Below, piece by piece: positions 1 through 64,000 of a stretch of 64,000 nt of DNA; position 1 is the stretch's first letter; every line of letters begins with the position of its first letter. The notes beneath the pieces were generated by a model that did no database searches, had not been told where the DNA came from, and worked only from the letters and a program-made list of their open reading frames with translations. Origin of the DNA: Streptomyces sp. JH14. Lineage in GTDB: Bacteria > Actinomycetota > Actinomycetes > Streptomycetales > Streptomycetaceae. The stretch covers positions 1,116,001 to 1,180,000 of the forward strand of contig NZ_JAJNEL010000001.1 of the NCBI RefSeq assembly GCF_029428675.1. The letters are read 5' to 3'. A program made the translations under genes and the position numbers.

Positions 1-538
1 AGATGCTGAGCATCACGCCGAGGGTGAGCAGCAGGGTGACCACGTTGCTGACGACGCCCGAGAGGGTGTTGCTGAAGGCGCGCTGGGCCCCGATGACGTC
101 GTTGTTGAGACGGCTGACGAGCGCGCCGGTGCGGGTACGGGTGAAGAACGCGATCGGCATGCGCTGCACATGGTCGAAGACGGCGGTCCGCAGGTCGAGG
201 ATCAGCCCTTCGCCGAGGGTCGCCGACAGCCAGCGGCCGGCCAGCCCGAGTCCCGCCTCCGCGACGGCGATCACGGCGATGAGCACGGCCAGCCGCGTGA
301 CGGTCCCCGCCTCCTTGCCGGTCACGATCGCGTTCACGACGCTCCCGGCAAGGACGGGGGTGGCGACCGCGAGCAGCGCGGTCGCCACGCTCAGCGCCAG
401 GAACACGGCGACCCGGCGCCGGTGCGGGCGGGCGAACGCGGCGATGCGCCGCAGGGTGGTGCGGTCGAAGGGGCGGCGGTCCTGCTGCGCGGTCATGACG
501 TTGTGGAGCTGCGTCCACGCGGTGGCTTCCATGCTCAT
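1..538 (-). CDS. ABC exporter, N-terminal transmembrane domain (3' part beyond window)
   Basis: The first 179 residues of a fused permease/ATPase exporter are visible; the ATP-binding half lies beyond the left edge. A short cytoplasmic start is followed by two hydrophobic helices (about residues 40-66 and 78-100), then the segment MPIAFFTRTRTGALVSRLNND, which is typical of the type I ABC exporter transmembrane domain (MsbA/multidrug family). Such proteins pump lipids or drugs out of the membrane using ATP. ATG at 538 is chosen because a promoter with a 19-bp spacer ends 6 bp upstream of it, which predicts a transcript starting at the ATG itself; an in-frame ATG at 532 is the alternative. The substrate cannot be told from this half. 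The family call is seen in the sequence; regulation by a MerR-type protein is inferred. Confidence 0.85.
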   Translation of the reverse strand, partial: MSMEATAWTQLHNVMTAQQDRRPFDRTTLRRIAAFARPHRRRVAVFLALSVATALLAVATPVLAGSVVNAIVTGKEAGTVTRLAVLIAVIAVAEAGLGLAGRWLSATLGEGLILDLRTAVFDHVQRMPIAFFTRTRTGALVSRLNNDVIGAQRAFSNTLSGVVSNVVTLLLTLGVMLSI

Positions 539-544
539 GGAAGG

Positions 545-575
545 AACGTACGACCTCCAGCGGACTTGAGGTCAA
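545..575 (-). promoter_or_regulatory. MerR-type promoter, 19-bp spacer, leaderless
   Basis: Reading the minus strand, TTGACC (570-575) and TACGTT (545-550) are separated by 19 bp. The spacer and its edge hold the 20-bp imperfect palindrome ACCTCAAGTCCGCTGGAGGT (553-572). An over-long 19-bp spacer filled by a dyad of ACCTC...GAGGT type is the known design of promoters that MerR-family activators (SoxR, MerR, TipA) twist into an active shape. The -10 box ends 6 bp before the ATG at 538, so the mRNA should have no leader. No merR-like gene is visible in the window; it could lie beyond the left edge. Confidence 0.7.
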
Positions 576-613
576 TCGCCCTGGTCCGCGCGGACCGGTC
601 CTGCGGAGACGGG

Positions 614-1984
614 CTACACGTCGAGGCCCGGAATGTCCCTGGGCAGGGGGCAGATCCGGCGGCCGTAGTGGTCGAAGACGTACAGATGCGCGAGGTCGAC
701 AAGGAGCGGGACCTGCCCGCCGATGCGCAGCCGCATGTCGGGACCGGTACGGACGACGAGGTCGCTGGACGTGATCGCGGGTCGGTCGGGGCTGCGGGTG
801 GCGGGCTGCTCGAAGTCGGGGGCCCGATCGTCGAGGGTGACGACGGGGCCGCTGATGTGGCCGGTGGCGCGCTCCCTCAGCCGTTCCAGTACGCCGACTC
901 CACCACCTGATCCGCCACCGGCGGCGCGGCGGCGGCGCGGGACGGCGCGGCCCGGGCGGGCCGATTCGAGGTCGGGCACCACGGCGGGCTGTGACCCCGT
1001 GTTGAGGTGGACCAGCGCTTCGTGGCCCTGGTACTCGACGTGCTCGACGATGCCGCTCAGTGCGACCTCGCCGGGGCGGGCCTGGCTGGGCGCGGCGATT
1101 CTGGCCGCCTCCGAGCGCAGTCCGACGATGATCTGGCGGCCCTGCTGGATGCGGAGCAACTGGTGGTCGGGGCTGAGCGGTTCGGGCAGCGGCAGCCGCT
1201 GGCGGCCGAGGTCGATCGACATGCGCCCTTCGAGGGGGGCGTGGACGACGGCCTGGAGGAGGTTGATGCGCGGGGTGCCGATGAACGCGGCGACGAAGAC
1301 GTTCTCCGGCAGGGCGTAGACCTCGCGCGGCGGGCTGACCTGCTGGAGCCGTCCGCCCCGCATCACGGCGACCCGGTCGCCGAGGGACATCGCCTCGGAC
1401 TGATCATGCGTCACATAGACGGTAGTGACGCCCAACTCCCTTGTGAGCTGCGATATTTCGGCCCGCAGATGGTTGCGCAGCTTCGCGTCGAGGTTGGAGA
1501 GCGGCTCGTCCATCAGGAACGCGGAGGGCTGGCGCGAGATGGCCCGTCCCATGGCGACGCGCTGGCGCTCACCGCCGGAGAGCTGACCGGGATAGCGGTC
1601 GAGGACGCTTTCGATGCCGAGCAGCCTGGCCGTGCTCTCGATGCGCTCACTGTTGTCCTGGCGCGGGTTCTCCAGCTTCAACGGAAAACCGATGTTGGCC
1701 CGGTTGGTCATGGTCGGGTAGAGCGCAAAGTTCTGGAAGACCATGGCCATACCGCGTTCGCGGGGCTCTATGTCGTTGGCCGGTTCACCGTCGAGCAGGA
1801 GCTCGCCCTCGGTGATCTCCTCCAGGCCGGCGATCATGCGGAGCACGGTCGACTTGCCGCACCCCGACGGGCCGAGCAGGACGACGAATTCGCCGGGGTC
1901 GATGGAGAGCGAGAAGCGGTCGACGGCACGTGGGGACCGTCCGTACGCCTTGCTGACGTTGTGCAGGGAGATCGCGCGAGTCAT
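614..1984 (-). CDS. Sugar ABC importer ATPase (MalK/UgpC/MsiK type)
   Basis: ATP-binding subunit that powers carbohydrate uptake by separate permease and binding proteins. Visible motifs are Walker A GPSGCGKST (about residues 38-46), the signature LSGGERQRVAMGRA, Walker B FLMDEPLSNLDAKLR and the switch histidine in YVTHDQ. The C-terminal half has the TOBE/OB regulatory fold of the MalK-MsiK group (VFVAAFIGTPRINLL, IVGLRSE). At 456 residues it is longer than the usual 370-380 because a low-complexity Arg/Gly/Pro segment (about 345-400) is inserted into the second OB region. No permease or sugar-binding gene lies next to it, so it may serve several importers as MsiK does in Streptomyces; that role is inferred. 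Confidence 0.88.
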   Translation of the reverse strand: MTRAISLHNVSKAYGRSPRAVDRFSLSIDPGEFVVLLGPSGCGKSTVLRMIAGLEEITEGELLLDGEPANDIEPRERGMAMVFQNFALYPTMTNRANIGFPLKLENPRQDNSERIESTARLLGIESVLDRYPGQLSGGERQRVAMGRAISRQPSAFLMDEPLSNLDAKLRNHLRAEISQLTRELGVTTVYVTHDQSEAMSLGDRVAVMRGGRLQQVSPPREVYALPENVFVAAFIGTPRINLLQAVVHAPLEGRMSIDLGRQRLPLPEPLSPDHQLLRIQQGRQIIVGLRSEAARIAAPSQARPGEVALSGIVEHVEYQGHEALVHLNTGSQPAVVPDLESARPGRAVPRRRRAAGGGSGGGVGVLERLRERATGHISGPVVTLDDRAPDFEQPATRSPDRPAITSSDLVVRTGPDMRLRIGGQVPLLVDLAHLYVFDHYGRRICPLPRDIPGLDV

Positions 1985-2051
1985 GTGGTTCCGCCCGGGT
2001 GGATGGTGAAGTGGCGCGGTGGGGAGCGGGGCTGCAGTGCGCTGAAATTAG

Positions 2052-2096
2052 CCCACCGGCCGGTGTGGTGGGAATGACTCGTGCAAAGGTTGTGCA
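2052..2096. promoter_or_regulatory. Two dyads upstream of the sugar ABC ATPase
   Basis: The gap between the ATPase gene and the MFS gene holds a hairpin-capable dyad CCCACC (2052-2057)/GGTGGG (2067-2072) and a near-palindrome TGCAAAGGTTGTGCA (2082-2096). Their position upstream of a carbohydrate-transport ATPase makes the second a candidate operator, for example for a LacI- or GntR-type repressor. The first could equally be a hairpin. Neither matches an operator known to me. Confidence 0.3.
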
Positions 2097-2122
2097 GTAC
2101 CGGGGTGGATGAGCGGGAAGTG

Positions 2123-3376
2123 TTAAGCGCGATTCCGGTTCAACGAGGGATTTCCCGTCCGTGATCCGGACACGACCGGGGCCGCGCCGGCCGTACGGCC
2201 ACGTCCTCCGCGTGCCCCGAGCCCCGCCGCCGCGAGGAGGAGCGCACCCAGCATCACGAACGGCGCGGCGGTGCCCGCCACTCCGGCGATCGCGCCGGCG
2301 GAGGCGGGGGCCGCGACCTGTCCGAGCCGGTTGCCGGTGAGCCGGAGGGCGAGCGCGGTGGAACGGGCCTCCGCCGGGGCCGCCTGGACGACGGTGGTCA
2401 TCGACAGCGGCTGGCCGACGCCGAGACAGAAGCCGAGCACGGCCAGCATCGTGGCGAGCGCCCAGACGGGGACCGGCAGGGCGATGCCCGCGCAGAGCAG
2501 ACCGGCCAGCAGACAGGTCGCGGTGAGCAGCGCCGTACGGCCCAGGACGCGCAGCATCGGCGTCATCACCAGGCGGCAGGCGATGGTGGCGGCGGCCCGC
2601 AGGCTGAGCAGCAGGCCGATGGTGGCGGGGGCGATGGACCGGTGCTCGCCGACGACGGGCAGATAGGCCGTGAGGATGTCGGTCGCGGAGAGCACGGCGA
2701 GGCTGATGAAGATGCCGGCCGGAACACCGCGGGTACGCAGGATGCTGCCGACGGGCACCTTGCCGGCCCGGGCGGCCGCGCGGGCGCCCGGCGCGGTGCG
2801 GTGTTCGATGCGCCAGAGCGAGACGAACGACGCGGCGGCGACGGCCGCCGAGACGACCAGGGCGAGTGCGCTCGTACGGGCCAGGGCACCGTCCCGCTCG
2901 GAGATGACGTACCCCGCGGCGATCGGTCCGATGAGCTGGCCGAGGGAGGCGCCGATGGTGAAGTGGCCGAAGTTGCGGTCCTGTTCGGCCGTGGAGGACT
3001 GCCGCGCGACGATCGACTGGGCGCCGATGACGAAGCAGAGATGGCCGAGCCCCATCACACCGCTCCACGCCGCGATCGCCGGGAGGGAGCCCGACGTGCC
3101 GCTGAGGGCGCAGCCGCCCGCGATCAGGACGACACCGAGGGGCAGCAGAGGAGCGCACCTGCCGTGGTCCGTCCGGCGTCCGAGCGGGACGGCGGCGAAG
3201 AGCGGGAGAAGCGCGTACACCCCGGTGATCACGCCGATGGCGCGCTCGTCAGCGCCGAGCGAGAGAGCCCGGTAGGAGACGGCGGGCCGCGCCATCGACA
3301 CCGCCCCCTGCGCGAAGGCGAAGGCGATGACGAGGCGCAGCAGCCAGCTCCTGCCGGGCTCGGTCGTGTCGGCCAT
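2123..3376 (-). CDS. MFS transporter
   Basis: A 417-residue integral membrane protein with about twelve hydrophobic helices of the major facilitator type; the loop after helix 2 reads PLGRRTDHGR, a variant of the MFS motif A between helices 2 and 3. Such proteins move small molecules, often drugs or metabolites, by proton coupling. ATG at 3376 is chosen because it lies 2 bp after the stop codon of the CitMHS gene, which implies coupled translation. The pairing suggests a link to organic-acid uptake, but the substrate is unknown. The last 40 residues are Arg/Gly-rich and poorly structured. Confidence 0.8.
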   Translation of the reverse strand: MADTTEPGRSWLLRLVIAFAFAQGAVSMARPAVSYRALSLGADERAIGVITGVYALLPLFAAVPLGRRTDHGRCAPLLPLGVVLIAGGCALSGTSGSLPAIAAWSGVMGLGHLCFVIGAQSIVARQSSTAEQDRNFGHFTIGASLGQLIGPIAAGYVISERDGALARTSALALVVSAAVAAASFVSLWRIEHRTAPGARAAARAGKVPVGSILRTRGVPAGIFISLAVLSATDILTAYLPVVGEHRSIAPATIGLLLSLRAAATIACRLVMTPMLRVLGRTALLTATCLLAGLLCAGIALPVPVWALATMLAVLGFCLGVGQPLSMTTVVQAAPAEARSTALALRLTGNRLGQVAAPASAGAIAGVAGTAAPFVMLGALLLAAAGLGARGGRGRTAGAAPVVSGSRTGNPSLNRNRA

Positions 3377-3378
3377 GA

Positions 3379-4803
3379 TCAGATGATGCCGAAGAGGAGG
3401 CCGGCGCAGAGCACCACCAGGGAGGTGACCGCGGCCCATTTGACGGTGAACCTGGTGTGGTCGCCGAATTCGACCTTCGCCATGCCGACGAGCACGTAGA
3501 CGGCGGGGACCAGCGGGGACGACATGTGCAGCGGCTGGCCGACCAGGGAGGCGCGGGCGATCTCCAGCGGGGAGACACCGTGGGCGGCGCCGGCCTCGGC
3601 GAGCACCGGGACGACGCCGAAGTAGAAGCCGTCGTTGGACATGAAGTAGGTGAGCGGGATGCTCAGGATGCCGGTGACGAGCGCCATGTGCGGGCCCATG
3701 CCGTCCGGGATCGCGCCGACGAGCCAGTCCGCCATGTGCTCGACCATGCCCGTGCCGGAGAGCACGCCGGTGAAGACTGCGGCGGCGAAGACCATGCCGG
3801 AGACGTTGAGGACGTTGTCGGCATGGGCCGCGATGCGGGCCCGCTGGTCGGACATGTGGGGGAAGTTGACGGTAAGGGCGAGCGCGGCACCGAGCAGGAA
3901 GAGCACCGGGATCGGCATCAGTTCCATGATCATCGCGGTGAGGAGGACGACGGTGAGCCCGGCGTTGAACCAGTAGAGCCCGGGCCGCAGGGTGGCACGG
4001 TTCGGGTCGAGGCCCTTGAAGCCCTCGTCGTCGTCCGCGTCGCGGTGGGCCGCTGCCTCGGGCTCGGCGTCCGTGCCCGTACCGGCTCCGCCGGAGGTCT
4101 TGCGGGTACGGTCGCTGTCGCCGGCCGCGCCGCCCGCACCGACGAGGACCGTCTCGGGCTCCTGGGCCACTGCCTCGTCGAGGGTGAGGAAGCCCAGCCG
4201 CTTGCGCTCGCGCCGGCCGAGGACGACCGCCAGGAGGATGACCGCGAGCAGTCCGACGCCGAGCGCCGGGATCATCGGCACGAAGATGTCGCCCGCGTCC
4301 AGCTTGAGCGCCGTGGCGGCGCGGGCGGTGGGGCCGCCCCAGGGCAGCGTGTTCATCACGCCGTTGGCCGTGGCGGCGACACCGGTCATCACGACCAGGC
4401 TCATCTTGAGGCGCTTGTAAAGCGGGTACATCGCCGAGACGGTGATCATGAAGGTGGTGGAGCCGTCGCCGTCCAGCGAGACGATCGCGGCGAGAACCGC
4501 CGTACCGACGACGATCCGCATCGGGTCGGCCTTGCAGAAGCGCAGAATGCCCCGGACGATCGGGTCGAAGAGACCGACATCGATCATCACACCGAAGTAG
4601 ACGATGGCGAACATCAGCATCGCGGCGGTCGGCGCGAGGTTGCCCACGCCGTCGATCACGTAGTCGCCGAGCTTGGCACCCTCCCCGACGGCGACACAGA
4701 AGAGTGCGGGAATCAGGACCAGCGCCGCGATCGGCGACATCTTCTTCATCATGATCAGGACCAGAAAGGTCGCAATCATGGCAAAGCCGAGGATTGTCAG
4801 CAT
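3379..4803 (-). CDS. CitMHS-family citrate-metal:proton symporter
   Basis: A 474-residue transporter of the CitMHS family, which takes up citrate complexed with Mg2+ or Ca2+ together with protons. Family features include the start MLTILGFAMIATFLVLIMMK, the segment VSLDGDGSTTFMITVSAMYP near residue 110, NTLPWGGPTARAA near 150, and FMSNDGFYFGVVPVLAEAG in the C-terminal half. About 11-12 membrane helices are evident. A charged cytoplasmic loop (about 200-265) is longer than the core needs and is Gly/Asp/Glu-rich. The MFS gene follows after 2 bp. In Streptomyces these genes are often under a CitAB-type two-component system, but none is seen here. Confidence 0.9.
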   Translation of the reverse strand: MLTILGFAMIATFLVLIMMKKMSPIAALVLIPALFCVAVGEGAKLGDYVIDGVGNLAPTAAMLMFAIVYFGVMIDVGLFDPIVRGILRFCKADPMRIVVGTAVLAAIVSLDGDGSTTFMITVSAMYPLYKRLKMSLVVMTGVAATANGVMNTLPWGGPTARAATALKLDAGDIFVPMIPALGVGLLAVILLAVVLGRRERKRLGFLTLDEAVAQEPETVLVGAGGAAGDSDRTRKTSGGAGTGTDAEPEAAAHRDADDDEGFKGLDPNRATLRPGLYWFNAGLTVVLLTAMIMELMPIPVLFLLGAALALTVNFPHMSDQRARIAAHADNVLNVSGMVFAAAVFTGVLSGTGMVEHMADWLVGAIPDGMGPHMALVTGILSIPLTYFMSNDGFYFGVVPVLAEAGAAHGVSPLEIARASLVGQPLHMSSPLVPAVYVLVGMAKVEFGDHTRFTVKWAAVTSLVVLCAGLLFGII

Positions 4804-4924
4804 GTGGGATACCTATCGTTCACCCTTGAACTCCCACCGGAGTCGGCGGTCCGGATGACGTTAGGTCGCACCTCGCAGCGTTAACAAGACGTTGACATGT
4901 GAGCAATACGAGCAAAACCCCAGG

Positions 4925-7198
4925 TCAGTGACTTGGTGCGGCACACGCGGCCACCGCGACGGGGATGCCGTTGAGAACGGCGGTGCCGGACAGCGGGTCG
5001 AGCAGGGTGCCGTCGAGGAGCTGGTTGACGTTGACGCCGGGGGCGGCGGAAGCGACGGACATCCGGGTGCCGGGCCGGTCGTGTCCCCATCCGTGCGGGA
5101 GGCTCACCACACCGGCCCGTACGCCCTCGGTGATCTCCACGGGTGCGGTCACTGCGCCGCCGACCGCGGTGATCGTGGCGGCGGCGCCGTCCGCGAGGCC
5201 CAGCCGGGCCGCGTCGGCCGGGTGCACCTGGAGGGTGCAGACGTTCGTACCGCCGCCCAGCGCGGCGACGTTGTGCATCCAGCTGTTGTTGGAGCGCAGA
5301 TGGCGACGGCCGACGAGGACGAGCGAGTCGGGTCCCGGCCGGTCGGCGAGGGCGCTGCGGAGCCTCGGCAGGTCGGCGGCGATCGGCGCGGGAAGGAGTT
5401 CGATGCGTCCGCTGCGGGTGGCCAGGACCTGCGGGATGCGGGGCCGGAGCGGGCCGAGGTCGATGCCGTGCGGGTGGGCGAGCAGCCGGTCCAGGGTCAG
5501 GCCGTCGGGGTCGGCGCCGAAGCCTTCGCCGTACGGGCCGAGGCGGAGCATCAGGTCGAGCCGGCGTTCCGGTCCGGTGCGGCCGGTGAGCGCGGCGGAC
5601 AGTTCGGCGGGGGCTCGGCCGTAAACGGGTGAGAGCGGATCGGCGACGGCCTTGGACAGCACCCGGTCGACGATCATCGCGTCGACGGCGGACGCGTCCG
5701 TTCCGTGCATCCCGGTGACGGCGAGGACGAGCCGCGCGAGGATCTCGCTCTCGTCCATCAGGCCGTCGTCGAGCGGGACGGCGGGACGGGTGTAGCGGAC
5801 CTGGTTGCGCACGGCGAGCGCGTTGAACGCGAAGTCGAAGTGGGCGCTCTGCGAGGGCGGCGGCGGAGGCAGCACCACATGGGCGTGGCGCGAGGTCTCG
5901 TTGAGGTAGGGGTCGACGCTCACCATGAAGTCCAGCTCGTCGAGCGCCCGGTCCAGGCGGTCGCCGTCGGGTGCGGAGAGTACGGGGTTGGCGGCCAGGA
6001 CGATCAGGGCGCGGATCCGCCCCTCCCCCGGGGTCTCGATCTCCTCGGCCAGGGCGGCGAGGGGCAGTTCACCCTTGGCCTCGGGGTGTCCGGAGACCCG
6101 GCTCGCCCACCGTCCGAGAGTGAAGCCCTTGCCGGGAGCTGCGGGCCGGGGAGCGCGGGAGGTGGCGGAGAGCGGGAAGAGGGCGCCACCGGGGCGGTCG
6201 AGGTTGCCGGTGAGGATGTTGAGGACGTCGACGAGCCAGCTGGCCAGGGTGCCGTGCGCGACGGTGGAACTGCCGATGCGCCCGTAGACGGCGGCAGCGG
6301 GGGCGGCGGCCAGCTCCCGGGCGATCGTACGGATGGTCGCTGCGTCCACGTCACACGCCCCGGCAACCGCCTCTGGCGTGAACCCCCGTACTGCTTCGGC
6401 TACTTCGTCGATTCCTTCGAGATGGCCGGTGAGCGCGCCGGGGTCGGTGAGCTTCTCCTCGAAGAGCACATGGGTGAGTGCCGCGAGCAGGAGGGCGTCG
6501 GTGCCGGGGCGGATGGCGACATGCCGGTCTGCGAGGCGGGCGGTACGGGTGCGGCGCGGGTCGACGACGGTGAGGGTGCCGCCACGGCGCCGCAGCGCCT
6601 TGAGTCTGCCGGGGAAGTCGGGGGCCGTGCAGAGACTGCCGTTGGATTCCAGCGGGTTGGCGCCGAGGAGCAGCAGATGACCGGTGCGGTCGAGGTCCGG
6701 CACCGCGATGGCGTTCGGGTCACCGAAGAGCAGTCCGCTGGAGACGTGCTTGGGCATCTGGTCGAGGGTGCTCGCGGTGAAGAAGGCCCGGGTGCGGAGC
6801 GCGGCGAGGAGGGCGGGCGGGTAGAGCGCGCCGGCCATGGTGTGGACGTTCGGGTTGCCGAGGACGAGCCCGACGGCCTGCTGCCCATGCTGCGCGGTCA
6901 GTGCGGGCAGCACGGCGGCGATCGCGTCGAACGCCTCGCTCCAACTGGCCTCCTGCAGCACGCCGTTCCTGCGGACGAGCGGGGTGCGGAGCCGGTCCGG
7001 GTCTGCGTCCAGCCCGCCGAAGGAGGCGCCCTTGGGGCAGATGAAGCCCCGGCTGAGGATGTCGTCCCGGTCGCCGCGGGCGCCGGTGACCCGTGTCCCC
7101 TCGATGGTGAGGGTGAGTCCGCAGGTGGCCTCGCACAGGGGGCAGACGCGCAGGGCGGTGCGGCACTCGCCGGAACTGCTGCTGGAGTCGTGCGGCAT
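4925..7198 (-). CDS. Molybdopterin oxidoreductase (formate dehydrogenase/nitrate reductase-like)
   Basis: A 757-residue enzyme of the DMSO-reductase superfamily carrying a bis-molybdopterin guanine dinucleotide cofactor. The N-terminal [4Fe-4S] motif is visible as CPLCEATC (C-x2-C-x3-C) with the fourth Cys in RGFICPKG, and the C-terminal molydopterin dinucleotide-binding domain includes NNSWMHNV and LPHGWGHDRPG. There is no twin-arginine signal, so it is cytoplasmic. No partner subunit is adjacent, unlike respiratory complexes, so it probably works alone or with a general electron carrier. The substrate cannot be assigned. ATG at 7198 is preferred over an upstream in-frame ATG because GGGAGGG lies 3 bp before it and the upstream extension is Pro-rich. 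Confidence 0.88.
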   Translation of the reverse strand: MPHDSSSSSGECRTALRVCPLCEATCGLTLTIEGTRVTGARGDRDDILSRGFICPKGASFGGLDADPDRLRTPLVRRNGVLQEASWSEAFDAIAAVLPALTAQHGQQAVGLVLGNPNVHTMAGALYPPALLAALRTRAFFTASTLDQMPKHVSSGLLFGDPNAIAVPDLDRTGHLLLLGANPLESNGSLCTAPDFPGRLKALRRRGGTLTVVDPRRTRTARLADRHVAIRPGTDALLLAALTHVLFEEKLTDPGALTGHLEGIDEVAEAVRGFTPEAVAGACDVDAATIRTIARELAAAPAAAVYGRIGSSTVAHGTLASWLVDVLNILTGNLDRPGGALFPLSATSRAPRPAAPGKGFTLGRWASRVSGHPEAKGELPLAALAEEIETPGEGRIRALIVLAANPVLSAPDGDRLDRALDELDFMVSVDPYLNETSRHAHVVLPPPPPSQSAHFDFAFNALAVRNQVRYTRPAVPLDDGLMDESEILARLVLAVTGMHGTDASAVDAMIVDRVLSKAVADPLSPVYGRAPAELSAALTGRTGPERRLDLMLRLGPYGEGFGADPDGLTLDRLLAHPHGIDLGPLRPRIPQVLATRSGRIELLPAPIAADLPRLRSALADRPGPDSLVLVGRRHLRSNNSWMHNVAALGGGTNVCTLQVHPADAARLGLADGAAATITAVGGAVTAPVEITEGVRAGVVSLPHGWGHDRPGTRMSVASAAPGVNVNQLLDGTLLDPLSGTAVLNGIPVAVAACAAPSH

Positions 7199-7389
7199 GG
7201 GCCCTCCCCGGGGCGGCAACGGCGGTGGCACGCGAGCATGGGCAAGCGGGGCTGAGCATACCGACCGGTACGCATGGTGGGGAGGTGTTGTCGCGGCGAT
7301 GTTGCCGGGCAGGGGCCCGCCCGGTGCGGGAGAAGCGGGGTGCGATGCGGTGACGTACGCGTGGGACGAGGCGTCGCGCGGGGTCCGGT

Positions 7390-8010
7390 TCAGTCCAGGA
7401 CCCGGGCCAGGTACGCCTGGATCAGGACGCGCGTCTCGCCGACGATCGCCTGATCGCCCGACGGGTCCGTGCGGAAGGCAAGTCGCAGGAGCGCATCGGC
7501 GGCTTCGACGCAGACCAGGATCGACCGGAGCAGATCCTCGTCAGGGGTGAGCCCCAGATGGCCGGAGAGCAGTTGGGCGAGCCGGTCCGCGACCCGGTGG
7601 TTGGCGTCGGAGGCCGGGTCGTCCACGGGGGCCGGAGCGCCGAAGTCGACGAGGGCGAAGCCGGGGACGGAGCGCTTCATCTCCAGGTATTCGTCGAGCA
7701 CGGCGTCGATGGCGCTGCGCCAGTCGGCGGCCGGGATGGCGGCCAGGCGGCCGGTGATGCGCTCCGCGTAGCTGTCCAGGTTGCGCAGGGCCAGGGCGTC
7801 GGCGAGGGCACGCTTGTTGGAGAAGAACCGGTAGACGGATCCGATCGGGACTTCCGCGCGGGCGGCGACGGCCCGGGTGGAAAGCAGCTCGTAACCGGTC
7901 TCGTCGAGGAGTTCCGCGCACGCGTCGAGTATCCGGGCGAGGCGTTCGGCGCTGCGCTGCTGCACGGGGGCACGGCGGAGGTTCTTATTCGCATGGGGCA
8001 CGGGCTCCAT
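7390..8010 (-). CDS. TetR-family regulator
   Basis: A 206-residue repressor. The N-terminal helix-turn-helix is clear (ERLARILDACAELLDETGYE, then AVAARAEVPIGSVYRFFSNK at about residues 45-64), followed by an all-helical ligand-binding domain with no recognisable family signature. Its start lies 46 bp downstream of the membrane-protein gene's stop on the same strand, so it may be the last gene of the 8-12.3 kb operon and control it. Ligand and operator are unknown. Confidence 0.85.
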   Translation of the reverse strand: MEPVPHANKNLRRAPVQQRSAERLARILDACAELLDETGYELLSTRAVAARAEVPIGSVYRFFSNKRALADALALRNLDSYAERITGRLAAIPAADWRSAIDAVLDEYLEMKRSVPGFALVDFGAPAPVDDPASDANHRVADRLAQLLSGHLGLTPDEDLLRSILVCVEAADALLRLAFRTDPSGDQAIVGETRVLIQAYLARVLD

Positions 8011-8056
8011 GATGCCGTGGCTCTCCTCTGCGGGAGGGGCGGGTGCGCGCCTGCGG

Positions 8057-9340
8057 TCAGACGAGGAGCAGGGTCAGCCCGCCGATGGTGTACGCGATCA
8101 TCAGGGCCAGCAGGGGGAGTTGCCCTGCGACGGCGCGGGCGGGCGGGAAGAGGCGGACGGACCGGTCGTGGGCGGCGACCACACCGAGGACGTGCCCGAT
8201 GACGATCGCGGCGACCTGGAGCGTGGCGACGCCGCCGGGGGCCAGGGGCGGTTCGGGCGCGACCGCGTTGTCGGTGCCGAGTGCCGTCATGACCGTACGT
8301 GGCCCTTCGGTGACGAAGAGTGTGAAGTAGTGGGCGACGAGATAGCCGAGGGCGATCGGGACGAGCGAGTGCGCGAAGGCCGTGAGGGGGTGGCGGAGTT
8401 GACCGGAGATCAGCCGGGTGGCACCGGCGCAGAGGGCATACAGGGTGGCGACGAGGGCGACGGCGGCGAGCAGTCCGAGAGTGGCTGCCGTGGTGCGGCC
8501 CAGGGGTGAGGTCTGGACGGTGGTGATCCACGAGGGGGCGTCGGCGAAGCCGTCGTAGGCGGTGGAGCCGAGCATGACGCAGACGGTGGCGACAAGACCG
8601 GCGGTCTGCGGGACGGCGTCGAGTCCGTTGAGCGGGGAGCGCAGGACGAGTCGGCGGTCGGCGGGCCGGCGGCCGAGGGGCGAGAGTCGGGCGAGCAGAC
8701 CGGAGTAGACCTCGAAGGCGTCGGCCTGGTCGAACCAGCGGGCGCCGTGGCGGGCGGCGCCCGCGAGGTGGACCACACCGTGGAGCACGAAGAAGAGGAG
8801 GAGGGCGGTGGACGACGCGGGATCGGGGGCGACGAGTTCGAGCCAGGCGAAGGCGAGGAGTCCGGCCGCGGCGGGCCAGAGACCGAGGTGTGCGGGGAGG
8901 GGGCACCCCGCGGCCGGGTTCCGGCCGAGCGCGCGGCAGACGAGCAGGTGGAGCGTGCGCAGGGGGTTGAGGAGTCGCCAGACGGGACCGAGGAGGAGCG
9001 AGGCGGGGACGAGCCCGACCCAGAGGAGCACATGGACGGCGCCGGGGGCCGGGTTGCGCTCCGGCCCGTCCGGCCCGAGAAGGAGGTGGAGGAGGACGAA
9101 CAGGGCGGCGGCCAGGCCGAGAACGCGCGCGGCCACACGGGTGGGGCGGGCATCGGCAAGGCGCTGGAGGGCGACCGGGATCGGGTGGCCCGCCCGGTCG
9201 CCGCGGAACCGGGAGTCGGACCAGAGCAGGCCGAGCGCGAGAAAGGAGACGAAGAGGGCGGCGAAGGCACCGGCGAAAGCGTAGAAGGGGGACAGTGGCA
9301 GGTCGTGCCGGGAGCCGATGCCGTGCGCGAGGACGCTCAC
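8057..9340 (-). CDS. Polytopic membrane protein, unknown function
   Basis: A 427-residue protein with about ten hydrophobic segments, among them AFAGAFAALFVSFLALGLLW near residue 21 and VLGLAAALFVLLHLLLG near 73, ending in a hydrophobic helix. No transporter motif or catalytic residues are evident. Its ATG overlaps the stop of the upstream lipoprotein gene by 4 bp (ATGA), so the two are translationally coupled and probably act together at the membrane. It resembles uncharacterised actinobacterial integral membrane proteins; no function is proposed. Confidence 0.75.
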   Translation of the reverse strand: MSVLAHGIGSRHDLPLSPFYAFAGAFAALFVSFLALGLLWSDSRFRGDRAGHPIPVALQRLADARPTRVAARVLGLAAALFVLLHLLLGPDGPERNPAPGAVHVLLWVGLVPASLLLGPVWRLLNPLRTLHLLVCRALGRNPAAGCPLPAHLGLWPAAAGLLAFAWLELVAPDPASSTALLLFFVLHGVVHLAGAARHGARWFDQADAFEVYSGLLARLSPLGRRPADRRLVLRSPLNGLDAVPQTAGLVATVCVMLGSTAYDGFADAPSWITTVQTSPLGRTTAATLGLLAAVALVATLYALCAGATRLISGQLRHPLTAFAHSLVPIALGYLVAHYFTLFVTEGPRTVMTALGTDNAVAPEPPLAPGGVATLQVAAIVIGHVLGVVAAHDRSVRLFPPARAVAGQLPLLALMIAYTIGGLTLLLV

Positions 9341-10173
9341 CGCACGACGAGCTGGGTCAGAAGCAGATCGGACTCATGGGTCTCGACCTCGAAGAGTCCG
9401 GTGCGGTCGGCGGTGAGGGTGAGGGCGGTGGTCCGCCCGGCGGGCAGACGCGCTTCCTTGTCGTAGCCGTGGACGTGGAGGGTGTCCGCGCGGTCGGTGC
9501 GGATGCGCAACTCGATGCGCTGCCCCTTCTTGAGCTCGGTGCGGCCGGGGGCGGGGCTGACCTTGCCGTGCGAGATGACGATCTCCAGAGTCCGGTCGGG
9601 ACGGGGCTCGGCGGGTGTGCCGGAAGCGGTGGCGGTGAGTGGGGTGGTGGCCTGAATCGGTGTGGAGTGCACGGCCCAGGCGGTGTGGTCGTCGGCGTAC
9701 AGCCGGGCCGTGAGGGTACGGCCGCCGCCCGCGGCGCGGACCAGGGAGCTGGGGAGGTGGTACCAGAGGCCGTACAGCCGGGCCAGTGGGTGACCGTCGA
9801 GGAGGAGTCGGGCGTGGCCGCGTCCGAGGAGCGCCGCGCCGCCGACGCTGTCCGGGGTGAACCTGAAGTTCTGTACGGAGAGATGGACGTTCCATCCGTC
9901 CTCGGAGTCCGGCCGTACGGCGACGGTCACCGCGGGGGCGCCCTCGGCGTCGATCTGGCGGAGCCGGTGGCCGGATCCGTCGTCGGCGGTGAGGAGCCGG
10001 CCGACGCTGCCGACGGCCTGTTCATGACTGGTGCCGGGCCGGTGGTGGGTGGTCGCACGTCCGCCGCAGGCACTCGCACCGAACGCGAGGGTGCCCGCGG
10101 TGAGGGCGGCGACGGTGATGCGGAGGAAAGCCGTGCGCGTGTGGAGCCGCAGGGGGCTGGGGGACCGCTTCAT
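9337..10173 (-). CDS. Putative secreted lipoprotein with cupredoxin-like tail
   Basis: A 278-residue protein with a lipoprotein-like signal: basic start, hydrophobic stretch, then AFGASACGG with a lipobox-like cysteine near residue 36. The last 90 residues (RIELRIRTDRADTLHVHGYD ... GLFEVETHESDLLLTQLVVR) have the beta-strand pattern of cupredoxin-like domains and contain several histidines, but the classical Cys-x-His copper set is not complete. The central part predicts beta structure without a known family. Its ATG overlaps the upstream beta-helix gene by 4 bp and its stop overlaps the next gene by 4 bp. Copper or metal binding is inferred only. Confidence 0.65.
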   Translation of the reverse strand: MKRSPSPLRLHTRTAFLRITVAALTAGTLAFGASACGGRATTHHRPGTSHEQAVGSVGRLLTADDGSGHRLRQIDAEGAPAVTVAVRPDSEDGWNVHLSVQNFRFTPDSVGGAALLGRGHARLLLDGHPLARLYGLWYHLPSSLVRAAGGGRTLTARLYADDHTAWAVHSTPIQATTPLTATASGTPAEPRPDRTLEIVISHGKVSPAPGRTELKKGQRIELRIRTDRADTLHVHGYDKEARLPAGRTTALTLTADRTGLFEVETHESDLLLTQLVVR

Positions 10174-12302
10174 GACCGTCCCCCATCCGGCCCGGAATCC
10201 GCCGATCCGGACCGTGCACCCGCACCGGCCCCCGTCTCGCCGCCGTCCTGTGTGCCCGCCGCATCGGCGTCCGCGTCCGGCCCCCGGTCCGCGCCCACTC
10301 CGGCCGTCCGTTCGGCGTGCCGCGCCGAGGCCGCCACCGCCCACACCACCCAGACGACGCCGACGAGGCCGCGTACCCAGGCCGGGCCGACCGGGATCCA
10401 CGGGATCATCAGGACGGCCTTGTCGAAGGCGTCGAGCAGGGTCAGGACGCCCAGCACCATCGTGGTCCAGCCCAGTCCGGGCCGCTCGCCGCGCAGCACG
10501 AGCCCGATGCCGGTCCACCACGCCCCGGTCAGCAGCAGCGCCACCGCGGGCAGATAGGAGGAGGCGAGGCCCGTCGTCGCACCGGCCACATCCAGCCCGA
10601 GGCCAATCGCGCCGAGCAGCGTGGCCGCCGTGGCGAGCCGGCTGTGCCGCAGGCGGCGCCACCACAGCACCCCGCCGACCAGCACGAGCACCAGGGCGGC
10701 AGCCAGCGCGATCTGTACCTCGATGCGCTCGATGCCGCGCGCGCCGTACCAGTCGCAGCCGGACGGCAGCCGCCGCGCCTGCACGTTGTAGTCGGCACAG
10801 ACCAGCAGCTGGGCGATTTTGACCGGTTCACCCACGAGTCGATCGGTGCGGCCCGAGACCGCGCCGCGTGCCGCCCCGCACTCGGGCAGCGAGCGCGGTG
10901 TGGACGGTCCGGTGTCCGACTGCCAGCAGTTGCCGTCGCCCTGGCCGTCCCACCACACATCGGCGCCGTTGGGCCGGGAGCGGCGCGCCTTGTCCGTGCC
11001 GAGGTGGTTGCCCGCGTACCGGTTGTGGTGCGAGGTGTCGGTCTGTTTCGCCAGGGCGTCCTCGCCGCGGATGAAGGCGGGGACGGCGCTCAGGAAGAAG
11101 GCGGCGCGCCGCTGTCCGTAGATCCAGTTGTTCTCGTAGATGTTCCAGTTGCCGCCCGCGGTGATGATGCCGGTGCCCGGCGGCATGGAAATCTGCGGGC
11201 AGACGACGCCGTCCTCGTAGCCTCGCTCCACAGGCGGTTTGGCGCAGGTGCCGTCGGCGACGTACGGGTAGTAGTCGGCGTTGTTGTCGTGGATCAGGTT
11301 GCGTTCGAAGCGCGCGTGGTTCTGTGGGAGTCCCGGGTGCCCCGGGAAGGCGCTGTCCATCGAGGCGCCGCCCATGTTGTGGTCGAACTCGTTGTCGTGG
11401 ACGTGGACGGAGTCGCCCGCGGTGCCGGAGTAGCCGACCATGTTGTGGTGGCTGCGGCAGCCGGTGATCTCGATCGAGTAGCGCGGCACGTCGTAGCCGT
11501 ATCCGTCGTTGATGTCCGACGCGCTGCCGGGATAGATGCCGGAGTCGCCGTTGCCGTACGACTCGCAGTTCTTGTACAGCCCGTGGTCACTGGCGAAGGT
11601 GAGGAAGCCGTACTCGTCGTTCCACCGGGTGAGGACGTCGTCGATGACGAAGCCGTCCTGCGCGAGCACGTACAGCGAGTTGAACGTGGTGCGCTGGGCG
11701 GTGAAATTCTTGAAGTAGATGCCGTCGGAGCCGTCCGCGCGGATCGCATTGAGCTTCTGGTACTTGGCGTCGATGACGACGTCGGTGCGCTCGGCCCCGG
11801 TCCCCTCGATCTGGAGCTGCTTCTTGCCGAGGATCGCCACCAGGTTCTGGTTGTGCGGACACTGCTTCTGCTGTGCGTACGACAGGATCTGGTAGCCGAG
11901 CTGCGAGTCGGGCGCCTTGAGCCTCGCGCACTCCCCCGTCGGCCCGGGCAGCGAGGGCTCCTCCTCGTACAGGCCGGGCAGGATCGCGATGTTCATGCCG
12001 GGCCTGGCGACCTTGTCGACGGCCTGTTGCAGATGCCGGTAGCCGGACTTCCGGCACCGCTCGAAGAGTTCGAGGTTGCGGGCCCGGAGCTTGGCCGGGA
12101 AGCCGGATATCCGTCGTTCGAAGTCGGCCCGGTCACTCTTGCAGACCAGCAGATCGGGCTCGCCGGTGCGGTGGACGGGGACGCTTCCGGAACCGTCGGG
12201 GAGGGTGACCGGCCGTTCCTCGTGCGCCTGGGCGGCCGGGGCCGCGAGGAGTGCGGCGGCCAACGCCACCAGGACCACCAGAAGTCTTCGTGTCCACGAC
12301 AT
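10170..12302 (-). CDS. Secreted right-handed beta-helix protein with C-terminal membrane anchor
   Basis: A 710-residue protein. A signal peptide (residues 1-27, ending PAAQAHEE) is followed by a long region of short strand-turn repeats with many Asn/Asp turns (for example NGDSGIYPGSASDINDG, HHNMVGYSGTAGDSVHVHDN), typical of right-handed parallel beta-helix proteins of the NosD/pectate-lyase fold. The C-terminal 170 residues hold four or five hydrophobic helices that should anchor it. ATG at 12302 is chosen because the signal peptide starts there. It heads a coupled operon with the lipoprotein and the membrane protein. The similarity to NosD plus a cupredoxin-like partner would fit a metal-related surface complex, but this is inference. 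Confidence 0.75.
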   Translation of the reverse strand: MSWTRRLLVVLVALAAALLAAPAAQAHEERPVTLPDGSGSVPVHRTGEPDLLVCKSDRADFERRISGFPAKLRARNLELFERCRKSGYRHLQQAVDKVARPGMNIAILPGLYEEEPSLPGPTGECARLKAPDSQLGYQILSYAQQKQCPHNQNLVAILGKKQLQIEGTGAERTDVVIDAKYQKLNAIRADGSDGIYFKNFTAQRTTFNSLYVLAQDGFVIDDVLTRWNDEYGFLTFASDHGLYKNCESYGNGDSGIYPGSASDINDGYGYDVPRYSIEITGCRSHHNMVGYSGTAGDSVHVHDNEFDHNMGGASMDSAFPGHPGLPQNHARFERNLIHDNNADYYPYVADGTCAKPPVERGYEDGVVCPQISMPPGTGIITAGGNWNIYENNWIYGQRRAAFFLSAVPAFIRGEDALAKQTDTSHHNRYAGNHLGTDKARRSRPNGADVWWDGQGDGNCWQSDTGPSTPRSLPECGAARGAVSGRTDRLVGEPVKIAQLLVCADYNVQARRLPSGCDWYGARGIERIEVQIALAAALVLVLVGGVLWWRRLRHSRLATAATLLGAIGLGLDVAGATTGLASSYLPAVALLLTGAWWTGIGLVLRGERPGLGWTTMVLGVLTLLDAFDKAVLMIPWIPVGPAWVRGLVGVVWVVWAVAASARHAERTAGVGADRGPDADADAAGTQDGGETGAGAGARSGSADSGPDGGRS

Positions 12303-12415
12303 GTGCGGGAGAGTAGAGCAATGTTCAGCTTTTGGAACCCCCCTGTGCGCGGCGGACCAGGAGATTTCCGGCACGAACCCGTCAGGAATCCACGGCGCGC
12401 CGCCGCCCCGCCCCG

Positions 12416-12455
12416 TTGACGTGCCACGATCTGATTCCTACGGTGGTCCATAGGA
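12416..12455 (+). promoter_or_regulatory. hmgA promoter with overlapping dyad
   Basis: TTGACG (12416-12421) and TACGGT (12439-12444) lie 17 bp apart, a good match to the housekeeping sigma factor of Streptomyces. A dyad TCCTA (12436-12440)...TAGGA (12451-12455) brackets the -10 box and the expected start of transcription, so a protein bound there would block transcription. The GntR-family gene just downstream of hmgA is the obvious candidate. The binding itself is inferred. Confidence 0.6.
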
Positions 12456-12479
12456 TTTCTTCGGCACCGGGAGCGCGGC

Positions 12480-13817
12480 ATGGGCGGCACCAGCGGCATC
12501 GAGCAGGCGAGGAAGACGGCGGAAGCGCTTGCGCACTCCGCGGGTTTCGGCAACGAGCACAGCTCCGAGGCGGTTCCCGGGGCGTTGCCGCACGGCCGCA
12601 ACTCGCCGCAGCGCGCGCCCCTCGGGCTCTACGCCGAGCAGCTGAGCGGTTCGGCCTTCACCGAACCGCGCGCCCACAACCGCCGTTCGTGGCTCTACCG
12701 GATCCGCCCCTCGGCCGCCCACCCGCCGTTCGTCCGGATCGACAACGGCGCGGTGCGTACCGCCCCCTTCACCGAATCCGTCCCCGATCCGAACCGGCTG
12801 CGCTGGGACCCGCTCCCCGAACCCGCTCCCGGAACGGACTTCCTGGCAGGCCTGTGGACGCTCGGCGGCAACGGCGACGTCACCCAGCGCACCGGCATGG
12901 CGGTGCACCTCTACCACGCCAACACGGCCATGACGGACCGGGTGTTCAGCGACTCCGACGGCGAACTGCTGATCGTCCCGGAGCGCGGCGGCCTGCTGCT
13001 CCGTACCGAACTGGGCCTGCTGCGCGCCGAGCCCGGCCACATCGCGCTGATCCCCCGCGGCGTCCGCTTCCGCGTGGAACTCCTCGACGACTCCGCCCGC
13101 GGCTATGTCTGCGAGAACTACGGCCGGCCGTTCGCCCTCCCCGACCTCGGGCCGATCGGCGCCAACGGCCTTGCCAACGCCCGGGACTTCCTCGCCCCCG
13201 TCGCGGCGTACGAGGACGAGGACGGCCCCGTCCAGGTGGTCAACAAGTTCTGCGGCAACCTCTGGTCCGCGACGTACGACCATTCGCCGCTCGATGTCGT
13301 CGCCTGGCACGGCAACCACACCCCGTACGTCTACGACCTGCACCGCTTCAATGTCATCGGCTCCATCAGCTACGACCACCCCGATCCGTCGATCTTCACG
13401 GTGCTGACCTCGCCGTCCGACACCCCCGGTCTGGCCGGTGTGGACTTCGTCGTCTTCGCGCCACGCTGGCTGGTCGGCGAGGACACGTTCCGGCCGCCGT
13501 ACTTCCACCGCAATGTGATGAGCGAGTACATGGGGCTGATCGAGGGCGCGTACGACGCGAAGACGGCAGGCAAGGGCGGCTTCGTGCCGGGCGGCGGCTC
13601 GCTCCACAACATGATGTCGGCGCACGGCCCGGACCGGGAGACCTTCGACCGGGCGAGCGCGGCGGAGCTTAAGCCGCAGAGGATCGACGACGGTCTTGCC
13701 TTCATGTTCGAGACCCGCTGGCCGGTCACGGCGACCGGGCAGGCGGCAACCGCCGACCATCTGCAGCGCGGGTACGACGACGTGTGGCAGGGTCTCGAAC
13801 GCAACTTCCGGCCATAG
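12480..13817 (+). CDS. hmgA: Homogentisate 1,2-dioxygenase
   Basis: A 445-residue non-haem iron dioxygenase that opens the aromatic ring of homogentisate to maleylacetoacetate, the central step of tyrosine and phenylalanine breakdown. It matches the family over full length: [20 protein letters not shown] near residue 22, the metal-site region [15 protein letters not shown] near 340, and [14 protein letters not shown] near 370. The start has GGGAG 7 bp upstream. A strong promoter with an operator-like dyad precedes it and a GntR regulator follows after 64 bp. The next enzymes of the pathway (fumarylacetoacetase, maleylacetoacetate isomerase) are not in the window. Confidence 0.97.
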
Positions 13818-13881
13818 GCGAAGCCCGCCCTTTCCGGCCCCCGCTCGTCGCGTCCGCAGTGTCGCAGTACGGAGAGTCCAG

Positions 13882-14667
13882 GTGACCCAGGTGCCTCAAC
13901 TGCCCCAGACGCCCCAGGTGACGGCCTTCGCCCCCGACTCGCTGGTGCTGAACCGCAAACTGCCGCTGTGGTACCAGGTCTCGCAGTCCCTGCGTGCCTC
14001 CATACTCGGCCGCACCCAGGACGCCTCGCTGCGGTTGCCGACCGAGGCACAGCTGGCCGCGCACTACGGCGTCAGCGTCCTCACGATGCGGCAGGCGCTC
14101 AAGGAACTGGAGACGGAGGGGCTGATCAGCCGCCACCGACGGCGCGGCACCTTCATCGAGCCGCGCGCCCGGCGGGTCTCACCGGTGCGGCTGCTCGGCT
14201 CCGTCGATGCGATCGTCGCCCAGCAGTCGGGCGAGCGGACCACGGTGCTCGACCACGGTCCGCTGGCGCTGCCGGGCGATCTCGCGGAGTACTTCCCGGA
14301 CTGCACGGAGGTGATGGGCTACCGGCGGCTGCGCTGCGACGGCGACAGCGGCGAGCCCACCAACTGGGCGGAGAACGCCGTGCATCCCGAGGTCGCGGCC
14401 CGGCTCGATGCCGCCGATCTCGAACGGTGGCCGATGACCAAGGTGCTGCGCGACCGCGTCGGTGTGCGGATCGCGCGGATCACGGACACCGTCGAGGCGC
14501 GGCTCGCCGACCCCGCGACCGCCGAGCTCCTCCGGGTGCCGCTGCTGAGCCCGATCCTGTTCTACACGGGGGTGACGTACGACGAGAACGGCCGGGTGGT
14601 CGATGTGGCACAGATCCGGTACCGGGGGGACCGGTTCTCGTTCTCGGTGACGGTGGAGGCCCACTGA
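13882..14667 (+). CDS. GntR-family regulator (HutC/UTRA type)
   Basis: A 261-residue regulator. The winged-helix DNA-binding domain (about residues 20-95) shows PLWYQVSQSLRASILG, LRLPTEAQLAAHYGVS and MRQALKELETEGLISRHRRR. The C-terminal UTRA-type ligand domain ends with IRYRGDRFSFSVTVEAH, as in the HutC subfamily that senses small organic effectors. GTG at 13882 is preferred, with GGAGAG 5 bp upstream; the in-frame extension before it overlaps hmgA and is low-complexity. Position right after hmgA suggests that it controls tyrosine catabolism. Confidence 0.85.
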   Translation: MTQVPQLPQTPQVTAFAPDSLVLNRKLPLWYQVSQSLRASILGRTQDASLRLPTEAQLAAHYGVSVLTMRQALKELETEGLISRHRRRGTFIEPRARRVSPVRLLGSVDAIVAQQSGERTTVLDHGPLALPGDLAEYFPDCTEVMGYRRLRCDGDSGEPTNWAENAVHPEVAARLDAADLERWPMTKVLRDRVGVRIARITDTVEARLADPATAELLRVPLLSPILFYTGVTYDENGRVVDVAQIRYRGDRFSFSVTVEAH

Positions 14668-14736
14668 CCGACCGCCCTCGCGCTGCGCCGTTACGATGCC
14701 GGGGCGGGCAGACGTGGCGACGGGGAGGACGACACG

Positions 14737-15954
14737 GTGGCAGCACGGGCAGGCGCCGGAGCCGGCGGGGACGACGACATCCCGCTGCTCGACGACCTCA
14801 TGCCATGGTCGGTACGGCCCCTGCGCACCGGGCGCCCCTGGGTGAGCGCCCCGGATGCCGGTTCTCTCAGGGCCCGTTGGGATCGGCTGGTCCGCGCCGA
14901 AGGCGCCGAGCGGGACCGGCTGTTCCGTCCCACCCGGTCCCGCACGCCGCAGACCGCGGTCGGCGCGCTGCCCGGCCGGGCCACCTCCACCGGCCGTTTC
15001 GCCCGGGAGTCCGGGCCGTGTCCGGAGCCGGTGCGGATCCTGCACGGCCCGTTCGACGAGCAGTGGCTGATCCCTGACCACCGGCTGATCGACACCGCCC
15101 GCCCCGAGCTGTGGCGGGTCGCCGACGGGCAGCAGCTCTTCGCCGTCGAGCACGGGTACGTACCGCAGGACACCGGACCCGCCCTGTCCGTGACGGCGCT
15201 GCTGCCCGACGGGCACTCCCCGGCCGGCCGCCCCGGCCGGATCCGGCCGCTCTACCGGCGGCCCGGTGGACGGGAACCCAATCTGGCGCCCGGTCTGCTC
15301 GGGCTGCTGCGTGCCCGGCACGGGGACGCGGTCACCGCGGAGTCCGTGCTGGCGTGGATCGTCGCGGCGGCCCGCCACTCCCCCGCCGGCTGTACGGTGC
15401 CGCTGCCCGCCGACACCGCGCGCTGGTCGGCCGGGGTGGAGCTCGGCAGGGAGCTCATACGGCTGCAGCTGCGCGGCGCCCGCGGCGGGGAACGCCCACG
15501 GCTGCCCGGTGGGCGGCGCCCCTACGTGCGGGCCGCCGTGCCGGCCGTGCCGGGCACGCTGGAGTACGACCCCGATGACGAGGCGCTCCTGCTGGGCACG
15601 GGGCGCATCTCGCCCGTGCCGCCGGGGGCCTGGGAGTTCCGGGTGGGCGGGGTGCGGATGCTGGAGCTGTGGTTCGAGCGGCGGGCAGCAGCGGACGGGG
15701 AGGACGGTCTGGAAGCCATCCGGCCCCGGGGCTGGCCCCAGGAGTGGACCTCGGAGCTGCTGGAACTGATCACCGTACTGGCGCTGCTCGCCGAACTCCG
15801 GCCCCGGCAGCAGGCGTTGACCGAGGGCCCGCAGCTCACCACCGGTGACCTGCGGGCGGCCCGTGTGCTGCCGGTCGCGGCGACGGCCCGGCGGCCCGCG
15901 TCGGTGCTCGACCACCAGGAAGAGGGCCCGGACGGGCAGTTCGCACTGCTCTGA
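14737..15954 (+). CDS. Stand-alone type ISP restriction enzyme C-terminal specificity domain protein
   Basis: A 405-residue protein resembling the C-terminal target-recognition domain of type ISP restriction-modification enzymes (the LlaBIII/LlaGI group), as I recall it from Streptomyces annotations. Family-like blocks are DDLMPWSVRPLRTGRPW near residue 19, RESGPCPEPVRILHGPFDEQ near 88, RPGRIRPLYRRPGGREPNLA near 165, and WPQEWTSELLELITVLALL near 330. The nuclease, helicase and methyltransferase parts of a true type ISP enzyme are absent from both the protein and its neighbours. GTG at 14737 has GGGGAGGA 8 bp upstream. Whether it still binds DNA or a modified base, or has a new role, is unknown. 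Confidence 0.7.
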   Translation: MAARAGAGAGGDDDIPLLDDLMPWSVRPLRTGRPWVSAPDAGSLRARWDRLVRAEGAERDRLFRPTRSRTPQTAVGALPGRATSTGRFARESGPCPEPVRILHGPFDEQWLIPDHRLIDTARPELWRVADGQQLFAVEHGYVPQDTGPALSVTALLPDGHSPAGRPGRIRPLYRRPGGREPNLAPGLLGLLRARHGDAVTAESVLAWIVAAARHSPAGCTVPLPADTARWSAGVELGRELIRLQLRGARGGERPRLPGGRRPYVRAAVPAVPGTLEYDPDDEALLLGTGRISPVPPGAWEFRVGGVRMLELWFERRAAADGEDGLEAIRPRGWPQEWTSELLELITVLALLAELRPRQQALTEGPQLTTGDLRAARVLPVAATARRPASVLDHQEEGPDGQFALL

Positions 15955-15968
15955 CGCGCCTCAGGGAG

Positions 15969-16688
15969 TCAGGACGCGGATCGCTCGAACGAGTCCAGCA
16001 CCCGGTCGAGTGCCCGGTCGAACGCCCCGTCCAGATCGATCGGCCCGGAATCCTCGGCGAACCCGGCCGCCATCCGCGGGTACTTCCCGGTCGTGATCTG
16101 GCTGAGCAGATAGCCGGTGCGGACGGCGTGCTCCTGCGCCTCCGACCAGGGCAGCGACCGGCTGCGCTCCGCCGTGGCGATCTCGTTGGACATGTAGGTG
16201 GTGACCATGCCGTTCACCATGGCGATGAGCTCCATCTTCTCGCCGAACCGCGCATCGAGACCGTCCAGGCAGCTCAGCGCGTACTCCAGGTACCGCAGCG
16301 CGTTCGGCGAGAAGCCGTAGACGGGTGACATCAGCCGCGGCACCCACGTGTGGCGGCGCATCAGCTCGCGAGTCTGGTGGGCGAGTGCCACGAGGTCGGC
16401 GCGCCAGTCCCCCGAAGGATGCTCCGGCAGCTCGTACCCGGCGCTGACCCGGTCGACCATGAGCTCGTACAGGTCCTCCTTGCGTGGCACGTAGTTGTAC
16501 AGCGACATCGTGCCGCAGCCGAGCTCCGCCGCCACCTTGCGCATGGACACCGCGTCGACGCCCTCCGCATCGGCGATGCCGACGGCGGCATCCGCGATGT
16601 CGGCACGGCTGAACGCGGGCTTCGGGCCACGGCCCGCACGCTCGGGGCGCGCCCAGATCACTTCGGGTACAGCGGGTCGCCCCACCAT
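15969..16688 (-). CDS. TetR-family repressor of the adjacent exporter
   Basis: A 239-residue regulator of the TetR subgroup with the TetR-C drug-binding domain. The helix-turn-helix (MRKVAAELGCGTMSLYNYVP at about residues 49-68) is followed by an effector domain with RADLVALAHQTRELMRRHTW. It is divergent from a DrrAB-type exporter, the standard arrangement for a drug-responsive repressor of its own efflux pump. Two closely similar palindromes lie in the intergenic region and at the 5' end of the exporter gene. The inducing ligand is unknown. Confidence 0.9.
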   Translation of the reverse strand: MVGRPAVPEVIWARPERAGRGPKPAFSRADIADAAVGIADAEGVDAVSMRKVAAELGCGTMSLYNYVPRKEDLYELMVDRVSAGYELPEHPSGDWRADLVALAHQTRELMRRHTWVPRLMSPVYGFSPNALRYLEYALSCLDGLDARFGEKMELIAMVNGMVTTYMSNEIATAERSRSLPWSEAQEHAVRTGYLLSQITTGKYPRMAAGFAEDSGPIDLDGAFDRALDRVLDSFERSAS

Positions 16689-16715
16689 CGATCATCACCT
16701 CGCTCCCCATCCTAG

Positions 16716-16734
16716 TTACGTACACCGTACGTAG
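16716..16734. promoter_or_regulatory. TetR operator 1
   Basis: The 19-bp palindrome TTACGTACACCGTACGTAG has 8-bp arms with one mismatch around a 3-bp centre. It lies between the divergent tetR and exporter genes. A plausible -35 (TTACGT, 16716-16721) for a promoter with -10 TACGGT (16740-16745) sits inside it, so binding would exclude RNA polymerase. That -10 ends 7 bp before the exporter ATG, suggesting a leaderless transcript. Confidence 0.75.
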
Positions 16735-16752
16735 TGCGATACGGTGGGCCGC

Positions 16753-17726
<974 letters not shown>

Positions 17727-17730
<4 letters not shown>

Positions 17731-18554
17731 GCAGCACCGTACTGGCACATGAGCAGCGCACCGGACCCGCCACCAGCACCCCGGTCGCCGACACCCTGGC
17801 CGTGCTGGGCCGCCATCTGCAGCGGATCAAAGCCGCCCCGGGCGTGGTGATCCTGACCCAGACCATGCCGATCACGATGCTGCTGTTCTTCGGCTACGTG
17901 TTCGGCAGCGCCCTGGCCATGCCCGGCCAGGAGTACCGCGCCTTCCTGGTGCCGGGTCTGCTCGCGGCAACGGCGGCCAACGGCATCATGACCGGGATGT
18001 TCCAGTCCGCGCAGGACTGCCACCGCGGGGTGATGGACCGGTTCCGCACACTGCCGATGAGCCGGCCCGCCGTACCCTTCGGCCAGACCGCCGCCGATCT
18101 GCTGACCACGGCCATCGGCATGGTCCCGCTGATCCTGGTCGGGATCGCGGTCGGCTGGCGGATCGAGGGCGGCGCGCCGGCCGCCCTGGGCGCCTTCGGG
18201 CTGCTGCTGCTCCTCCGGTTCGCCACATCGTGGATGGGCTGCTGGCTGGGCCTGCTGATCCGCAACGAGGAGGCGGCCGGCCAACTGGGCAGCGCCACGT
18301 TCATCCTGCCCCTGCTGTCCAGTGCCTACATCCCGACCGACAACCTGCCGGACTGGCTGCGGACGGTCGCGGAGTGGAACCCGATCAGCGCCATGGCCGC
18401 CGCCACCCGCGACCTGTTCGGCAATGCGTCACCGCCCGCCGGTGCCGCCTGGCCGGTCACCCACCCGGTGGCGGGCACGCTCGCCTGGTCGGCGGTGCTG
18501 CTCGCGGTCTTCGTTCCACTGACCGTACGGCGCCATGCGCGCGGCGGCGAGTGA
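17727..18554 (+). CDS. ABC-2 type exporter permease (DrrB type)
   Basis: A 275-residue membrane subunit with six hydrophobic helices of the ABC-2 family. The motif EYRAFLVPGLLAATAANGIMTG and the segment LPLLSSAYIPTDNLPDWLRTVAEWNPISA are characteristic of DrrB-type permeases. It forms the translocation path for the ATPase encoded just upstream, with which it shares a 4-bp ATGA overlap. The substrate is unknown, but TetR control suggests a toxic amphiphile. A long hairpin lies just after the stop. Confidence 0.92.
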
Positions 18555-18560
18555 TCCGGG

Positions 18561-18596
18561 CCGGCAGCGGCGGCCCTGGGGACCCCCCGCTGCCGG
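18561..18596. terminator. Hairpin between convergent genes
   Basis: CCGGCAGCGG (18561-18570) pairs perfectly with CCGCTGCCGG (18587-18596), a 10-bp stem, 7 bp after the permease stop codon and before the convergent amidohydrolase gene. There is no T-run, as is common in Streptomyces. It could serve transcripts from both sides. Confidence 0.6.
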
Positions 18597-18660
18597 GCAG
18601 ACGTCACCCGGTGCCGTGGCGCCGGGTCGTGCCGCGCGCACACGCCCCGGCGCCCGCCTC

Positions 18661-20406
18661 CTACTTCTGCGGTGTCAGCTCCGGTCCCAGCGAGGAGAAC
18701 TTCTCGTGCGACACGACCCGCTTCGGCGGCCAGGTGATGTTGTTCGGCGGCCACTTCTGTCCGGTCTTCTTCAGGAACCAGGCCGGCGGCTCGTACATCG
18801 GCGGCTCATAGCCCTCCGGCAGCGCCGTCTTCCACTCCAGCCCCTTGGTGCGTTCCGCGAACTCGGCCTTGATCGCCTTGAGCCGCTCCGGCTGCGTGAG
18901 CAGATCGACCGCGGTCGCCGCCAGATACTTCGCCGCCGCGAGCACCGCCGCCTGACCGGGAGCGGCGGCCGCGCACGCGGCCGTGGACCAGGTGTGCATC
19001 TTGGTGCCGATGGGGGCCAGGGCCGCGCCCATCGACACGGTCGGCACATTCCAGCTGATGTCCGCGACATCGGTCGAACCGCCGCCCATGAAGACCGGGT
19101 TGGGCGGGGTGAGCGCGCCGACCTTGTCGTGCATGCCGGCGGCCGGCAGTCCGAGTGACTCCTGGAGTTCCTTGGCCAGCGCGTGCGCCTCGTCGGTGAA
19201 TGCGGGCGGACCGATCTGCGTCATGTTCTCGTGCAGCAGTTCGGCGAAGGACTTCGACGGCAGCTGGTTCCAGCAGGCCGAGGTGATCCGGTGTCCGACC
19301 GTGGTCTGGCTGGCCTTCGCCGCCGCTTCGGAGACCGCGATCACCTTGTCGAGCAGCACCTGGACGCGGGCCGGGCTGCCTTCGCGTACGTAGTAGGAGA
19401 TCTCGGCGATCTCCGGGGTGACGTTGGGGATGTCACCCCCGTTGTTAATCACCCAGTGGAGCCGGCCCGACGGGGCGAGGTTCTCCTCGCGCAGAAACTC
19501 CGACATCGTCGCCATCATCACGGCGGCGTCCAGCGCGCTCTTGTTGCCGAGTGGGGTGCCGCCGTGTCCGGCGACCCCGAGGAAGGTGAACGTCACCGCC
19601 GTCATCGCGGTGGTGGTGCCCCAGCCGGTGGCGTTGGCCGTGGACGGATGCCAGTCCAGGAACGCGTCCAGACCGTCGTAGACGCCCTTGCTGACGGCGT
19701 ACGTCTTGCCGATCAGTGCCTCCTCGGCCGTCGAGCCGAAGAACTTCACGGTGACCGGAAGTCCGTGCTTCTTCGCGGACTGGGCGACGGCTGCCGCGCC
19801 GGCCGCCGCGGCCGTTCCCAGCGCACTGTGCCCGCAACCGTGTCCGGGGCCGTAACCCGGCGCGAACGGGTCGTGGATGTACTCGCGCGGGTCGTGGTGG
19901 CCGACGCCCTTGTTCTGCGAGAGGCCGGGCAGCGCGTCGTACTCCCCGCTGAAGCCGAGGACCGGGCCGCCGCTGCCGTAGCGGAACGTGGCGGTGAAGG
20001 CGGTCGGGAAACCCGCGGTGCCGAACTCGACGTCGAAGCCCGCCTTCTCCAGGAACCCGGCCTCGGCCAGTGAGGAGTTCCACTCGCGCAGGCTGAGCTC
20101 GGCATGGTCCCAGATCTCCGCGTTGAGCCCGGTGATCCGACCGCTGTTGCCGTCGATCCAGCCCATCGCCGCCTGCTTGGCCGGGCTGTCCTGCGCCAGT
20201 CCCTTCGGAGCCTCGTAACCGTCGTCCGCCGCGGCGTCGGCCGTCTCGGCGGCCGCGGCCATCGCCGGGTCGGCGTCGGCCGCCATCGCCGCCGTGGTCA
20301 CCCCTGCCGCGCCGAGCATCTGCATGATCCGTCTCCGGCTGAGGACCGGACCTGCCGCCATGGCCGCATCGTGGGCATGCTCGTGCTGATCGTGCAGGTC
20401 ACACAT
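18661..20406 (-). CDS. Exported M20-family amidohydrolase (AbgB-like)
   Basis: A 581-residue zinc hydrolase of the M20/AbgB type, which splits amide bonds such as those of p-aminobenzoyl-glutamate or N-acyl amino acids. A twin-arginine signal is visible (SRRRIMQMLGAAGVTTAAMA, about residues 23-42), so it should be folded before export. Metal-site and family blocks include GFSGEYDALPGLSQN, GPGHGCGHSALGTAAAAGA, FLDWHPS and GVAGHGGTPLGNKSALDAAV. The proximal DSxxGTEE-type motif is AEEALIG here. ATG at 20406 has GGAGG 5 bp upstream and gives the shortest start that keeps the signal. The natural substrate is not evident. Confidence 0.85.
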   Translation of the reverse strand: MCDLHDQHEHAHDAAMAAGPVLSRRRIMQMLGAAGVTTAAMAADADPAMAAAAETADAAADDGYEAPKGLAQDSPAKQAAMGWIDGNSGRITGLNAEIWDHAELSLREWNSSLAEAGFLEKAGFDVEFGTAGFPTAFTATFRYGSGGPVLGFSGEYDALPGLSQNKGVGHHDPREYIHDPFAPGYGPGHGCGHSALGTAAAAGAAAVAQSAKKHGLPVTVKFFGSTAEEALIGKTYAVSKGVYDGLDAFLDWHPSTANATGWGTTTAMTAVTFTFLGVAGHGGTPLGNKSALDAAVMMATMSEFLREENLAPSGRLHWVINNGGDIPNVTPEIAEISYYVREGSPARVQVLLDKVIAVSEAAAKASQTTVGHRITSACWNQLPSKSFAELLHENMTQIGPPAFTDEAHALAKELQESLGLPAAGMHDKVGALTPPNPVFMGGGSTDVADISWNVPTVSMGAALAPIGTKMHTWSTAACAAAAPGQAAVLAAAKYLAATAVDLLTQPERLKAIKAEFAERTKGLEWKTALPEGYEPPMYEPPAWFLKKTGQKWPPNNITWPPKRVVSHEKFSSLGPELTPQK

Positions 20407-20875
20407 GTACGCCTCCGGGGGTGAGGTGCCGTGTACGTGCCAAACGATCAGCACCCTGGCCCCGGAAGTTTTCGACGTCAACATCTCGCGATGAAAAAGT
20501 TGTTACGTACACGGGCTCACCGGTCCCGCCGCCGCCCGCACACGGGCGGTCGAAAGCGGCAACGATCCGGCGAACAGACGCCGGGGCGTCCGGAATTGGC
20601 GGCTGCCCGGGCAGGAGCAGCGGAGGCTCGGCTGCCCGCCCGATCGCGCATGGCGACGGGCGGGCAGGGCGGCACCGGGGCCGGGAGCCGAAGAGGGACA
20701 TCGGGGTCAGGCGAGCACACCGAAGCACTGCTGCGGGCCGCGGGGATGACGGACAAACAGGCAGCAGTGCCGGGCCGGGACGGTGTGATCGCCTGAGCAG
20801 CCCGAGCCGTGGGCCGGATCGGTCAGGGACGAGCGATCGGGTCGGGGGCCGGATCAGCGGTGACGGGCCGTCGGG
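20407..20875. other. Non-coding stretch
   Basis: No convincing gene is seen here. Open frames on both strands lack ribosome sites, show the Arg/Pro/Gly-rich composition of non-coding GC-rich DNA, and match nothing known to me. The part next to 20406 should contain the amidohydrolase promoter. Confidence 0.5.
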
Positions 20876-21139
20876 TCAGTGGCGGCCACCGAAGAGCGAG
20901 CGCCGCAGTCGCCGCAGCGGCGCGAAGAGCGAGACACGCGCGCTCTTGCTCCGGCGGGTGTGCGCCGCGTCACGCGAGGTGAGCTCGAGCATCAGCAGCG
21001 TCGCTTCCGCGGTCTCGCGCTGCGGGACGGCGGGGCCGCCGAGCACTGCGAGATGGCGGTCGAGGCGCGAACTGGTCGCACTGCTCCCGCAAGTGATGGC
21101 AGGCACACGCGGCCTGCTGCGCACCGTTATCTGTTCCAT
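20876..21139 (-). CDS. Small conserved hypothetical protein
   Basis: An 87-residue basic, soluble protein without a membrane segment or known domain. The start ATG at 21139 has GGGGAG 4 bp upstream. The composition of the central part (SRLDRHLAVLGGPAVPQRET, then AEATLLMLELTSRDAAH) is that of a real helical protein, and the C-terminus is a cluster of arginines and lysines (RRSKSARVSLFAPLRRLRRS) suited to nucleic-acid or membrane contact. It resembles small hypothetical proteins I recall from other Streptomyces, next to the kinase gene. Function unknown. Confidence 0.7.
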   Translation of the reverse strand: MEQITVRSRPRVPAITCGSSATSSRLDRHLAVLGGPAVPQRETAEATLLMLELTSRDAAHTRRSKSARVSLFAPLRRLRRSLFGGRH

Positions 21140-21416
21140 GTCACTCCCCACCCGTACGAGGGCACCCGGCCCGGGCAGATTAACCCTATCCCCCCGCGAC
21201 GACACTCGTGTATCCCGGTGGCCGGATTGAGCACACATATACGGAGGTTGACGATCGGCATCATAATTCGCTCGATTCCAGGGCGAGTTGGACAGATCGG
21301 GAGCGGTTCGCCCGCAGCGGGGGATTGCCGCGCAAGGGGGTCGGGAACGGTCCGGTCTGAGCTAGCGTGGAGAGGTTTCCGCCGTGCTGCCGCCACTTCT
21401 TCGGATGGGGGTCACC

Positions 21417-23084
21417 GTGAGTGAAGTGCCGGGCGACGACCGACTGATCGCGGGCCGTTACCGCCTGCTGGGCCCGCTGGGCCAGGGCGGTATGGGGGTC
21501 GTGTGGCGGGCGCGCGACGAACTGCTGGGACGCGAGGTGGCCGTGAAGGAGGTCCGCGCCCCGTCGGGGCTCGCCACCTCCGACGTGCAGCGTCTGTACG
21601 CACGCCTGGAGCGGGAGGCGTGGGCGGCGGCCCGGGTCTCGCACCGCAATGTGGTCACCGTCTACGACGTGGCGACCGAGGACTCCCGTCCGTGGATCGT
21701 GATGGAGCTGATCCGCGGGCTCGCCCTCTCCGAGGTGCTGGACGCCGAGGGGCCGTTGTCCCCTCAGCGAGCCGCGCGCATCGGCGCGGAAGTACTGGCC
21801 GCGCTGCGCAGCGCCCATGGGGCGGGGGTGCTGCACCGCGATGTGAAGCCCGGCAATGTGCTGCTCGCCAACGACGGGCGGGTGGTACTGACGGATTTCG
21901 GTATCGCCATGGTCGAGGGGACGTCCGCGCTCACCATGACGGGTGAGCTCGTCGGCTCGCCGGAGTTCCTCGCACCCGAGCGCGCACTCGGGCGCACACC
22001 GGGCCCCGAATCGGATCTGTGGTCGCTCGGTGTGCTTCTGTACGCCGCGACCGAGGGCAATTCGCCGTTCCGTCAGAACACCCCGCTCAACACGCTCCGG
22101 GCGGTGGTCGACGAGGAACTGCCGCCGCCCCGGCGGGCCGGCCCGCTCGCACCGGTCATCAGGGGGCTGCTGCACAAGGATCCCGCCGAACGGCTCTCCG
22201 CCGAGCAGGCCGAGCATCAGCTGCGGATCGTCGCGGCGGGCGGAGCGCCGCGCACCAGGGACGCCGGCGCGGGCCCCGGTCCGGGCCCCGGCGTACCGGA
22301 TCCGTACGGTCCGACGGTCTCTGCCCGCACCGCCACACCGCCGACCCCCCTTCCCATGCCCCCGCCGCCCTTTCCGGACCCGTCCACGACGGCCGGGGCC
22401 ACGCCCGACGGGCCGTCACGCCGGGCGGTCGCGCTGCTCGCCGTGGGTGTGGCGGCGCTGCTGCTGGCCGTCGGCGGGATCGTCTGGACGCTCGCGCACC
22501 CGGGCGGGGACAACGACGCCGGAGGCGTCACCGGCAGCGGCGCGCACACGACCAGCAGTGTTCCGCGCACGCCGTCCGCCACACCGGATCCGTCCGGCGT
22601 CGCGGGAGCGCAGGGCGGCAGCGGCACCACCGACGAGGGCGGCACCACGGCGGGCAAGGGCGGAAGCACCGGAGGCGGCCACACCGCCACGAGCAAACCG
22701 CCGCCGCAGACCGTGACCGTGTATCTCACCTCGGTGCGCGGCAGTTACGACGGCGGTTGCCCTCCCCCGCACGCCGAGGCACCGGCGGTCGAGGCGACCG
22801 TCACCGTGGGGCGCACACCGGCGAAGGTCGAGTACCGGTGGGTGCTCAAGGACGGCACGAGCACCGATCCGGGCTGGCAGTGGCTGTCCTTCGGTTCCGG
22901 CGACGGCCGCACCAAGCAGGTGTCGCACACGGAGCTGACGTACCAGCAGGACAGCACCTACCACGGGACGATCACCCTGGAGGTGAGGAGTCCGGTGGCC
23001 GTCACGTCGAACGGGGTGGAGTTCTCGGTGACCTGCCGTACGGAGACCCCGTCGCCCGGGGTCTCCTACCCGGAGGAGGGCTGA
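21417..23084 (+). CDS. Membrane Ser/Thr protein kinase with extracellular domain
   Basis: A 555-residue PknB-type receptor kinase. The kinase domain (about residues 12-275) shows the glycine loop GQGGMG, the ATP lysine in VAVKEV, the catalytic loop HRDVKPGNVLL, DFGIA and the activation segment GSPEFLAPE. A Pro/Gly-rich linker leads to a single helix (about 337-358). The extracellular part has a Ser/Thr/Gly-rich stalk and a beta-rich domain of about 110 residues with two cysteines. It has no PASTA repeats, so the signal is unlikely to be the usual muropeptides. GTG at 21417 is preferred with GGGGG 5 bp upstream; an in-frame ATG at 21405 lacks a ribosome site. Confidence 0.92.
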   Translation: MSEVPGDDRLIAGRYRLLGPLGQGGMGVVWRARDELLGREVAVKEVRAPSGLATSDVQRLYARLEREAWAAARVSHRNVVTVYDVATEDSRPWIVMELIRGLALSEVLDAEGPLSPQRAARIGAEVLAALRSAHGAGVLHRDVKPGNVLLANDGRVVLTDFGIAMVEGTSALTMTGELVGSPEFLAPERALGRTPGPESDLWSLGVLLYAATEGNSPFRQNTPLNTLRAVVDEELPPPRRAGPLAPVIRGLLHKDPAERLSAEQAEHQLRIVAAGGAPRTRDAGAGPGPGPGVPDPYGPTVSARTATPPTPLPMPPPPFPDPSTTAGATPDGPSRRAVALLAVGVAALLLAVGGIVWTLAHPGGDNDAGGVTGSGAHTTSSVPRTPSATPDPSGVAGAQGGSGTTDEGGTTAGKGGSTGGGHTATSKPPPQTVTVYLTSVRGSYDGGCPPPHAEAPAVEATVTVGRTPAKVEYRWVLKDGTSTDPGWQWLSFGSGDGRTKQVSHTELTYQQDSTYHGTITLEVRSPVAVTSNGVEFSVTCRTETPSPGVSYPEEG

Positions 23085-23102
23085 CCGGGGCGGTGCGCCC
23101 GG

Positions 23103-23912
23103 TCAGGCGGCCGAACTGAGGGCGGGCAGGTAGCCGCCCGACTGTCCGGCGGCCGTGGGGTGGTACGACTCACCGAGGTTGAGCCAGTTGACGCTGTGCA
23201 GCCACGCGCTTCCCGAGCAGATCTCGTGCCCGGTGAACCGTCCTGCGACGTCGGCGAACGTGAAGCCGTGGTCGGCCGCACGCTTGGCGGTTGCTGCGTT
23301 GAGGTAGTCGGAGGCGCTGTTGATGGCGGAGCGTTCGGTCTCGCTCAGACCGGCGAGGCAGCTGCCGCCGAGCTTGTAGAAACGGGGGTAGCCGAGGACG
23401 ACGACATGGGCGGCCGGCGCCTTGTTCCTTATCGCGGTGTACACCGAGTCGAGCTTGCCGGGCAGGGTGGTGTCGACGTAGCTGCGGGCGGTCGCGATCC
23501 GGCTGAGGCAGGTGGACTCCGACTGGAGCACACAGGTGGTCATGACATCGGCGAATCCCGCGTCGTTGCCGCCGATGGATATGGAGACGAGGTCGGTCGA
23601 GGAGTTGAGCGGCCCGAGCTGTCCGGCGGTCACATCGCCGGTGACCGCGCCCGAGCAGGCGGTGAAGGCGAACGAGGCGGGCGCGTTGGCGTTCTTCCAG
23701 AGGACCGGGTAGGCCTTGGTGCTGCGCTTGCAGTCACCGCTTGCACTGTCGTAGCTGCCGGAACCGACCCCCGAGGAGTACGAGTCACCGAGGGCCACGT
23801 AGTCGACGGCCAGGACGGACGAGGCGGCGTTCGCGGTGGCTGCCCCGGTCAGAGCGAGTACGGCACCGAGCAGGAGCGAGGACGAGAACGCCACAAGTCT
23901 GGACATTTTCAT
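23103..23912 (-). CDS. Secreted SGNH/GDSL lipase
   Basis: A 269-residue extracellular lipase/esterase of the Streptomyces GDSL group. A Sec signal covers residues 1-30 (ends ANAAS). The four SGNH blocks are present: block I GDSYSSG with the nucleophile Ser, the block II glycine, GGND in block III, and SYHPTA with the catalytic His in block V. Six cysteines should form three disulfides as in the S. rimosus and S. coelicolor enzymes of this type. ATG at 23912 has GGGAGG 4 bp upstream. A dyad lies 36 bp upstream. Confidence 0.93.
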   Translation of the reverse strand: MKMSRLVAFSSSLLLGAVLALTGAATANAASSVLAVDYVALGDSYSSGVGSGSYDSASGDCKRSTKAYPVLWKNANAPASFAFTACSGAVTGDVTAGQLGPLNSSTDLVSISIGGNDAGFADVMTTCVLQSESTCLSRIATARSYVDTTLPGKLDSVYTAIRNKAPAAHVVVLGYPRFYKLGGSCLAGLSETERSAINSASDYLNAATAKRAADHGFTFADVAGRFTGHEICSGSAWLHSVNWLNLGESYHPTAAGQSGGYLPALSSAA

Positions 23913-23947
23913 GGAACCTCCCTTGGACCGACCAGCAGGATCTCTGC

Positions 23948-23961
23948 CTACTCAGTGGTAG
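23948..23961. promoter_or_regulatory. Dyad upstream of the lipase gene
   Basis: CTACTCAGTGGTAG is an imperfect 14-bp palindrome 36 bp before the lipase start. Its TAC...GTA arms resemble operators of TetR-type fatty-acid regulators. Control of the lipase by acyl compounds is a guess from that likeness. Confidence 0.35.
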
Positions 23962-24172
23962 CAGTCACACCCCCACTCCGGAAGTGTCCATGCCAAGTCC
24001 GTCGAATGACGTGTCCCCGAAGGCTCCTGAGGACACGTCAGTTCGACATCCGGTATCCGGTCCATCTGCGCGCAGCGCGCGCACCGCCGGCTGAACAACG
24101 GCGTTCGGCCCGGCCGACGGAAGGTGGCGAAACCTGGGTGCGCCCGGTGCCCCTGTGCCGGATCATGGGCGC

Positions 24173-25267
<1,095 letters not shown>

Positions 25268-25391
25268 GCCCCCGCGCGCGGGTCCCGCCGGCGGCGGCGA
25301 CATCGGACCCGTCGAGGGGGCCATCCCTGCCCTTGAGGCCATGAGGAGATGGGGGGCGGAACGGCCACTCGGCGGCCGCGGTCCCCTCGTG

Positions 25392-25766
25392 TCACCCCTC
25401 GTACGCCACCCGCACCGCATCCTCCACCAGCGAGGCCGCCCGCGCCCGGGACAACCCCAGCCGTACCGCCAGCTCCGCATACTCCCGCGCGGCCGCAGCC
25501 GCCTTGCGGTCCGCCGCATCGCCCGCGGCGGCGATGAACGTGCCGTTGCGCCCGCGGGTCTCGATCACCCCGTCCGCCTCCAGCGCCCGGTACGCCTTGG
25601 CGACGGTGTTCGCAGCCAGGCCGAGCTCCTCGGCGAAGCCGCGCACGGTCGGAAGTCGGTGGCCGACGGGCAGTTCGCCGGAGCGGGCCAGTTCGGAGAT
25701 CTGCGTACGCAGTTGCTCGTACGGGGCGGTACCGGCGTCCGGATCAAGCGAGATCTTCAAGGTCAC
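25392..25766 (-). CDS. GntR-family regulator (YtrA type)
   Basis: A 124-residue regulator: a winged helix-turn-helix (VGHRLPTVRGFAEELGLAANTVAKAYRALE in part, about residues 34-63) followed only by a short helical tail, as in the YtrA subfamily. Members usually repress a nearby ABC transporter, but none is adjacent here. GTG at 25766 is chosen because GGGGGAGA lies 9 bp upstream; the reading frame stays open far beyond it, over the divergent GNAT gene, and that part is a shadow. It is divergent from the GNAT gene with 69 bp between starts. Confidence 0.88.
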   Translation of the reverse strand: MTLKISLDPDAGTAPYEQLRTQISELARSGELPVGHRLPTVRGFAEELGLAANTVAKAYRALEADGVIETRGRNGTFIAAAGDAADRKAAAAAREYAELAVRLGLSRARAASLVEDAVRVAYEG

Positions 25767-25835
25767 GCCCCGATTCTCCCCCACCACCGGAAATTCGGAG
25801 GCGACCGGGCCGGAACTCCACGTACCGTCCGGCGC

Positions 25836-26756
25836 ATGACTGTCATCGTTCGCGACTTTCTGCCCGCCGATGCCGAGGACTGGGTACGGGTGCGGCGGGC
25901 CGCTCTTCCCTACATGGTGACGACGCCCGAACAGGTCGGCTTCGAGCTGGCCAACGCCCACCCCGGCAGGCGGTACCGGCTGCTGGTCGCAGAGGAGGAC
26001 GGGGAGATCATCGGCACCGCACAGGTCGGTGTCGCCCATGAGAGCCCGGAGCCCGGCCAGGGCTTCTGCAACCCGTACACGCTCCCCGGCCGGACGGGCC
26101 GCGGCGCCGGCTCGCTGCTGCTGCGCACCGCCGAGGAGCATCTGGCATCGGTGGGGGCCGTCGCCGTCTACACCTGGGTGCTCGACGAACCGGCCAACCG
26201 GGCCTTCGCCGAGAAGCGCGGCTACACACCGAGCCGCTCGGCGCACTTCCTCCACCTCGACCTGGCGCACGGCACCCTGCCGTCCCGTCAGGACCCTCCG
26301 GCCGGTGTGGAACTGCGTACGGCCGCCGACTTCGCCGACGACCCGCGGCCGCTGTTCGAAGCGGACGCCGAGGCCACGGCGGACGAGCCGAGCGACACCC
26401 CGGCCGAGCTCACGGACTACGAGGACTGGCTGCAGCACACCTGGAACCACCCCGGTCTGGACCGGGAGCTCACCTCGGTCGCGGTGGTGGACGGCGAGGT
26501 CGCTGCGTTCAGCGCGGCGAACACCGACGGCCTGACCCGCTACTGGTCGGGGATGACGGGCACCCGCAGGGCATACCGCAACCGGGGCCTGGCGAAGCTC
26601 GCCAAGAGCGACTCGCTGCACCGGGCCCGCACGGCCGGCTACACGGACGCGTACACCGGCAATGACACGGACAACGGTCCGATGCTGGCGATCAACACCT
26701 GGTTCGGCTACGAGATCTGCGCCACGGAGGTACGGCATGTCCGCGCGCTCGGTTGA
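25836..26756 (+). CDS. Tandem GNAT acetyltransferase
   Basis: A 306-residue protein made of two GNAT folds in tandem, as in mycothiol-synthase-like and Eis-like enzymes. The first has an acetyl-CoA loop around LPGRTGRGAGSLLL (about residues 85-98), the second around GTRRAYRNRGLAKLAKSDS (about 248-266), which is the better match to the R/Q-x-x-G-x-G/A motif. Its last 20 bp overlap the DUF402 gene, implying coupled expression. The acceptor substrate is not predictable. Confidence 0.88.
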   Translation: MTVIVRDFLPADAEDWVRVRRAALPYMVTTPEQVGFELANAHPGRRYRLLVAEEDGEIIGTAQVGVAHESPEPGQGFCNPYTLPGRTGRGAGSLLLRTAEEHLASVGAVAVYTWVLDEPANRAFAEKRGYTPSRSAHFLHLDLAHGTLPSRQDPPAGVELRTAADFADDPRPLFEADAEATADEPSDTPAELTDYEDWLQHTWNHPGLDRELTSVAVVDGEVAAFSAANTDGLTRYWSGMTGTRRAYRNRGLAKLAKSDSLHRARTAGYTDAYTGNDTDNGPMLAINTWFGYEICATEVRHVRALG

Positions 26757-27225
26757 GGTGGCGCTGGTCAAGGCGGGCAGGACGAAGATCAGATATCCGG
26801 CGGACGTCGTGCGCGACGACGGCACCCGGGTGACGGTGACGGCCCCGTGGGCCGCTCCGGGCGTGCGCGACTTCGGCTTCGTACGGTTCGAGCCGGGCGA
26901 TGTCTTCACCGAGCACTACTGGCGCAACCGGTGGTTCGCGGTGAAGGAGGTCCGTACCGGTGCGGGGACGCTGAAGGGCTGGTACTGCGACATCACCCGG
27001 CCCGCCGTACTGCGCGACGGACAACTGCTCGTCGAGGACCTGGATCTCGATCTGTGGGTGTCGGCGGACGGTTCCTCCGTACTGCGGCTGGACGAGGACG
27101 AGTTCGAGGAGAGCGGCCTGGCCGGTCGCGATCCGGCGGCGGCCGACGCGGCCCGCCGCGCGCTGGACGAGCTGGAACGTCTGGCCCTGGCGGGCCAACT
27201 CGCGGGGCTGCTGGGCCGTGTCTGA
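26737..27225 (+). CDS. DUF402 protein
   Basis: A 162-residue protein of the DUF402/FomD-like family of small barrel proteins, some of which hydrolyse nucleotides or nucleotide esters with a divalent metal. The family region WFAVKEVRTGAGTLKGWYCD and the acidic cluster LLVEDLDLDLWVSADGS are visible. ATG at 26737 has GGAGG 6 bp upstream and lies within the GNAT gene. The last residues (GRV) and the stop codon belong to the left end of a dispersed repeat, so the original 3' end may have been different. Confidence 0.85.
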   Translation: MSARSVEVALVKAGRTKIRYPADVVRDDGTRVTVTAPWAAPGVRDFGFVRFEPGDVFTEHYWRNRWFAVKEVRTGAGTLKGWYCDITRPAVLRDGQLLVEDLDLDLWVSADGSSVLRLDEDEFEESGLAGRDPAAADAARRALDELERLALAGQLAGLLGRV

Positions 27226-27388
27226 CACATCCCGTCGTCCGCCCGCAGGGCGGGGCGCGCGGCGTCCGGTGCGTGCAATCGCAAGGCGGAGGATCATCCT
27301 CGTACCGGACGTACTTGGATGACTCCGACAACGCCGCGAGTGCGCGTGCCGGGCGCCGCGCGCCAGGCGGGATGTGTCAGACACGGCC
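27214..27388. repeat. 175-bp intergenic element with perfect 21-bp inverted ends
   Basis: Positions 27214-27234 and 27368-27388 are exact inverted copies (21/21) with GTGTCTGACAC at their core. The 133 bp between them is non-coding and itself rich in short dyads (for example GAGGATCATCCTC near 27290). It sits between two convergent genes and supplies the stop codon of the DUF402 gene. I recall closely related sequences ending in TGTCAGACACGGCC at many intergenic sites in Streptomyces genomes, which would make it a MITE-like or bidirectional terminator-like repeat. The copy number here is not testable from this window. Confidence 0.8.
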
Positions 27389-27425
27389 TGGCACCGTCGG
27401 GCCCGCCCGGCGACGGCAGCTCGCG

Positions 27426-28904
27426 CTAACGCACCACCAGCTCCACCTCGTATCCCGCCGCGTCCTCCAGATATGCCGCGCAGTGCCCCTCACCGCCCGC
27501 GTACGGATGACGGTCCGGGAACAGCAGCCGCCAGCCGTGGTCCGGGGCCCGCGCCACCAGCGCGTCCAGCGTGGCCCGGTCCCCGACGTGGAACGCCAGG
27601 TGGTTCAGGCCCGGGCGGAGCCGGTCGTGCGGCCCCGGGGCCAGATCGGCGGACTGCTCGATCACCAGATAGCTGTCGCCGCGCCGCCAGCTGCGGCCGC
27701 GCCCCCAGTTCTGGTACGGCACATGGCCCAGCTCACCGAGCAGCCAGCCCCACCCCGCCTCGGCCGCCGCGAGATCGGGCACCCACAGCTCGATGTGGTG
27801 CACCCCGCCGGTACGGTCCCCGGCGGACGGCAGCGGCACCGCGCGGCGGATGCCGTGCGGCTGGTACGCCACGGTGTCGCCGTCCTCGTGCCAGTGGATC
27901 AGGAAACGCTCCCCCGCCCGGTATCCGTCGAGCCCAGCACGGCAGTACGCGACGATGTCGTCGGGCAGGGAGTCCAGCGGGAACCACGCGAGTCCGGAGC
28001 ACTTCTCCGGTTCACGGTTGTACGGCGGGCGGGCCGGATCGTACTCCGCCTCGAAGAACCAGCCGGTCCGCGGGGCGCCGCCGGGACCGCGGTGCTGCAT
28101 GACCAGCGCGACCCGCAGCTCGTCCGGCTCCAGTTCGACGCCGATCTCCTCGGCGGCCTCGCGGATCATCGCCTCGCGGACGTCCTCGCCGTCCTCCACG
28201 TGCCCGGACGGCCCGTTGTACAGCCCGTCCGCGTACCCCGTGCCCGCACGGCGGGCGAGCAGGACGTCGGGGCCGCGCCGGAGGATCAGATGCACATCGA
28301 CGACCTCGGTGTGCCGGTGCGGCGGTTCGGCGCGGGCCACCAGCGCGTAGCGGTCGTCGTCGACCTGTCTGCCCCACAGGTTCGGGTCGTCGGAGAGCCG
28401 CTCGTGGTGGATGCGCTCGGTGAACGGGGCGAGCAGCCCGGTCAGTTGCTCGGCGGAGAGCCCCACCCCGCCCCACACGCCTTCGATCAGCAGCAGCCGC
28501 CCGCCGGGGCGCAGCAGTCCGAACCAGAGGCGCAGGGCCGCCGACGGGTCGGGCAGCAGCCACACCACATGGCGGACCATGATCACGTCGAACTGCTGCT
28601 TCCCGACCGGCGGTCGCGCCGCGTCTCCGACGAGCACCTCGGCGCCCGTCCCGGCGAGCTTGGCGCGCGCCTGCTCGACCATGCGCGGCGACCGGTCGAC
28701 GCCGGTGACCCGGTGCCCCTGCCCGGTGACGAGCAGGGCCAGACTTCCGGTGCCGCAGCCCAGGTCGAGAACGTCGGAGCGTGCGCCGGGCAGCCAGTTC
28801 TCCAACCGCTGCGCCCACGCGTGCCGGACCGCCGGATCGAGCAGTCCGTGGTCGGGCTCGTCGTCGAAGGAGTCGGCGGCGGAGTCCCAGTCGATCGTCG
28901 TCAT
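27426..28904 (-). CDS. Methyltransferase-Nudix-VOC triple fusion protein
   Basis: A 492-residue protein with three domains in one frame. Residues 1-200 are a class I SAM-dependent methyltransferase (motif I VLDLGCGTGSLALL near 45). Residues about 200-350 are a Nudix hydrolase with a complete Nudix box (GHVEDGE ... REAAEEIGV, about 233-255). Residues about 365-492 are a vicinal-oxygen-chelate/glyoxalase domain (GGVHHIELWVPDL, GLNHLAFHVGD, YEVELVV). ATG at 28904 has a GAGG ribosome site. The parts are normally separate proteins. Linked roles in methylation plus clean-up of damaged nucleotides or small metabolites are possible, but the substrates are unknown. Confidence 0.85.
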   Translation of the reverse strand: MTTIDWDSAADSFDDEPDHGLLDPAVRHAWAQRLENWLPGARSDVLDLGCGTGSLALLVTGQGHRVTGVDRSPRMVEQARAKLAGTGAEVLVGDAARPPVGKQQFDVIMVRHVVWLLPDPSAALRLWFGLLRPGGRLLLIEGVWGGVGLSAEQLTGLLAPFTERIHHERLSDDPNLWGRQVDDDRYALVARAEPPHRHTEVVDVHLILRRGPDVLLARRAGTGYADGLYNGPSGHVEDGEDVREAMIREAAEEIGVELEPDELRVALVMQHRGPGGAPRTGWFFEAEYDPARPPYNREPEKCSGLAWFPLDSLPDDIVAYCRAGLDGYRAGERFLIHWHEDGDTVAYQPHGIRRAVPLPSAGDRTGGVHHIELWVPDLAAAEAGWGWLLGELGHVPYQNWGRGRSWRRGDSYLVIEQSADLAPGPHDRLRPGLNHLAFHVGDRATLDALVARAPDHGWRLLFPDRHPYAGGEGHCAAYLEDAAGYEVELVVR

Positions 28905-28939
28905 GCGTCGATCCTCGCAGCCACCAGTGACACAGTCGA

Positions 28940-29419
28940 TCAGCCGGACAGCCGGTGGCCGGTCAGCCGCTTGCGGTAGTGGAACCGGTCGTACTCGCCT
29001 TCCACACGCCGCTCCACCAGCTCGTATCCGTAACGCGGATAGATCTTCCGGTTCTCCCACATCAGGGCATTCGTGTAGAGCCGGACCTCGGGGAGGCCGA
29101 GGCTTTCGGCGTGTGCGTCGACGAAGGCGAGCAGCCGCCGGCCGACTCCTCGGCCGGCGGCGTCCGGGCGGACGGCGATGGACTCCAGGAACAAGTGGTC
29201 CTCGTGCGGAACGAGGACCAGGACGCCGACGACATCCGGATCCCCTGTCACGTACACCCGCCCCGCCGCGACATCCGCCGCATGGTCCGCCCGCATGGGT
29301 GCGGGGACGACGCCGATGCGCTCGATGTAGTGCCGGTACGCGGCGTCGGTGACGGCTCGCACAGCGGGGACGTCGGCCGGGGTGGCGACGCGGATCTCGT
29401 CGGACGTGTCAGCAGTCAT
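28940..29419 (-). CDS. GNAT-family N-acetyltransferase
   Basis: A 159-residue single-domain GNAT. The acetyl-CoA motif VRPDAAGRGVGRRLLAFVDA (about residues 85-104) matches R-x-x-G-x-G, and YTNALMWENRKIYPRYGYEL is the typical C-terminal block. Such enzymes acetylate small amines or proteins; the substrate is unknown. It ends 35 bp upstream of the fusion gene on the same strand and could be cotranscribed. It is the last core gene before the accessory island. Confidence 0.9.
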   Translation of the reverse strand: MTADTSDEIRVATPADVPAVRAVTDAAYRHYIERIGVVPAPMRADHAADVAAGRVYVTGDPDVVGVLVLVPHEDHLFLESIAVRPDAAGRGVGRRLLAFVDAHAESLGLPEVRLYTNALMWENRKIYPRYGYELVERRVEGEYDRFHYRKRLTGHRLSG

Positions 29420-29608
29420 GGACGCACGCTACGAGGAACCCGCCCCGGCCCCCTGAGCGGGTCCCTCGTACCCGTTCGACGAGGACCTTCCTTGACCGGC
29501 GCCGGCGCGCACGGGACGGCGCCGTGCCTGGTGCGCGCCTGTGTGCACCGCCCGAGCCGCAGACTGCGGCCGCCCGGTCCGGGGCCGCGGTGAGGCGGCC
29601 CCGGTGGC

Positions 29609-30058
29609 GTGTGGCCAAGCGACCCCGCGTGGTGCCTGATCACCCTGACCGTGCACACTTTGGACGAATCCAGTGGGCAAGGGACGGGGAACCGGGTGGG
29701 AGTTCGCAGTTGGTGGTGCAGTCGCAAGGCGAACGCTCGGATTGAGCGGATCGTCGATGCGGTGAACTCCGGGCGGGCTCTGATGGCCGACGCGACCGCA
29801 CTTGAAGCATCTGGAGCCCGCCAGGACATTCCCGGTGTCGCGGAGGTCTGCGACGACCACGTCCACTTCAAGTCGAACTCGGACCTCAAGGCCGGGGCCA
29901 GTGGCTGGCGCATCTCTCGATCGGAGATCGCCGGAGTGCGCGACGGTGACGGGCCGGGTGAGTTGGTGATCACCTTCCGCACACCGGGACGTTTCCGGGC
30001 GATCGAGGCGACGCCTTTGATCCATGTGGACAAGTGGCGCTCCCTGACCACTGGTTGA
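29609..30058 (+). CDS. Hypothetical protein, possibly a remnant
   Basis: A 149-residue frame. Only from about residue 44 (RIERIVDAVNSGRALMADAT, later VITFRTPGRFRAIEATPLIH) does it show codon use and residue patterns of a real globular protein. The first 40 residues look non-coding, so the true start may be lost or may be the ATG at 29783. No ribosome site or family was recognised. It lies at the left border of the accessory island, where broken genes are common. Confidence 0.4.
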   Translation: MWPSDPAWCLITLTVHTLDESSGQGTGNRVGVRSWWCSRKANARIERIVDAVNSGRALMADATALEASGARQDIPGVAEVCDDHVHFKSNSDLKAGASGWRISRSEIAGVRDGDGPGELVITFRTPGRFRAIEATPLIHVDKWRSLTTG

Positions 30059-30371
30059 GACTCGGGGCCCACAGACGTACTACCGGGCGCCACCCGCACC
30101 GGCCGGTTCGTGCCGGCGGCGGAGGGGACGACGCGACCGGCGAGGTACTCGGCCCCGTACGCCTCTCGCTCCTCCTGCTCCAGGTACGTCGAGGAGAACG
30201 CCCCGCCACCGGCCGGCGGAGCTGACGGCGCCACGGGTCCAGTCCCCACCGAGTCACTCGGGCCAAGGCCCGGACCACGTCTGTCGCCATCGGGAGGGAC
30301 CTTCATCGGAAGGCAGGTCGTGAGAAATGCCCGATGATCATCCGCAAGCTCGAGTGGCTCCGGGGAACCGG
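30059..30371. other. Stretch without a clear gene
   Basis: The minus strand between about 30100 and 30240 has codon use and residues like those of a real protein (for example SSTYLEQEEREAYGAEYLAG) but no start with a ribosome site and no sensible continuation, so it may be a gene fragment. Nothing else was seen. Confidence 0.35.
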
Positions 30372-30501
30372 ATCGGGAGCCATCCAGCACGGCATCAGGC
30401 GGTCTCACCCGGACGACCACGGACAGTCGGTGCAGCATCGAGGCTGCTGGCAGGGGCCCGCTGATGGACTTCTCTGAGGCCCTTCTTAGCCGCTCCTTAA
30501 G
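30372..30501 (+). repeat. Left copy of a 130-bp direct repeat
   Basis: This sequence recurs at 35044-35173 in the same orientation with 129 of 130 positions identical (T at 30473, C at 35145). A weaker match continues for about 20 bp further left. The right copy ends inside a hairpin, GCCGCT-CCTTA-AGCGGC; in this copy the sequence changes right after CCTTAAG, so that hairpin is lost. The two copies enclose 4.5 kb of foreign-looking genes. Confidence 0.9.
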
Positions 30502-30524
30502 AAGTCGTCTCTCTTGGTGGGTGA

Positions 30525-31151
30525 GTGCCGGGCATCATGGTCGTCGACAGGAGCTCATGCCCGAGAGGACGAGTACGGCAGGTGTCTGGAGGCGTACAGA
30601 CGGTCTTGACCGACCTGTGGCAGCGGCGTTGGCCCGACTGCCCGCCGGTTGGGTACAAGCTTCGCGACCCGTACCGGGATGTCTGGGTGCGCTTCCACAG
30701 CCTGCCGGAGTCGAAGCGATACGCAACGGACGAGAGCGAGTACGCCGTCGTCCTGAGGCGGTACAACACAGTCCTCGATGAGTTGTTTGCCGGTGGGGAC
30801 GTGTACGTGATCACACCGGTCTGGACGACCGAATCCGAGGTTCCACCGTTCCAACCTGACGCTCGCTACTGGCAGAGCCTGTTGGTGGAAGACGACCCTG
30901 ACCCGGAGTTTCGCACCTACTGCCATCTTTTCGCCGCCCGCCGACCCTGGCGACATGGCTGCCTCGACGAACTGCTCCGTAACGTCGCTGACGACAAGGT
31001 GGCGGGAATCTTCGTCACCGACACTCAGATGAGACGCATTCACTACCCCTACGACGGGGGCGCCGACGTCTTCCTCACCACGCCTGAGGAACGGGATCGG
31101 ACCCGCGATCGGCATGCCCACTGGCTCTCCGCCAGCCCGTCGGGTCTTTGA
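30525..31151 (+). CDS. DUF3885-like protein
   Basis: A protein of up to 208 residues resembling the DUF3885 family as I recall it from Streptomyces. Matching blocks are WVRFHSLPESKRYATDESEY, RYNTVLDELFAGGDVYVITP, FAARRPWRHGCLDELLRNVA, and RRIHYPYDGGADVFLTTPEE. The function is unknown; such genes often occur among toxin-immunity and other accessory genes. The start is uncertain: GTG at 30582 or TTG at 30606 (GGAGG at 30588) fit the conserved region better than the first ATG. G/C at third positions is lower than in the flanking core genes, in keeping with transfer. Confidence 0.75.
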   Translation: MPGIMVVDRSSCPRGRVRQVSGGVQTVLTDLWQRRWPDCPPVGYKLRDPYRDVWVRFHSLPESKRYATDESEYAVVLRRYNTVLDELFAGGDVYVITPVWTTESEVPPFQPDARYWQSLLVEDDPDPEFRTYCHLFAARRPWRHGCLDELLRNVADDKVAGIFVTDTQMRRIHYPYDGGADVFLTTPEERDRTRDRHAHWLSASPSGL

Positions 31152-31187
31152 CGGATCAGGATCGCCACCCTGCCCAAATTCCCAGGC

Positions 31188-31754
31188 TCAGAAGGTCAGC
31201 CGACGGAAGCAGATGCGCAGGGCCGCTATGCCAACGAAGGCAAGGAAATGCTCGGGCTTGCGTTCGTAGCGGCGGTGCAGGCGTCGGCAGCCGGCCAGCC
31301 AAGACACGGTTCGTTCGACGACCCATCGGTGGCGGCCGAGCCGGGTGGAGGACTCGACTCCCCTGCGGGCGATGCGGTGGCGTATGTCACGTGAACGGAG
31401 CCATCGCCGCAGGTAGTTGTAGTCGTAGCCCTTGTCCGCATGCAGCTTCGCCGGTCGCCTGCGGCGCGGGCCGCGACGGGAACGGATGGGCGGGATTCCG
31501 CGGACGAGCGGTTCCAGTCCCTGGCTGTTGTGCATGTTGGCGCCGGAGATCCCCAGGGACAGCGGCAGGCTGTTCCGTTCGGTGACCAGATGGATTTTCG
31601 ATCCCAACTTGCCTCGGTCGATCGGATTCGGTCTCGTCAGAAGCCCCCCTTTTGCCGCCCGGACGCTGACGGAGTCGATAGCGCACCGCGACCAGTCCAG
31701 TTCAACGTCACCTCGGTCGTAACTCCGAAGAGCGTCATTGAAGCCAGTCCGCAC
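31188..31754 (-). pseudogene. IS5-family transposase, 5'-truncated
   Basis: The 188-residue product covers only the catalytic part of an IS5-group DDE transposase: first Asp in AIDSVSVRAAKGG, second in LHADKGYDYNYLRRW, and the C-terminal block RLGRHRWVVERTVSWLAGCRRLHRRYE with the catalytic Glu. The usual N-terminal 80-100 residues are missing; upstream of 31754 the sequence is unrelated and an in-frame stop lies 48 bp further up. No clear terminal repeats were found. It should be inactive. Confidence 0.85.
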
Positions 31755-31864
31755 GCGGCCCTGAAGGTGGTGGCGCCCAGAAGCAACGGAGTTTCCCTAA
31801 GACCTGCCCCGTAAATGATCTCTGAGTCGTACGGACGTGGTCGGTGACCAATCCGATCGCTCGT

Positions 31865-32619
31865 CTATCCGGCGAGGTTGAGGCTGTACATCCGGGCGAT
31901 TCCAAGCATGGCGTGGTGGACGGCGTCGCCCCCGAGGCGGCAGTCGCGAAGGATCTTCCAGGTCTTCATGCGGGCGAAAACGTGCTCGATGCGGGCGCGG
32001 ACCTGCTTGTGGGACTTGTTGTGGGCCTGCTTCCAGTCGGGCAGCTCTTCGCCTTTGCGGCGTCGGTGGGGCATCACGAGCCCGGTGCCCGGATAGCCGC
32101 CGTCGGCGATCGTCACGGTCGTGCCGACGGCGGCCTTCGCGCCGGACTCCTCCCGCGCCTTGCAGTCGTTGCGGTTGCCGGGCAGAGGCCGACCGACCAG
32201 CACGACGAGCCGCGTCTCGGCGTCGATGACGACCTGGTGATTGGTGGAGTACCGATAGTTCTTGGACGGTTCGGCGATGGTGTGGTCGCGGGTGGGCACC
32301 AGGGTGCCGTCCACGATGAGCACGGTGTCCTTACGGAATCGCTTGCGGGGCTGCAGCACGAGTGACGGGCCGAGGTCATCGATGATGCGGTCGGCCGTGG
32401 ACGAAGAGCGGAACGAGCTGGCGCAGGGTCAGGTTCGTGCGCCAGTAAGCCGCGACAAGCAGCACCCGGTCTGCCAGCGGAAGAGACCACGGGGGCCCTT
32501 GCGGACGGGATCCACACCCTCGCGGCGCAGCGCAGTCACCAACTTGCCGAAGACACGCGGGCTCAGCCCCGTGACGGGGCTATCCAGGACGACTCCGACG
32601 CCGTGATCACACCAGACAC
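31865..32619 (-). pseudogene. IS5-family (HARBI-like) transposase with several frameshifts
   Basis: From a GTG at 32619 the frame reads VSGVITASESSWIAP and then shifts, with the next piece LSPRVFGKLVTALRREGVDP in another frame, then LPLADRVLLVAAYWRTNLTL in a third, and finally an intact C-terminal part of about 164 residues (TADRIIDDL, VLIVDGTLVPTRDH, VTIADGGYPGTG, ARIEHVFARMKTWKILRD). A missing base near 32570 and small losses near 32490 and 32420 explain the shifts. It belongs to a different IS5 subgroup from the neighbouring transposase. Confidence 0.85.
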
Positions 32620-32658
32620 CACAAGATCATCTCACCGCGTCAGATCATCAGGTCGTCT

Positions 32659-33132
32659 CTACTCGATCGCCTTGCGTACGTGCTCAAGCCGCAGCCGGTT
32701 CTCATCCAGCCACCCGGTCGCCACGTCCACGGGAACCTGCACTGCAATCTGCGTCGATGGCGAGTCGTGCACAGTCACCTCCAGCGGATCCTCGGGAACC
32801 ACAGACAGCCACGCACTACGACCGCCGGCTGGCCACTCGACTCCCTCCTCCGCCTCAAGGGCATCGAGACAACGACCCCATTCATCCAGATCCTCGCCTG
32901 AAATGTGCAGTCCGACAGTGCCGTTGACGAAGTCGCTCTCCAGCACGATCTCGGCCGCGTAGTACCTCTCTTCCCCTGCCACCATCGGTGCATCACATGC
33001 GACCCGGAGGGTCACGCTCTGCACGCGGTCAGCGAACCGGAAGAGCTCCAGGGCGTGTGCATCGTCGATCACGACCACCTCATAGACGAGTGAGCGGACA
33101 AGACGCTTGGATCCTCTCGCACCCCGGTTCAC
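32659..33132 (-). CDS. DUF5959-like protein
   Basis: A protein of up to 157 residues similar to the DUF5959 family of Streptomyces as I remember it: LELFRFADRVQSVTLRV near residue 28, AAEIVLESDFVNGTVGLHIS, DLDEWGRCLDALEAEEGVEW, and VQVPVDVATGWLDENRLRL. No catalytic motif is seen. The true start may be a GTG around 33070, because the first 20 residues overlap the divergent gene and look unconserved. Function unknown; placed among accessory genes. Confidence 0.65.
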   Translation of the reverse strand: MNRGARGSKRLVRSLVYEVVVIDDAHALELFRFADRVQSVTLRVACDAPMVAGEERYYAAEIVLESDFVNGTVGLHISGEDLDEWGRCLDALEAEEGVEWPAGGRSAWLSVVPEDPLEVTVHDSPSTQIAVQVPVDVATGWLDENRLRLEHVRKAIE

Positions 33133-33805
33133 AACGATGTCGGCCCCTCACACAGGGCCACTCAGAGATACGGGACAGCCCTTAGCAGGTACTGAGATAC
33201 CTGCCAAGGAGAGCCTCGCCGTTCACGTACTGGAGGCGCCCGCCGAGACGGTCCTTGACCCATATCCGGGACAACCGCGCGCGGACCTGGATCTCGTCTT
33301 GGAGGACCGCAACGAACCAGCCGACGTCAACGTGGTTCATGAACGGAACAACGAGCGGACCGTCCCCGGTTTCCAGGTGCGGCCGGAGTCTTTCAACTGG
33401 TTCAGCATCGTGCTGGCCCGGGCGGAAGCGGCCACGCTCATGGCGTTCACAGGCGGCGGAAAGCCGACTGCTCAGTACCTGACCAACGAGCAGGGGAAAC
33501 GCCACTTTCGCCACGACAAACAGGCAGGCACAGGCAGCGTGCGCGACGCGCAGCATCACATCCACGGGATCGACTTCGTGGGCACCGATCACGTGTTCCG
33601 CCTCAATGGCAATCGTGTCGAGGCGTTCTCCGGGCTCGCAGAGAACCTCTACGCACTTCTCCACCATGGGCGAGTGAACGACTACCGAGCCGGCACACAC
33701 GCCCTGCGTGCTCAGTGGCCTGTCAGTCACACGGCGAAGGGGTGGGGTCCCGTCTCCATTCGGCCCGATGGATCCATCATGGCCATGCGGCTTCTACGCA
33801 CCTGA
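33107..33805 (+). CDS. Hypothetical protein of the accessory island
   Basis: A frame of 232 residues. The part from about residue 75 reads like a compact soluble protein (FNWFSIVLARAEAATLMAFT, YLTNEQGKRHFRHDKQAGTG, HIHGIDFVGTDHVFRLNG, SGLAENLYALLHHGRVNDY) and has more G/C at third positions on this strand than on the other. The opposite-strand frame (33182-33730) was judged a shadow. The start is uncertain (33107 or 33137). No family was recognised. Confidence 0.55.
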   Translation: MDPLAPRFTTMSAPHTGPLRDTGQPLAGTEIPAKESLAVHVLEAPAETVLDPYPGQPRADLDLVLEDRNEPADVNVVHERNNERTVPGFQVRPESFNWFSIVLARAEAATLMAFTGGGKPTAQYLTNEQGKRHFRHDKQAGTGSVRDAQHHIHGIDFVGTDHVFRLNGNRVEAFSGLAENLYALLHHGRVNDYRAGTHALRAQWPVSHTAKGWGPVSIRPDGSIMAMRLLRT

Positions 33806-33988
33806 TCCCAGACCAGAGTGAGCCTCATCTGCCGGACGCCTCTGGGCATCAGCCCATCCCTCAGGTTGGCCCCAGGGGGCCTGGCATAGGAGAAACAACA
33901 GGTGAGAGGGGTCATATGTGGCTCTCGCTGACGTCAACGGCTGGCATAACGCCGGCGTGCACTGGTCGAGGGCCAATGCAGGATGGAG

Positions 33989-34621
33989 TCAGCCGTCGAA
34001 CCAGACGACCAAGCGGACTCCCTCGTCGCCGTGCAGGTTTGCCAGCGTGCGCATGACGGACCAGACGGCACCCCATTCGCTGTCGGGCACGGCGTCCTTT
34101 CGCTGTAGGCGGCCGATGCGGAAGAGTCGGTCGCCGTCTGGCCACTCGGTGTTCTCGGGATAGACGCTGCCTGCGCAGTAGAGCTGTCGGGCATCGGTGA
34201 GGCCGGAGAGTTCGGCAAAGCGGGTGAGGCCGGAGTTCCGTCCGTGCATCTTCCAGCTGCCGTCAGAGCTTCGGCGGTACTCGTGAACACAGCCATCGAC
34301 CTCGTTTGCGACCTCGTCCCAGTCGGCGGCTGCCAGCTCCGCCCAGGAGATCCAGGACTCGCCGTGCAGCTCATCACTCCAGGGCTCGAAGTCAGCGAGC
34401 ACCTCTTTCGACACGTCATGAGGGAAGCCTCGATGATCGGCAAGTGCGCGGAATGAGGTGGTGTCGCGGACACCGAACAGGGACCCGAAGGCAACGTAGT
34501 CGCGCCCGTTATAGAGATGCGAGAGGTCGATGACCTGGTTCCATGCGCGATCGTCCTCGTCCAGCCAGCGATCCCAGCGGCACTCGATGAAGCCGTGAAT
34601 GTCTGTCCCCATGCCCGGCAT
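33989..34621 (-). CDS. GTDIHGFIE-type hypothetical protein
   Basis: A 210-residue soluble protein beginning MPGMGTDIHGFIECRWDRW. Proteins starting GTDIH-F-E are known from phages and from bacterial accessory regions, but no function is established to my knowledge. Other features are FSHL-like LSHLYNGRDYVAFGSLFGVR, many Trp residues (ESWISWAELAAADWDEVANE), and a C-terminus ending VRLVVWFDG. ATG at 34621 has GGAG close upstream. The sequence is visibly lower in GC than the core genes, which suggests recent transfer. Confidence 0.7.
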   Translation of the reverse strand: MPGMGTDIHGFIECRWDRWLDEDDRAWNQVIDLSHLYNGRDYVAFGSLFGVRDTTSFRALADHRGFPHDVSKEVLADFEPWSDELHGESWISWAELAAADWDEVANEVDGCVHEYRRSSDGSWKMHGRNSGLTRFAELSGLTDARQLYCAGSVYPENTEWPDGDRLFRIGRLQRKDAVPDSEWGAVWSVMRTLANLHGDEGVRLVVWFDG

Positions 34622-35279
34622 TGTTCTCCGCCGTCGTTAGGCGGGCGACGGAATTTCTGGCTAGCCGAGCGTGCGGCCTCTCGGGCTACGTCTTCCCCAG
34701 GTGTGCGCCGAGTGCATCCACCAACGGAGAGACCGCAGCTCAGACGTACCATGGGGCCCTCTGTAAAGCTGCTCGCCCAACGACTCGCGCACCTGTACCG
34801 GGCCGTCTGTGGGCCGTCTGAGGTCGGCCCACACTGGCCAACGACGACCATGAACTGCCGTGAGACCGCTGGTCATTGCACCCTCAGCTCGTATTCTCCG
34901 AGGCCGCCTGGCATTCGCGTAAGTTCCTGCGCAACAAGAAGCAGCCGCGAACCTTTGGCCTGATGCCCGACGCTCCAGCCTCTGGCGGAGTCTGGTCTGG
35001 TTCTCAGGGGAGTCTGGGCCGCTGGGTGGCTCCTGAGAGCCAAATCGGGAGCCATCCAGCACGGCATCAGGCGGTCTCACCCGGACGACCACGGACAGTC
35101 GGTGCAGCATCGAGGCTGCTGGCAGGGGCCCGCTGATGGACTTCCCTGAGGCCCTTCTTAGCCGCTCCTTAAGCGGCCCATAACGATCGCCATATGCCCC
35201 TTCCTGCAGCCTTTTCGGGGCCGATGAGCGGCTAGCTTCTCCCTACCCCGACCGGGACCGCCTAAGGAGAGACGCCACC
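34622..35279. other. Intergenic region with right repeat copy and LPMO upstream sequence
   Basis: No gene was recognised; frames here lack ribosome sites and have non-coding composition. The region holds the right copy of the 130-bp repeat (35044-35173), the hairpin GCCGCT-CCTTA-AGCGGC at its end, and from 35174 the upstream region and the AAGGAGAG ribosome site of the LPMO gene. Confidence 0.6.
35044..35173 (+). repeat. Right copy of the 130-bp direct repeat
   Basis: Identical to 30372-30501 except for one base. Here the sequence continues as ...CCTTAAGCGGC, completing the hairpin (35161-35177) that is broken in the left copy, and leads directly to the LPMO promoter region. This copy therefore looks like the native one. 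Confidence 0.9.
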
Positions 35280-36332
35280 ATGACCGTGATCTGGACCGCC
35301 CGCCGCAGGACCGCCTCGATCGTCGCGCTCGGCGTGACGCCGCTCGCGCTGACCGGTCTCTCCGCGGTTCCGGCGGCCGCACACGGCTCGCTGACGGATC
35401 CCGTCAGCCGGGTCTCCGCCTGCTACGCGGAAGGGCCGGAGCAGCCGAAGTCGGCGGCATGTGCGGCTGCGGTCGCGGCGGGCGGGACGCAGGCGCTGTA
35501 CGACTGGAACGGGATCAACATCGCCAACGCCGCTGGGAATCACCGGCAGTTGATCCCGGACGGCAAGCTGTGTAGTGCGGGCAACGACAAGTTCAAGGGG
35601 CTCGACCTGCCGCGCGCCGACTGGCCGTCGACGACGATGGCGGCGGGCGCGCACACGTTCCGCTTCCGGGCCACCGCGCCGCACAAGGGCTCCTTCGAGC
35701 TCTACCTCACCAAGGCCGGCTACGACCCGACGCAGCCCCTGAAGTGGTCGGACCTGGAGGCGAAGCCCTTCGCCACGGCCACCGAGCCGAAGCTGGAGAA
35801 CGGTTCGTACGTGTTCGGCGGTACCGTGCCGGAGCGTACGGGACGGCAGCTGATCTACACGATCTGGCAGCGTTCGGACTCCCCCGAGGCGTTCTACGCC
35901 TGCTCCGATGTGGTCTTCGGGGGTACGGACAGCGGTGCAGGCGACGGCGGTTCGGCCGGTGCGACGCCGGCCCCGACCGCGTCCGCCCCGTCCGAGCAGG
36001 AGATCGCCGAAGGTGCGGACAAGTCGTCCGTGGAGCACGGCGGCCACGGTGACGACGACGCCGCGACGGGCGCCGAGGTCACCGCGGCGGCTCCGGCCGC
36101 CGGGTCCGCAGCCGGTACACCGGAGGCGAACGCGCCCGAGCCGGACAGCGCCACCGCCCCGGCCCCGGCCCCGGCGGGCGAAAGCCTCGCCGAGACGGGT
36201 GGCGACGGCAGTACTCGGTACCTGGCGATGGGCGGTGCGGCCGCGCTCGCCATGGGCGCGGCCGCACTGTTCGCCTCGGTCCGTCGCCGGACCGGCGGCC
36301 CGGCCCGGCGCGGACGCCGAGCAGCCTCCTAG
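35280..36332 (+). CDS. Cell-wall-anchored AA10 lytic polysaccharide monooxygenase
   Basis: A 350-residue copper enzyme that cleaves chitin or cellulose chains oxidatively. A Sec signal (residues 1-34) ends AAA before His35, which becomes the N-terminal copper ligand (HGSLTDPVSR) of the histidine brace; the second His is in AAGAHTFRFRA. The AA10 domain ends near residue 220 with YACSDVVFGG. It is followed by a Pro/Ala/Thr-rich linker with no carbohydrate-binding module, a sortase signal LAETGG (about 303-308), a helix and a basic tail (SVRRRTGGPARRGRR). It should therefore be linked to the cell wall by a class E-type sortase rather than released. Its stop codon overlaps the convergent lipase stop within CTAG. 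Confidence 0.93.
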   Translation: MTVIWTARRRTASIVALGVTPLALTGLSAVPAAAHGSLTDPVSRVSACYAEGPEQPKSAACAAAVAAGGTQALYDWNGINIANAAGNHRQLIPDGKLCSAGNDKFKGLDLPRADWPSTTMAAGAHTFRFRATAPHKGSFELYLTKAGYDPTQPLKWSDLEAKPFATATEPKLENGSYVFGGTVPERTGRQLIYTIWQRSDSPEAFYACSDVVFGGTDSGAGDGGSAGATPAPTASAPSEQEIAEGADKSSVEHGGHGDDDAATGAEVTAAAPAAGSAAGTPEANAPEPDSATAPAPAPAGESLAETGGDGSTRYLAMGGAAALAMGAAALFASVRRRTGGPARRGRRAAS

Positions 36333-37222
36333 CCGAGGACCGAGGCGCAGGTGGTCGGGGTGGCGTGCGCCGGGTCCAGGGCGTTCGCCACCTCGTGGTA
36401 GGCGATCAGGTCGACAGTCCCGATCGCCACGTGCTCGGACAGGTCGACCGGGCACAGGTCCTGGAGCAGGACGTTGCGTACGTTCGGCCCGTTCAGGTAC
36501 TGCGTGCGGTACGGGGTCACGACCTCGTCGTACCTGGTCGCGATGACCGTGTACCGCACCCCGGGCACGGTGTCGCCGCCCGCGTTGAGCTTGGTGATGA
36601 ACGGGGATCCGGCGATCTGGTCCGCGAGGCCGGGTGTGTGGGCGTTCAGCAGGTCCCCGGCGCCCGGGAAGTACGGCAGCAGGTTCGTCAGACCGAGGAG
36701 GGTGGTGCCGTGATTGTCGGGCGCGAGCCCGACCAGGGCGTTCACCTTGGCGGCGCCACCGAGGAACTTCAGGTAGTAGTTGGGCATCATGCCGCCCTGG
36801 GAGTGGCCGACGATGTCGGCCTTGGGCGCTCCGGTGGCGGCGAGCACCTGGTCGACGAAGGTGGCGAGCTGACCGGCCGATGCGTCGATCGGACCGAGGC
36901 CGTTGAAGAACGGCACACCCGGCAGCTGCCCGTAGTCGAGCGAGTAGACGCAGTAGCCCCGGCCGACCAGGTACGGGGCGAGGACGAGCCAGTTGTCGAC
37001 CGAGTTCCCGAAGGTTCCGTGGACCAGGACGACGGGGCGGGGGTGGGCGGCGGAGGGTTTGCAGGAGTAGTCGTTCCAGCCACGGGAGGGGGCTGTGGCG
37101 GCGGTGGGGGTGGCTGCGGTGGCGGTCGCCGTGGGGGTGGCGAACGCTGCGACGGCGAGGAGCAGTGCGGCGAGGGTTCTCCACGCACGTGGGGTGCGCG
37201 GCGCACGTGTCCGGGGCAGCAT
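36329..37222 (-). CDS. Secreted lipase (Lipase_2 family)
   Basis: A 297-residue extracellular alpha/beta-hydrolase of the Streptomyces lipase type. The signal peptide ends about residue 45 (TATAAT). The oxyanion region is VVLVHGTFGNSVDNW, the nucleophile elbow GHSQGGMMP (Ser about 135), and the acid and histidine lie in TRYDEVVTPY and DLSEHVAIGTVD. It hydrolyses triacylglycerols or esters outside the cell. ATG at 37222 has AAGGAGA 7 bp upstream; a longer frame to 37306 lacks a signal at its start. It is convergent with the LPMO gene, sharing 4 bp. Confidence 0.9.
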   Translation of the reverse strand: MLPRTRAPRTPRAWRTLAALLLAVAAFATPTATATAATPTAATAPSRGWNDYSCKPSAAHPRPVVLVHGTFGNSVDNWLVLAPYLVGRGYCVYSLDYGQLPGVPFFNGLGPIDASAGQLATFVDQVLAATGAPKADIVGHSQGGMMPNYYLKFLGGAAKVNALVGLAPDNHGTTLLGLTNLLPYFPGAGDLLNAHTPGLADQIAGSPFITKLNAGGDTVPGVRYTVIATRYDEVVTPYRTQYLNGPNVRNVLLQDLCPVDLSEHVAIGTVDLIAYHEVANALDPAHATPTTCASVLG

Positions 37223-37412
37223 CGTGTGGTCTCCTTGCGGCTCAAGGGAGTTGCGATGTCCATGCACCCTGCGGCCCGGACCACAAGTTCTGTACCGACG
37301 TTTCATGTGCTCATGCCAAATTACGCGCGAGTAAGGTGGCGAGGGAAGTTACGCGTCGGTAAAAACTGACGCAGCATCACACAAGATCCCCGCCGTCGCG
37401 CATGACGGCAGG

Positions 37413-38420
37413 TCAGGCAGCGAGCCGGCCCGGCACCACGGCCTGCGGACCGAACCTGTCCCGCAGTCGGTCCGCCACCGCCTCGATCCGCCGCGCCCGC
37501 TCGTCCACCGGGTCGAACGTCAGCTGATGTGCGGCACGTCCGCGGTCCGTCAGCCCTTCGGCGCGCAGCCCAATCCCCCGTACCCGGGCCCGCTGCAGCC
37601 CGAACGAATCATGGATCCGGTACGCGAGTTCGATGAGCGCCGCGGAGTGGGCGGTGGGCTCGCGGAGCGTACGGCTGCGGGTCAGCGTCGCGTAGCCGGT
37701 CCGGTCGGCGTAGCGCACGGAGACCGCGAGCGCCCGGCACACCTGCCCGTCCCCGCGCATCCGGGCCCCCAGCTCCTCGGTGAGCGACATGAGTGCGCGG
37801 CGCTGCCGTTCCGGGTCCAGCTCGTCGCGCGGGAAGGACCGCTCGGCGGCGACCGACCGGGCGGCGGCGTTCGGTACGACCACCGTACGGTCGATACCCT
37901 GCGCCCGCTCCCACAGTTCGCGCCCGGCCCGTACACCGGTGATCCGCTGCAGGGTGGCGAGCGGCGCCGCCGCGATCCGGCCGACGGAGTCCAGCCCGTA
38001 TCCGCACAGGGTACGGGCGGTCGCCGCCCCGACACCGTCCAGTGCGGTGACCGGTTTCGCCGCGAGGAAGGCGGCGCCCCCGCCACGGGGCACCACGAAA
38101 GTCGTCCCGGGTGCGGCCTGCCGCGCCGCCATGCGGGCCAGCATCGGGTTCTCGGCGGCCCCGATCGCGCAGTCCACCCCGTGCAGGGCGAGCGCACGGA
38201 CCCGGATCACCGCCGCCAGCCCCGCAACGTCCCGTCCGAAGTAGCGCAGCGCACCGCGCACATCGGCGAGCGCCCCGTCCGGCGGAGCCGCCTCGGCGAC
38301 CGGGGTGAACGCACCGAGGAGAGCGAGCAGCCCGGTGTAACCGGCACTGTCCGGCAGGCCGCCGCCGGCCTTGCGGAACCGCAGGTACAGGATCCCCGGC
38401 TCCTCATGCGTATCGCTCAT
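37413..38420 (-). CDS. ImuB-like Y-family polymerase homologue
   Basis: A 335-residue protein of the Y-family DNA polymerase fold: DVRGALRYFGRDVAGLAAVI (about residues 55-74), the helix-hairpin-helix LDGVGAATARTLCGYGLDSV, and little-finger region DRTVVVPNAAARSVAAERSF. The catalytic N-terminal D-x-D/FF motif of active Y polymerases is not seen; the N-terminus reads EEPGILYLRFRKAGGG. It thus looks like ImuB, the non-catalytic scaffold that brings DnaE2 to damaged DNA. It overlaps dnaE2 by 4 bp (ATGA) and shares its SOS control. The third partner, ImuA, is not present. Confidence 0.85.
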   Translation of the reverse strand: MSDTHEEPGILYLRFRKAGGGLPDSAGYTGLLALLGAFTPVAEAAPPDGALADVRGALRYFGRDVAGLAAVIRVRALALHGVDCAIGAAENPMLARMAARQAAPGTTFVVPRGGGAAFLAAKPVTALDGVGAATARTLCGYGLDSVGRIAAAPLATLQRITGVRAGRELWERAQGIDRTVVVPNAAARSVAAERSFPRDELDPERQRRALMSLTEELGARMRGDGQVCRALAVSVRYADRTGYATLTRSRTLREPTAHSAALIELAYRIHDSFGLQRARVRGIGLRAEGLTDRGRAAHQLTFDPVDERARRIEAVADRLRDRFGPQAVVPGRLAA

Positions 38421-41400
38421 CCCGCGCTCCCCGGGGACTGGTGCCACAGCTTCCTTCCGGTGGGGACCCCTTCACCGGGCGGCTGGAGGTCGGACCAGGG
38501 GTTCATCTCGTACCCGGTCGGCAGGTGGATACGGCGGCCGTTGTCGGCCGCCCGGCCGTCCGGGGACTCCTCCTGCGCGGCGCTCTCCGCCGGGACCTCG
38601 GCCAGCCGGGCGGAGACCGCGTCGAGTCCGCCGGTGCTCCGCAGCTCGGCCAGTTCCGCCAGGTTCCAGGCGGCCTCGCCGACCACGCTGAGGCTCTGCG
38701 GTCCGCGCCGCTGCACCACACCGCGTACCAGCAGCAGCCAGGAGTGGAAGACGGTGTGCGCGCAGGCGGCGTGGCTGTCGTCGAAGAAGGCCAGGTCGAC
38801 CAGGCCCGTACCGTCGTCCAGGGTGGTGAAGATGACCCGGCGGCCGGACCGGATCGGCGGAGTCTGGGTGGCCGCCTTGGCGCCCGCGACCAGCACGGTC
38901 TCGCCGTGCCGCGCCTCCCGCAGCCGCTTGGCCGGGACCGCGCCGAGCTCCTTCAGGAACGCGTGGTGATCGCCCATCAGATGACGGGAGACATCCATGC
39001 TCAGCACACCCAGCTCGGCACTGAGGCGTTCCGCGTCGTTGAGGTCGGGCAGACCGAGGGAACCGGTCTTCTGCCCCTCGCCGAGCGGGAGTTGTGCACC
39101 ACCGGATCCGGACCTCGTCCCGGTTCCCCGCTGGGCGCGGTGGAGTTCGGTCAGATGCAGCAGCAGATCACGGCGGTTCGCGCCGAAGGCGTCCAACGCA
39201 CCGACCTGGGCCAGCCGTTCGGCAGCCGGTTTGCCCGGCCGGGCCCGCTGCCAGAAGTCCAGCAGCGAGGTGTAGGGCTGTCCGGCCTCGATCCGGGCGA
39301 CCTCGGCCTCACTGATGCCGTGGACGTCCGAGAGCGCCAGCCGCAGCCCCCACACTCCGGAATCCTCCCCCTTACCGGACACCAGTTCGATTCGATGGAC
39401 TGCCGCCGACCGGTTCACATCCAGCGGCAGCACGGGCACACCGCGCCGGCGCGCGTCCGCGAGCAGCAGCCGCTTCGGATACATCCCCGGGTCGTGCGTG
39501 AGCAGCCCCGCGTAGAAGGCCGCCGGGTGGTGCGCCTTGAGCCACGCCGACTGGTACGTCGGTACGGCGAAGGCGACCGCGTGCGCCTTGCAGAAACCGT
39601 ACGAGCCGAACGCCTCGATGATTTCCCAGGCGCGGCCGACGACTTCGGCGGTGTACCCCTTCCGCACAGCCCGCTGGACGAACTCCGCCTTGATCCGGCC
39701 CTGCAGTTCGGGGTCGGAGAGCCCGCGCCGCACCCGGTCGGCCTCGTCCCGGCCGCAGCCGGTCATGATGTGGACCATCTCGATGATCTGCTCATGGAAG
39801 ACGACCACCCCGTACGTCTCGCGCAGCGGTCCCTCCAGGTCGGGGTGAGGGTAACGGACGGGCGCCCGGCCGTGCCGGGCCTCGATGAACGGCCGCACCA
39901 TGTCGGCGGCGACCGGCCCCGGCCGGAACAGCGAGATGTCGACCACCAGATCGTGGAAGGTGGCGGGCTGCAGCCTGCCGACCAGATCGCGCTGACCGGG
40001 CGACTCGATCTGGAAGCAGCCCAGCGTCTCGGCGGACCTGATCAGGCGGTACGTCTCCGGGTCGCCGGGCGGCACGGCGTCCAGGTCCACCTCCTGACCC
40101 GAGGCCCGTTTCACCTCCATGACCGCGTGCGCCATCGCCGACTGCATCCGTACACCCAGCACATCGAGCTTGAGCAGCCCGAGATCCTCCACGTCCTCCT
40201 TGTCGAACTGCGCCATCGGAAAGCCCTCGCCGCTGGTGGGCACGACGGGCGTACGGCGCAGCAGCGAGGCGTCCGAGAGGAGCACCCCGCACGGGTGCAT
40301 GGCGATGCCGCGCGGCAGGGCGTCCAGCGCCTCCACCAGCTCCCAGAGCCTTCCGTACTTCTCCTTCTCCTGTGCCACCTCGCGCAGTTCGGGCAGTTCT
40401 TCCATGGCGGCGCGGGCGTCACGGGCCCGGATGTGCGGGAATGCCTTGGCGAGCCGGTCGGTCTCGGCGGGGTTCATGGACAGCGCGGCGCCGACGTCCC
40501 GGATGGCGTGGCGCACCCGGTAGGTCTCGGGCATGGCGACCGTCGCCACCCGCTCGGTGCCGAAGCGTCCGATGATCGCGCGGTAGACGTCGAGGCGGCG
40601 GGCGGACTCGACGTCGATGTCGATGTCGGGCAGCACGAAGCGGCGCTTGGAGAGGAAGCGCTCCATCAGCAGTCCGTGCTCGACGGGGTCGGCGTGGGCG
40701 ATGCCCAGCAGGTGGTTGACCAGGGAGCCGGCCCCGGAGCCACGCGCAGCCACCCTGACCTTCATCTCACGCACATCATCGGCGACTTGAGCGACCGTCA
40801 GGAAGTAGGTGGCGAAGCCGTGGTAGTCGATGATGTCCAGCTCGTGGTGCATCCGCTCCCAGTAGTCGCGCCTGCGGTCGTAGCCGCGCAGCACCATGCC
40901 GGCGGCGGCGCGGGAGGCCAGCACGCGCTGGGCGGTGCGGCGGCTCGCGCCGACGAGATGCGGTTCGGGGAAGTGGACGGCACCGAGGCCGAGGTCGCGC
41001 TCGGGCTCGACGACGCAGGCGTCGGCGGTGCGCCGGGTCTCCGCGAGCAGCCGCGCTCCGCCATCGCGGCCGAGTCCGGCGGCGGAGGCGATCCGCTCGG
41101 CGGTCTCCCGCATCGCGCGGTCGCCCTTGAGCCAGCGCTCACCGCTGTCGAGCGGGGCGCGGCGCGGGTCGACGGGGACGAGCCCGCGGGCCGCGTCGAG
41201 CACGTCGGCGACCGGCCCCTGCCCGGCGTCGGCGTACCGGACGGCGTTGGTCAGCACGGCCCGAACCCCCTGCTCGGCGGCGAAGCCGACGGTACGGGCG
41301 GCGAGCCGCAGCGACCCGGGTCCGGTGCCTTCACGCCCGTGATGGACGGCTTCGAGGCGCAGGTCGTCGCCGTAGATCTCCCGCCAGGACGCGAGCAGCG

Positions 41401-41923
41401 CGGCCGCCCGGTCGGGGCGGCCCGCGGCCAGCGCCCTGCCGACCTCGGAGGCCGGACCGAGCAGCACGGTGAGCCCTTCGGCGGGCAGCGCGGACCGGTC
41501 GACCAGGGGCTGCCCGGTACCGGTCCGCAGCTCGCCGGTCACGGCATGCGCGGCGGTGACGAGTCGGCACAGCTCCGCCCAGCCGCGTGCGCCGTCCCGG
41601 GCGAGGAAGGTGACCCGGGGAGTCGATTCATCGATGAAGGCACCACCACGGACCGGGGTCCGCAGCCGATGCGAACGCCCGCTCCCCCGCGGACGCTCCG
41701 CACCCTCCGCCTCCACCGCGAGCCCCACCCCGAAGAGCGGCCGCACCCCGGCCTTGCCACAGGCCTTGGCGAAGCGGACCGCGCCCGCGAGGGTGTCGCG
41801 GTCCGTCAGCGCGAGGGCATCCATCCCCTGCTCGGCGGCGCGTTCCACCAGCCGTTCCGGGTGCGAGGCCCCGTAGCGCAGGGAGAACCCGGAAACGGTG
41901 TGCAGATGCGTGAACCCGGGCAC
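38417..41923 (-). CDS. dnaE2: Error-prone DNA polymerase III alpha subunit
   Basis: A 1168-residue C-family polymerase of the DnaE2 group, which copies damaged DNA during the SOS response. The N-terminal PHP domain (FTHLHTVSGFSLRYGASHPE), the catalytic aspartates in LPDIDIDVESARR (about 430-442), FLTVAQVADDVREMKVRVAARG, and the C-terminal OB domain (ETVLVAGAKAATQTPPIRSG) are visible. GTG at 41923 is chosen: GGAGG is 5 bp upstream, while the GTG at 41929 overlaps that site. A LexA-type box lies 60 bp upstream and the ImuB-like gene follows with a 4-bp overlap. Confidence 0.95.
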   Translation of the reverse strand: MPGFTHLHTVSGFSLRYGASHPERLVERAAEQGMDALALTDRDTLAGAVRFAKACGKAGVRPLFGVGLAVEAEGAERPRGSGRSHRLRTPVRGGAFIDESTPRVTFLARDGARGWAELCRLVTAAHAVTGELRTGTGQPLVDRSALPAEGLTVLLGPASEVGRALAAGRPDRAAALLASWREIYGDDLRLEAVHHGREGTGPGSLRLAARTVGFAAEQGVRAVLTNAVRYADAGQGPVADVLDAARGLVPVDPRRAPLDSGERWLKGDRAMRETAERIASAAGLGRDGGARLLAETRRTADACVVEPERDLGLGAVHFPEPHLVGASRRTAQRVLASRAAAGMVLRGYDRRRDYWERMHHELDIIDYHGFATYFLTVAQVADDVREMKVRVAARGSGAGSLVNHLLGIAHADPVEHGLLMERFLSKRRFVLPDIDIDVESARRLDVYRAIIGRFGTERVATVAMPETYRVRHAIRDVGAALSMNPAETDRLAKAFPHIRARDARAAMEELPELREVAQEKEKYGRLWELVEALDALPRGIAMHPCGVLLSDASLLRRTPVVPTSGEGFPMAQFDKEDVEDLGLLKLDVLGVRMQSAMAHAVMEVKRASGQEVDLDAVPPGDPETYRLIRSAETLGCFQIESPGQRDLVGRLQPATFHDLVVDISLFRPGPVAADMVRPFIEARHGRAPVRYPHPDLEGPLRETYGVVVFHEQIIEMVHIMTGCGRDEADRVRRGLSDPELQGRIKAEFVQRAVRKGYTAEVVGRAWEIIEAFGSYGFCKAHAVAFAVPTYQSAWLKAHHPAAFYAGLLTHDPGMYPKRLLLADARRRGVPVLPLDVNRSAAVHRIELVSGKGEDSGVWGLRLALSDVHGISEAEVARIEAGQPYTSLLDFWQRARPGKPAAERLAQVGALDAFGANRRDLLLHLTELHRAQRGTGTRSGSGGAQLPLGEGQKTGSLGLPDLNDAERLSAELGVLSMDVSRHLMGDHHAFLKELGAVPAKRLREARHGETVLVAGAKAATQTPPIRSGRRVIFTTLDDGTGLVDLAFFDDSHAACAHTVFHSWLLLVRGVVQRRGPQSLSVVGEAAWNLAELAELRSTGGLDAVSARLAEVPAESAAQEESPDGRAADNGRRIHLPTGYEMNPWSDLQPPGEGVPTGRKLWHQSPGSAG

Positions 41924-41982
41924 CCGCACCTCCTGGACCGATCCGTACTCACCACCCCCTCACCTCCACCATAGACCAAGTT

Positions 41983-41998
41983 TCGAACATTCGTACGA
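41983..41998. promoter_or_regulatory. LexA (SOS) box of dnaE2
   Basis: TCGAACATTCGTACGA differs in one position from the actinobacterial LexA site TCGAAC-N4-GTTCGA. It lies 60 bp before the dnaE2 start, so DNA damage should induce dnaE2 and the overlapping ImuB-like gene together. Confidence 0.85.
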
Positions 41999-42117
41999 TA
42001 TTCGGAGCGCGGGTCATTCCCCCCGGCCTCGCTGGTCACCCCGGTCATGCCTGTCGGCCGGGCCCGTATCCGGACCCGGCCGACGAGTGGGGCGGCGCGC
42101 CCCCGGAACCTGCCCGG

Positions 42118-43203
42118 TCAGCCGATTTCGGCCTCGAACGCCGCCAGCGCCTCCGGCACCGGCTGGAAGAAGGTCTCCCCGCCCGAGGTGCAGTCGCCGC
42201 TGCCGCCGGAGGTCAGGCCGATCGCCTTGTCGCCCGCGAAGAGCGAGCCCCCGCTGTCGCCCGGCTCGGCGCAGACCGTCGTCTGGATGAGGCCTTCGAC
42301 GATGTCGCCGTTGCCGTAGTTCACCGTGGCGTCGAGGGCGGTGACCTGTCCGTCGTGCACCTGGGTGGTGGAACCGCTGCGGGTCACCGTCATGCCGACG
42401 GTCGCCTCGGCCGCTCCGGTGATCGGCTGGGTGGACCCGTTGTAGAGATCGACCTCGCTGGGGTGCGGCGTGTCGGAGGTGTACTTCACCAGCCCGAAGT
42501 CGTTGCCCGGGAATTCGGAGCCCGCGTTCGTACCGATCTCCGCGCCGCCCTGCGCGTCGGACCAGCTGCTGATCGCCTCGGTGCAGTGCCCCGCGGTCAG
42601 GAAGTACGGCTCACCGTCCTTGACCACGTTGAAGCCGAGCGAACAGCGTCCGCCGTTGCCCCAGATCGCATCACCGCCCGCGATGAACGGTTTGAACTCC
42701 CCGGCGGACTTCTTGAGTTCGGCCTTGCCACCCAGCGCGTCGACGACCGCACCGAGTCTGTCCCAGGCCGCGCCGTCGACCGTACGGTCGGCGGTGACGA
42801 CCACCTTGTTGCTGACCGGGTCGACGGCCCATGAGGTGCCGGGGATCGTGGCCTTGGCAGTGAGGGTCTGCCGGGCCGACAACAGCTCCGCGAGCGAGTT
42901 CGTCACGACCCTGGCCCTGCCGCCCGCCTGCCGCACCTGCTCGGCGGCGGCCTGGTCGACCACGTTCACGACCAGGTTCTTCGACGCGGCGTCGTAGTAC
43001 GAGCCGGCCGCGTCGCCGCCCAGATCCTGCCCGAGAGTGGTGGCGAGCTTTCCGGCCGCGTTCGCTGTCAGGGTCCGGACCGTGAACTGCGGTACGTCGT
43101 CACTGGCGTTCGCACTCTGGAACGTGATTCCCGCTGCGACCAGGGCGACAACGGCCGATCCGGCCATCACCGCACGCTTCCTGGATATGCGTCGATGCTT
43201 CAA
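42118..43203 (-). CDS. Streptogrisin-type serine protease precursor (S1E)
   Basis: A 361-residue secreted protease of the alpha-lytic/streptogrisin family. Signal peptide (to about residue 33), pro-domain that helps folding (about 34-165), then the catalytic domain with His in TAGHCTE, Asp in NDFGLV and Ser in [11 protein letters not shown] (about residue 314). Cysteine pairs CSL...GHC and VCAEP...GDC are in place. TTG at 43203 is chosen: GGAGG is 6 bp upstream and it begins a normal signal ([12 protein letters not shown]). The precursor is longer than streptogrisins A and B (near 300) because of a larger pro-region, nearer to the C/D types. It lies one gene away from the Fxs cluster. Confidence 0.93.
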
Positions 43204-43555
43204 CTTCGACCTCCTGTGGGGCCGCACACAGGCAAGTGGGGTGCCTGGGTACGGAGGATGGAGCCGCCCACTATTCCGACCGGAAAGATCGCACACAAGG
43301 TCGACTTCAGGACGCACACACGGCATCACCGTTTCACCCCGCCCCGTTCACCTCCCCGAAGTCACACCATGTCGGTTCCTTTTGCGAACACCCCGTGCAA
43401 CCGATCGGTCGGCAATGGGTGAGGACTGGACCTGTCCGGTACTCGCCGTTGATTTACCTCAATTGCCATTCCACACAGGGACTTTGATGAGCCATCATCG
43501 AATTGCACGGAGAAGCCGGGCACTCGGTGCCCGCACGAAGTGAAGGAGGCGCGGA
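43204..43555. other. Divergent intergenic region
   Basis: It holds the promoters of the protease (minus) and the hydrolase (plus) but no gene. No confident -10/-35 pair or operator was identified. AAGGAGG at 43543-43549 is the hydrolase ribosome site. Confidence 0.4.
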
Positions 43556-44431
43556 GTGCGCAATCGGGTGCGCGCAAGGGACGGGCGGCATCTGATGGTG
43601 GAGCGTCTGGGCGACCCACGGGGCAGACCGGTCTTCCTGCTCCACGGAACTCCCGGCAGCCGGCTCGGTCCGGCCCCGCGCGGCATGGTGCTGTACCAGC
43701 GCAAGACACAACTGATCACCTACGACCGGCCGGGCTACGGCGGCTCCGACCGGCTGCCGGGCCGGTCCGTCGCCGATGTCGTCGAGGACGTACGGGCCAT
43801 CGCTGACCATATCGGGCTGGACCGGTTCGCCGTGGTGGGCCGCTCCGGCGGCGCCTCACACGCCCTGGCCTGCGCCGCACTGATGCCCGAGCGGGTGACC
43901 CGTACCGCCGCGCTGGTCACCCTGGCACCCTGGGACGCGGACGGCCTCGACTGGTTCGAAGGGATGGCGCCTTCCAACGTGCTGGCGTACAGCACGGCGG
44001 CGGCCGATCCGGACGGGCTCGCGGAGTCGTTCATCTCCCGGTCCGCGGTGATCAGACAGAATCCGGTGCGGCTCATCGACGACCTGCGCCGGGAGCTGAC
44101 CGATTCCGACCGGATGGTGGTGAACGACGCAGGAGTTCGTTCTCTGCTACTGAACAACTACCGTGAAGGGCTGCGCACTTCCGCATACGGCTGGATCGAC
44201 GACGCCATCGCTTTCAGTCATCCGTGGGGGTTCGACCCGGCGGACATCAAGGGTCCGGTCATGCTCTGGCACGGCGAGAAGGACGTGTTCTCACCGGTCG
44301 GCCACTCGCGCTGGCTGGCTGAACGCATCCCGAACGCCACCGTCGTGCTGGAGCCGGCGGCCGCGCACTTCGACGCGTTGCACGCACTTCCCCGGATCCT
44401 CAACTGGCTGCTGGACACGCCCGCCGGCTGA
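43556..44431 (+). CDS. Alpha/beta hydrolase
   Basis: A 291-residue cytoplasmic hydrolase with no signal peptide. It has the HG oxyanion segment VFLLHGTPGSRLG near residue 27, LITYDRPGYGGSDR near 55, the nucleophile elbow GRSGGASHAL (Ser about 96), the acid region LWHGEKDVFSP near 240, and the catalytic His in AAAHFDALH near 273. This pattern fits the esterase/epoxide hydrolase-like group, but the substrate is unknown. GTG at 43556 has GGAGG 6 bp upstream. It converges on fxsT and is separated from it by a strong hairpin. Confidence 0.88.
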   Translation: MRNRVRARDGRHLMVERLGDPRGRPVFLLHGTPGSRLGPAPRGMVLYQRKTQLITYDRPGYGGSDRLPGRSVADVVEDVRAIADHIGLDRFAVVGRSGGASHALACAALMPERVTRTAALVTLAPWDADGLDWFEGMAPSNVLAYSTAAADPDGLAESFISRSAVIRQNPVRLIDDLRRELTDSDRMVVNDAGVRSLLLNNYREGLRTSAYGWIDDAIAFSHPWGFDPADIKGPVMLWHGEKDVFSPVGHSRWLAERIPNATVVLEPAAAHFDALHALPRILNWLLDTPAG

Positions 44432-44443
44432 GAGGCGGGGCCG

Positions 44444-44471
44444 GGAGCGTCCGGTGGTGGCCGGACGCTCC
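44444..44471. terminator. Terminator hairpin between hydrolase and fxsT
   Basis: GGAGCGTCCGG (44444-44454) and CCGGACGCTCC (44461-44471) form a perfect 11-bp stem with a 6-nt loop, 13 bp after the hydrolase stop and 39 bp from the fxsT stop on the other strand. No T-run follows. Confidence 0.75.
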
Positions 44472-44509
44472 GCGGCGCCTCCGGTTCGGGCAGGAGCCGC
44501 TCCCGGGGT

Positions 44510-47500
44510 TCACACCGCGAGCGGCTCCAGTTCGCGCTGGAACCGGCTCTCCTCCCGGGCGATCCGGGTCAGCGGATGATCGTCGCCGAGCTGCCGGGAC
44601 AGTTCCTCGACCGCCTCCGCCCTGACCCTCAGCGCCTCGTCCTTGCGCCCCAGCGCATCGAGCGTGACCGATACGTTCGCCATCACCGCCAGGGTCTCCG
44701 GATGATGCGCGCCGAGAACCTCCCGGAGCTGTCCGGCCACGCGTCGTTCGGTCGTCAGCACGAGCTCGAGATCACCGTCCTGCTCAGCGGTCGCGTTGGC
44801 CAGATTCATCACGCTGAACAGCGTGTTGGGGTGCTCGGGGCCGTACACCTCCCGCATCGTTGCGACCACCCGGGTCAGTACCGCCACCGACTCCTCCGCC
44901 GCTCCCGCTCCCGAGTGGTAGACACCGAGGTTGTTCAGGGCGGCCAGCGTGTACGGGTGCCGCTCGCCCGGCACCTTCATGTACTGGTCGACGACCTCCT
45001 GCGCGGCGTCCCTGGCTTCGGTCGGCTCACCCGCCGCGAACAGGTCGGCCGCCATATTGAGGTCGCAGGCCAGCGATTCGGGGTTCGCCGAGGTGTATTT
45101 GGCCCGGTACCTGGCACGGGTGGCCACGGTGAGCCTCCGGGCATCCTCCAGCTTGCCCGCCCTGCGCAGTGACACCGCGAGACTCTTCGCCGCACTCAGC
45201 GTGCCGGGGAAGGCCCGTCCCAGCGTCGCCTTGTAGCTGTCGTACGTGCGGCTGAGGATGGAAACGGAGTCCTCGTACCGCCCGACGTCACGCAGGTCGC
45301 GGGCCAGGTTCATGGCGGATGACAGGCTGTACGGATGCTCCGGGCCGAGCACCTCGACACGCCGGTCGTACACGTCCTGGTCGATTTCGCGGGCCCTGGC
45401 GTACTGGCCGACGACCCGCAGGGTGAAGGCCAGGTTGTTGGCCGCTGCCAGCGTCCTCGGGTGGGAGTCGTGGAAGATCTGGCTGAACCCGTCGGTGGCT
45501 TCCGTCGCCAGCTCGATCGCCCTGCTGTACTCCCCCAGCGTGCCGAGGTCCGTCGCGAGGCTGCTGGTGCTCATGTACGTGTGCGGATGCTCCGGGCCCA
45601 GTATCTCCCGCTGGCGGCTGAGAGTGATCTCGTCGAGCTCCCTCGCCTCGACGTAACGGCCGCGCGAGCGGTAGATGTTGGAGAGGTGGAAGCAGAGGTA
45701 CAGATACTGGATGTCCCGCTCCCCCAGCGTCTCCTTCCAGATGGCACGCAGTTCCTCGCAGAGCGTGGTGGCCGTCCTGAAGTCACCGCGCTTCCAGAGA
45801 TAGCGGACCCGGTCGATCAGGAGCCTGCGGGCCTCGGGCTCCTTGCAGTTGCGTGCATCGGACGGGCCGAGGTGCGGCCAGATGGTGGCGAACTGCGGCC
45901 AGGTCGACGGGTTGTCGATCGGCTCGTCGTCATCGGGCCGGGCGCCGGCCAGAATGCGGTGCACGACATGCCGGGCGTCCTGCTGCTCCTCCTCGCTGAG
46001 CTGTGCCCGGATGACGGCCTGGACGAGGCGGTGCACCTGGATGGAGTTGGAGACCTGGTCGACCTTGGCGAGGGCGAACCGGCCGATCTCCCGGATGACC
46101 CGGCCCAGCACCAGCTTCTCCTGGAGCGAGGCGTCGTACGGCTTCAGTGCCTCGATCATCTCCTTGCTGTACAGGAGGTTCCCCGAGATCGGCTCGGGGG
46201 CGAAGAAGGCGCAGAGCTGCAACAGCCGCACCGCGGCGGGTGAACGCTCCTTGAGGCGTTCGATGGAGATGTTCCAGGTCGCGGCGACCGGTTCCGGGTA
46301 GCCGGCGGGCTGGTTGAGCGCCAGGACCTCGGGGGCCTGCTGGGCCAGCTGCTCCAGGTAGGTGTCGATCGGGGTGGCGGTCTCCGCGATCCAGGCCGCC
46401 GCCTGTTCGACGGCGAGCGGCAGGTCACCGACTGCGGTGGCCACCTGCGCGGCGTCCTCGTCGCTCAGCCCCGGGGCACGGCGCTGGAGGTGTTCGATCG
46501 ACTCCTCGCGCAGGAAGACGTCCACGGGCAGCGCGTCGCCGTGCTGGGACCATGCCTGGTTCCGGGAGGTGACCAGGATGTGGCCGGAACCGCCCTGCGG
46601 AAAGTAGCGCCTGAGCCGTTCGGGGTCGTCGGCGTTGTCGAAGACCAGCAGCCAGCGGTCCGACGGCACACCCCGCCGCAGCAGGTCCACGGCCTCCTGG
46701 GAGGCGGCCGCCATGTCGTCGCCGCCCTGGGCACCGAGCCGGACGGCCAGCTCGGCGAGCCCGGCCACCACGTCGTCGATCTGCTCGGAGGATATCCACC
46801 ACACGAGGTCGTAGTCGGCCATGAAGCGGTGCACGTACTCCAGGGCGACCTGGGTCTTGCCGACGCCGCCGAGCCCGTACAGGGTCTGCGGCTGGGGCAG
46901 TACGACGGCCATGCCGCCGCCGAGCTGGTCGCGCATCCGCTCCAGAACGAGGGAACGACCGGTGAAACCGGGGTTGCGCGGCGGTGCGTTCCAGATCCTC
47001 GGGACAGTGCCGGGGAAACGCGGTCCGGGCGAAACACCGTCGGTGAGCTGCACGGGCCGGTCCAGGGCGCGCAGCAGTGCGGTGGTGGCGTGCACCTCGT
47101 CGAGCCGGAAGAGGTCGACCGGATTGCGGTCGATGTACGGCGCGGACAGCCGTACGTCGCCGACCCTCAGCGGCAGGAGTTGGCGCCGGCCTGCGCCGGG
47201 GTCCTCGGCGACGGCCCGGTCCCACAGGTTCACCGCGCGCTGCGACTTGAGGTAGGCGCTGGAGAGCAGCACCACGGTGCGGGCCGCGTTCTCGGCGACG
47301 GCGGTGGCCGGTTCCCGGGTCTCCCGTTCGGCGGACACATCGCGCGGCACGACCCGGAATCCAGCCCGGGTGAGGACGGATTCGATCCAGTCGGCCCACA
47401 TCCGGTTCTCCGCCACATAGCTGAGGAAGAGATCGGCGGGCAGTGCGGGCCTGCGCCGGGTGAACGCGTCGCGGATGCGCAGCCGGACCTCATCGGCGAC

Positions 47501-48448
47501 CGGCGGCATCGAGGTGATCTGCTGGTCGGTGATGACGGAGGTGAGCCGCTCGAAGGCGGAGAGCAGCGAGTTGGTGAGACCGGCCTCGTCGCCGAAGGTG
47601 GCGAGGGTCTCCTCGTAGGCGTAGTAGGGGCGGTACGGAATCTCCACCGCGCCCCAGTAGGCGGTGAGTTCGTCGCCCGACAGGTCCCGTGGCAGCCGGT
47701 CGAACTTCAGCCGGGCCAGCGCCCTTCCGGCGTCGGCCTTCTCCTTCTCGCCCTCGTCGATGCGCATCGGGACGGGGAAGATGGAGATGGGGCGGCCGGT
47801 GTAGCGCTCGGAGATCTGCCGCGCGACGGAGGCGGCACCGTCGATCGACTGGTCGCTGAGCGTGAAGCAGTCGACGAGCACGTCGGGCAGATGAACGGTG
47901 CAGATGTCGGCGATGTCGCTGAGGCCGGTCCGGCTGTCGATGAGGACGTAGTCGTAGTTGGCCTTCATGTCGTCGCGCAGTGCGTCGAAGAAGTGGCCGC
48001 CGCCGAGCCGGTCGTAGAAGTTGTCCCAGTCGAACGTGGAGACGGTCGCGGAGTACTCACGGTTCTGCCGTCCGGCGGAGACGAAGTCGAGCGTTCCGCC
48101 CTGCGGGAACTCCCAGCCGAGTGCCTCGGGGGTGAGCGAGACCGCGTGCGGCTGGATGCGCGCGTAGTCGCGGTGCCAGTCGTCGGCGCGCTGGACCGGG
48201 CTGGTCGCGGCCCAGGCGTACTCGGTGATCAGGTCGATGACACCGGTGGTGGCGCCGAGTGTCGACGGGTCGAGGAACGGGTGGAAGAACCGGTGGAGTC
48301 CGGGTGCCTCCAGGTCCCAGTCGACGGCCAGCACCCGTTTGCCGTTGGCGGCGAGAATCCAGGCGGTGTTGGCCAGGGCCATGGTGCGCCCCGTGCCGCC
48401 CTTGTACGAGTAGAAGGTGACGATGCGTCCGTCACGACTGGCCGTCAT
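44510..48448 (-). CDS. fxsT: FxSxx-COOH system TPR/NB-ARC protein
   Basis: A 1312-residue multidomain protein. Residues 1-300 are a ParA/CobQ-like P-loop domain (FYSYKGGTGRTMALANTAW). About 335-480 is a TIR-like domain (DLFLSYVAENRMWADWIESV). About 500-860 is an NB-ARC STAND ATPase (Walker A YGLGGVGKTQ near 526, Walker B WLLVFDNAD). From about 910 to 1300 run TPR units, many ending in GPEHPxT. This layout, next to FxsA, FxsB and FxsC, matches the FxsT proteins of FxSxx RiPP loci and resembles NLR-type sensors of biological conflict. ATG at 48448 has GGAGG 6 bp upstream and lies 17 bp inside fxsC. Whether it senses or uses the modified peptide is unknown. Confidence 0.92.
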   Translation of the reverse strand: MTASRDGRIVTFYSYKGGTGRTMALANTAWILAANGKRVLAVDWDLEAPGLHRFFHPFLDPSTLGATTGVIDLITEYAWAATSPVQRADDWHRDYARIQPHAVSLTPEALGWEFPQGGTLDFVSAGRQNREYSATVSTFDWDNFYDRLGGGHFFDALRDDMKANYDYVLIDSRTGLSDIADICTVHLPDVLVDCFTLSDQSIDGAASVARQISERYTGRPISIFPVPMRIDEGEKEKADAGRALARLKFDRLPRDLSGDELTAYWGAVEIPYRPYYAYEETLATFGDEAGLTNSLLSAFERLTSVITDQQITSMPPVADEVRLRIRDAFTRRRPALPADLFLSYVAENRMWADWIESVLTRAGFRVVPRDVSAERETREPATAVAENAARTVVLLSSAYLKSQRAVNLWDRAVAEDPGAGRRQLLPLRVGDVRLSAPYIDRNPVDLFRLDEVHATTALLRALDRPVQLTDGVSPGPRFPGTVPRIWNAPPRNPGFTGRSLVLERMRDQLGGGMAVVLPQPQTLYGLGGVGKTQVALEYVHRFMADYDLVWWISSEQIDDVVAGLAELAVRLGAQGGDDMAAASQEAVDLLRRGVPSDRWLLVFDNADDPERLRRYFPQGGSGHILVTSRNQAWSQHGDALPVDVFLREESIEHLQRRAPGLSDEDAAQVATAVGDLPLAVEQAAAWIAETATPIDTYLEQLAQQAPEVLALNQPAGYPEPVAATWNISIERLKERSPAAVRLLQLCAFFAPEPISGNLLYSKEMIEALKPYDASLQEKLVLGRVIREIGRFALAKVDQVSNSIQVHRLVQAVIRAQLSEEEQQDARHVVHRILAGARPDDDEPIDNPSTWPQFATIWPHLGPSDARNCKEPEARRLLIDRVRYLWKRGDFRTATTLCEELRAIWKETLGERDIQYLYLCFHLSNIYRSRGRYVEARELDEITLSRQREILGPEHPHTYMSTSSLATDLGTLGEYSRAIELATEATDGFSQIFHDSHPRTLAAANNLAFTLRVVGQYARAREIDQDVYDRRVEVLGPEHPYSLSSAMNLARDLRDVGRYEDSVSILSRTYDSYKATLGRAFPGTLSAAKSLAVSLRRAGKLEDARRLTVATRARYRAKYTSANPESLACDLNMAADLFAAGEPTEARDAAQEVVDQYMKVPGERHPYTLAALNNLGVYHSGAGAAEESVAVLTRVVATMREVYGPEHPNTLFSVMNLANATAEQDGDLELVLTTERRVAGQLREVLGAHHPETLAVMANVSVTLDALGRKDEALRVRAEAVEELSRQLGDDHPLTRIAREESRFQRELEPLAV

Positions 48449-49763
48449 CCGTGTCCTCCGCATCCGTCGCAGGGTGGTGTGTCTCCGGTATGAAGTGCGT
48501 CTGCGCCATCGGACCCATGAGCCGGGTCCGTTCGGTGTGTCCGCCGCCTGTCGCGGGTGGATAGACCGCCGCGTGTCTCAGGTACTGCTGGGCCGCCACT
48601 TCAACCACTTGCGGCAGGATCTGGCCGAAGGCCTCCATGCTCGGTACGCCTCTCGCGGCGGCGCGGCAGTAGGCCCGCCCCTGGCGCATCTTGGTCGGCA
48701 TGGTCTGTTCGAGTTTCTCGGTCAGCTCGGCCTCCGCGGCCCGGCTCTGGGGGTCCTCGCGGTTCCACGGCACGACCATCGTCACCCAGGGGCGGTTCTC
48801 GGCGTCGAAGGCGGCGAGCCGTCGGCGGCGGTCCTCGTCCTGCAGGGCCCAGCGGTCGACGAGCAGGATCTCCGGTCTGCTGGGGGGCTGTTTGCCCTCC
48901 GGATGCCCGGGCTCCTCGTCGAAGGAGGCCACGGTGGCCTGGTAGTTGAGGGAGCGCACGAGGTCCTCGGCGACATAGGCCAGCGGCCGTGCCGAGGCCG
49001 GGTGGTAGGGGTTCCAGTCCTGCGGGTTGTCGCCGTAGTAGTCGGCGCTGCGCCCTTCGGGGAGGTCGTGGCGGGTGGCCGCCGCGATGGTCACCTGCAT
49101 GGGGCGGGGGCCGGCCACTCCGCTGCTCGGTGAGCCGAAGGCGCTGGGGGCGAGTCGGTAGTCGACGGGTCGGCCGGTGCCGATCCGCATGGTGTCGGCG
49201 ACATTGACGATGCGTTTGGCGAGTTCGTAGACCGCGCGCTCGTACTCCTCGGCGAAGAGCCTGAGCTTGATCAGTCCGTACAGTCCGTCGCTGACGTAGC
49301 GGTCGCCGAAATCACGGTGATTGAACTGTAACCGCTCGGCAGGGCCTGGTAGTTGACTGGGCGGAACCGGCACCCACAGGGCTGGGACGATGGCCTCGGC
49401 GGGCTGGTTGTGGCGGGCCCGGTAGTGGATCGCGCGCTGGGCGAACGCGTACCACTCCTTGCCGCACATCTCGCTGGCGAAGTAGCGCGGCGAGAACAGC
49501 GGGACGAACACCCGGCAGGTGGCGAGCACTTCGCCGAGCCGTTCCGACCATCCCTCGCCGGAGCGTATCTCGCGGTCGATGAACCCGGCGGGCGCGCCCG
49601 CGGGCAGATCGGTCATGGCCATCACATGGCCGCAGAGATCCTGGAAGAGCCGCTCGACCCACATATCGGGGTCCGTTCCACCGCCGTACCCCGGTGTATG
49701 TGCATAACTCAAGAAGAAGTACGGCCGATGGTCCGCCGCTCGCTGCTGCGTTGTTGCGTGCAC
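48432..49763 (-). CDS. fxsC: TIR-like protein FxsC
   Basis: A 443-residue protein of the FxsC type, found only with FxSxx precursors and FxsB. The N-terminal half is TIR-like (YFFLSYAHTP near residue 15, then FIDREIRSGEGWSERLGEVL, CRVFVPLFSPRYFASEMCGK with the pattern of TIR helices). The second half (MQVTIAAATRHDLPEGRSAD, EILLVDRWALQDEDRRRRLA) is a second Rossmann-like module. A clear catalytic NADase Glu cannot be assigned by eye. GTG at 49763 is the likely start with GGGGG upstream; GTG at 49787 is possible. The 3' end overlaps fxsT by 17 bp, so they are made together. Confidence 0.9.
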   Translation of the reverse strand: MHATTQQRAADHRPYFFLSYAHTPGYGGGTDPDMWVERLFQDLCGHVMAMTDLPAGAPAGFIDREIRSGEGWSERLGEVLATCRVFVPLFSPRYFASEMCGKEWYAFAQRAIHYRARHNQPAEAIVPALWVPVPPSQLPGPAERLQFNHRDFGDRYVSDGLYGLIKLRLFAEEYERAVYELAKRIVNVADTMRIGTGRPVDYRLAPSAFGSPSSGVAGPRPMQVTIAAATRHDLPEGRSADYYGDNPQDWNPYHPASARPLAYVAEDLVRSLNYQATVASFDEEPGHPEGKQPPSRPEILLVDRWALQDEDRRRRLAAFDAENRPWVTMVVPWNREDPQSRAAEAELTEKLEQTMPTKMRQGRAYCRAAARGVPSMEAFGQILPQVVEVAAQQYLRHAAVYPPATGGGHTERTRLMGPMAQTHFIPETHHPATDAEDTDDGQS

Positions 49764-49996
49764 ACGACCCCCGTCCTGTGTGAGCACCCGCACCCGAGGC
49801 GTGAAAGGAATGCGAGCAAATTCATCATTCCGGAGCGGACCTTGCTCCACCCCCATGGCGTTCGGTCATTCAACGCCACTTTTCGGTCATCCGTTCCCTG
49901 ACGCAGCGGATCGCGTCCTTGATCCCATTCGCTCGCGCGTCGTTCCCTCCCAGTTGTCCCGTACGTGCCGGAGTCCGGGCCGGGCCGGATCCTGCG

Positions 49997-52291
49997 TCAG
50001 ATCTCCTTTCGCATCAGGTCCAGCACCTGCTTTCCGCTGACGGTGAGCTCGGCCGCACGCTCCAGCGTTTCGAGGGCCTGCGGCACACCGTCGAGATAGT
50101 GCGGCTCGAATGCACCGAGCGCCACCCGTTCGTACGTTTCGGCCAGCAGCCGGGAAAGCGGAACCGGCTCTTCCCTCCAGGGCATTCGATGCTCCCAGGA
50201 GCCGTCCGCCGCGTAAAGATCCGTGACGTCCAGAAGCGCCCGCAGCTTGGCCCGGCGGAAGCCGCGCACCAGAGTGAGCGGCCACTGCCCGGCGCTTTCG
50301 TCCGGCCGGATGCCCAGTGCGCCGTATCCATGCCGCCCCACCGAGGGCTCCCCCGGCGGCAGGCCGGTCAGCGGCGTCAGGGTGGTGAGGCCGTCCGCCA
50401 TCTCGGCCGCGTACCGCGGTGTGCGCCGCACGATCTGGACCCAGGCGCTGCCGAGCGCGGCGCTCAGCCGTCCGGCCTCGTCCGGCCGCAGCCCGGCCGC
50501 CGGGCGTGCGGTGAAGCAGCCGCGGTACGGGTCCAGGTCGTCGAGCACCCAGTCGGGTGCGGAACCGGGTTCGGAACCCGGCCCCGCGTCGCCTGCCGAG
50601 CCGGGCGCGCCGCCGCCGAGCCGGCGCACCGGCAGCCAGCCCCGGCCGGCCTCCCCGCCCCGCACGATCCGCCGTTCGAAGGAACTGTCCCCGTGGTCAC
50701 CCGCACGGCGCACCAGAAAGCCGTCCTCGGTGGCCCGCACCCCGACCGTGCCGGCCTCCGGACCGTCGATCCGCAGCGCGCCGAGGCCGGGAAGGGCGAG
50801 TGTGCCGTCCCGGTATGCCACCGGTACGGCCAGATCCAGCCCGGCCCGGACCGCGGCGGCTGCGACGTACGACGAGAGGCGCCAGGCGATCCTTCCGGCA
50901 TCCGGACGCTCCTCGTGCACGGCGGACAGCGCGTCATGCAACCAGCTGCGGGCGTAGGGGTGGGCAAGCGCCTCGTCCAGGCCCCGCGATCCCTTCTCGG
51001 AGCCCTCGACCGTGACCGCCAGCTCCCAGGCAGCCGCCCAGTGGTCCCCACCGCGCCCGTCGAGGTCGCTGTGGAGCAGGGCGAGCATGGTGCGCGTGAG
51101 GTCCTGCTGGGCGACGGCCAGCTCGACGGGCTCCGCCACCGCGGGCGGTACGACGGATGCCGCCGTGCGCTCCTCGATGCCGAGCACCAGGGCCTTGAGA
51201 TCGTCGCAGTAGACGGACGGGTGATCGAACAGCAGGGTGGGATCGACGGCGCCCACCGACTTGTAGCGGTGGGTGTAGAGACCGCCGCCGCACGAACGTA
51301 CAACGGGGCAGCTGCGGCAGGTCTCGCTGACACCGTCCAGACCGAGTTGCCGGGCCCGGACCCCGGGATGGGCCGCGACCTCGTCGAAGGCGTGCGTGAA
51401 GACGTCGAACCCGGTGGCCGCCGCACCCTCGTAGGCGCTCTTGAGCGAGTCGACCTGCTCCAGCTGGCCGTCGGTCTCGACGACGACGAGGTCGGTGGGG
51501 GCGAGTCCGAGGGACTCGGTGAGGCTGGGACCGCCGCTCAGGGTGGACAGGACCGAGGAGAAGAGCCTCACCGGTACCGGACGCCCCTGCTCCTGCCAGC
51601 GGTCGAAGACCGCGAGGAGCCAGTCGGCATAGGCGGTGCGGGAGCCGTCCGGACGCGACGGCGGCTCGTCCCAGGTGGCGTGCGGCAGGAGGAAGTCGAT
51701 GAGCGGCGGATCGAGCTCGACAAGGGCGTCGAGGACCGCACGCGGGTCGTTCTCGATGTCGATCGTGCACAGGAGCCCGAGGTTGAGATGGCGGTAGCGC
51801 TCCTGGCGGAGCAGCTCGACGGCCTTGAGAACCAGGGGATGGCTGCTGCGTCCGTCGGCGAACCGGCGGTGCCGGTCATTGGCTTCGCGGTCGCCGTCGA
51901 GGGAGATGCCCACCTTGACGTCGTACTCGCTGAAGAGGTCGAGATAGCGGGGGCTGAGCTGCAGACCATTGGTATGGATGCGGAGATCGAGCTCGGCGAC
52001 GCCCTCGAAGGCTGCGGTGAGTTCTTCGCAGATGCGCCGCAGTCGCGCGGGGCCCGCCAGTAGAGGCTCCCCTCCGTGCAGGATCACTGACACGGAGGGC
52101 AGTGCATGTGTCTTGGCATGCTCAGCCAGGCGCCGAGCAGTCCGGAAGATGACTTCGTCAGAGATTGTTTTCGGACGGGTACGCCAGCTCTGATCTGCAT
52201 GTTCATAGACATAGCAATGGTCGCAGGCAAGATCGCACCTGCTGTGAACCTTGAGAACGATTTCGCGGAATGGGACCAGGGGTCCAGTCAT
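49997..52291 (-). CDS. fxsB: FxsB radical SAM/SPASM cyclophane-forming maturase
   Basis: A 764-residue radical-SAM enzyme that cross-links residues of the FxsA C-terminus into a three-residue cyclophane. The radical-SAM cluster motif is C19-x3-C23-x2-C26 (RCDLACDHCYVYEHADQSW), followed by HGGEPLLAG and the SPASM region with CRSCPVVRSCGGGLYTHRY (about 345-365). The C-terminal 330 residues align with the HExxH domain often fused to or encoded beside FxsB, including GYGALGIRPDES and WREEPVPLSRLLAETYERVA, but the metal motif (HEFQH in relatives I recall) is RGFRR here (about 673-677). It follows fxsA after 84 bp of tandem repeats and precedes fxsC by 233 bp. Confidence 0.95.
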   Translation of the reverse strand: MTGPLVPFREIVLKVHSRCDLACDHCYVYEHADQSWRTRPKTISDEVIFRTARRLAEHAKTHALPSVSVILHGGEPLLAGPARLRRICEELTAAFEGVAELDLRIHTNGLQLSPRYLDLFSEYDVKVGISLDGDREANDRHRRFADGRSSHPLVLKAVELLRQERYRHLNLGLLCTIDIENDPRAVLDALVELDPPLIDFLLPHATWDEPPSRPDGSRTAYADWLLAVFDRWQEQGRPVPVRLFSSVLSTLSGGPSLTESLGLAPTDLVVVETDGQLEQVDSLKSAYEGAAATGFDVFTHAFDEVAAHPGVRARQLGLDGVSETCRSCPVVRSCGGGLYTHRYKSVGAVDPTLLFDHPSVYCDDLKALVLGIEERTAASVVPPAVAEPVELAVAQQDLTRTMLALLHSDLDGRGGDHWAAAWELAVTVEGSEKGSRGLDEALAHPYARSWLHDALSAVHEERPDAGRIAWRLSSYVAAAAVRAGLDLAVPVAYRDGTLALPGLGALRIDGPEAGTVGVRATEDGFLVRRAGDHGDSSFERRIVRGGEAGRGWLPVRRLGGGAPGSAGDAGPGSEPGSAPDWVLDDLDPYRGCFTARPAAGLRPDEAGRLSAALGSAWVQIVRRTPRYAAEMADGLTTLTPLTGLPPGEPSVGRHGYGALGIRPDESAGQWPLTLVRGFRRAKLRALLDVTDLYAADGSWEHRMPWREEPVPLSRLLAETYERVALGAFEPHYLDGVPQALETLERAAELTVSGKQVLDLMRKEI

Positions 52292-52303
52292 TCCACCAGT
52301 CTA

Positions 52304-52376
52304 GCCAGCCCGAAGGGGTGACCAGCTCTTACGGGCCCAAAGGGGTGACCGGTCCGGCCAGCCCGAAGAGGGTGCC
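52304..52376. repeat. Three tandem repeats between fxsA and fxsB
   Basis: Units with the core CCCGAAGGGGTGACC begin at 52309, 52336 and 52362, a period of 26-27 bp. Unit 1 (GCCAGCCCGAAGGGGTGACC, 52304-52323), unit 2 (CCCAAAGGGGTGACC, 52336-52350) and unit 3 (CCCGAAGAGGGTGCC, 52362-52376) differ by one to three bases. Unit 3 reaches the last base of the fxsA stop codon, and unit 1 lies 12 bp before the fxsB start. In the mRNA they would sit in the leader of fxsB. Confidence 0.75.
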
Positions 52377-52543
52377 TAGAGGGCCGAGTTGAAGGTCGAT
52401 GCCTGGGTCGGGCGACCGGTGGGAGCGGCGGACACCCGTCCGAGCTTCCTGGTGGCTTCTTTACCGCGCGCGTCGATCTCGGCGAGCGGCACACGGCTCT
52501 TCTTCGCGACGGCGAAGGAGAGGGAGGATTCAGAGGTCTTCAC
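52376..52543 (-). CDS. fxsA: FxSxx-COOH RiPP precursor
   Basis: A 55-residue precursor ending TFNSAL, that is Phe-Asn-Ser-Ala-Leu at the very C-terminus, the defining FxSxx-COOH motif. The leader holds the block SRVPLAEIDARGKEATRKLG, which resembles the leader of the family and is the likely FxsB recognition region. In this class FxsB joins the Phe ring to the Ser beta-carbon (established for 3-residue cyclophane enzymes). GTG at 52543 is chosen because AAGGA lies 5 bp upstream and the product then has the family length; an upstream ATG at 52618 gives an unlikely 80 residues. fxsB follows on the same strand. Confidence 0.92.
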   Translation of the reverse strand: MKTSESSLSFAVAKKSRVPLAEIDARGKEATRKLGRVSAAPTGRPTQASTFNSAL

Positions 52544-52755
52544 GGCCGTCCTTGATGGGATTGATCCGGACACGGAAACTGCACCGGCCAGCTGCACCAT
52601 TGCAGTGTCCGGCGGCACGACTTTACTCTCATGGCCTCGGTTGGCAACTGAGGACGTCCTCTCGCAACGCGAGCGTCACGTGAGACTGCCCGAGACACAA
52701 CGGAACCAGCCATTCCGCCATTTGGGCGAAGACAAAACCGCAGACGGGAGTGAAC

Positions 52756-53682
52756 ATGACGGCGATTCCCGGACCACTGCAGAGCCTGGTCTTCCGGAAC
52801 GCTGATCTGCCGGTGCTCTTTCACCACACGGACGCCATCGCGATCGCACGCCAGCGGGAGGCCGTGAATACCACCCGCTGGCAGCTGATCCTGCTGGTCG
52901 TGGGGGCATTACCGGCGGCGGTACCGTGGCACTGGGAGGTCGTTGACACGTTCCAACTGACCGACGCCATCGGCTCGTTGGCCTACCTCGGCGTCCTGAT
53001 CACGATGTACCTCACCTCGCGGCGCAAAGCAAAGTCGCATTGGCAACTCAATCGTTCGGCGGCAGAGTTCATCAAATCGATGTGCTGGCGCTACTCGGTG
53101 CACGGCTCACCTTTCGACACCGGCACCCAGCATCCGGAAGCGGTGTTCGCCAACCGGCTGGAAGAGGGACTGCAGGAGCTCAGAAAGGTCGGCTGGACGG
53201 ACCCGCGCGACCGGTCGGCCGATTCGGGCGGACTCATCACGGATTCTATGCGCGCATTGCGGGACAAGGCCTTCACCGTACGCAAGGAGACATATGTACG
53301 GGACCGGCTGATCGAACAGCGCAGTTGGTACCGCCGCCGTCAGGACGTGTCCCGGCGGGCCACTCTGGTCTGGTCGACCACGATTGCCGCGCTGACGGCC
53401 TTCGCCCTGGTCCTCGGCCTGCTGAGAACGTTCTCCGTCGCCCAGTCCTTCACCGCGACCGGGATGCTGTCCGCAGCCGCGGCGGCCTGTCTGGCCTGGA
53501 GCGAGATGCGCCGCCACCATCCCCTGATCTCCGCCCACTCGCTGGTGGAGAAGGATCTGGAGTCGATGCAGGTGGCGATGGAGACCACGCTGACCGAACG
53601 GCAGTGGCCGCGGGCTGTCTTCGAGACCGAGCGCATCGTCTCCCCGCAGCACACCGACTGGCTGGCCCGGCACCAGATGTGA
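52756..53682 (+). CDS. SLATT/DUF4231-type double 2-TM membrane protein
   Basis: A 308-residue membrane protein with two pairs of helices: about residues 42-58 and 71-88, then about 204-224 and 233-250. Each pair is followed by a long amphipathic helix, as in SLATT domains (SMODS- and SLOG-associating 2-TM effectors; the second copy corresponds to DUF4231 as I know it). Conserved-looking blocks are YLTSRRKAKSHWQLNRSAAE and YVRDRLIEQRSWYRRRQDVS. SLATT proteins are thought to form pores or channels controlled by nucleotide signals in conflict systems. ATG at 52756 has GGGAG 5 bp upstream. It is divergent from fxsA and faces a SLOG-type gene. Confidence 0.8.
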   Translation: MTAIPGPLQSLVFRNADLPVLFHHTDAIAIARQREAVNTTRWQLILLVVGALPAAVPWHWEVVDTFQLTDAIGSLAYLGVLITMYLTSRRKAKSHWQLNRSAAEFIKSMCWRYSVHGSPFDTGTQHPEAVFANRLEEGLQELRKVGWTDPRDRSADSGGLITDSMRALRDKAFTVRKETYVRDRLIEQRSWYRRRQDVSRRATLVWSTTIAALTAFALVLGLLRTFSVAQSFTATGMLSAAAAACLAWSEMRRHHPLISAHSLVEKDLESMQVAMETTLTERQWPRAVFETERIVSPQHTDWLARHQM

Positions 53683-53783
53683 AAAGTGGTCAGCACTCCG
53701 GCACCTGAGCGGTCGGGGGAACGGACACCCGCGCACGGCTCACCCCGCCCCCTGTCGTATACGAACGGCATACGCGGTTCCGG

Positions 53784-54263
53784 TCAGGCGCGCTCCACTC
53801 CGTCGCGCCAGATCACCGTCACCGGGCGGCCGAGCGTCCGGGCGTACGTCACGATGTCGCCCGTGCCGCCGAAACCGCGGGCCGGACGGCCGTCCCACAC
53901 CGCGAGCAGCCGGTCGCAGTGGTCGGCGATGTAGGCACCCGCCGCGTAGTACGCCTCGTCGGTGGAGTGCGGGAAGTCCAGCCGGACCTCGCGGGCCGCG
54001 CGGTCCTTGAGGCTCCGGTAGCGCGCCAGTTCGGGTCCGTCGGCGAAGCAGGCCTCGTAGTCACCGCTGGGGATGACCACGGTCAGTTCCGCTCCGCAGG
54101 CGAGTGCCAGGTCGGCGAAGAGCTGGTCCGCTCCCACAGCCAGGCTGGAGAGGGCTTCCAGGGAGCCGTCGAAGCCGCAGAGCACCGCTCGTATCCCGGC
54201 CATCACATGGGCGTGCGCTTCCTCGGGGATGCTGCGATGTCCGGTCACTCCGATACGTTTCAC
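53784..54263 (-). CDS. SLOG-type (YpsA/DUF1273-like) Rossmannoid protein
   Basis: A 159-residue protein with the Rossmann-like SLOG fold: VKRIGVTGHRSIPEEAHAHV at the start (G-x-T-GHR loop), LEALSSLAVGADQLFADLAL near residue 36, a central VVIPSGDYEACFADGPE, and CDRLLAVWDGRPARGFGGTGD near the end. SLOG proteins bind nucleotides or nucleotide-derived signals and are known partners of SLATT effectors. Here it is convergent with a SLATT gene, 101 bp away. GTG at 54263 is preferred since the frame upstream is Gly/Pro-rich. The ligand is unknown. Confidence 0.75.
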   Translation of the reverse strand: MKRIGVTGHRSIPEEAHAHVMAGIRAVLCGFDGSLEALSSLAVGADQLFADLALACGAELTVVIPSGDYEACFADGPELARYRSLKDRAAREVRLDFPHSTDEAYYAAGAYIADHCDRLLAVWDGRPARGFGGTGDIVTYARTLGRPVTVIWRDGVERA

Positions 54264-54393
54264 GGACTGGAACCCCCTGGGGTGTCTGCCGGGGGTCCCG
54301 GAGGGCATCCCTCCGGGAGGCACAGCATCCGCCCCCGTCGTTCCTGCGCGACCGTCCTCCCCCACATCCTCTCAAAAGCCGCGGGGTGAACGG

Positions 54394-54424
54394 GAGCCCC
54401 CGCCCGGAATTCGGGCGGGGGCTC
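54394..54424. terminator. Terminator of the streptogrisin gene
   Basis: GAGCCCCCGCCCG (54394-54406) and CGGGCGGGGGCTC (54412-54424) form a perfect 13-bp stem with loop GAATT, 47 bp after the protease stop codon (minus strand). Confidence 0.85.
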
Positions 54425-54471
54425 TGGCGTTGCCGAACGCGGTTTCGAGCAGGTGCGCGAGGTGCCGGGTG

Positions 54472-55371
54472 TCAGTAGACGCTGACGCCGTATGCGCTGA
54501 GCGCCTCGGTGACGGGCTGGAAGTACGTCGTACCGCCCGAGGAGCAGTTGCCGCTGCCGCCCGAGGTGAGCCCGATCGCCCGGGTGCCGGAGTAGAGCGA
54601 GCCGCCGGAGTCGCCGGGCTCCGCACAGACATTCGTCTTGATCATGCCGTAGACGATGTCTCCGCCGCCGTAGTTGACCGTGGCGTTGAGACCGGTGACG
54701 GTCCCGCTGTGGATGCCGGTGGTGGAGCCGCGCCGGGTGACGGACATGCCGACCGTGGCGTTGGCCGCGCTGGTGATGTCCTGACTGCCGACGGTGCCCG
54801 CGTGGGCGACCGCGGCGTTGTCGTACCGCACGATGCCGTAGTCGTTGGTCGGGAAGCTGGATCCGACCGTGGGGCCGATGTACGTCGAGTTCGACGAGTT
54901 CGTGTACCACGGCGGGTTGCCGTCGGTGCAGTGACCGGCGGTCAGGAAGTAGTAGGTGCTGCCGCTGCGGACGTTGAATCCCAGGGAGCAGCGCCACCCG
55001 GGGGCGTAGATGGCATCGCCGCCGGCGAGCAGCTTGCTGAACGTGCCGGAGGTGTGCTCGATCCGCAGGGCGCCGGCGTTGGCTCCGGCGGACTTCTTGA
55101 TCTGCTGGATCTCGGCCTTGGAGACCGTGCTGTCGACAGTGACCACGAGGCTCTTGGTCGCCGGGTCGATGTTCCAGGCGGTACCGGCGATGTCGGCGCC
55201 GAGCACGGCGTCGCTGGCGGCCGAGAGCTGGTTGGCGCTGAACGTGCCGGTAGCGTCGGCGTGGGCGCTGGGGACGGCGAGTGCGGCGACGGCGACAAGG
55301 CCTGCGGAGATCGCGACGACTCTGCTTCGTCTCGCCAGACCGCTGAGGGGGGTGGTGCGCCTGATCCTCAC
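54472..55371 (-). CDS. Streptogrisin A/B-type serine protease precursor
   Basis: A 299-residue precursor, the size of streptogrisin B. Signal peptide 1-38 (ends PSAHAD), pro-domain to about residue 115, then mature protease with [10 protein letters not shown], His in TAGHCTDG, Asp in NDYGIVRYD and Ser in [11 protein letters not shown] (about 253). Both disulfide pairs are visible. GTG at 55371 has GGGAGGA 9 bp upstream. This is the second S1E protease near the Fxs genes and is more compact than the one at 42-43 kb. A perfect hairpin terminator follows and several palindromes lie upstream. Confidence 0.94.
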
Positions 55372-55525
55372 TTCTGATTCCTCCCGAGGGGAAACGGGGG
55401 CCCGCCTGTGGGGTGGTCGGACCCGTGAGGCGCAGTCGGGGGCACGGCCGCACACCGCATTCCGGATGTGCGAAATGCGACGTGCTCCTGACAAGCGCTG
55501 CTCGGGAGTATTCAAGGCCGCAACT

Positions 55526-55537
55526 TCTTGCGCAAGA
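55526..55537. promoter_or_regulatory. Perfect 12-bp palindrome upstream of the protease
   Basis: TCTTGCGCAAGA is a perfect palindrome 155 bp before the protease start and close to a possible promoter. It may be an operator or activator site; no regulator can be named. Confidence 0.35.
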
Positions 55538-55572
55538 GTGCCTTTTGGCCTGAGCTCACCGGTCTGCGCAAG

Positions 55573-55633
55573 GGGTGCCCGGGACCCGTCGCAGGGTGCC
55601 CGGCACCCCCGCCGCATGGGATGCCCGGCACCG
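55573..55633. repeat. Three short palindromes in a row
   Basis: GGGTGCCCGGGACCC (55573-55587), GGGTGCCCGGCACCC (55594-55608) and GGATGCCCGGCACCG (55619-55633) are near-copies of one 15-bp palindrome, 21 and 25 bp apart. They lie between the protease upstream region and the DUF1684 terminator. They could be repeated operator sites or simple GC-rich repeats. Confidence 0.5.
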
Positions 55634-55645
55634 CGCACACGCACC

Positions 55646-55674
55646 GGCCCCGGCAGCACGCGGCTGCCGGGGCC
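55646..55674. terminator. Terminator downstream of DUF1684
   Basis: GGCCCCGGCAGC (55646-55657) and GCTGCCGGGGCC (55663-55674) form a perfect 12-bp stem with a 5-nt loop, 35 bp after the stop codon of the minus-strand DUF1684 gene. It would end the monooxygenase operon. Confidence 0.8.
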
Positions 55675-55709
55675 CGAACCGATCGGTCGCGACGGCGGGA
55701 AGCGCCGGA

Positions 55710-56510
55710 TCAGTTGTCGATCCGGTTGCGCTCCCCCGCCTCGACGGCGACCGGGAGGGTGTTGCCCGGCGGCGGGAAGGGGCAGATGAAGTGGTCGGCG
55801 AAGGCGCACGGCGGCAACAGGGCACGGTTGAGGTCGACCGTCACGCTGCCGTCCTCAGCCGGGGCGGCGGGGCGCAGGAAGCGGAAGCGGTAACTGCCGT
55901 TCCCGCTGGTGGTGTCGGCGAAGACCGCCCAGAGCGACCCGTCGGGCTCGACCGCGACCTGGAGGGTGTGCTCCGTACCGTCCACCACGAAGGCGATCTC
56001 CCCGCCGAGGCCGAGCCCACGCTCGACTCCGTCGGCGTTCTCGACCCGGACCGTGCGGGCGGTGTCGTACGCACGGAAGGTGCCCGGGAGTGCCCAGCGG
56101 GCGTCGTACGGCGTCGCCTGGACGGACCGGAAGGCGCGCCGCGCCGCTGAGCCCGGGTCGAAGTCCCGTACCGCCCAGAGACCTTCGCGGCTCAGCACGA
56201 CCAGCCGCCGCTCGCCGCACGCGACGCGGGAGGCCTCGATCGGGCCGCGGTCCGCGGTGAGCCGCACCTCACCGGCGAAGGGCTTCTCGTCGACGGTGAG
56301 CCCGTCCTCGGCGGCCGCCGTGAGCACCAGTTCGTCGCCGTCCTCCCGCCACTGCCCGGGAACGGCCGGAATTCGCCCCTCCGGGAAGTCGGAGATCCAG
56401 TGGGTACCGGTGAGGGAGAGCGGGCCGTAGGGCGCCGCGACCGTGGCGTTGCGCTCCTCGCGCCAGAGGTTCCAGTCCTGCTCCGCCTGCTGCTGTGTAT
56501 TCGTGCTCAT
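55710..56510 (-). CDS. DUF1684 protein
   Basis: A 266-residue cytoplasmic protein of the DUF1684 family. Typical blocks are [20 protein letters not shown] at the start, [20 protein letters not shown], and the C-terminal [20 protein letters not shown], which is the most conserved part of the family and rich in possible metal or substrate ligands. The biochemical role is not established. It begins 4 bp after the LLM monooxygenase gene and is the last gene of that operon. DUF1684 genes often accompany oxidoreductases, in line with this setting. Confidence 0.9.
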
Positions 56511-56514
56511 ACGA

Positions 56515-57897
56515 TCAACCTTTCCATACCGGTTCGGCCAGCCCGAGATGGGACCGCAGAGTGGAACCGGTGTATTCGGAGCGGAAGGCTCCGCGTTCCT
56601 GGAGGAGCGGGACGACCCGGTCGACGAAGTCGTCGAGACCGCCCGGGGTGAGATGCGGTACGAGGATGAAACCGTCGGCCGCGTCCGCCGCGACGAACTC
56701 GACGAGCTCGGCCGCGACCGTCTCCGGGCTGCCGATGAACGACTGCCGCCCGGTCGTCTCGATGACCGTCTGCCGGATGGACAGCCCCTTGGCCTCCGAC
56801 AGCGCACGCCAGCGAGCCGCGACGGCAATGGGGCCTCCTCCGGTCGAGCGAAGCCGAGAGCTTGGGGAAGGGTCACCGATCCTGACCCGGCCCTGGACCA
56901 GTCCGGAATCGGGGTCCGGGTCGATCTCGGGGAGCGGCCCGTCGGGATCGTACGAGGAGAGGTCGCGGCCCCAGACCTGTTCCAGGGCGAGGATCGCGTT
57001 CTGCGGGGAGATCTGCTGACGGCGGATCTCGGCCGCCGACTCCTGGGCCTCGGCGTCACTGTCGCCGAGGACGAAGGTGACCCCGGGCATGATCTTCAGG
57101 TCGTCGGGTTGCCGGCCGTACTTCGCCAGCCGCGCCTTGACGTCGGTGTAGAAGGTGCGGCCCGCCTCCAGGGTGCCGTGCCGGGTGAAGATGACGTCGG
57201 CGGCGGACGCGGCGAACTCACGGCCCTCCGGGGAGTCCCCGGCCTGGATGACGACCGGGTGGCCCTGCGGGGAGCGGGGGACGGTGAACTCGCCCTCGAT
57301 GGTGAAGTGCTGTCCCTGGTGACGGAACGGGCGCGGGGTTCCGTCGGGGGTCCAGGTGTCCCACAGTTCGCGGGCGGTGGCGACGAACTCCGCGGCCCGG
57401 GTGTAGGGAGTCCCCCCTGTTCGAGCGGAGCCGAGAGCCTGGGGGAGGTGGGCCCGGTCGAGATAGCCGCCGCGCCGGAAGTTCTCCCCGGTGAACGCAT
57501 CGGAGGAGGTGACGACGTTCCAGGCGGCCCGGCCGTCGCTGAGATGGTCGAGGGTGGCGAGCCGCCGGGCCAGTTCGTACGGCTCGTTGAAGGTCGCATT
57601 GACGGTGGCGGCGAGGCCGAGCCGGTCGGTGACGGCGGCCAGCGCGCTCAGCACCGTGAGGGACTCGGGACGGCCGACCACGTCCAGGTCGTGGATCCGG
57701 CCCTTGTGCTCGCGCAGCCGGAGCCCCTCCGCGAGGAAGAAGAAGTCGAACCTGCCGCGCTCCGCCGTGCGGGCGAGGTGCTCGAAGGAGGAGAAGTCGA
57801 TCTGGCTCTTCGAGCGGGGGTCGGTCCAGACGGTGGTGTTGTTCACGCCGGGGAAGTGGGCGGCGAGATGCATCTGCTTCTGCTTCGGTGCGGTCAT
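56515..57897 (-). CDS. LLM flavin-dependent monooxygenase (NtaA/SnaA/DszA type) with two inserts
   Basis: A 460-residue FMNH2-dependent monooxygenase; relatives oxidise nitrilotriacetate, dibenzothiophene sulfone or other xenobiotics with reduced flavin from a partner. Family blocks include MHLAAHFPGVNNTTVW, GRFDFFFLAEGL, GRAAWNVVTSSDAFTGENF and GHPVVIQAGDSPEGREFA. Two segments are foreign to the family: LPQALGSARTGGTP (about 150-164) and DPSPSSRLRSTGGGP (about 342-356). Both come from a dispersed DNA repeat (57407-57448 and about 56830-56872). They keep the frame, so the enzyme may still fold. ATG at 57897 has GGAGGG 6 bp upstream and overlaps the other LLM gene by 4 bp. Confidence 0.9.
   Translation of the reverse strand: MTAPKQKQMHLAAHFPGVNNTTVWTDPRSKSQIDFSSFEHLARTAERGRFDFFFLAEGLRLREHKGRIHDLDVVGRPESLTVLSALAAVTDRLGLAATVNATFNEPYELARRLATLDHLSDGRAAWNVVTSSDAFTGENFRRGGYLDRAHLPQALGSARTGGTPYTRAAEFVATARELWDTWTPDGTPRPFRHQGQHFTIEGEFTVPRSPQGHPVVIQAGDSPEGREFAASAADVIFTRHGTLEAGRTFYTDVKARLAKYGRQPDDLKIMPGVTFVLGDSDAEAQESAAEIRRQQISPQNAILALEQVWGRDLSSYDPDGPLPEIDPDPDSGLVQGRVRIGDPSPSSRLRSTGGGPIAVAARWRALSEAKGLSIRQTVIETTGRQSFIGSPETVAAELVEFVAADAADGFILVPHLTPGGLDDFVDRVVPLLQERGAFRSEYTGSTLRSHLGLAEPVWKG
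56830..56872. repeat. Dispersed repeat inserted in coding sequence, copy 2
   Basis: The core TCGAGCGAAGCCGAGAGCTT (56844-56863, continuing TGGGG-like to 56867) matches copy 1 at 57421-57444 with two differences in 24 bases. It adds about 15 residues to the monooxygenase without breaking the frame. Confidence 0.75.
57407..57448. repeat. Dispersed repeat inserted in coding sequence, copy 1
   Basis: A 42-bp segment with the core TCGAGCGGAGCCGAGAGCCT flanked by runs of C and G that can pair. I recall this motif as a common short repeat between Streptomyces genes. Here it encodes 14 residues inside the monooxygenase. Confidence 0.75.
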
Positions 57898-58961
57898 GCT
57901 CGTCCCTCCGCGAGGGCGTATCGGTTGGCCGGGCGTGTCAGTCCCAGGTGCTCGCGGAGCGTGCCTCCCGGGTAGAAGGTGCGGAACAGGCTGCGGTGCT
58001 GGAGCAGGGCGACGGTCCCGTTGACGATCCGTTCGAGATCGCGTTCCGGTGTGATCGGCGTGAGGTGGAAGCCGTCGACCGCTCCTGCCCGGTGCCACCG
58101 GGCGATCAGTTCGGCGAGGTCGACCGGGCCGCCCCGGTAGTACGAGCCGCCGGCGGCGAGCGGCGGTCCGCTCTCCAGGCCGGGTTCCGGCGCGGTCTCG
58201 GCGTCCCCGAGGTCGACGGTGAGCGCGACCAGCACCCGCAGGGTGTCGGGGTCGCGGCCGTACGCCGCGGCACGGCGCCGTACGTCCGCCCGGATGCCCG
58301 CTGCCTGCTCGGGCCCGGTGGCCCGCACGAGTACGACATCGGCGTGGCGGGCGGCGGCCTCCTGGCTCGGTCCGCCCGTCCCGTCGATCACGGTGACCGG
58401 GTGGCCCTGCGGGGGCCTGGGCACGATGGCCGGTCCGCGGACGGTGAACGTCGCGCCCTCGAAGTCGACGTGGTGCAGCTTGTCGCGGTCGATGAAGCGG
58501 CCGGTGGCGACGTCCCGGATCTCCGCGTCGTCCTCCCAGCTGTCCCACAGCCGGGCGCCGACATCGGCGGTCTCACCCGCCTCGCGCCACAGCTCGGCGG
58601 CGGGTGCGGCGGACCGTCGGCCGAACAGCCGGGCCTCCGCCTCGGTGGTCGACACCTCGACGCTCCAGCCCGCCCGGCCGCGGCTCACCCAGTCCAGGGT
58701 GGCCACGGCGGACGAAACGTGGAACGGCTCGGTGTGGGTGGTGGTGACCGTCGGCACCAGCCCGATCCTGCGGGTGGCGGGAGCGACCCGGGAGAGCACG
58801 GCGAGCGCGTCGGGCCCGGGGCGGGCGAACGAGTCGCCGAGGGTCACGAAGTCGAGTGTCCCTCGCTCGGCGAGCCGGGCGAGTCCGACGTAGTGCCGGG
58901 CGTCGTAGTGGGGCGGGCCGCCGATCTCGGCGGCCAGATGAAGAGCGGTGGTGGCAGACAT
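57894..58961 (-). CDS. LLM flavin-dependent oxidoreductase
   Basis: A 355-residue luciferase-like monooxygenase. It has the TIM-barrel pattern of the family: MSATTALHLAAEIGGPPHYD, GTLDFVTLGDSFARPGPDAL, TTHTEPFHVSSAVATLDWVS, GRAGWSVEVSTTEAEA and VPRPPQGHPVTVIDGTGGPS. It uses reduced flavin and O2 on a small molecule. It overlaps the other LLM gene by 4 bp, so the two are made together and may form a two-step route. The paired LLM enzymes, FAD protein and transporter remnants resemble clusters that free sulfur from organic compounds, but the substrate is inferred. Confidence 0.9.
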   Translation of the reverse strand: MSATTALHLAAEIGGPPHYDARHYVGLARLAERGTLDFVTLGDSFARPGPDALAVLSRVAPATRRIGLVPTVTTTHTEPFHVSSAVATLDWVSRGRAGWSVEVSTTEAEARLFGRRSAAPAAELWREAGETADVGARLWDSWEDDAEIRDVATGRFIDRDKLHHVDFEGATFTVRGPAIVPRPPQGHPVTVIDGTGGPSQEAAARHADVVLVRATGPEQAAGIRADVRRRAAAYGRDPDTLRVLVALTVDLGDAETAPEPGLESGPPLAAGGSYYRGGPVDLAELIARWHRAGAVDGFHLTPITPERDLERIVNGTVALLQHRSLFRTFYPGGTLREHLGLTRPANRYALAEGRA

Positions 58962-58982
58962 CGCTGTGCGTACCTCTCGGGC

Positions 58983-59204
58983 TCAGTTCCTGGGCTTGGG
59001 AAGGCCGGGCGGGTTGATCTCGGACTTCTCGAACTCGGGCTTCATCCCGAGTGCGTCGGCGATCAGGGTCGTCATGTCGATCTCGGAGCCGATCCGGGTC
59101 TTGTCGTCGGTGGCGTAGAAGCCGAGCGGCGGTGAGGTGTCGGCGTCGGCAGCCGTCCGTGGACCGGACGCTCTGTCGAGTGGCGGATCACTGGTGAGCG
59201 ACAT
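58983..59204 (-). pseudogene. ABC substrate-binding protein, internally deleted
   Basis: The 73-residue product joins pieces of a cluster-3-type solute-binding protein. Residues 26-60 (PLGFYATDDKTRIGSEIDMT, then TLIADALGMKPEFEK) are the first ligand-binding lobe, where typical relatives continue for about 180 residues more. Instead it runs straight into SEINPPGLPKPRN, which resembles the extreme C-terminus. The N-terminus lacks a lipoprotein signal. It cannot form a binding cleft. It lies between the LLM genes and the FAD protein gene on the same strand. Confidence 0.75.
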
Positions 59205-59266
59205 GAGGGTTCCTTGGGCTGGGGGCTACGGGGGCATGGGGATACGGATGCGGGACGGCACCGCGG

Positions 59267-61144
59267 TCAGGCGCTGAGGCGGTCGTCGCCGTCCGTTGCG
59301 CCGCTGCGGACGTCGCCGTCGCTACAGAGCACGTCGCGCAGGAACGCCAGCGCCGTCCGCGCGGTGGCGTCGTTCTGCCGGAACGCCGGACCGCCGGTGC
59401 GTGGCCGGGTGAAGGCGCCGCTCGCCCGTGCGGTGGTATGCGGGCCGAGGGCGAAACGCCGCGGGTGCGGGCGGCCGTCCCGGCCCAGGATCCGTCCGTC
59501 GCCGGGGTCGACGCAGAGCAGTCCGGTGACGGTGGCGGCGGCTCCGTCCTCGTACAGCGCCTGGAGGATCGGGCTGCGGGTGCGTTCCAGAGACGGTTCC
59601 GGCAGACGGGCCTCGACCAGTGCGCGGGCCTCCACACACTCCCCCGGAACGGTGTCGCTGCCGGCCCGGAAGACACCCCGCTCCTCGTCCGCCTCAACCG
59701 TCATTCCCGCACCGAGGAAGCGGACGACCCCTGCCCGGGAGAGGGCGAGGAGCTGGTGCAGCCGCGGCCCCGGCGGACCGGAGGCGAGGTAGCTGAAGAA
59801 GCCGTGCCACCGGTCTCCGGTGTCGCCGAGCCGGACCAACTGCCCGTAGACCGACAGCAGTCCGAGGAAGACCGCGAGGTCCTCGCTGTGGGCGGGGTCG
59901 TGGCGGCGGTCGAGGTCGGCGGTGATGTAGTCGCGCAGTCCGTCCTGGAGTGCGTCGTACGAGGGATGGCGCACCCCGTCCAGCGGATGGTCGAGCGCTT
60001 CGAGGTCGAGTCGGTCGGCGGGGTCGGGGACGGCGGCGGAGACGAGGGCGTGCAGTTCGGGGCTGCCCGGATCGGCTGCCGCGTACTTCTCCTCGAAGAG
60101 GGTCCAGCCGACCGCCGTACGCCCGGCATGGGCGGTGAAGAGCCGGTGGTAGTGGGCGTACCCGAGCTCCTTGTCGACAAGCGGCCGCACATCGCGCCGG
60201 AAGTCGGCCGGCTCGGACCGGTTCAGCAGTTCCTCGATCCGTTCCGGGCCGAGGAATCGGGGCAGCGGCGGCCGGTCGCCCTGCCAGCCGTAGCCGATCT
60301 TGGAGTGGTACGGGACACCGCGCCGCGATCCGACGTGCAGTACGGGCTCCTTGCCGGAGGGCACGTACACGCCGTTCTCGTACCGTCCGCCGCGTCCCTC
60401 GGTGAGCAGCACCATCAGGTCGATGAACGCGAGCCCGAAGCCCCGGACGATGACCGGTTCACCGGCGGGCAGGGCGGTCAGGTCGCTGTCGGCGGTGAAG
60501 TCGGGCGGCAGGTGGACGAGCCCGTGCCGGTCCGCGAACTCGGTCAACCGGACCTGTTCGGGGTCCGGTTCGGAGTCGAGGTGACCGATGGTGAGCACCA
60601 CGAGGTCGGCGGACAGCGGTGCGTCACGGCCCTCCAGCCAGACGCGCTGACGGCCGCCGCGGGGGCCGGTGACACGCACGGCGCGCCCGCGGTGCTCGTG
60701 CACGGTGATGGATGCCGGAAGTGCGGCCAGTGCCTGCTCGTACACCCATCCCAAGTAGACGCTCTGCAGTCGTCGGCTCGGGAAGTCCTGACCACCCAAC
60801 GCCTCTATTTCAGCGCGGAGTCCGGGATCGGTCGTGAGCTCGATGCGGCCTTCACGGACGTCCGCGGCCCAGGTGTGCAGCGCGGGCCCCGGACGTATCG
60901 GTCCCTCCTGCTGGACGGTGTCGTCGGTGAACATGGTGACGTCCTCGGCCATGGAGTTCATCCAGAGCAGCGGGGACTGGTCGTGCCGCCAGATCCGGCC
61001 GCCGCCCGGCGGGTACGGGTCGACGAGATGAATGTCCAGCCACCGGCCCTCGTACAGCTCCGGGGCATTGGCGGCGATGCGTTCGATGAGACCGGTGCCG
61101 CGGGGTCCGGCACCGATGACGACAAGGGCCGGTACGTCGCTCAT
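59267..61144 (-). CDS. FAD/NAD(P)-binding protein
   Basis: A 625-residue flavoprotein of the FAD-NAD(P)-binding type (NAD_binding_9-like). The dinucleotide fold is at the start: ALVVIGAGPRGTGLIERIAA (GxGxxG, about residues 6-25). Further family blocks are VDPYPPGGGRIWRHDQSPLL, LVVLTIGHLDSEPDPEQV and GEPVIVRGFGLAFIDLMVLL. It may act as an oxidase or supply reduced flavin for the LLM enzymes, but no partner is proven. ATG at 61144 overlaps the permease remnant by 4 bp. Confidence 0.88.
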   Translation of the reverse strand: MSDVPALVVIGAGPRGTGLIERIAANAPELYEGRWLDIHLVDPYPPGGGRIWRHDQSPLLWMNSMAEDVTMFTDDTVQQEGPIRPGPALHTWAADVREGRIELTTDPGLRAEIEALGGQDFPSRRLQSVYLGWVYEQALAALPASITVHEHRGRAVRVTGPRGGRQRVWLEGRDAPLSADLVVLTIGHLDSEPDPEQVRLTEFADRHGLVHLPPDFTADSDLTALPAGEPVIVRGFGLAFIDLMVLLTEGRGGRYENGVYVPSGKEPVLHVGSRRGVPYHSKIGYGWQGDRPPLPRFLGPERIEELLNRSEPADFRRDVRPLVDKELGYAHYHRLFTAHAGRTAVGWTLFEEKYAAADPGSPELHALVSAAVPDPADRLDLEALDHPLDGVRHPSYDALQDGLRDYITADLDRRHDPAHSEDLAVFLGLLSVYGQLVRLGDTGDRWHGFFSYLASGPPGPRLHQLLALSRAGVVRFLGAGMTVEADEERGVFRAGSDTVPGECVEARALVEARLPEPSLERTRSPILQALYEDGAAATVTGLLCVDPGDGRILGRDGRPHPRRFALGPHTTARASGAFTRPRTGGPAFRQNDATARTALAFLRDVLCSDGDVRSGATDGDDRLSA

Positions 61145-61548
61145 CGGGAACCCGCCGAGCCACGCGCGTAGTGCCGTTCGATGCAGTGCTGGCCGATGCT
61201 GAGCAGCGAGGTGACCAACGCGTACCAGAGCCTGAGTACCGCCGGCACCGTGCCGAGGGCGAAGCCGAGCACCATGACGAGAGTGGTGAGCCAGAGGGTG
61301 AGGCCGAGGCCGCGCAGGACGGCGGCGGTGGTGAGGTAGTCGCCGACGACGTCCCACTGGAAGGCGTCGTTGCGGATGACGGAGTTCAGCGCCAGGGCGA
61401 GGAGCGCCAGGACGGCAACGGCCGCCGCCCACTGGCCTGTTCGGCGCACCGGGACGATCCGCAGGCGGTCGGCGTCGGGGCCCCTGTCGCTGTCCTCGGA
61501 GAGCGGGGCCGGGGGTGATTGAGGGAAGGCATCTGTCTGCGCAGACAT
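61141..61548 (-). pseudogene. Amino-acid-type ABC permease with large internal deletion
   Basis: The 135-residue product keeps the N-terminus of a polar amino acid ABC permease (RRTGQWAAAVAVLALLALAL, WDVVGDYLTTAAVLRGLGLT, GLTLWLTTLVMVLGFALGTV) and then jumps at AVLRL/WYALV to the C-terminus (TSLLSIGQHCIERHYARGSA). About 150 residues, including the EAA loop that contacts the ATPase, are gone. The frame is kept and the 3' end still overlaps the FAD gene, so translation of that gene is still coupled. It should not transport. No ATPase gene is nearby. Confidence 0.8.
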
Positions 61549-62048
61549 GCGAAGGCTCCGTGGATGCAGAGATCGAACACGGGACGTGCCTTCACGGAAA
61601 TCACAACGCGGACCGGGCCCCTCAGCGCGATCCGCCTCTGAGAGAAGCGCTGTTCACAGCGCATTGTCAAGCCTGTCCACACTGTGAGCCATACGGATCG
61701 GGTCAGTTGACGGACCACGGGATCGCCTGTTCCACTGAGGCCATGCATTCGCAGCAGTGGCTGGTCAAGCGCTCCCACATCGACTTCGGTCGCGTGTGGT
61801 CCTCCTCCTGTTGAGCTGACCCCCTGCAGTTCTTCGCGTCCGTGCCTCGCACCCTCTCCGGTGCCTGAGCGCCGTTTCCTGCGCGTCTTCACGTACACAA
61901 CATCACTGCACCCTCCCCTCAGCCTGTTCGTCGTTCCGCGCTTCTTCCGCCTTTCCTTCGCCTTGCCCGTGGCCGTGCTGCTGTGGCGCGCCGCTCGGCG
62001 CCGCCCTGCCGCCTGCGCACGGTCGACGAACCTGGAGAACCACGCCTC
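61549..62048. other. Divergent intergenic region with leader peptide
   Basis: It separates the minus-strand operon from the plus-strand binding-protein remnant. It contains TTGACA on the minus strand (61665-61670, written TGTCAA on plus), a candidate -35 without a clear -10, and the short leader reading frame at 61743. Between 61815 and 62048 no gene or regulatory signal could be named. Confidence 0.5.
61743..61814 (+). CDS. Cysteine-ended leader peptide (uORF)
   Basis: A 23-residue peptide, MHSQQWLVKRSHIDFGRVWS followed by SSC, too short for ordinary gene calling. It matches the pattern of actinobacterial putative leader peptides (R-x-H-I/V-D-L/F-x-R-V-x-S-x-x-C) found upstream of sulfur-metabolism genes, where ribosome stalling at the final Cys codon is thought to sense cysteine supply. 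A TGAGG ribosome site lies just before the ATG. It is 234 bp before the decayed binding-protein gene and suggests that this cluster served sulfur supply. Confidence 0.7.
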   Translation: MHSQQWLVKRSHIDFGRVWSSSC

Positions 62049-62811
62049 ATGCCCCGTACCCGGCACACTGCCGCCTTCGCGCTGATCACCGTCGCCGCAC
62101 TCGCTCTCACTGCGTGCGGGGCCGGCGATCCGTCGGCCGCTCCGGCAGGCGCAGCCGGCCCGGCCGCCTCCGCCAAGGGGAACATCCCGACGCAGGACGT
62201 CGTGTCGCCGGTGAAGAAGAACGAGGCCGCGGCCGCGCTGCTGCCCGCGGACGTCCGCGCCTCCGGCACGCTGACCATCGCCTCCAGCGTCGGCGCACCG
62301 CCCGCCACCGCCTATCTGACTTCGTCACGTACCTCGATGACGGGCAGGGTTTCGCGGTCCCGGAGGACAGCAGGCTGACGAAGGTCACCGATCTCGCTCA
62401 GCTCTGCGGCCTGACCGTGGGCACTGCCGCGTGCACCACCTTCGAGGTGATGCTGGAGGAGAACAAGCACCTGTGCACCGAGGCGGGCAAGAGGCCGTAC
62501 GACGTGAAGACCTACTCCGAACCGGGCGCCGTCTGGGCCTCGCTCCAGCAGGGCCGCAGCGATGTGGTGATGTCGACCATCAACGGGCTGCGCTACGCGG
62601 TGACCCAGCAGGAGGGCGTGCGCTTCCTCGACGAGTTCAAGCGCCTCGATGTCGGCTTCGCGTTCAGGAAGGGCACCCCGCCGGCGCCCGCCTTCCGGGC
62701 CGCGGTCAACGGGCTCAGGCGGACGGGACGTACGACCGCATCCTGAAGAAGTGAGGCATCGGCGCGTCGGCGATCGAGACCCCGCGGATCTCGCCGCCGG
62801 AGATCAAGTGA
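62049..62811 (+). pseudogene. ABC substrate-binding lipoprotein, multiply broken
   Basis: The start is intact: a lipoprotein signal (ALITVAALALTACGAG, lipobox Cys near 22) and VRASGTLTIASSVGAPPATA. At about 62320 the frame jumps from AYL directly into the second half, DFVTYLDDGQGFAVPEDSRL, which lies in another frame; about 60 residues of lobe 1 are missing. The second half continues (LCGLTVGTAACTTFEVMLEE, VVMSTINGLRYAVTQQEGVR) until a further frameshift near 62715. Then DGTYDRILKK meets TGA where relatives have Trp, with the remaining tail (ASAIETPRISPPEIK) still readable to 62811. Three independent lesions show that the gene is dead. Confidence 0.88.
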
Positions 62812-62848
62812 CCCCGGAGGCGGTACACCGCGAGCCTGGAGCGCGGCT

Positions 62849-64000
62849 TCAGCAGTCGCACCCGCAGTCGCAGCAGTCACAGTCGCTGCAGCAGTCCCCG
62901 CAGTTGCTGCAGCAGTCGCATGCGTCGCAGCAGCTCCCGCAGTCGCACTGGCTGCACAGCCCTTCGCGCCGCTGCCGGCTCCACGGGTCCTCGAAGGTCC
63001 CGCAGCACATCTGGCAGGTGCAGGCGAGGCCCGCCCAGACCAGGCAGCCCGTGATCAGCCCGCGCCGGTCGCGTGGCGGCTCCGGCGGGGGCTGCGGGGG
63101 ACCGAACGGGCTTCCGGGACTGTTCGGCGCATACGGATTGCCCGGCGGCGGCCCGAAGGACCCCGTCTGCCGCAGGCCCTCCGGCTTCCCCGGCGGCACC
63201 GGTCCGACGGACCCCGGCTGCTGCCCGCCCGTCAGTTCCCGGCCCGTCGGCTGCGCTTGTGCCTGGTGCGAGCAGGTCGTGGTGGCGAACGCCCGGTCCA
63301 CCGAGCGGCGCAGTTCGTGCACGAGCAGCACATGCGTCAGCCTGCCGTCGGTGAAGTCGGCGTCGCGCAGCGCCAGACGTACGCCGCGCAGCGCGTCGTC
63401 GCACAGCCGCCGGGCCTCGGCGCGCGAGGTACCGGTGGCGGTGAGCGGGTTCCAGGAATCCGACGCCGCGTCAGCCTCCTGGTCCTCCACGGCATCCAGC
63501 AGGTGCGCGAGCCGTCCGAAGAGCCGGCCGGCCTCGGCCAGCGGTGCGGCGTTCTGCGGTCGGCCCGCGAGTACGGCGGTATGGGCGAAGGCCGCCGCGG
63601 TGGCGGTCTCGGTGGGCTCGGTGACCGTCAGCAGCGGGGTGCCGGGACCCGCGAGCCGTTCGATGCCGGTCTGCCGGTCGACGGCGTCGACGAGGACCGC
63701 GGTGTCGAACCCCAGCTGTGCGCCGGCACGCGCCCCTGCCCTGTCCCAGCCCGCGGCGACCCGGCGGGCGGCCGCGGCGACGGGGCGGCGCTTCAACAGC
63801 CCGTCCCGGTCGGCGACGTGGTCCCGTACCTTCGCCGAGGCGAGCACCAGCGAGACGGCGGCGGCGAGCCTGGCCCCTTCGCCGCGGGCGACCGGAGCGG
63901 TCCTCATGGAGCGCAGGGGGCAGGGCCCCGCGGTACGCCGACGGCCGGTGGTGTGCACTGCCTGAGCCTCCGTCAGGACCGAGACGATCAGGCCGTCGTA
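62849..64000 (-). CDS. DUF5685 protein with Cys-rich tail (5' part beyond window)
   Basis: The visible 383 residues belong to a DUF5685-type protein; the frame is open to the window edge, where YDGLIVSVLTEAQ fits the early part of the family, so the start lies outside. The central helical region (LLKRRPVAAAARRVAAGWDR, DTAVLVDAVDRQTGIERLAG, EARRLCDDALRGVRLALRDA) is followed by a Pro/Gly linker (about 85 residues) and a hydrophobic stretch RGLITGCLVWAGLACTCQMC. The last 35 residues hold 17 cysteines in CDCG/CDCC units, a likely metal- or cluster-binding tail. Function unknown. Confidence 0.85.
   Translation of the reverse strand, partial: YDGLIVSVLTEAQAVHTTGRRRTAGPCPLRSMRTAPVARGEGARLAAAVSLVLASAKVRDHVADRDGLLKRRPVAAAARRVAAGWDRAGARAGAQLGFDTAVLVDAVDRQTGIERLAGPGTPLLTVTEPTETATAAAFAHTAVLAGRPQNAAPLAEAGRLFGRLAHLLDAVEDQEADAASDSWNPLTATGTSRAEARRLCDDALRGVRLALRDADFTDGRLTHVLLVHELRRSVDRAFATTTCSHQAQAQPTGRELTGGQQPGSVGPVPPGKPEGLRQTGSFGPPPGNPYAPNSPGSPFGPPQPPPEPPRDRRGLITGCLVWAGLACTCQMCCGTFEDPWSRQRREGLCSQCDCGSCCDACDCCSNCGDCCSDCDCCDCGCDC

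Follow-up and report, generated by a model that had tools for sequence, protein, structure and literature searches.

In the window, i.e. the whole stretch of 64 000 nt that was analysed, an FxSxx-COOH peptide locus (fxs) is accompanied by three further genes, which encode a double SLATT membrane protein, a SLOG-fold protein and an α/β-hydrolase. The features are as follows:

43556–44431, plus strand: α/β-hydrolase, convergent with fxsT (Abhydrolase_1, E 8e-21)
44510–48463, minus strand: fxsT, NLR-like predicted sensor or switch (NF040586, 1034 bits; AAA_KGGVGR, 150 bits; TIR_2, NB-ARC, TPR)
48432–49856, minus strand: fxsC, TIR-like, predicted signal-making enzyme (NF040588, 234 bits; TIGR04276, 247 bits; TIR_2, E 7e-9)
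49997–52291, minus strand: fxsB(H), radical SAM/SPASM maturase (TIGR04269, 579 bits; NF040587, 404 bits)
52376–52600, minus strand: fxsA, precursor peptide with the C-terminus FNSAL (TIGR04268, 36.4 bits, cut-off 28)
52601–52755: divergent fxsA–SLATT intergenic region (studied in an alignment of 24 hand-picked intergenic regions)
52756–53682, plus strand: double SLATT protein (SLATT_3 and SLATT_1), predicted pore effector (Pfam, NCBIfam)
53784–54263, minus strand, start GTG at 54263: SLOG-fold protein, predicted nucleotide binder or processor (AlphaFold2 model and Foldseek)

The products of fxsA, fxsB, fxsC and fxsT each exceed their NCBIfam cut-offs (e.g. 300 bits for NF040586, the FxsT model, and 370 bits for TIGR04269, the maturase model) and thus make up the complete FxSxx-COOH set that an earlier note on this DNA had claimed. 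According to Pfam and NCBIfam, FxsT consists of a ParA-like domain (KGGTGR) followed by a degenerate TIR domain, NB-ARC and TPR repeats; both the N- and the C-terminal domain of FxsC are matched by NCBIfam models, and the extension of FxsB corresponds to an inactivated β-hydroxylase with an inactivated HExxH motif. The start of fxsA (ATG at 52600 or GTG at 52597) was picked by eye. The other parts named in the earlier note are likewise found in their places, and the SLATT gene is indeed divergent from fxsA, with both domains far above the Pfam cut-off of 26.3 bits (SLATT_3, 128 bits, E 4e-37; SLATT_1, 117 bits, E 5e-34). The SLOG gene had also been described as divergent from fxsA; its fold is borne out by the structure model, but the gene is convergent with SLATT. 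Judged by orientation, SLATT–SLOG and fxs lie on separate transcripts in the window. The α/β-hydrolase gene had been left out of the earlier description.

Using a simple threshold, we found hydrophobic segments of the SLATT protein near residues 44–62, 68–86 and 208–226, while the fourth segment expected for two 2TM domains stays below the threshold. That SLATT pores are opened by a nucleotide signal is a prediction from the literature (PMC9503650). A search of the PDB with the SLATT profile yielded only a designed coiled coil (E 0.011). In a tree rooted on plasmid SLATTs, a single clade (support 95/85) unites the SLATTs linked to fxs with close copies of them; duplicates (L170–L174), a partial sequence (L252) and the long branch L212, which had distorted an earlier tree, were omitted. 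Independent recruitment of SLATT in two layouts, which identities of 26–32% had prompted us to consider, was dropped once the rooted tree gave a single clade. The SLOG candidate reaches the cut-off of no Pfam family, its best Pfam match (E 0.03) not being a SLOG model. Its AlphaFold2 model, however, is confident (pLDDT 95), and Foldseek matches it to YpsA/DUF1273 (2nx2, E 1.4e-8) and also to ShosA, DprA and AMP-bound LOG; the modelled product of gene 53784–54263 thus has the SLOG fold of YpsA, DprA and LOG. The stretches GVTGHR, GAD and VWDG-P-RG-GGT contain its invariant residues.

Among 79 FxsA relatives, extracted with a permissive cut-off (E ≤ 1), 72 end in FxSxx, and the seven others may be wrong extractions. 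This end of the precursor, we infer, is cross-linked by FxsB to give a cyclophane. The alignment of the 24 intergenic regions contains a promoter-like TTGCCA-N16-TAAAGT for fxsA (52642–52647 and 52620–52625, minus strand), read by eye against the familiar promoter consensus; ahead of SLATT we found a dyad GGAAC-N5-ATTCC (52702–52716), which occurs as GGAAC-N5-RTTCC in 18 of the 24 hand-picked regions. The α/β-hydrolase has an intact catalytic triad (Ser97, Asp243 and His271, conserved in 104, 103 and 103 of 104 rows) and belongs to the conserved set of the island: of the 80 named SLATT loci, some of which are truncated by contig ends, 70 were found to have it, as were 6 of the 18 FxsT loci from other families, and in several loci of other genera it adjoins SLATT on the same strand. 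The full FxsA/FxsB pair and the frequent proximity of a hydrolase with a kept triad would also fit a RiPP locus whose product is exported as an antibiotic or a developmental signal, with the hydrolase acting in peptide maturation and SLATT providing immunity or transport; the AAC(3)-like acetyltransferases that we observed in diverged clusters can be read in the same way. However, no transporter family was matched among the scanned island proteins, and the NLR and TIR domains of FxsT have no obvious part in ordinary RiPP making, so that we consider such a locus improbable.

The catalytic TIR motif S..Y..S..C..E ends in a glutamate. In FxsC the presumed catalytic residue, E134 in CGKEW, is kept in 120 of 123 rows (L147, whose frame runs off, was excluded), whereas at the matching place of FxsT only one of 131 rows carries a glutamate and eight rows have gaps. 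The P-loop lysine of the FxsT NB-ARC domain, on the other hand, is present in all 131 rows. The FxsT TIR is therefore predicted, from the aligned residues, to be probably inactive, although an active site might be masked by a wrong alignment, as 51 of the 131 rows have a glutamate two columns further on. Consequently, of the two proteins for which the earlier note had suggested an NADase assay only FxsC appears to be a good candidate. An alignment of FxsC with the TIR protein 3h16 is non-significant (E 0.38) and ends in KE at the place of E134. The structure model of FxsC is poor (pLDDT 55.8) and matches no PDB fold at E 0.001 or better, so that the case for this enzyme rests on its sequence; PDB sequence searches with FxsC, the SLOG protein and the two TIR stretches gave nothing significant.

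We then asked how regularly the parts occur together. In 199 genomes of the same genus, FxsB lies within 7 kb of at least 52 of 56 close SLATT relatives (84 rows from among the matches listed) and a SLOG ortholog within 11 kb of at least 55 of the 56 (58 rows from among the matches listed); FxsB relatives occur in at least 125 of these genomes, and by simple arithmetic well under one SLATT–FxsB proximity would be expected at random positions. SLOG is present in all of the 80 named SLATT loci, several of them truncated by contig ends, and an FxsB sequence in 78. In 121 genomes of the family, 72 of 82 SLATT matches lie within 15 kb of FxsT. Seen from the side of FxsT, SLATT is found within 15 kb of 73 of 100 long forms (27 lack it) but of none of the nine short ones; G481 and G551 were omitted as N-terminal fragments of genes that the count already includes. 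The link between SLATT/SLOG and fxs, which would have been doubtful had the genes only rarely been neighbours, is therefore real and recurrent. It fades outside the family: among 20 FxsT loci surveyed, i.e. 18 from other families and two from the genus, SLATT accompanies one of the 18.

The linkage persists through several layouts, as SLATT is divergent from fxs in 43 loci, downstream of fxsT in nine and beside the hydrolase in others. One explanation would be plain synteny, i.e. vertically inherited neighbours that share no functional tie. Indeed, flanking protease genes are mostly common to the named Streptomyces loci near the window, and in other genera the hydrolase-linked loci have largely the same flanks as one another, so that synteny might account for the latter. 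For the SLATT type of the window (type A), however, loci outside the window's own subgroup have almost wholly different flanking genes around a mostly intact core, which shows that the link is not plain synteny there; together with the survival of the linkage through changes of layout, this makes inheritance of mere neighbours a very improbable explanation overall. The hydrolase-linked layout yielded no SLOG gene, so that SLOG is not essential to the scheme proposed below.

The modules are also separable, since each is found without the other. SLATT–SLOG pairs occur without fxs nearby in G158, G057, G182:C26 (all three checked on the retrieved stretches) and L140; in L155 it is FxsB that is missing beside the pair; conversely, G167 and G067 keep fxsB, fxsC, fxsT and the hydrolase without SLATT–SLOG, and G049 has the same three fxs genes without SLATT. 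Some loci are incomplete: that of G028 reaches a contig edge, where L157, whose contig has an equal length, shows an end of FxsB; L103, L128, L133 and L149 contain FxsB, but fxsT or fxsC is missing or partial despite long flanks; and in G054 neither fxsT nor fxsC was recognised, although FxsB and the hydrolase are present. This separability, the separate transcripts and the tendency of defence genes to cluster would suit a two-gene SLATT–SLOG module for defence or signalling that shares a genomic island with fxs and no common signal. Such loose clustering should bring varied partners, whereas one SLATT clade tracks one FxsT architecture, the long one, through several layouts and, for the type of the window, amid unrelated flanks. 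We regard two independent modules as possible but rather unlikely.

Further hints come from SLATT relatives elsewhere. In 11 plasmid loci, hand-picked from 77 records to span species, a gene annotated as TIR is always near SLATT (adjacent in ten, within three genes in one), and neither a RiPP gene nor an NLR-like FxsT is annotated in these 11 stretches. By analogy, the plasmid relatives support a TIR-plus-SLATT logic, and this company speaks against SLATT as an immunity or transport part of an exported RiPP. Of six unlinked actinobacterial SLATT loci, in which 10 neighbour proteins were scanned, one has a TIR domain. Phage records yielded no SLATT relative; FxsT matched two plasmid records, over 63% of its length.

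Taken together, the recurrence of the fxs–SLATT neighbourhood, often with SLOG, among changing neighbours suggests that the genes likely serve one immune pathway. Our leading reading, to which we give an even chance, is that fxsABCT, the hydrolase, SLATT and, in one subgroup, SLOG form a single NLR–TIR–SLATT conflict pathway tied to the modified peptide, probably of the abortive-infection or self-recognition kind. It builds on what is observed in the sequences, namely which parts there are, that they stay linked when the loci are rearranged, and which active-site residues are kept. In such a pathway, the FxsA peptide, modified by FxsB and perhaps trimmed by the hydrolase, would be the ligand read by FxsT; upon a trigger, FxsT as a STAND ATPase would oligomerise, and its catalytically dead TIR would gather FxsC, which might convert NAD+ to a nucleotide signal. 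This signal would open SLATT and make the membrane leak, while SLOG may bind or degrade it and so set a threshold. The specific version in which the NLR-like sensor has the cyclophane as its ligand or as a safety catch, the dead TIR acts through FxsC on the SLATT pore and the YpsA-like SLOG protein ends the signal is put forward only tentatively, and we think it unlikely to hold in every part. In the open-licence literature searched, no experimental output has been assigned to FxSxx peptides, for which the dedicated SLATT clade offers a plausible membrane effector. The intact TIR of FxsC and the probably dead one of FxsT suggest a definite sequence of steps that can be tested; if it is right, a modified peptide would feed an NLR-like switch in bacteria, and the function of FxSxx peptides could be reduced to a simple toxicity and NAD+ assay.

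Among known systems, Thoeris combines a TIR enzyme with the effector ThsA, which contains a SIR2–SLOG architecture. The island resembles it in its predicted TIR enzyme, its SLOG-fold partner and the logic of an effector, the SLOG domain of ThsA being rank 32 in the Foldseek search with our model; it differs in that its SLOG protein is a stand-alone YpsA-like one and that SLATT is the membrane part instead of a SIR2–SLOG ThsA. No SIR2 domain was found in the scanned island proteins and no Thoeris model among the PADLOC matches. CBASS is defined by a CD-NTase, and none was found among the scanned island proteins. No PADLOC model matched SLATT, SLOG or FxsC; the matches obtained were off-target, with PDC-M28B falling on the ParA part, pVip on the radical SAM part and Csx1/Csm6, weakly, on the TPR part.

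The earlier note had suggested a pathway not described before, which is only partly true. Kaur et al. 2020 (eLife, PMC7159879) count standalone FxSxx peptide-processing systems among conflict systems, and these share with the island the FxSxx precursor, the radical SAM/SPASM enzyme and the AP-ATPase–TPR protein; in the standalone actinobacterial forms the AP-ATPase carries, as FxsT does, a MinD/ParA-like domain, which is described there as inactive. The FxSxx section, however, describes a core zincin-like peptidase; SLATT, SLOG and an α/β-hydrolase are not mentioned there as partners, and the passages on SLATT deal with GAP1 systems. The link of SLATT, SLOG and hydrolase to fxs thus still appears to be new, no mention of it having been found in the open-licence literature searched. 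SLATT also belongs to other defence systems: it is required for phage defence by DRT10 (PMC12632851) and occurs in a SLATT-associated form of RADAR (PMC7699616), but instead of the TIR/NLR/RiPP set it is paired there with a reverse transcriptase or with an RNA editor. The island is also close to the TIR–SLATT pairs of PMC9503650, of which the plasmid loci above give examples; in these SLATT likewise lies beside a TIR gene and is proposed to act as a membrane effector gated by an ADPr derivative; in the island the TIR protein is FxsC, and an NLR-like FxsT and a RiPP are added. If the specific, less likely version of our proposal is true, this cyclophane–NLR–TIR–SLATT circuit would be the first to lead from a RiPP via an NLR to a membrane pore.

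The island lies on a contig of 6.58 Mb within a genome of 6.93 Mb, the close relatives of the window being Streptomyces, and comprises the following genes:

43556-44431, + strand: α/β-hydrolase gene, its end 78 bp from the fxsT end
44510-48463, - strand: fxsT
48432-49856, - strand: fxsC
49997-52291, - strand: fxsB, with an inactivated β-hydroxylase extension
52376-52600, - strand: fxsA
52756-53682, + strand: SLATT_3-SLATT_1 fusion gene, divergent from fxsA
53784-54263, - strand: gene of a 159-residue SLOG-fold protein, convergent with SLATT

The complete fxsABCT cluster claimed in the earlier note is present, as all four genes exceed their own NCBIfam cut-offs. Of the two genes that it had placed divergently from fxsA, SLATT is indeed divergent, but the SLOG gene is convergent with SLATT. 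The name SLOG itself holds by fold and not by sequence model: the protein reaches no Pfam cut-off, yet its AlphaFold2 model is confident (pLDDT 95) and resembles YpsA/DUF1273 (Foldseek, E 1.4e-8), ShosA, DprA and AMP-bound LOG, with the ThsA SLOG domain in complex with 3'cADPR at rank 32. The α/β-hydrolase is an island partner overlooked in that note; its triad is kept in an alignment of relatives (Ser in 104/104, Asp and His each in 103/104 rows), it stands beside fxs at 6 of 18 FxsT loci outside the family, and it may process the FxsA peptide. Two alpha-lytic protease prodomain genes (streptogrisin-like; 42118-43329 and 54472-55809) bracket the island and recur in nearby Streptomyces loci. 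Just outside it, 37413-41929 holds genes for a DnaE2-like DNA polymerase III alpha and an ImuB-like protein; G+C is reduced at 30001-36000 (0.64-0.67), with a transposase gene at 31865-32359. Since the fxsA-SLATT intergenic stretch carries a promoter-like pair for fxsA (read by eye) and, upstream of SLATT, a GGAAC-N5-RTTCC dyad (52702-52716; shared by 18 of 24 intergenic regions chosen by hand), separate control of each side is suggested, with the dyad as a possible operator.

SLATT and SLOG genes might have been only rarely found next to fxs loci; we observed the opposite. The 199 genomes of the genus yielded 63 SLATT matches in 62 genomes, 56 of them (55 genomes) close relatives with identity ≥43%. 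FxsB lies within 7 kb of at least 52 of these 56, and a SLOG ortholog is tail-to-tail with SLATT in at least 55 (at least 53 of these within 1.5 kb), while among the matches listed and compared neither FxsB nor SLOG lies near the 7 remote SLATT matches (27-33% identity). Of the four close relatives with no FxsB among the matches listed, G028 stops at a contig edge, where L157, on an equally long contig, shows an FxsB end; the other three are G158, G057 and G182:C26. From a second scan, over named genomes, 80 SLATT loci were retained, several cut by contig ends, with SLOG in 80, FxsB in 78, FxsC in 71, and FxsT and the hydrolase each in 70. Across 121 family genomes, SLATT is within 15 kb of FxsT for 72 of 82 matches (62 within 10 kb), and of 73/100 long versus 0/9 short FxsT. 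Among 20 further FxsT loci, SLATT was found at one of 18 from other families (L212) and at neither of two from the genus; thus the link fades outside the family. The FxsT model has further matches in the window's own genome (G000:C1:214639-219000, several close together, and G000:C2:218620-221076).

These genes could be merely inherited neighbours. Elsewhere in the family, other genera have SLATTs (only 26-32% identity) that adjoin the hydrolase gene next to fxsT, a layout (type B) in which SLOG was not found, and the flanks of 11 such loci are largely common to one another, except L198 and mostly L242, so that plain synteny may account for this layout. As an explanation of the association as a whole we nevertheless regard it as very improbable: among 15 loci with the window's SLATT type (type A), those outside its subgroup have almost no flanking genes in common, yet fxs and SLATT persist, mostly with SLOG and mostly with the hydrolase, and SLATT occurs in two layouts. 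The type-A association is therefore more than synteny. Within the genus, 43 loci have SLATT and the fxs operon diverging, and 9 have SLATT on the same strand 3' of fxsT; at L235:7700-9716, two tandem SLATT genes adjoin fxsT where other loci have the hydrolase, which stands at the opposite end. In a tree rooted on plasmid SLATTs and omitting the long-branch L212 row, the fxs-linked SLATTs group with their close copies in a single clade (support 95/85). The history looks like a single recruitment followed by long co-residence that survived rearrangement. The two modules are separable, which counts against one pathway: SLATT-SLOG occurs at L140 and in G158, G057 and G182:C26 with no fxs nearby (in the latter three, none in the stretch fetched around SLATT) and at L155 without FxsB; fxs occurs without SLATT in G167, G067 and G049, and of the 100 long FxsT from family genomes, 27 lack a SLATT within 15 kb.

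FxsC carries Glu in 120/123 alignment rows at the position where we presume the catalytic Glu of TIR NADases to lie; a non-significant alignment to the TIR protein 3h16 places a Glu there likewise, and the structure model of FxsC, being of low quality, does not strengthen the case for an enzyme. At the matching FxsT position (gap-free match anchored on the conserved Trp after it) mostly Leu/Val is found, with Glu in 1/131 rows and 8 gaps; a Glu two columns further on in 51/131 rows casts some doubt on the loss. FxsT has a ParA-like P-loop (KGGTGR), and all 131 of 131 rows retain the Lys of its NB-ARC P-loop. With Glu kept in FxsC, mostly missing in FxsT, and the NB-ARC Lys invariant, FxsT is probably a switch whose TIR would serve as a scaffold, and FxsC the predicted enzyme of the pair. 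From the parts, their linkage and the conserved residues we infer as most likely that FxsB would install the cyclophane on FxsA and FxsT sense the modified peptide; upon a trigger, FxsT would recruit FxsC, whose NAD-derived signal would open SLATT, with the SLOG protein binding or removing it.

An AAC(3)-like acetyltransferase (Antibiotic_NAT) is encoded in diverged fxs clusters (L071:8862-9635, L073:5150-5917, L076:9893-10849, L081:12326-13162), and at L072:9224-12190 it is fused to FxsB; this enzyme may acetylate the peptide. At L074:6231-8806, FxsB is short and the aKG-HExxH peptide hydroxylase model is matched by a protein of its own after it; the window's FxsB carries the inactivated remnant of this form as a fusion.

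SLATT also accompanies TIR elsewhere. In 11 loci hand-picked among 77 matching plasmid records, SLATT relatives (annotated DUF4231) have a TIR gene, as annotated, adjacent in 10 and within three genes in 1; one of six unlinked actinobacterial SLATT loci has a ThsB-type TIR directly upstream, the other five having no TIR among the neighbours tested. Plasmids of several enterobacteria and Vibrio (L245, L247, L249, L250, L251, L253) carry convergent SLATT-like (DUF4231) and ~134-residue TIR genes, a compact TIR-SLATT module; two of these plasmids are only 5-6 kb long. Phage TIR-SLATT neighbourhoods have been reported and SLATT gating by ADPr derivatives predicted (PMC9503650), and DRT10 defence needs SLATT (PMC12632851). 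The pathway had been called not described before; however, FxSxx peptide processing with an AP-ATPase was described by Kaur et al. 2020 (PMC7159879), who report an inactive MinD/ParA-like domain in standalone forms and suggest the peptide as toxin or signal. As the FxSxx section of that paper does not connect SLATT, SLOG or the hydrolase with this system, we count the fxs half as known and the link of SLATT, SLOG and hydrolase to the FxSxx system as new, real and unusually tight.
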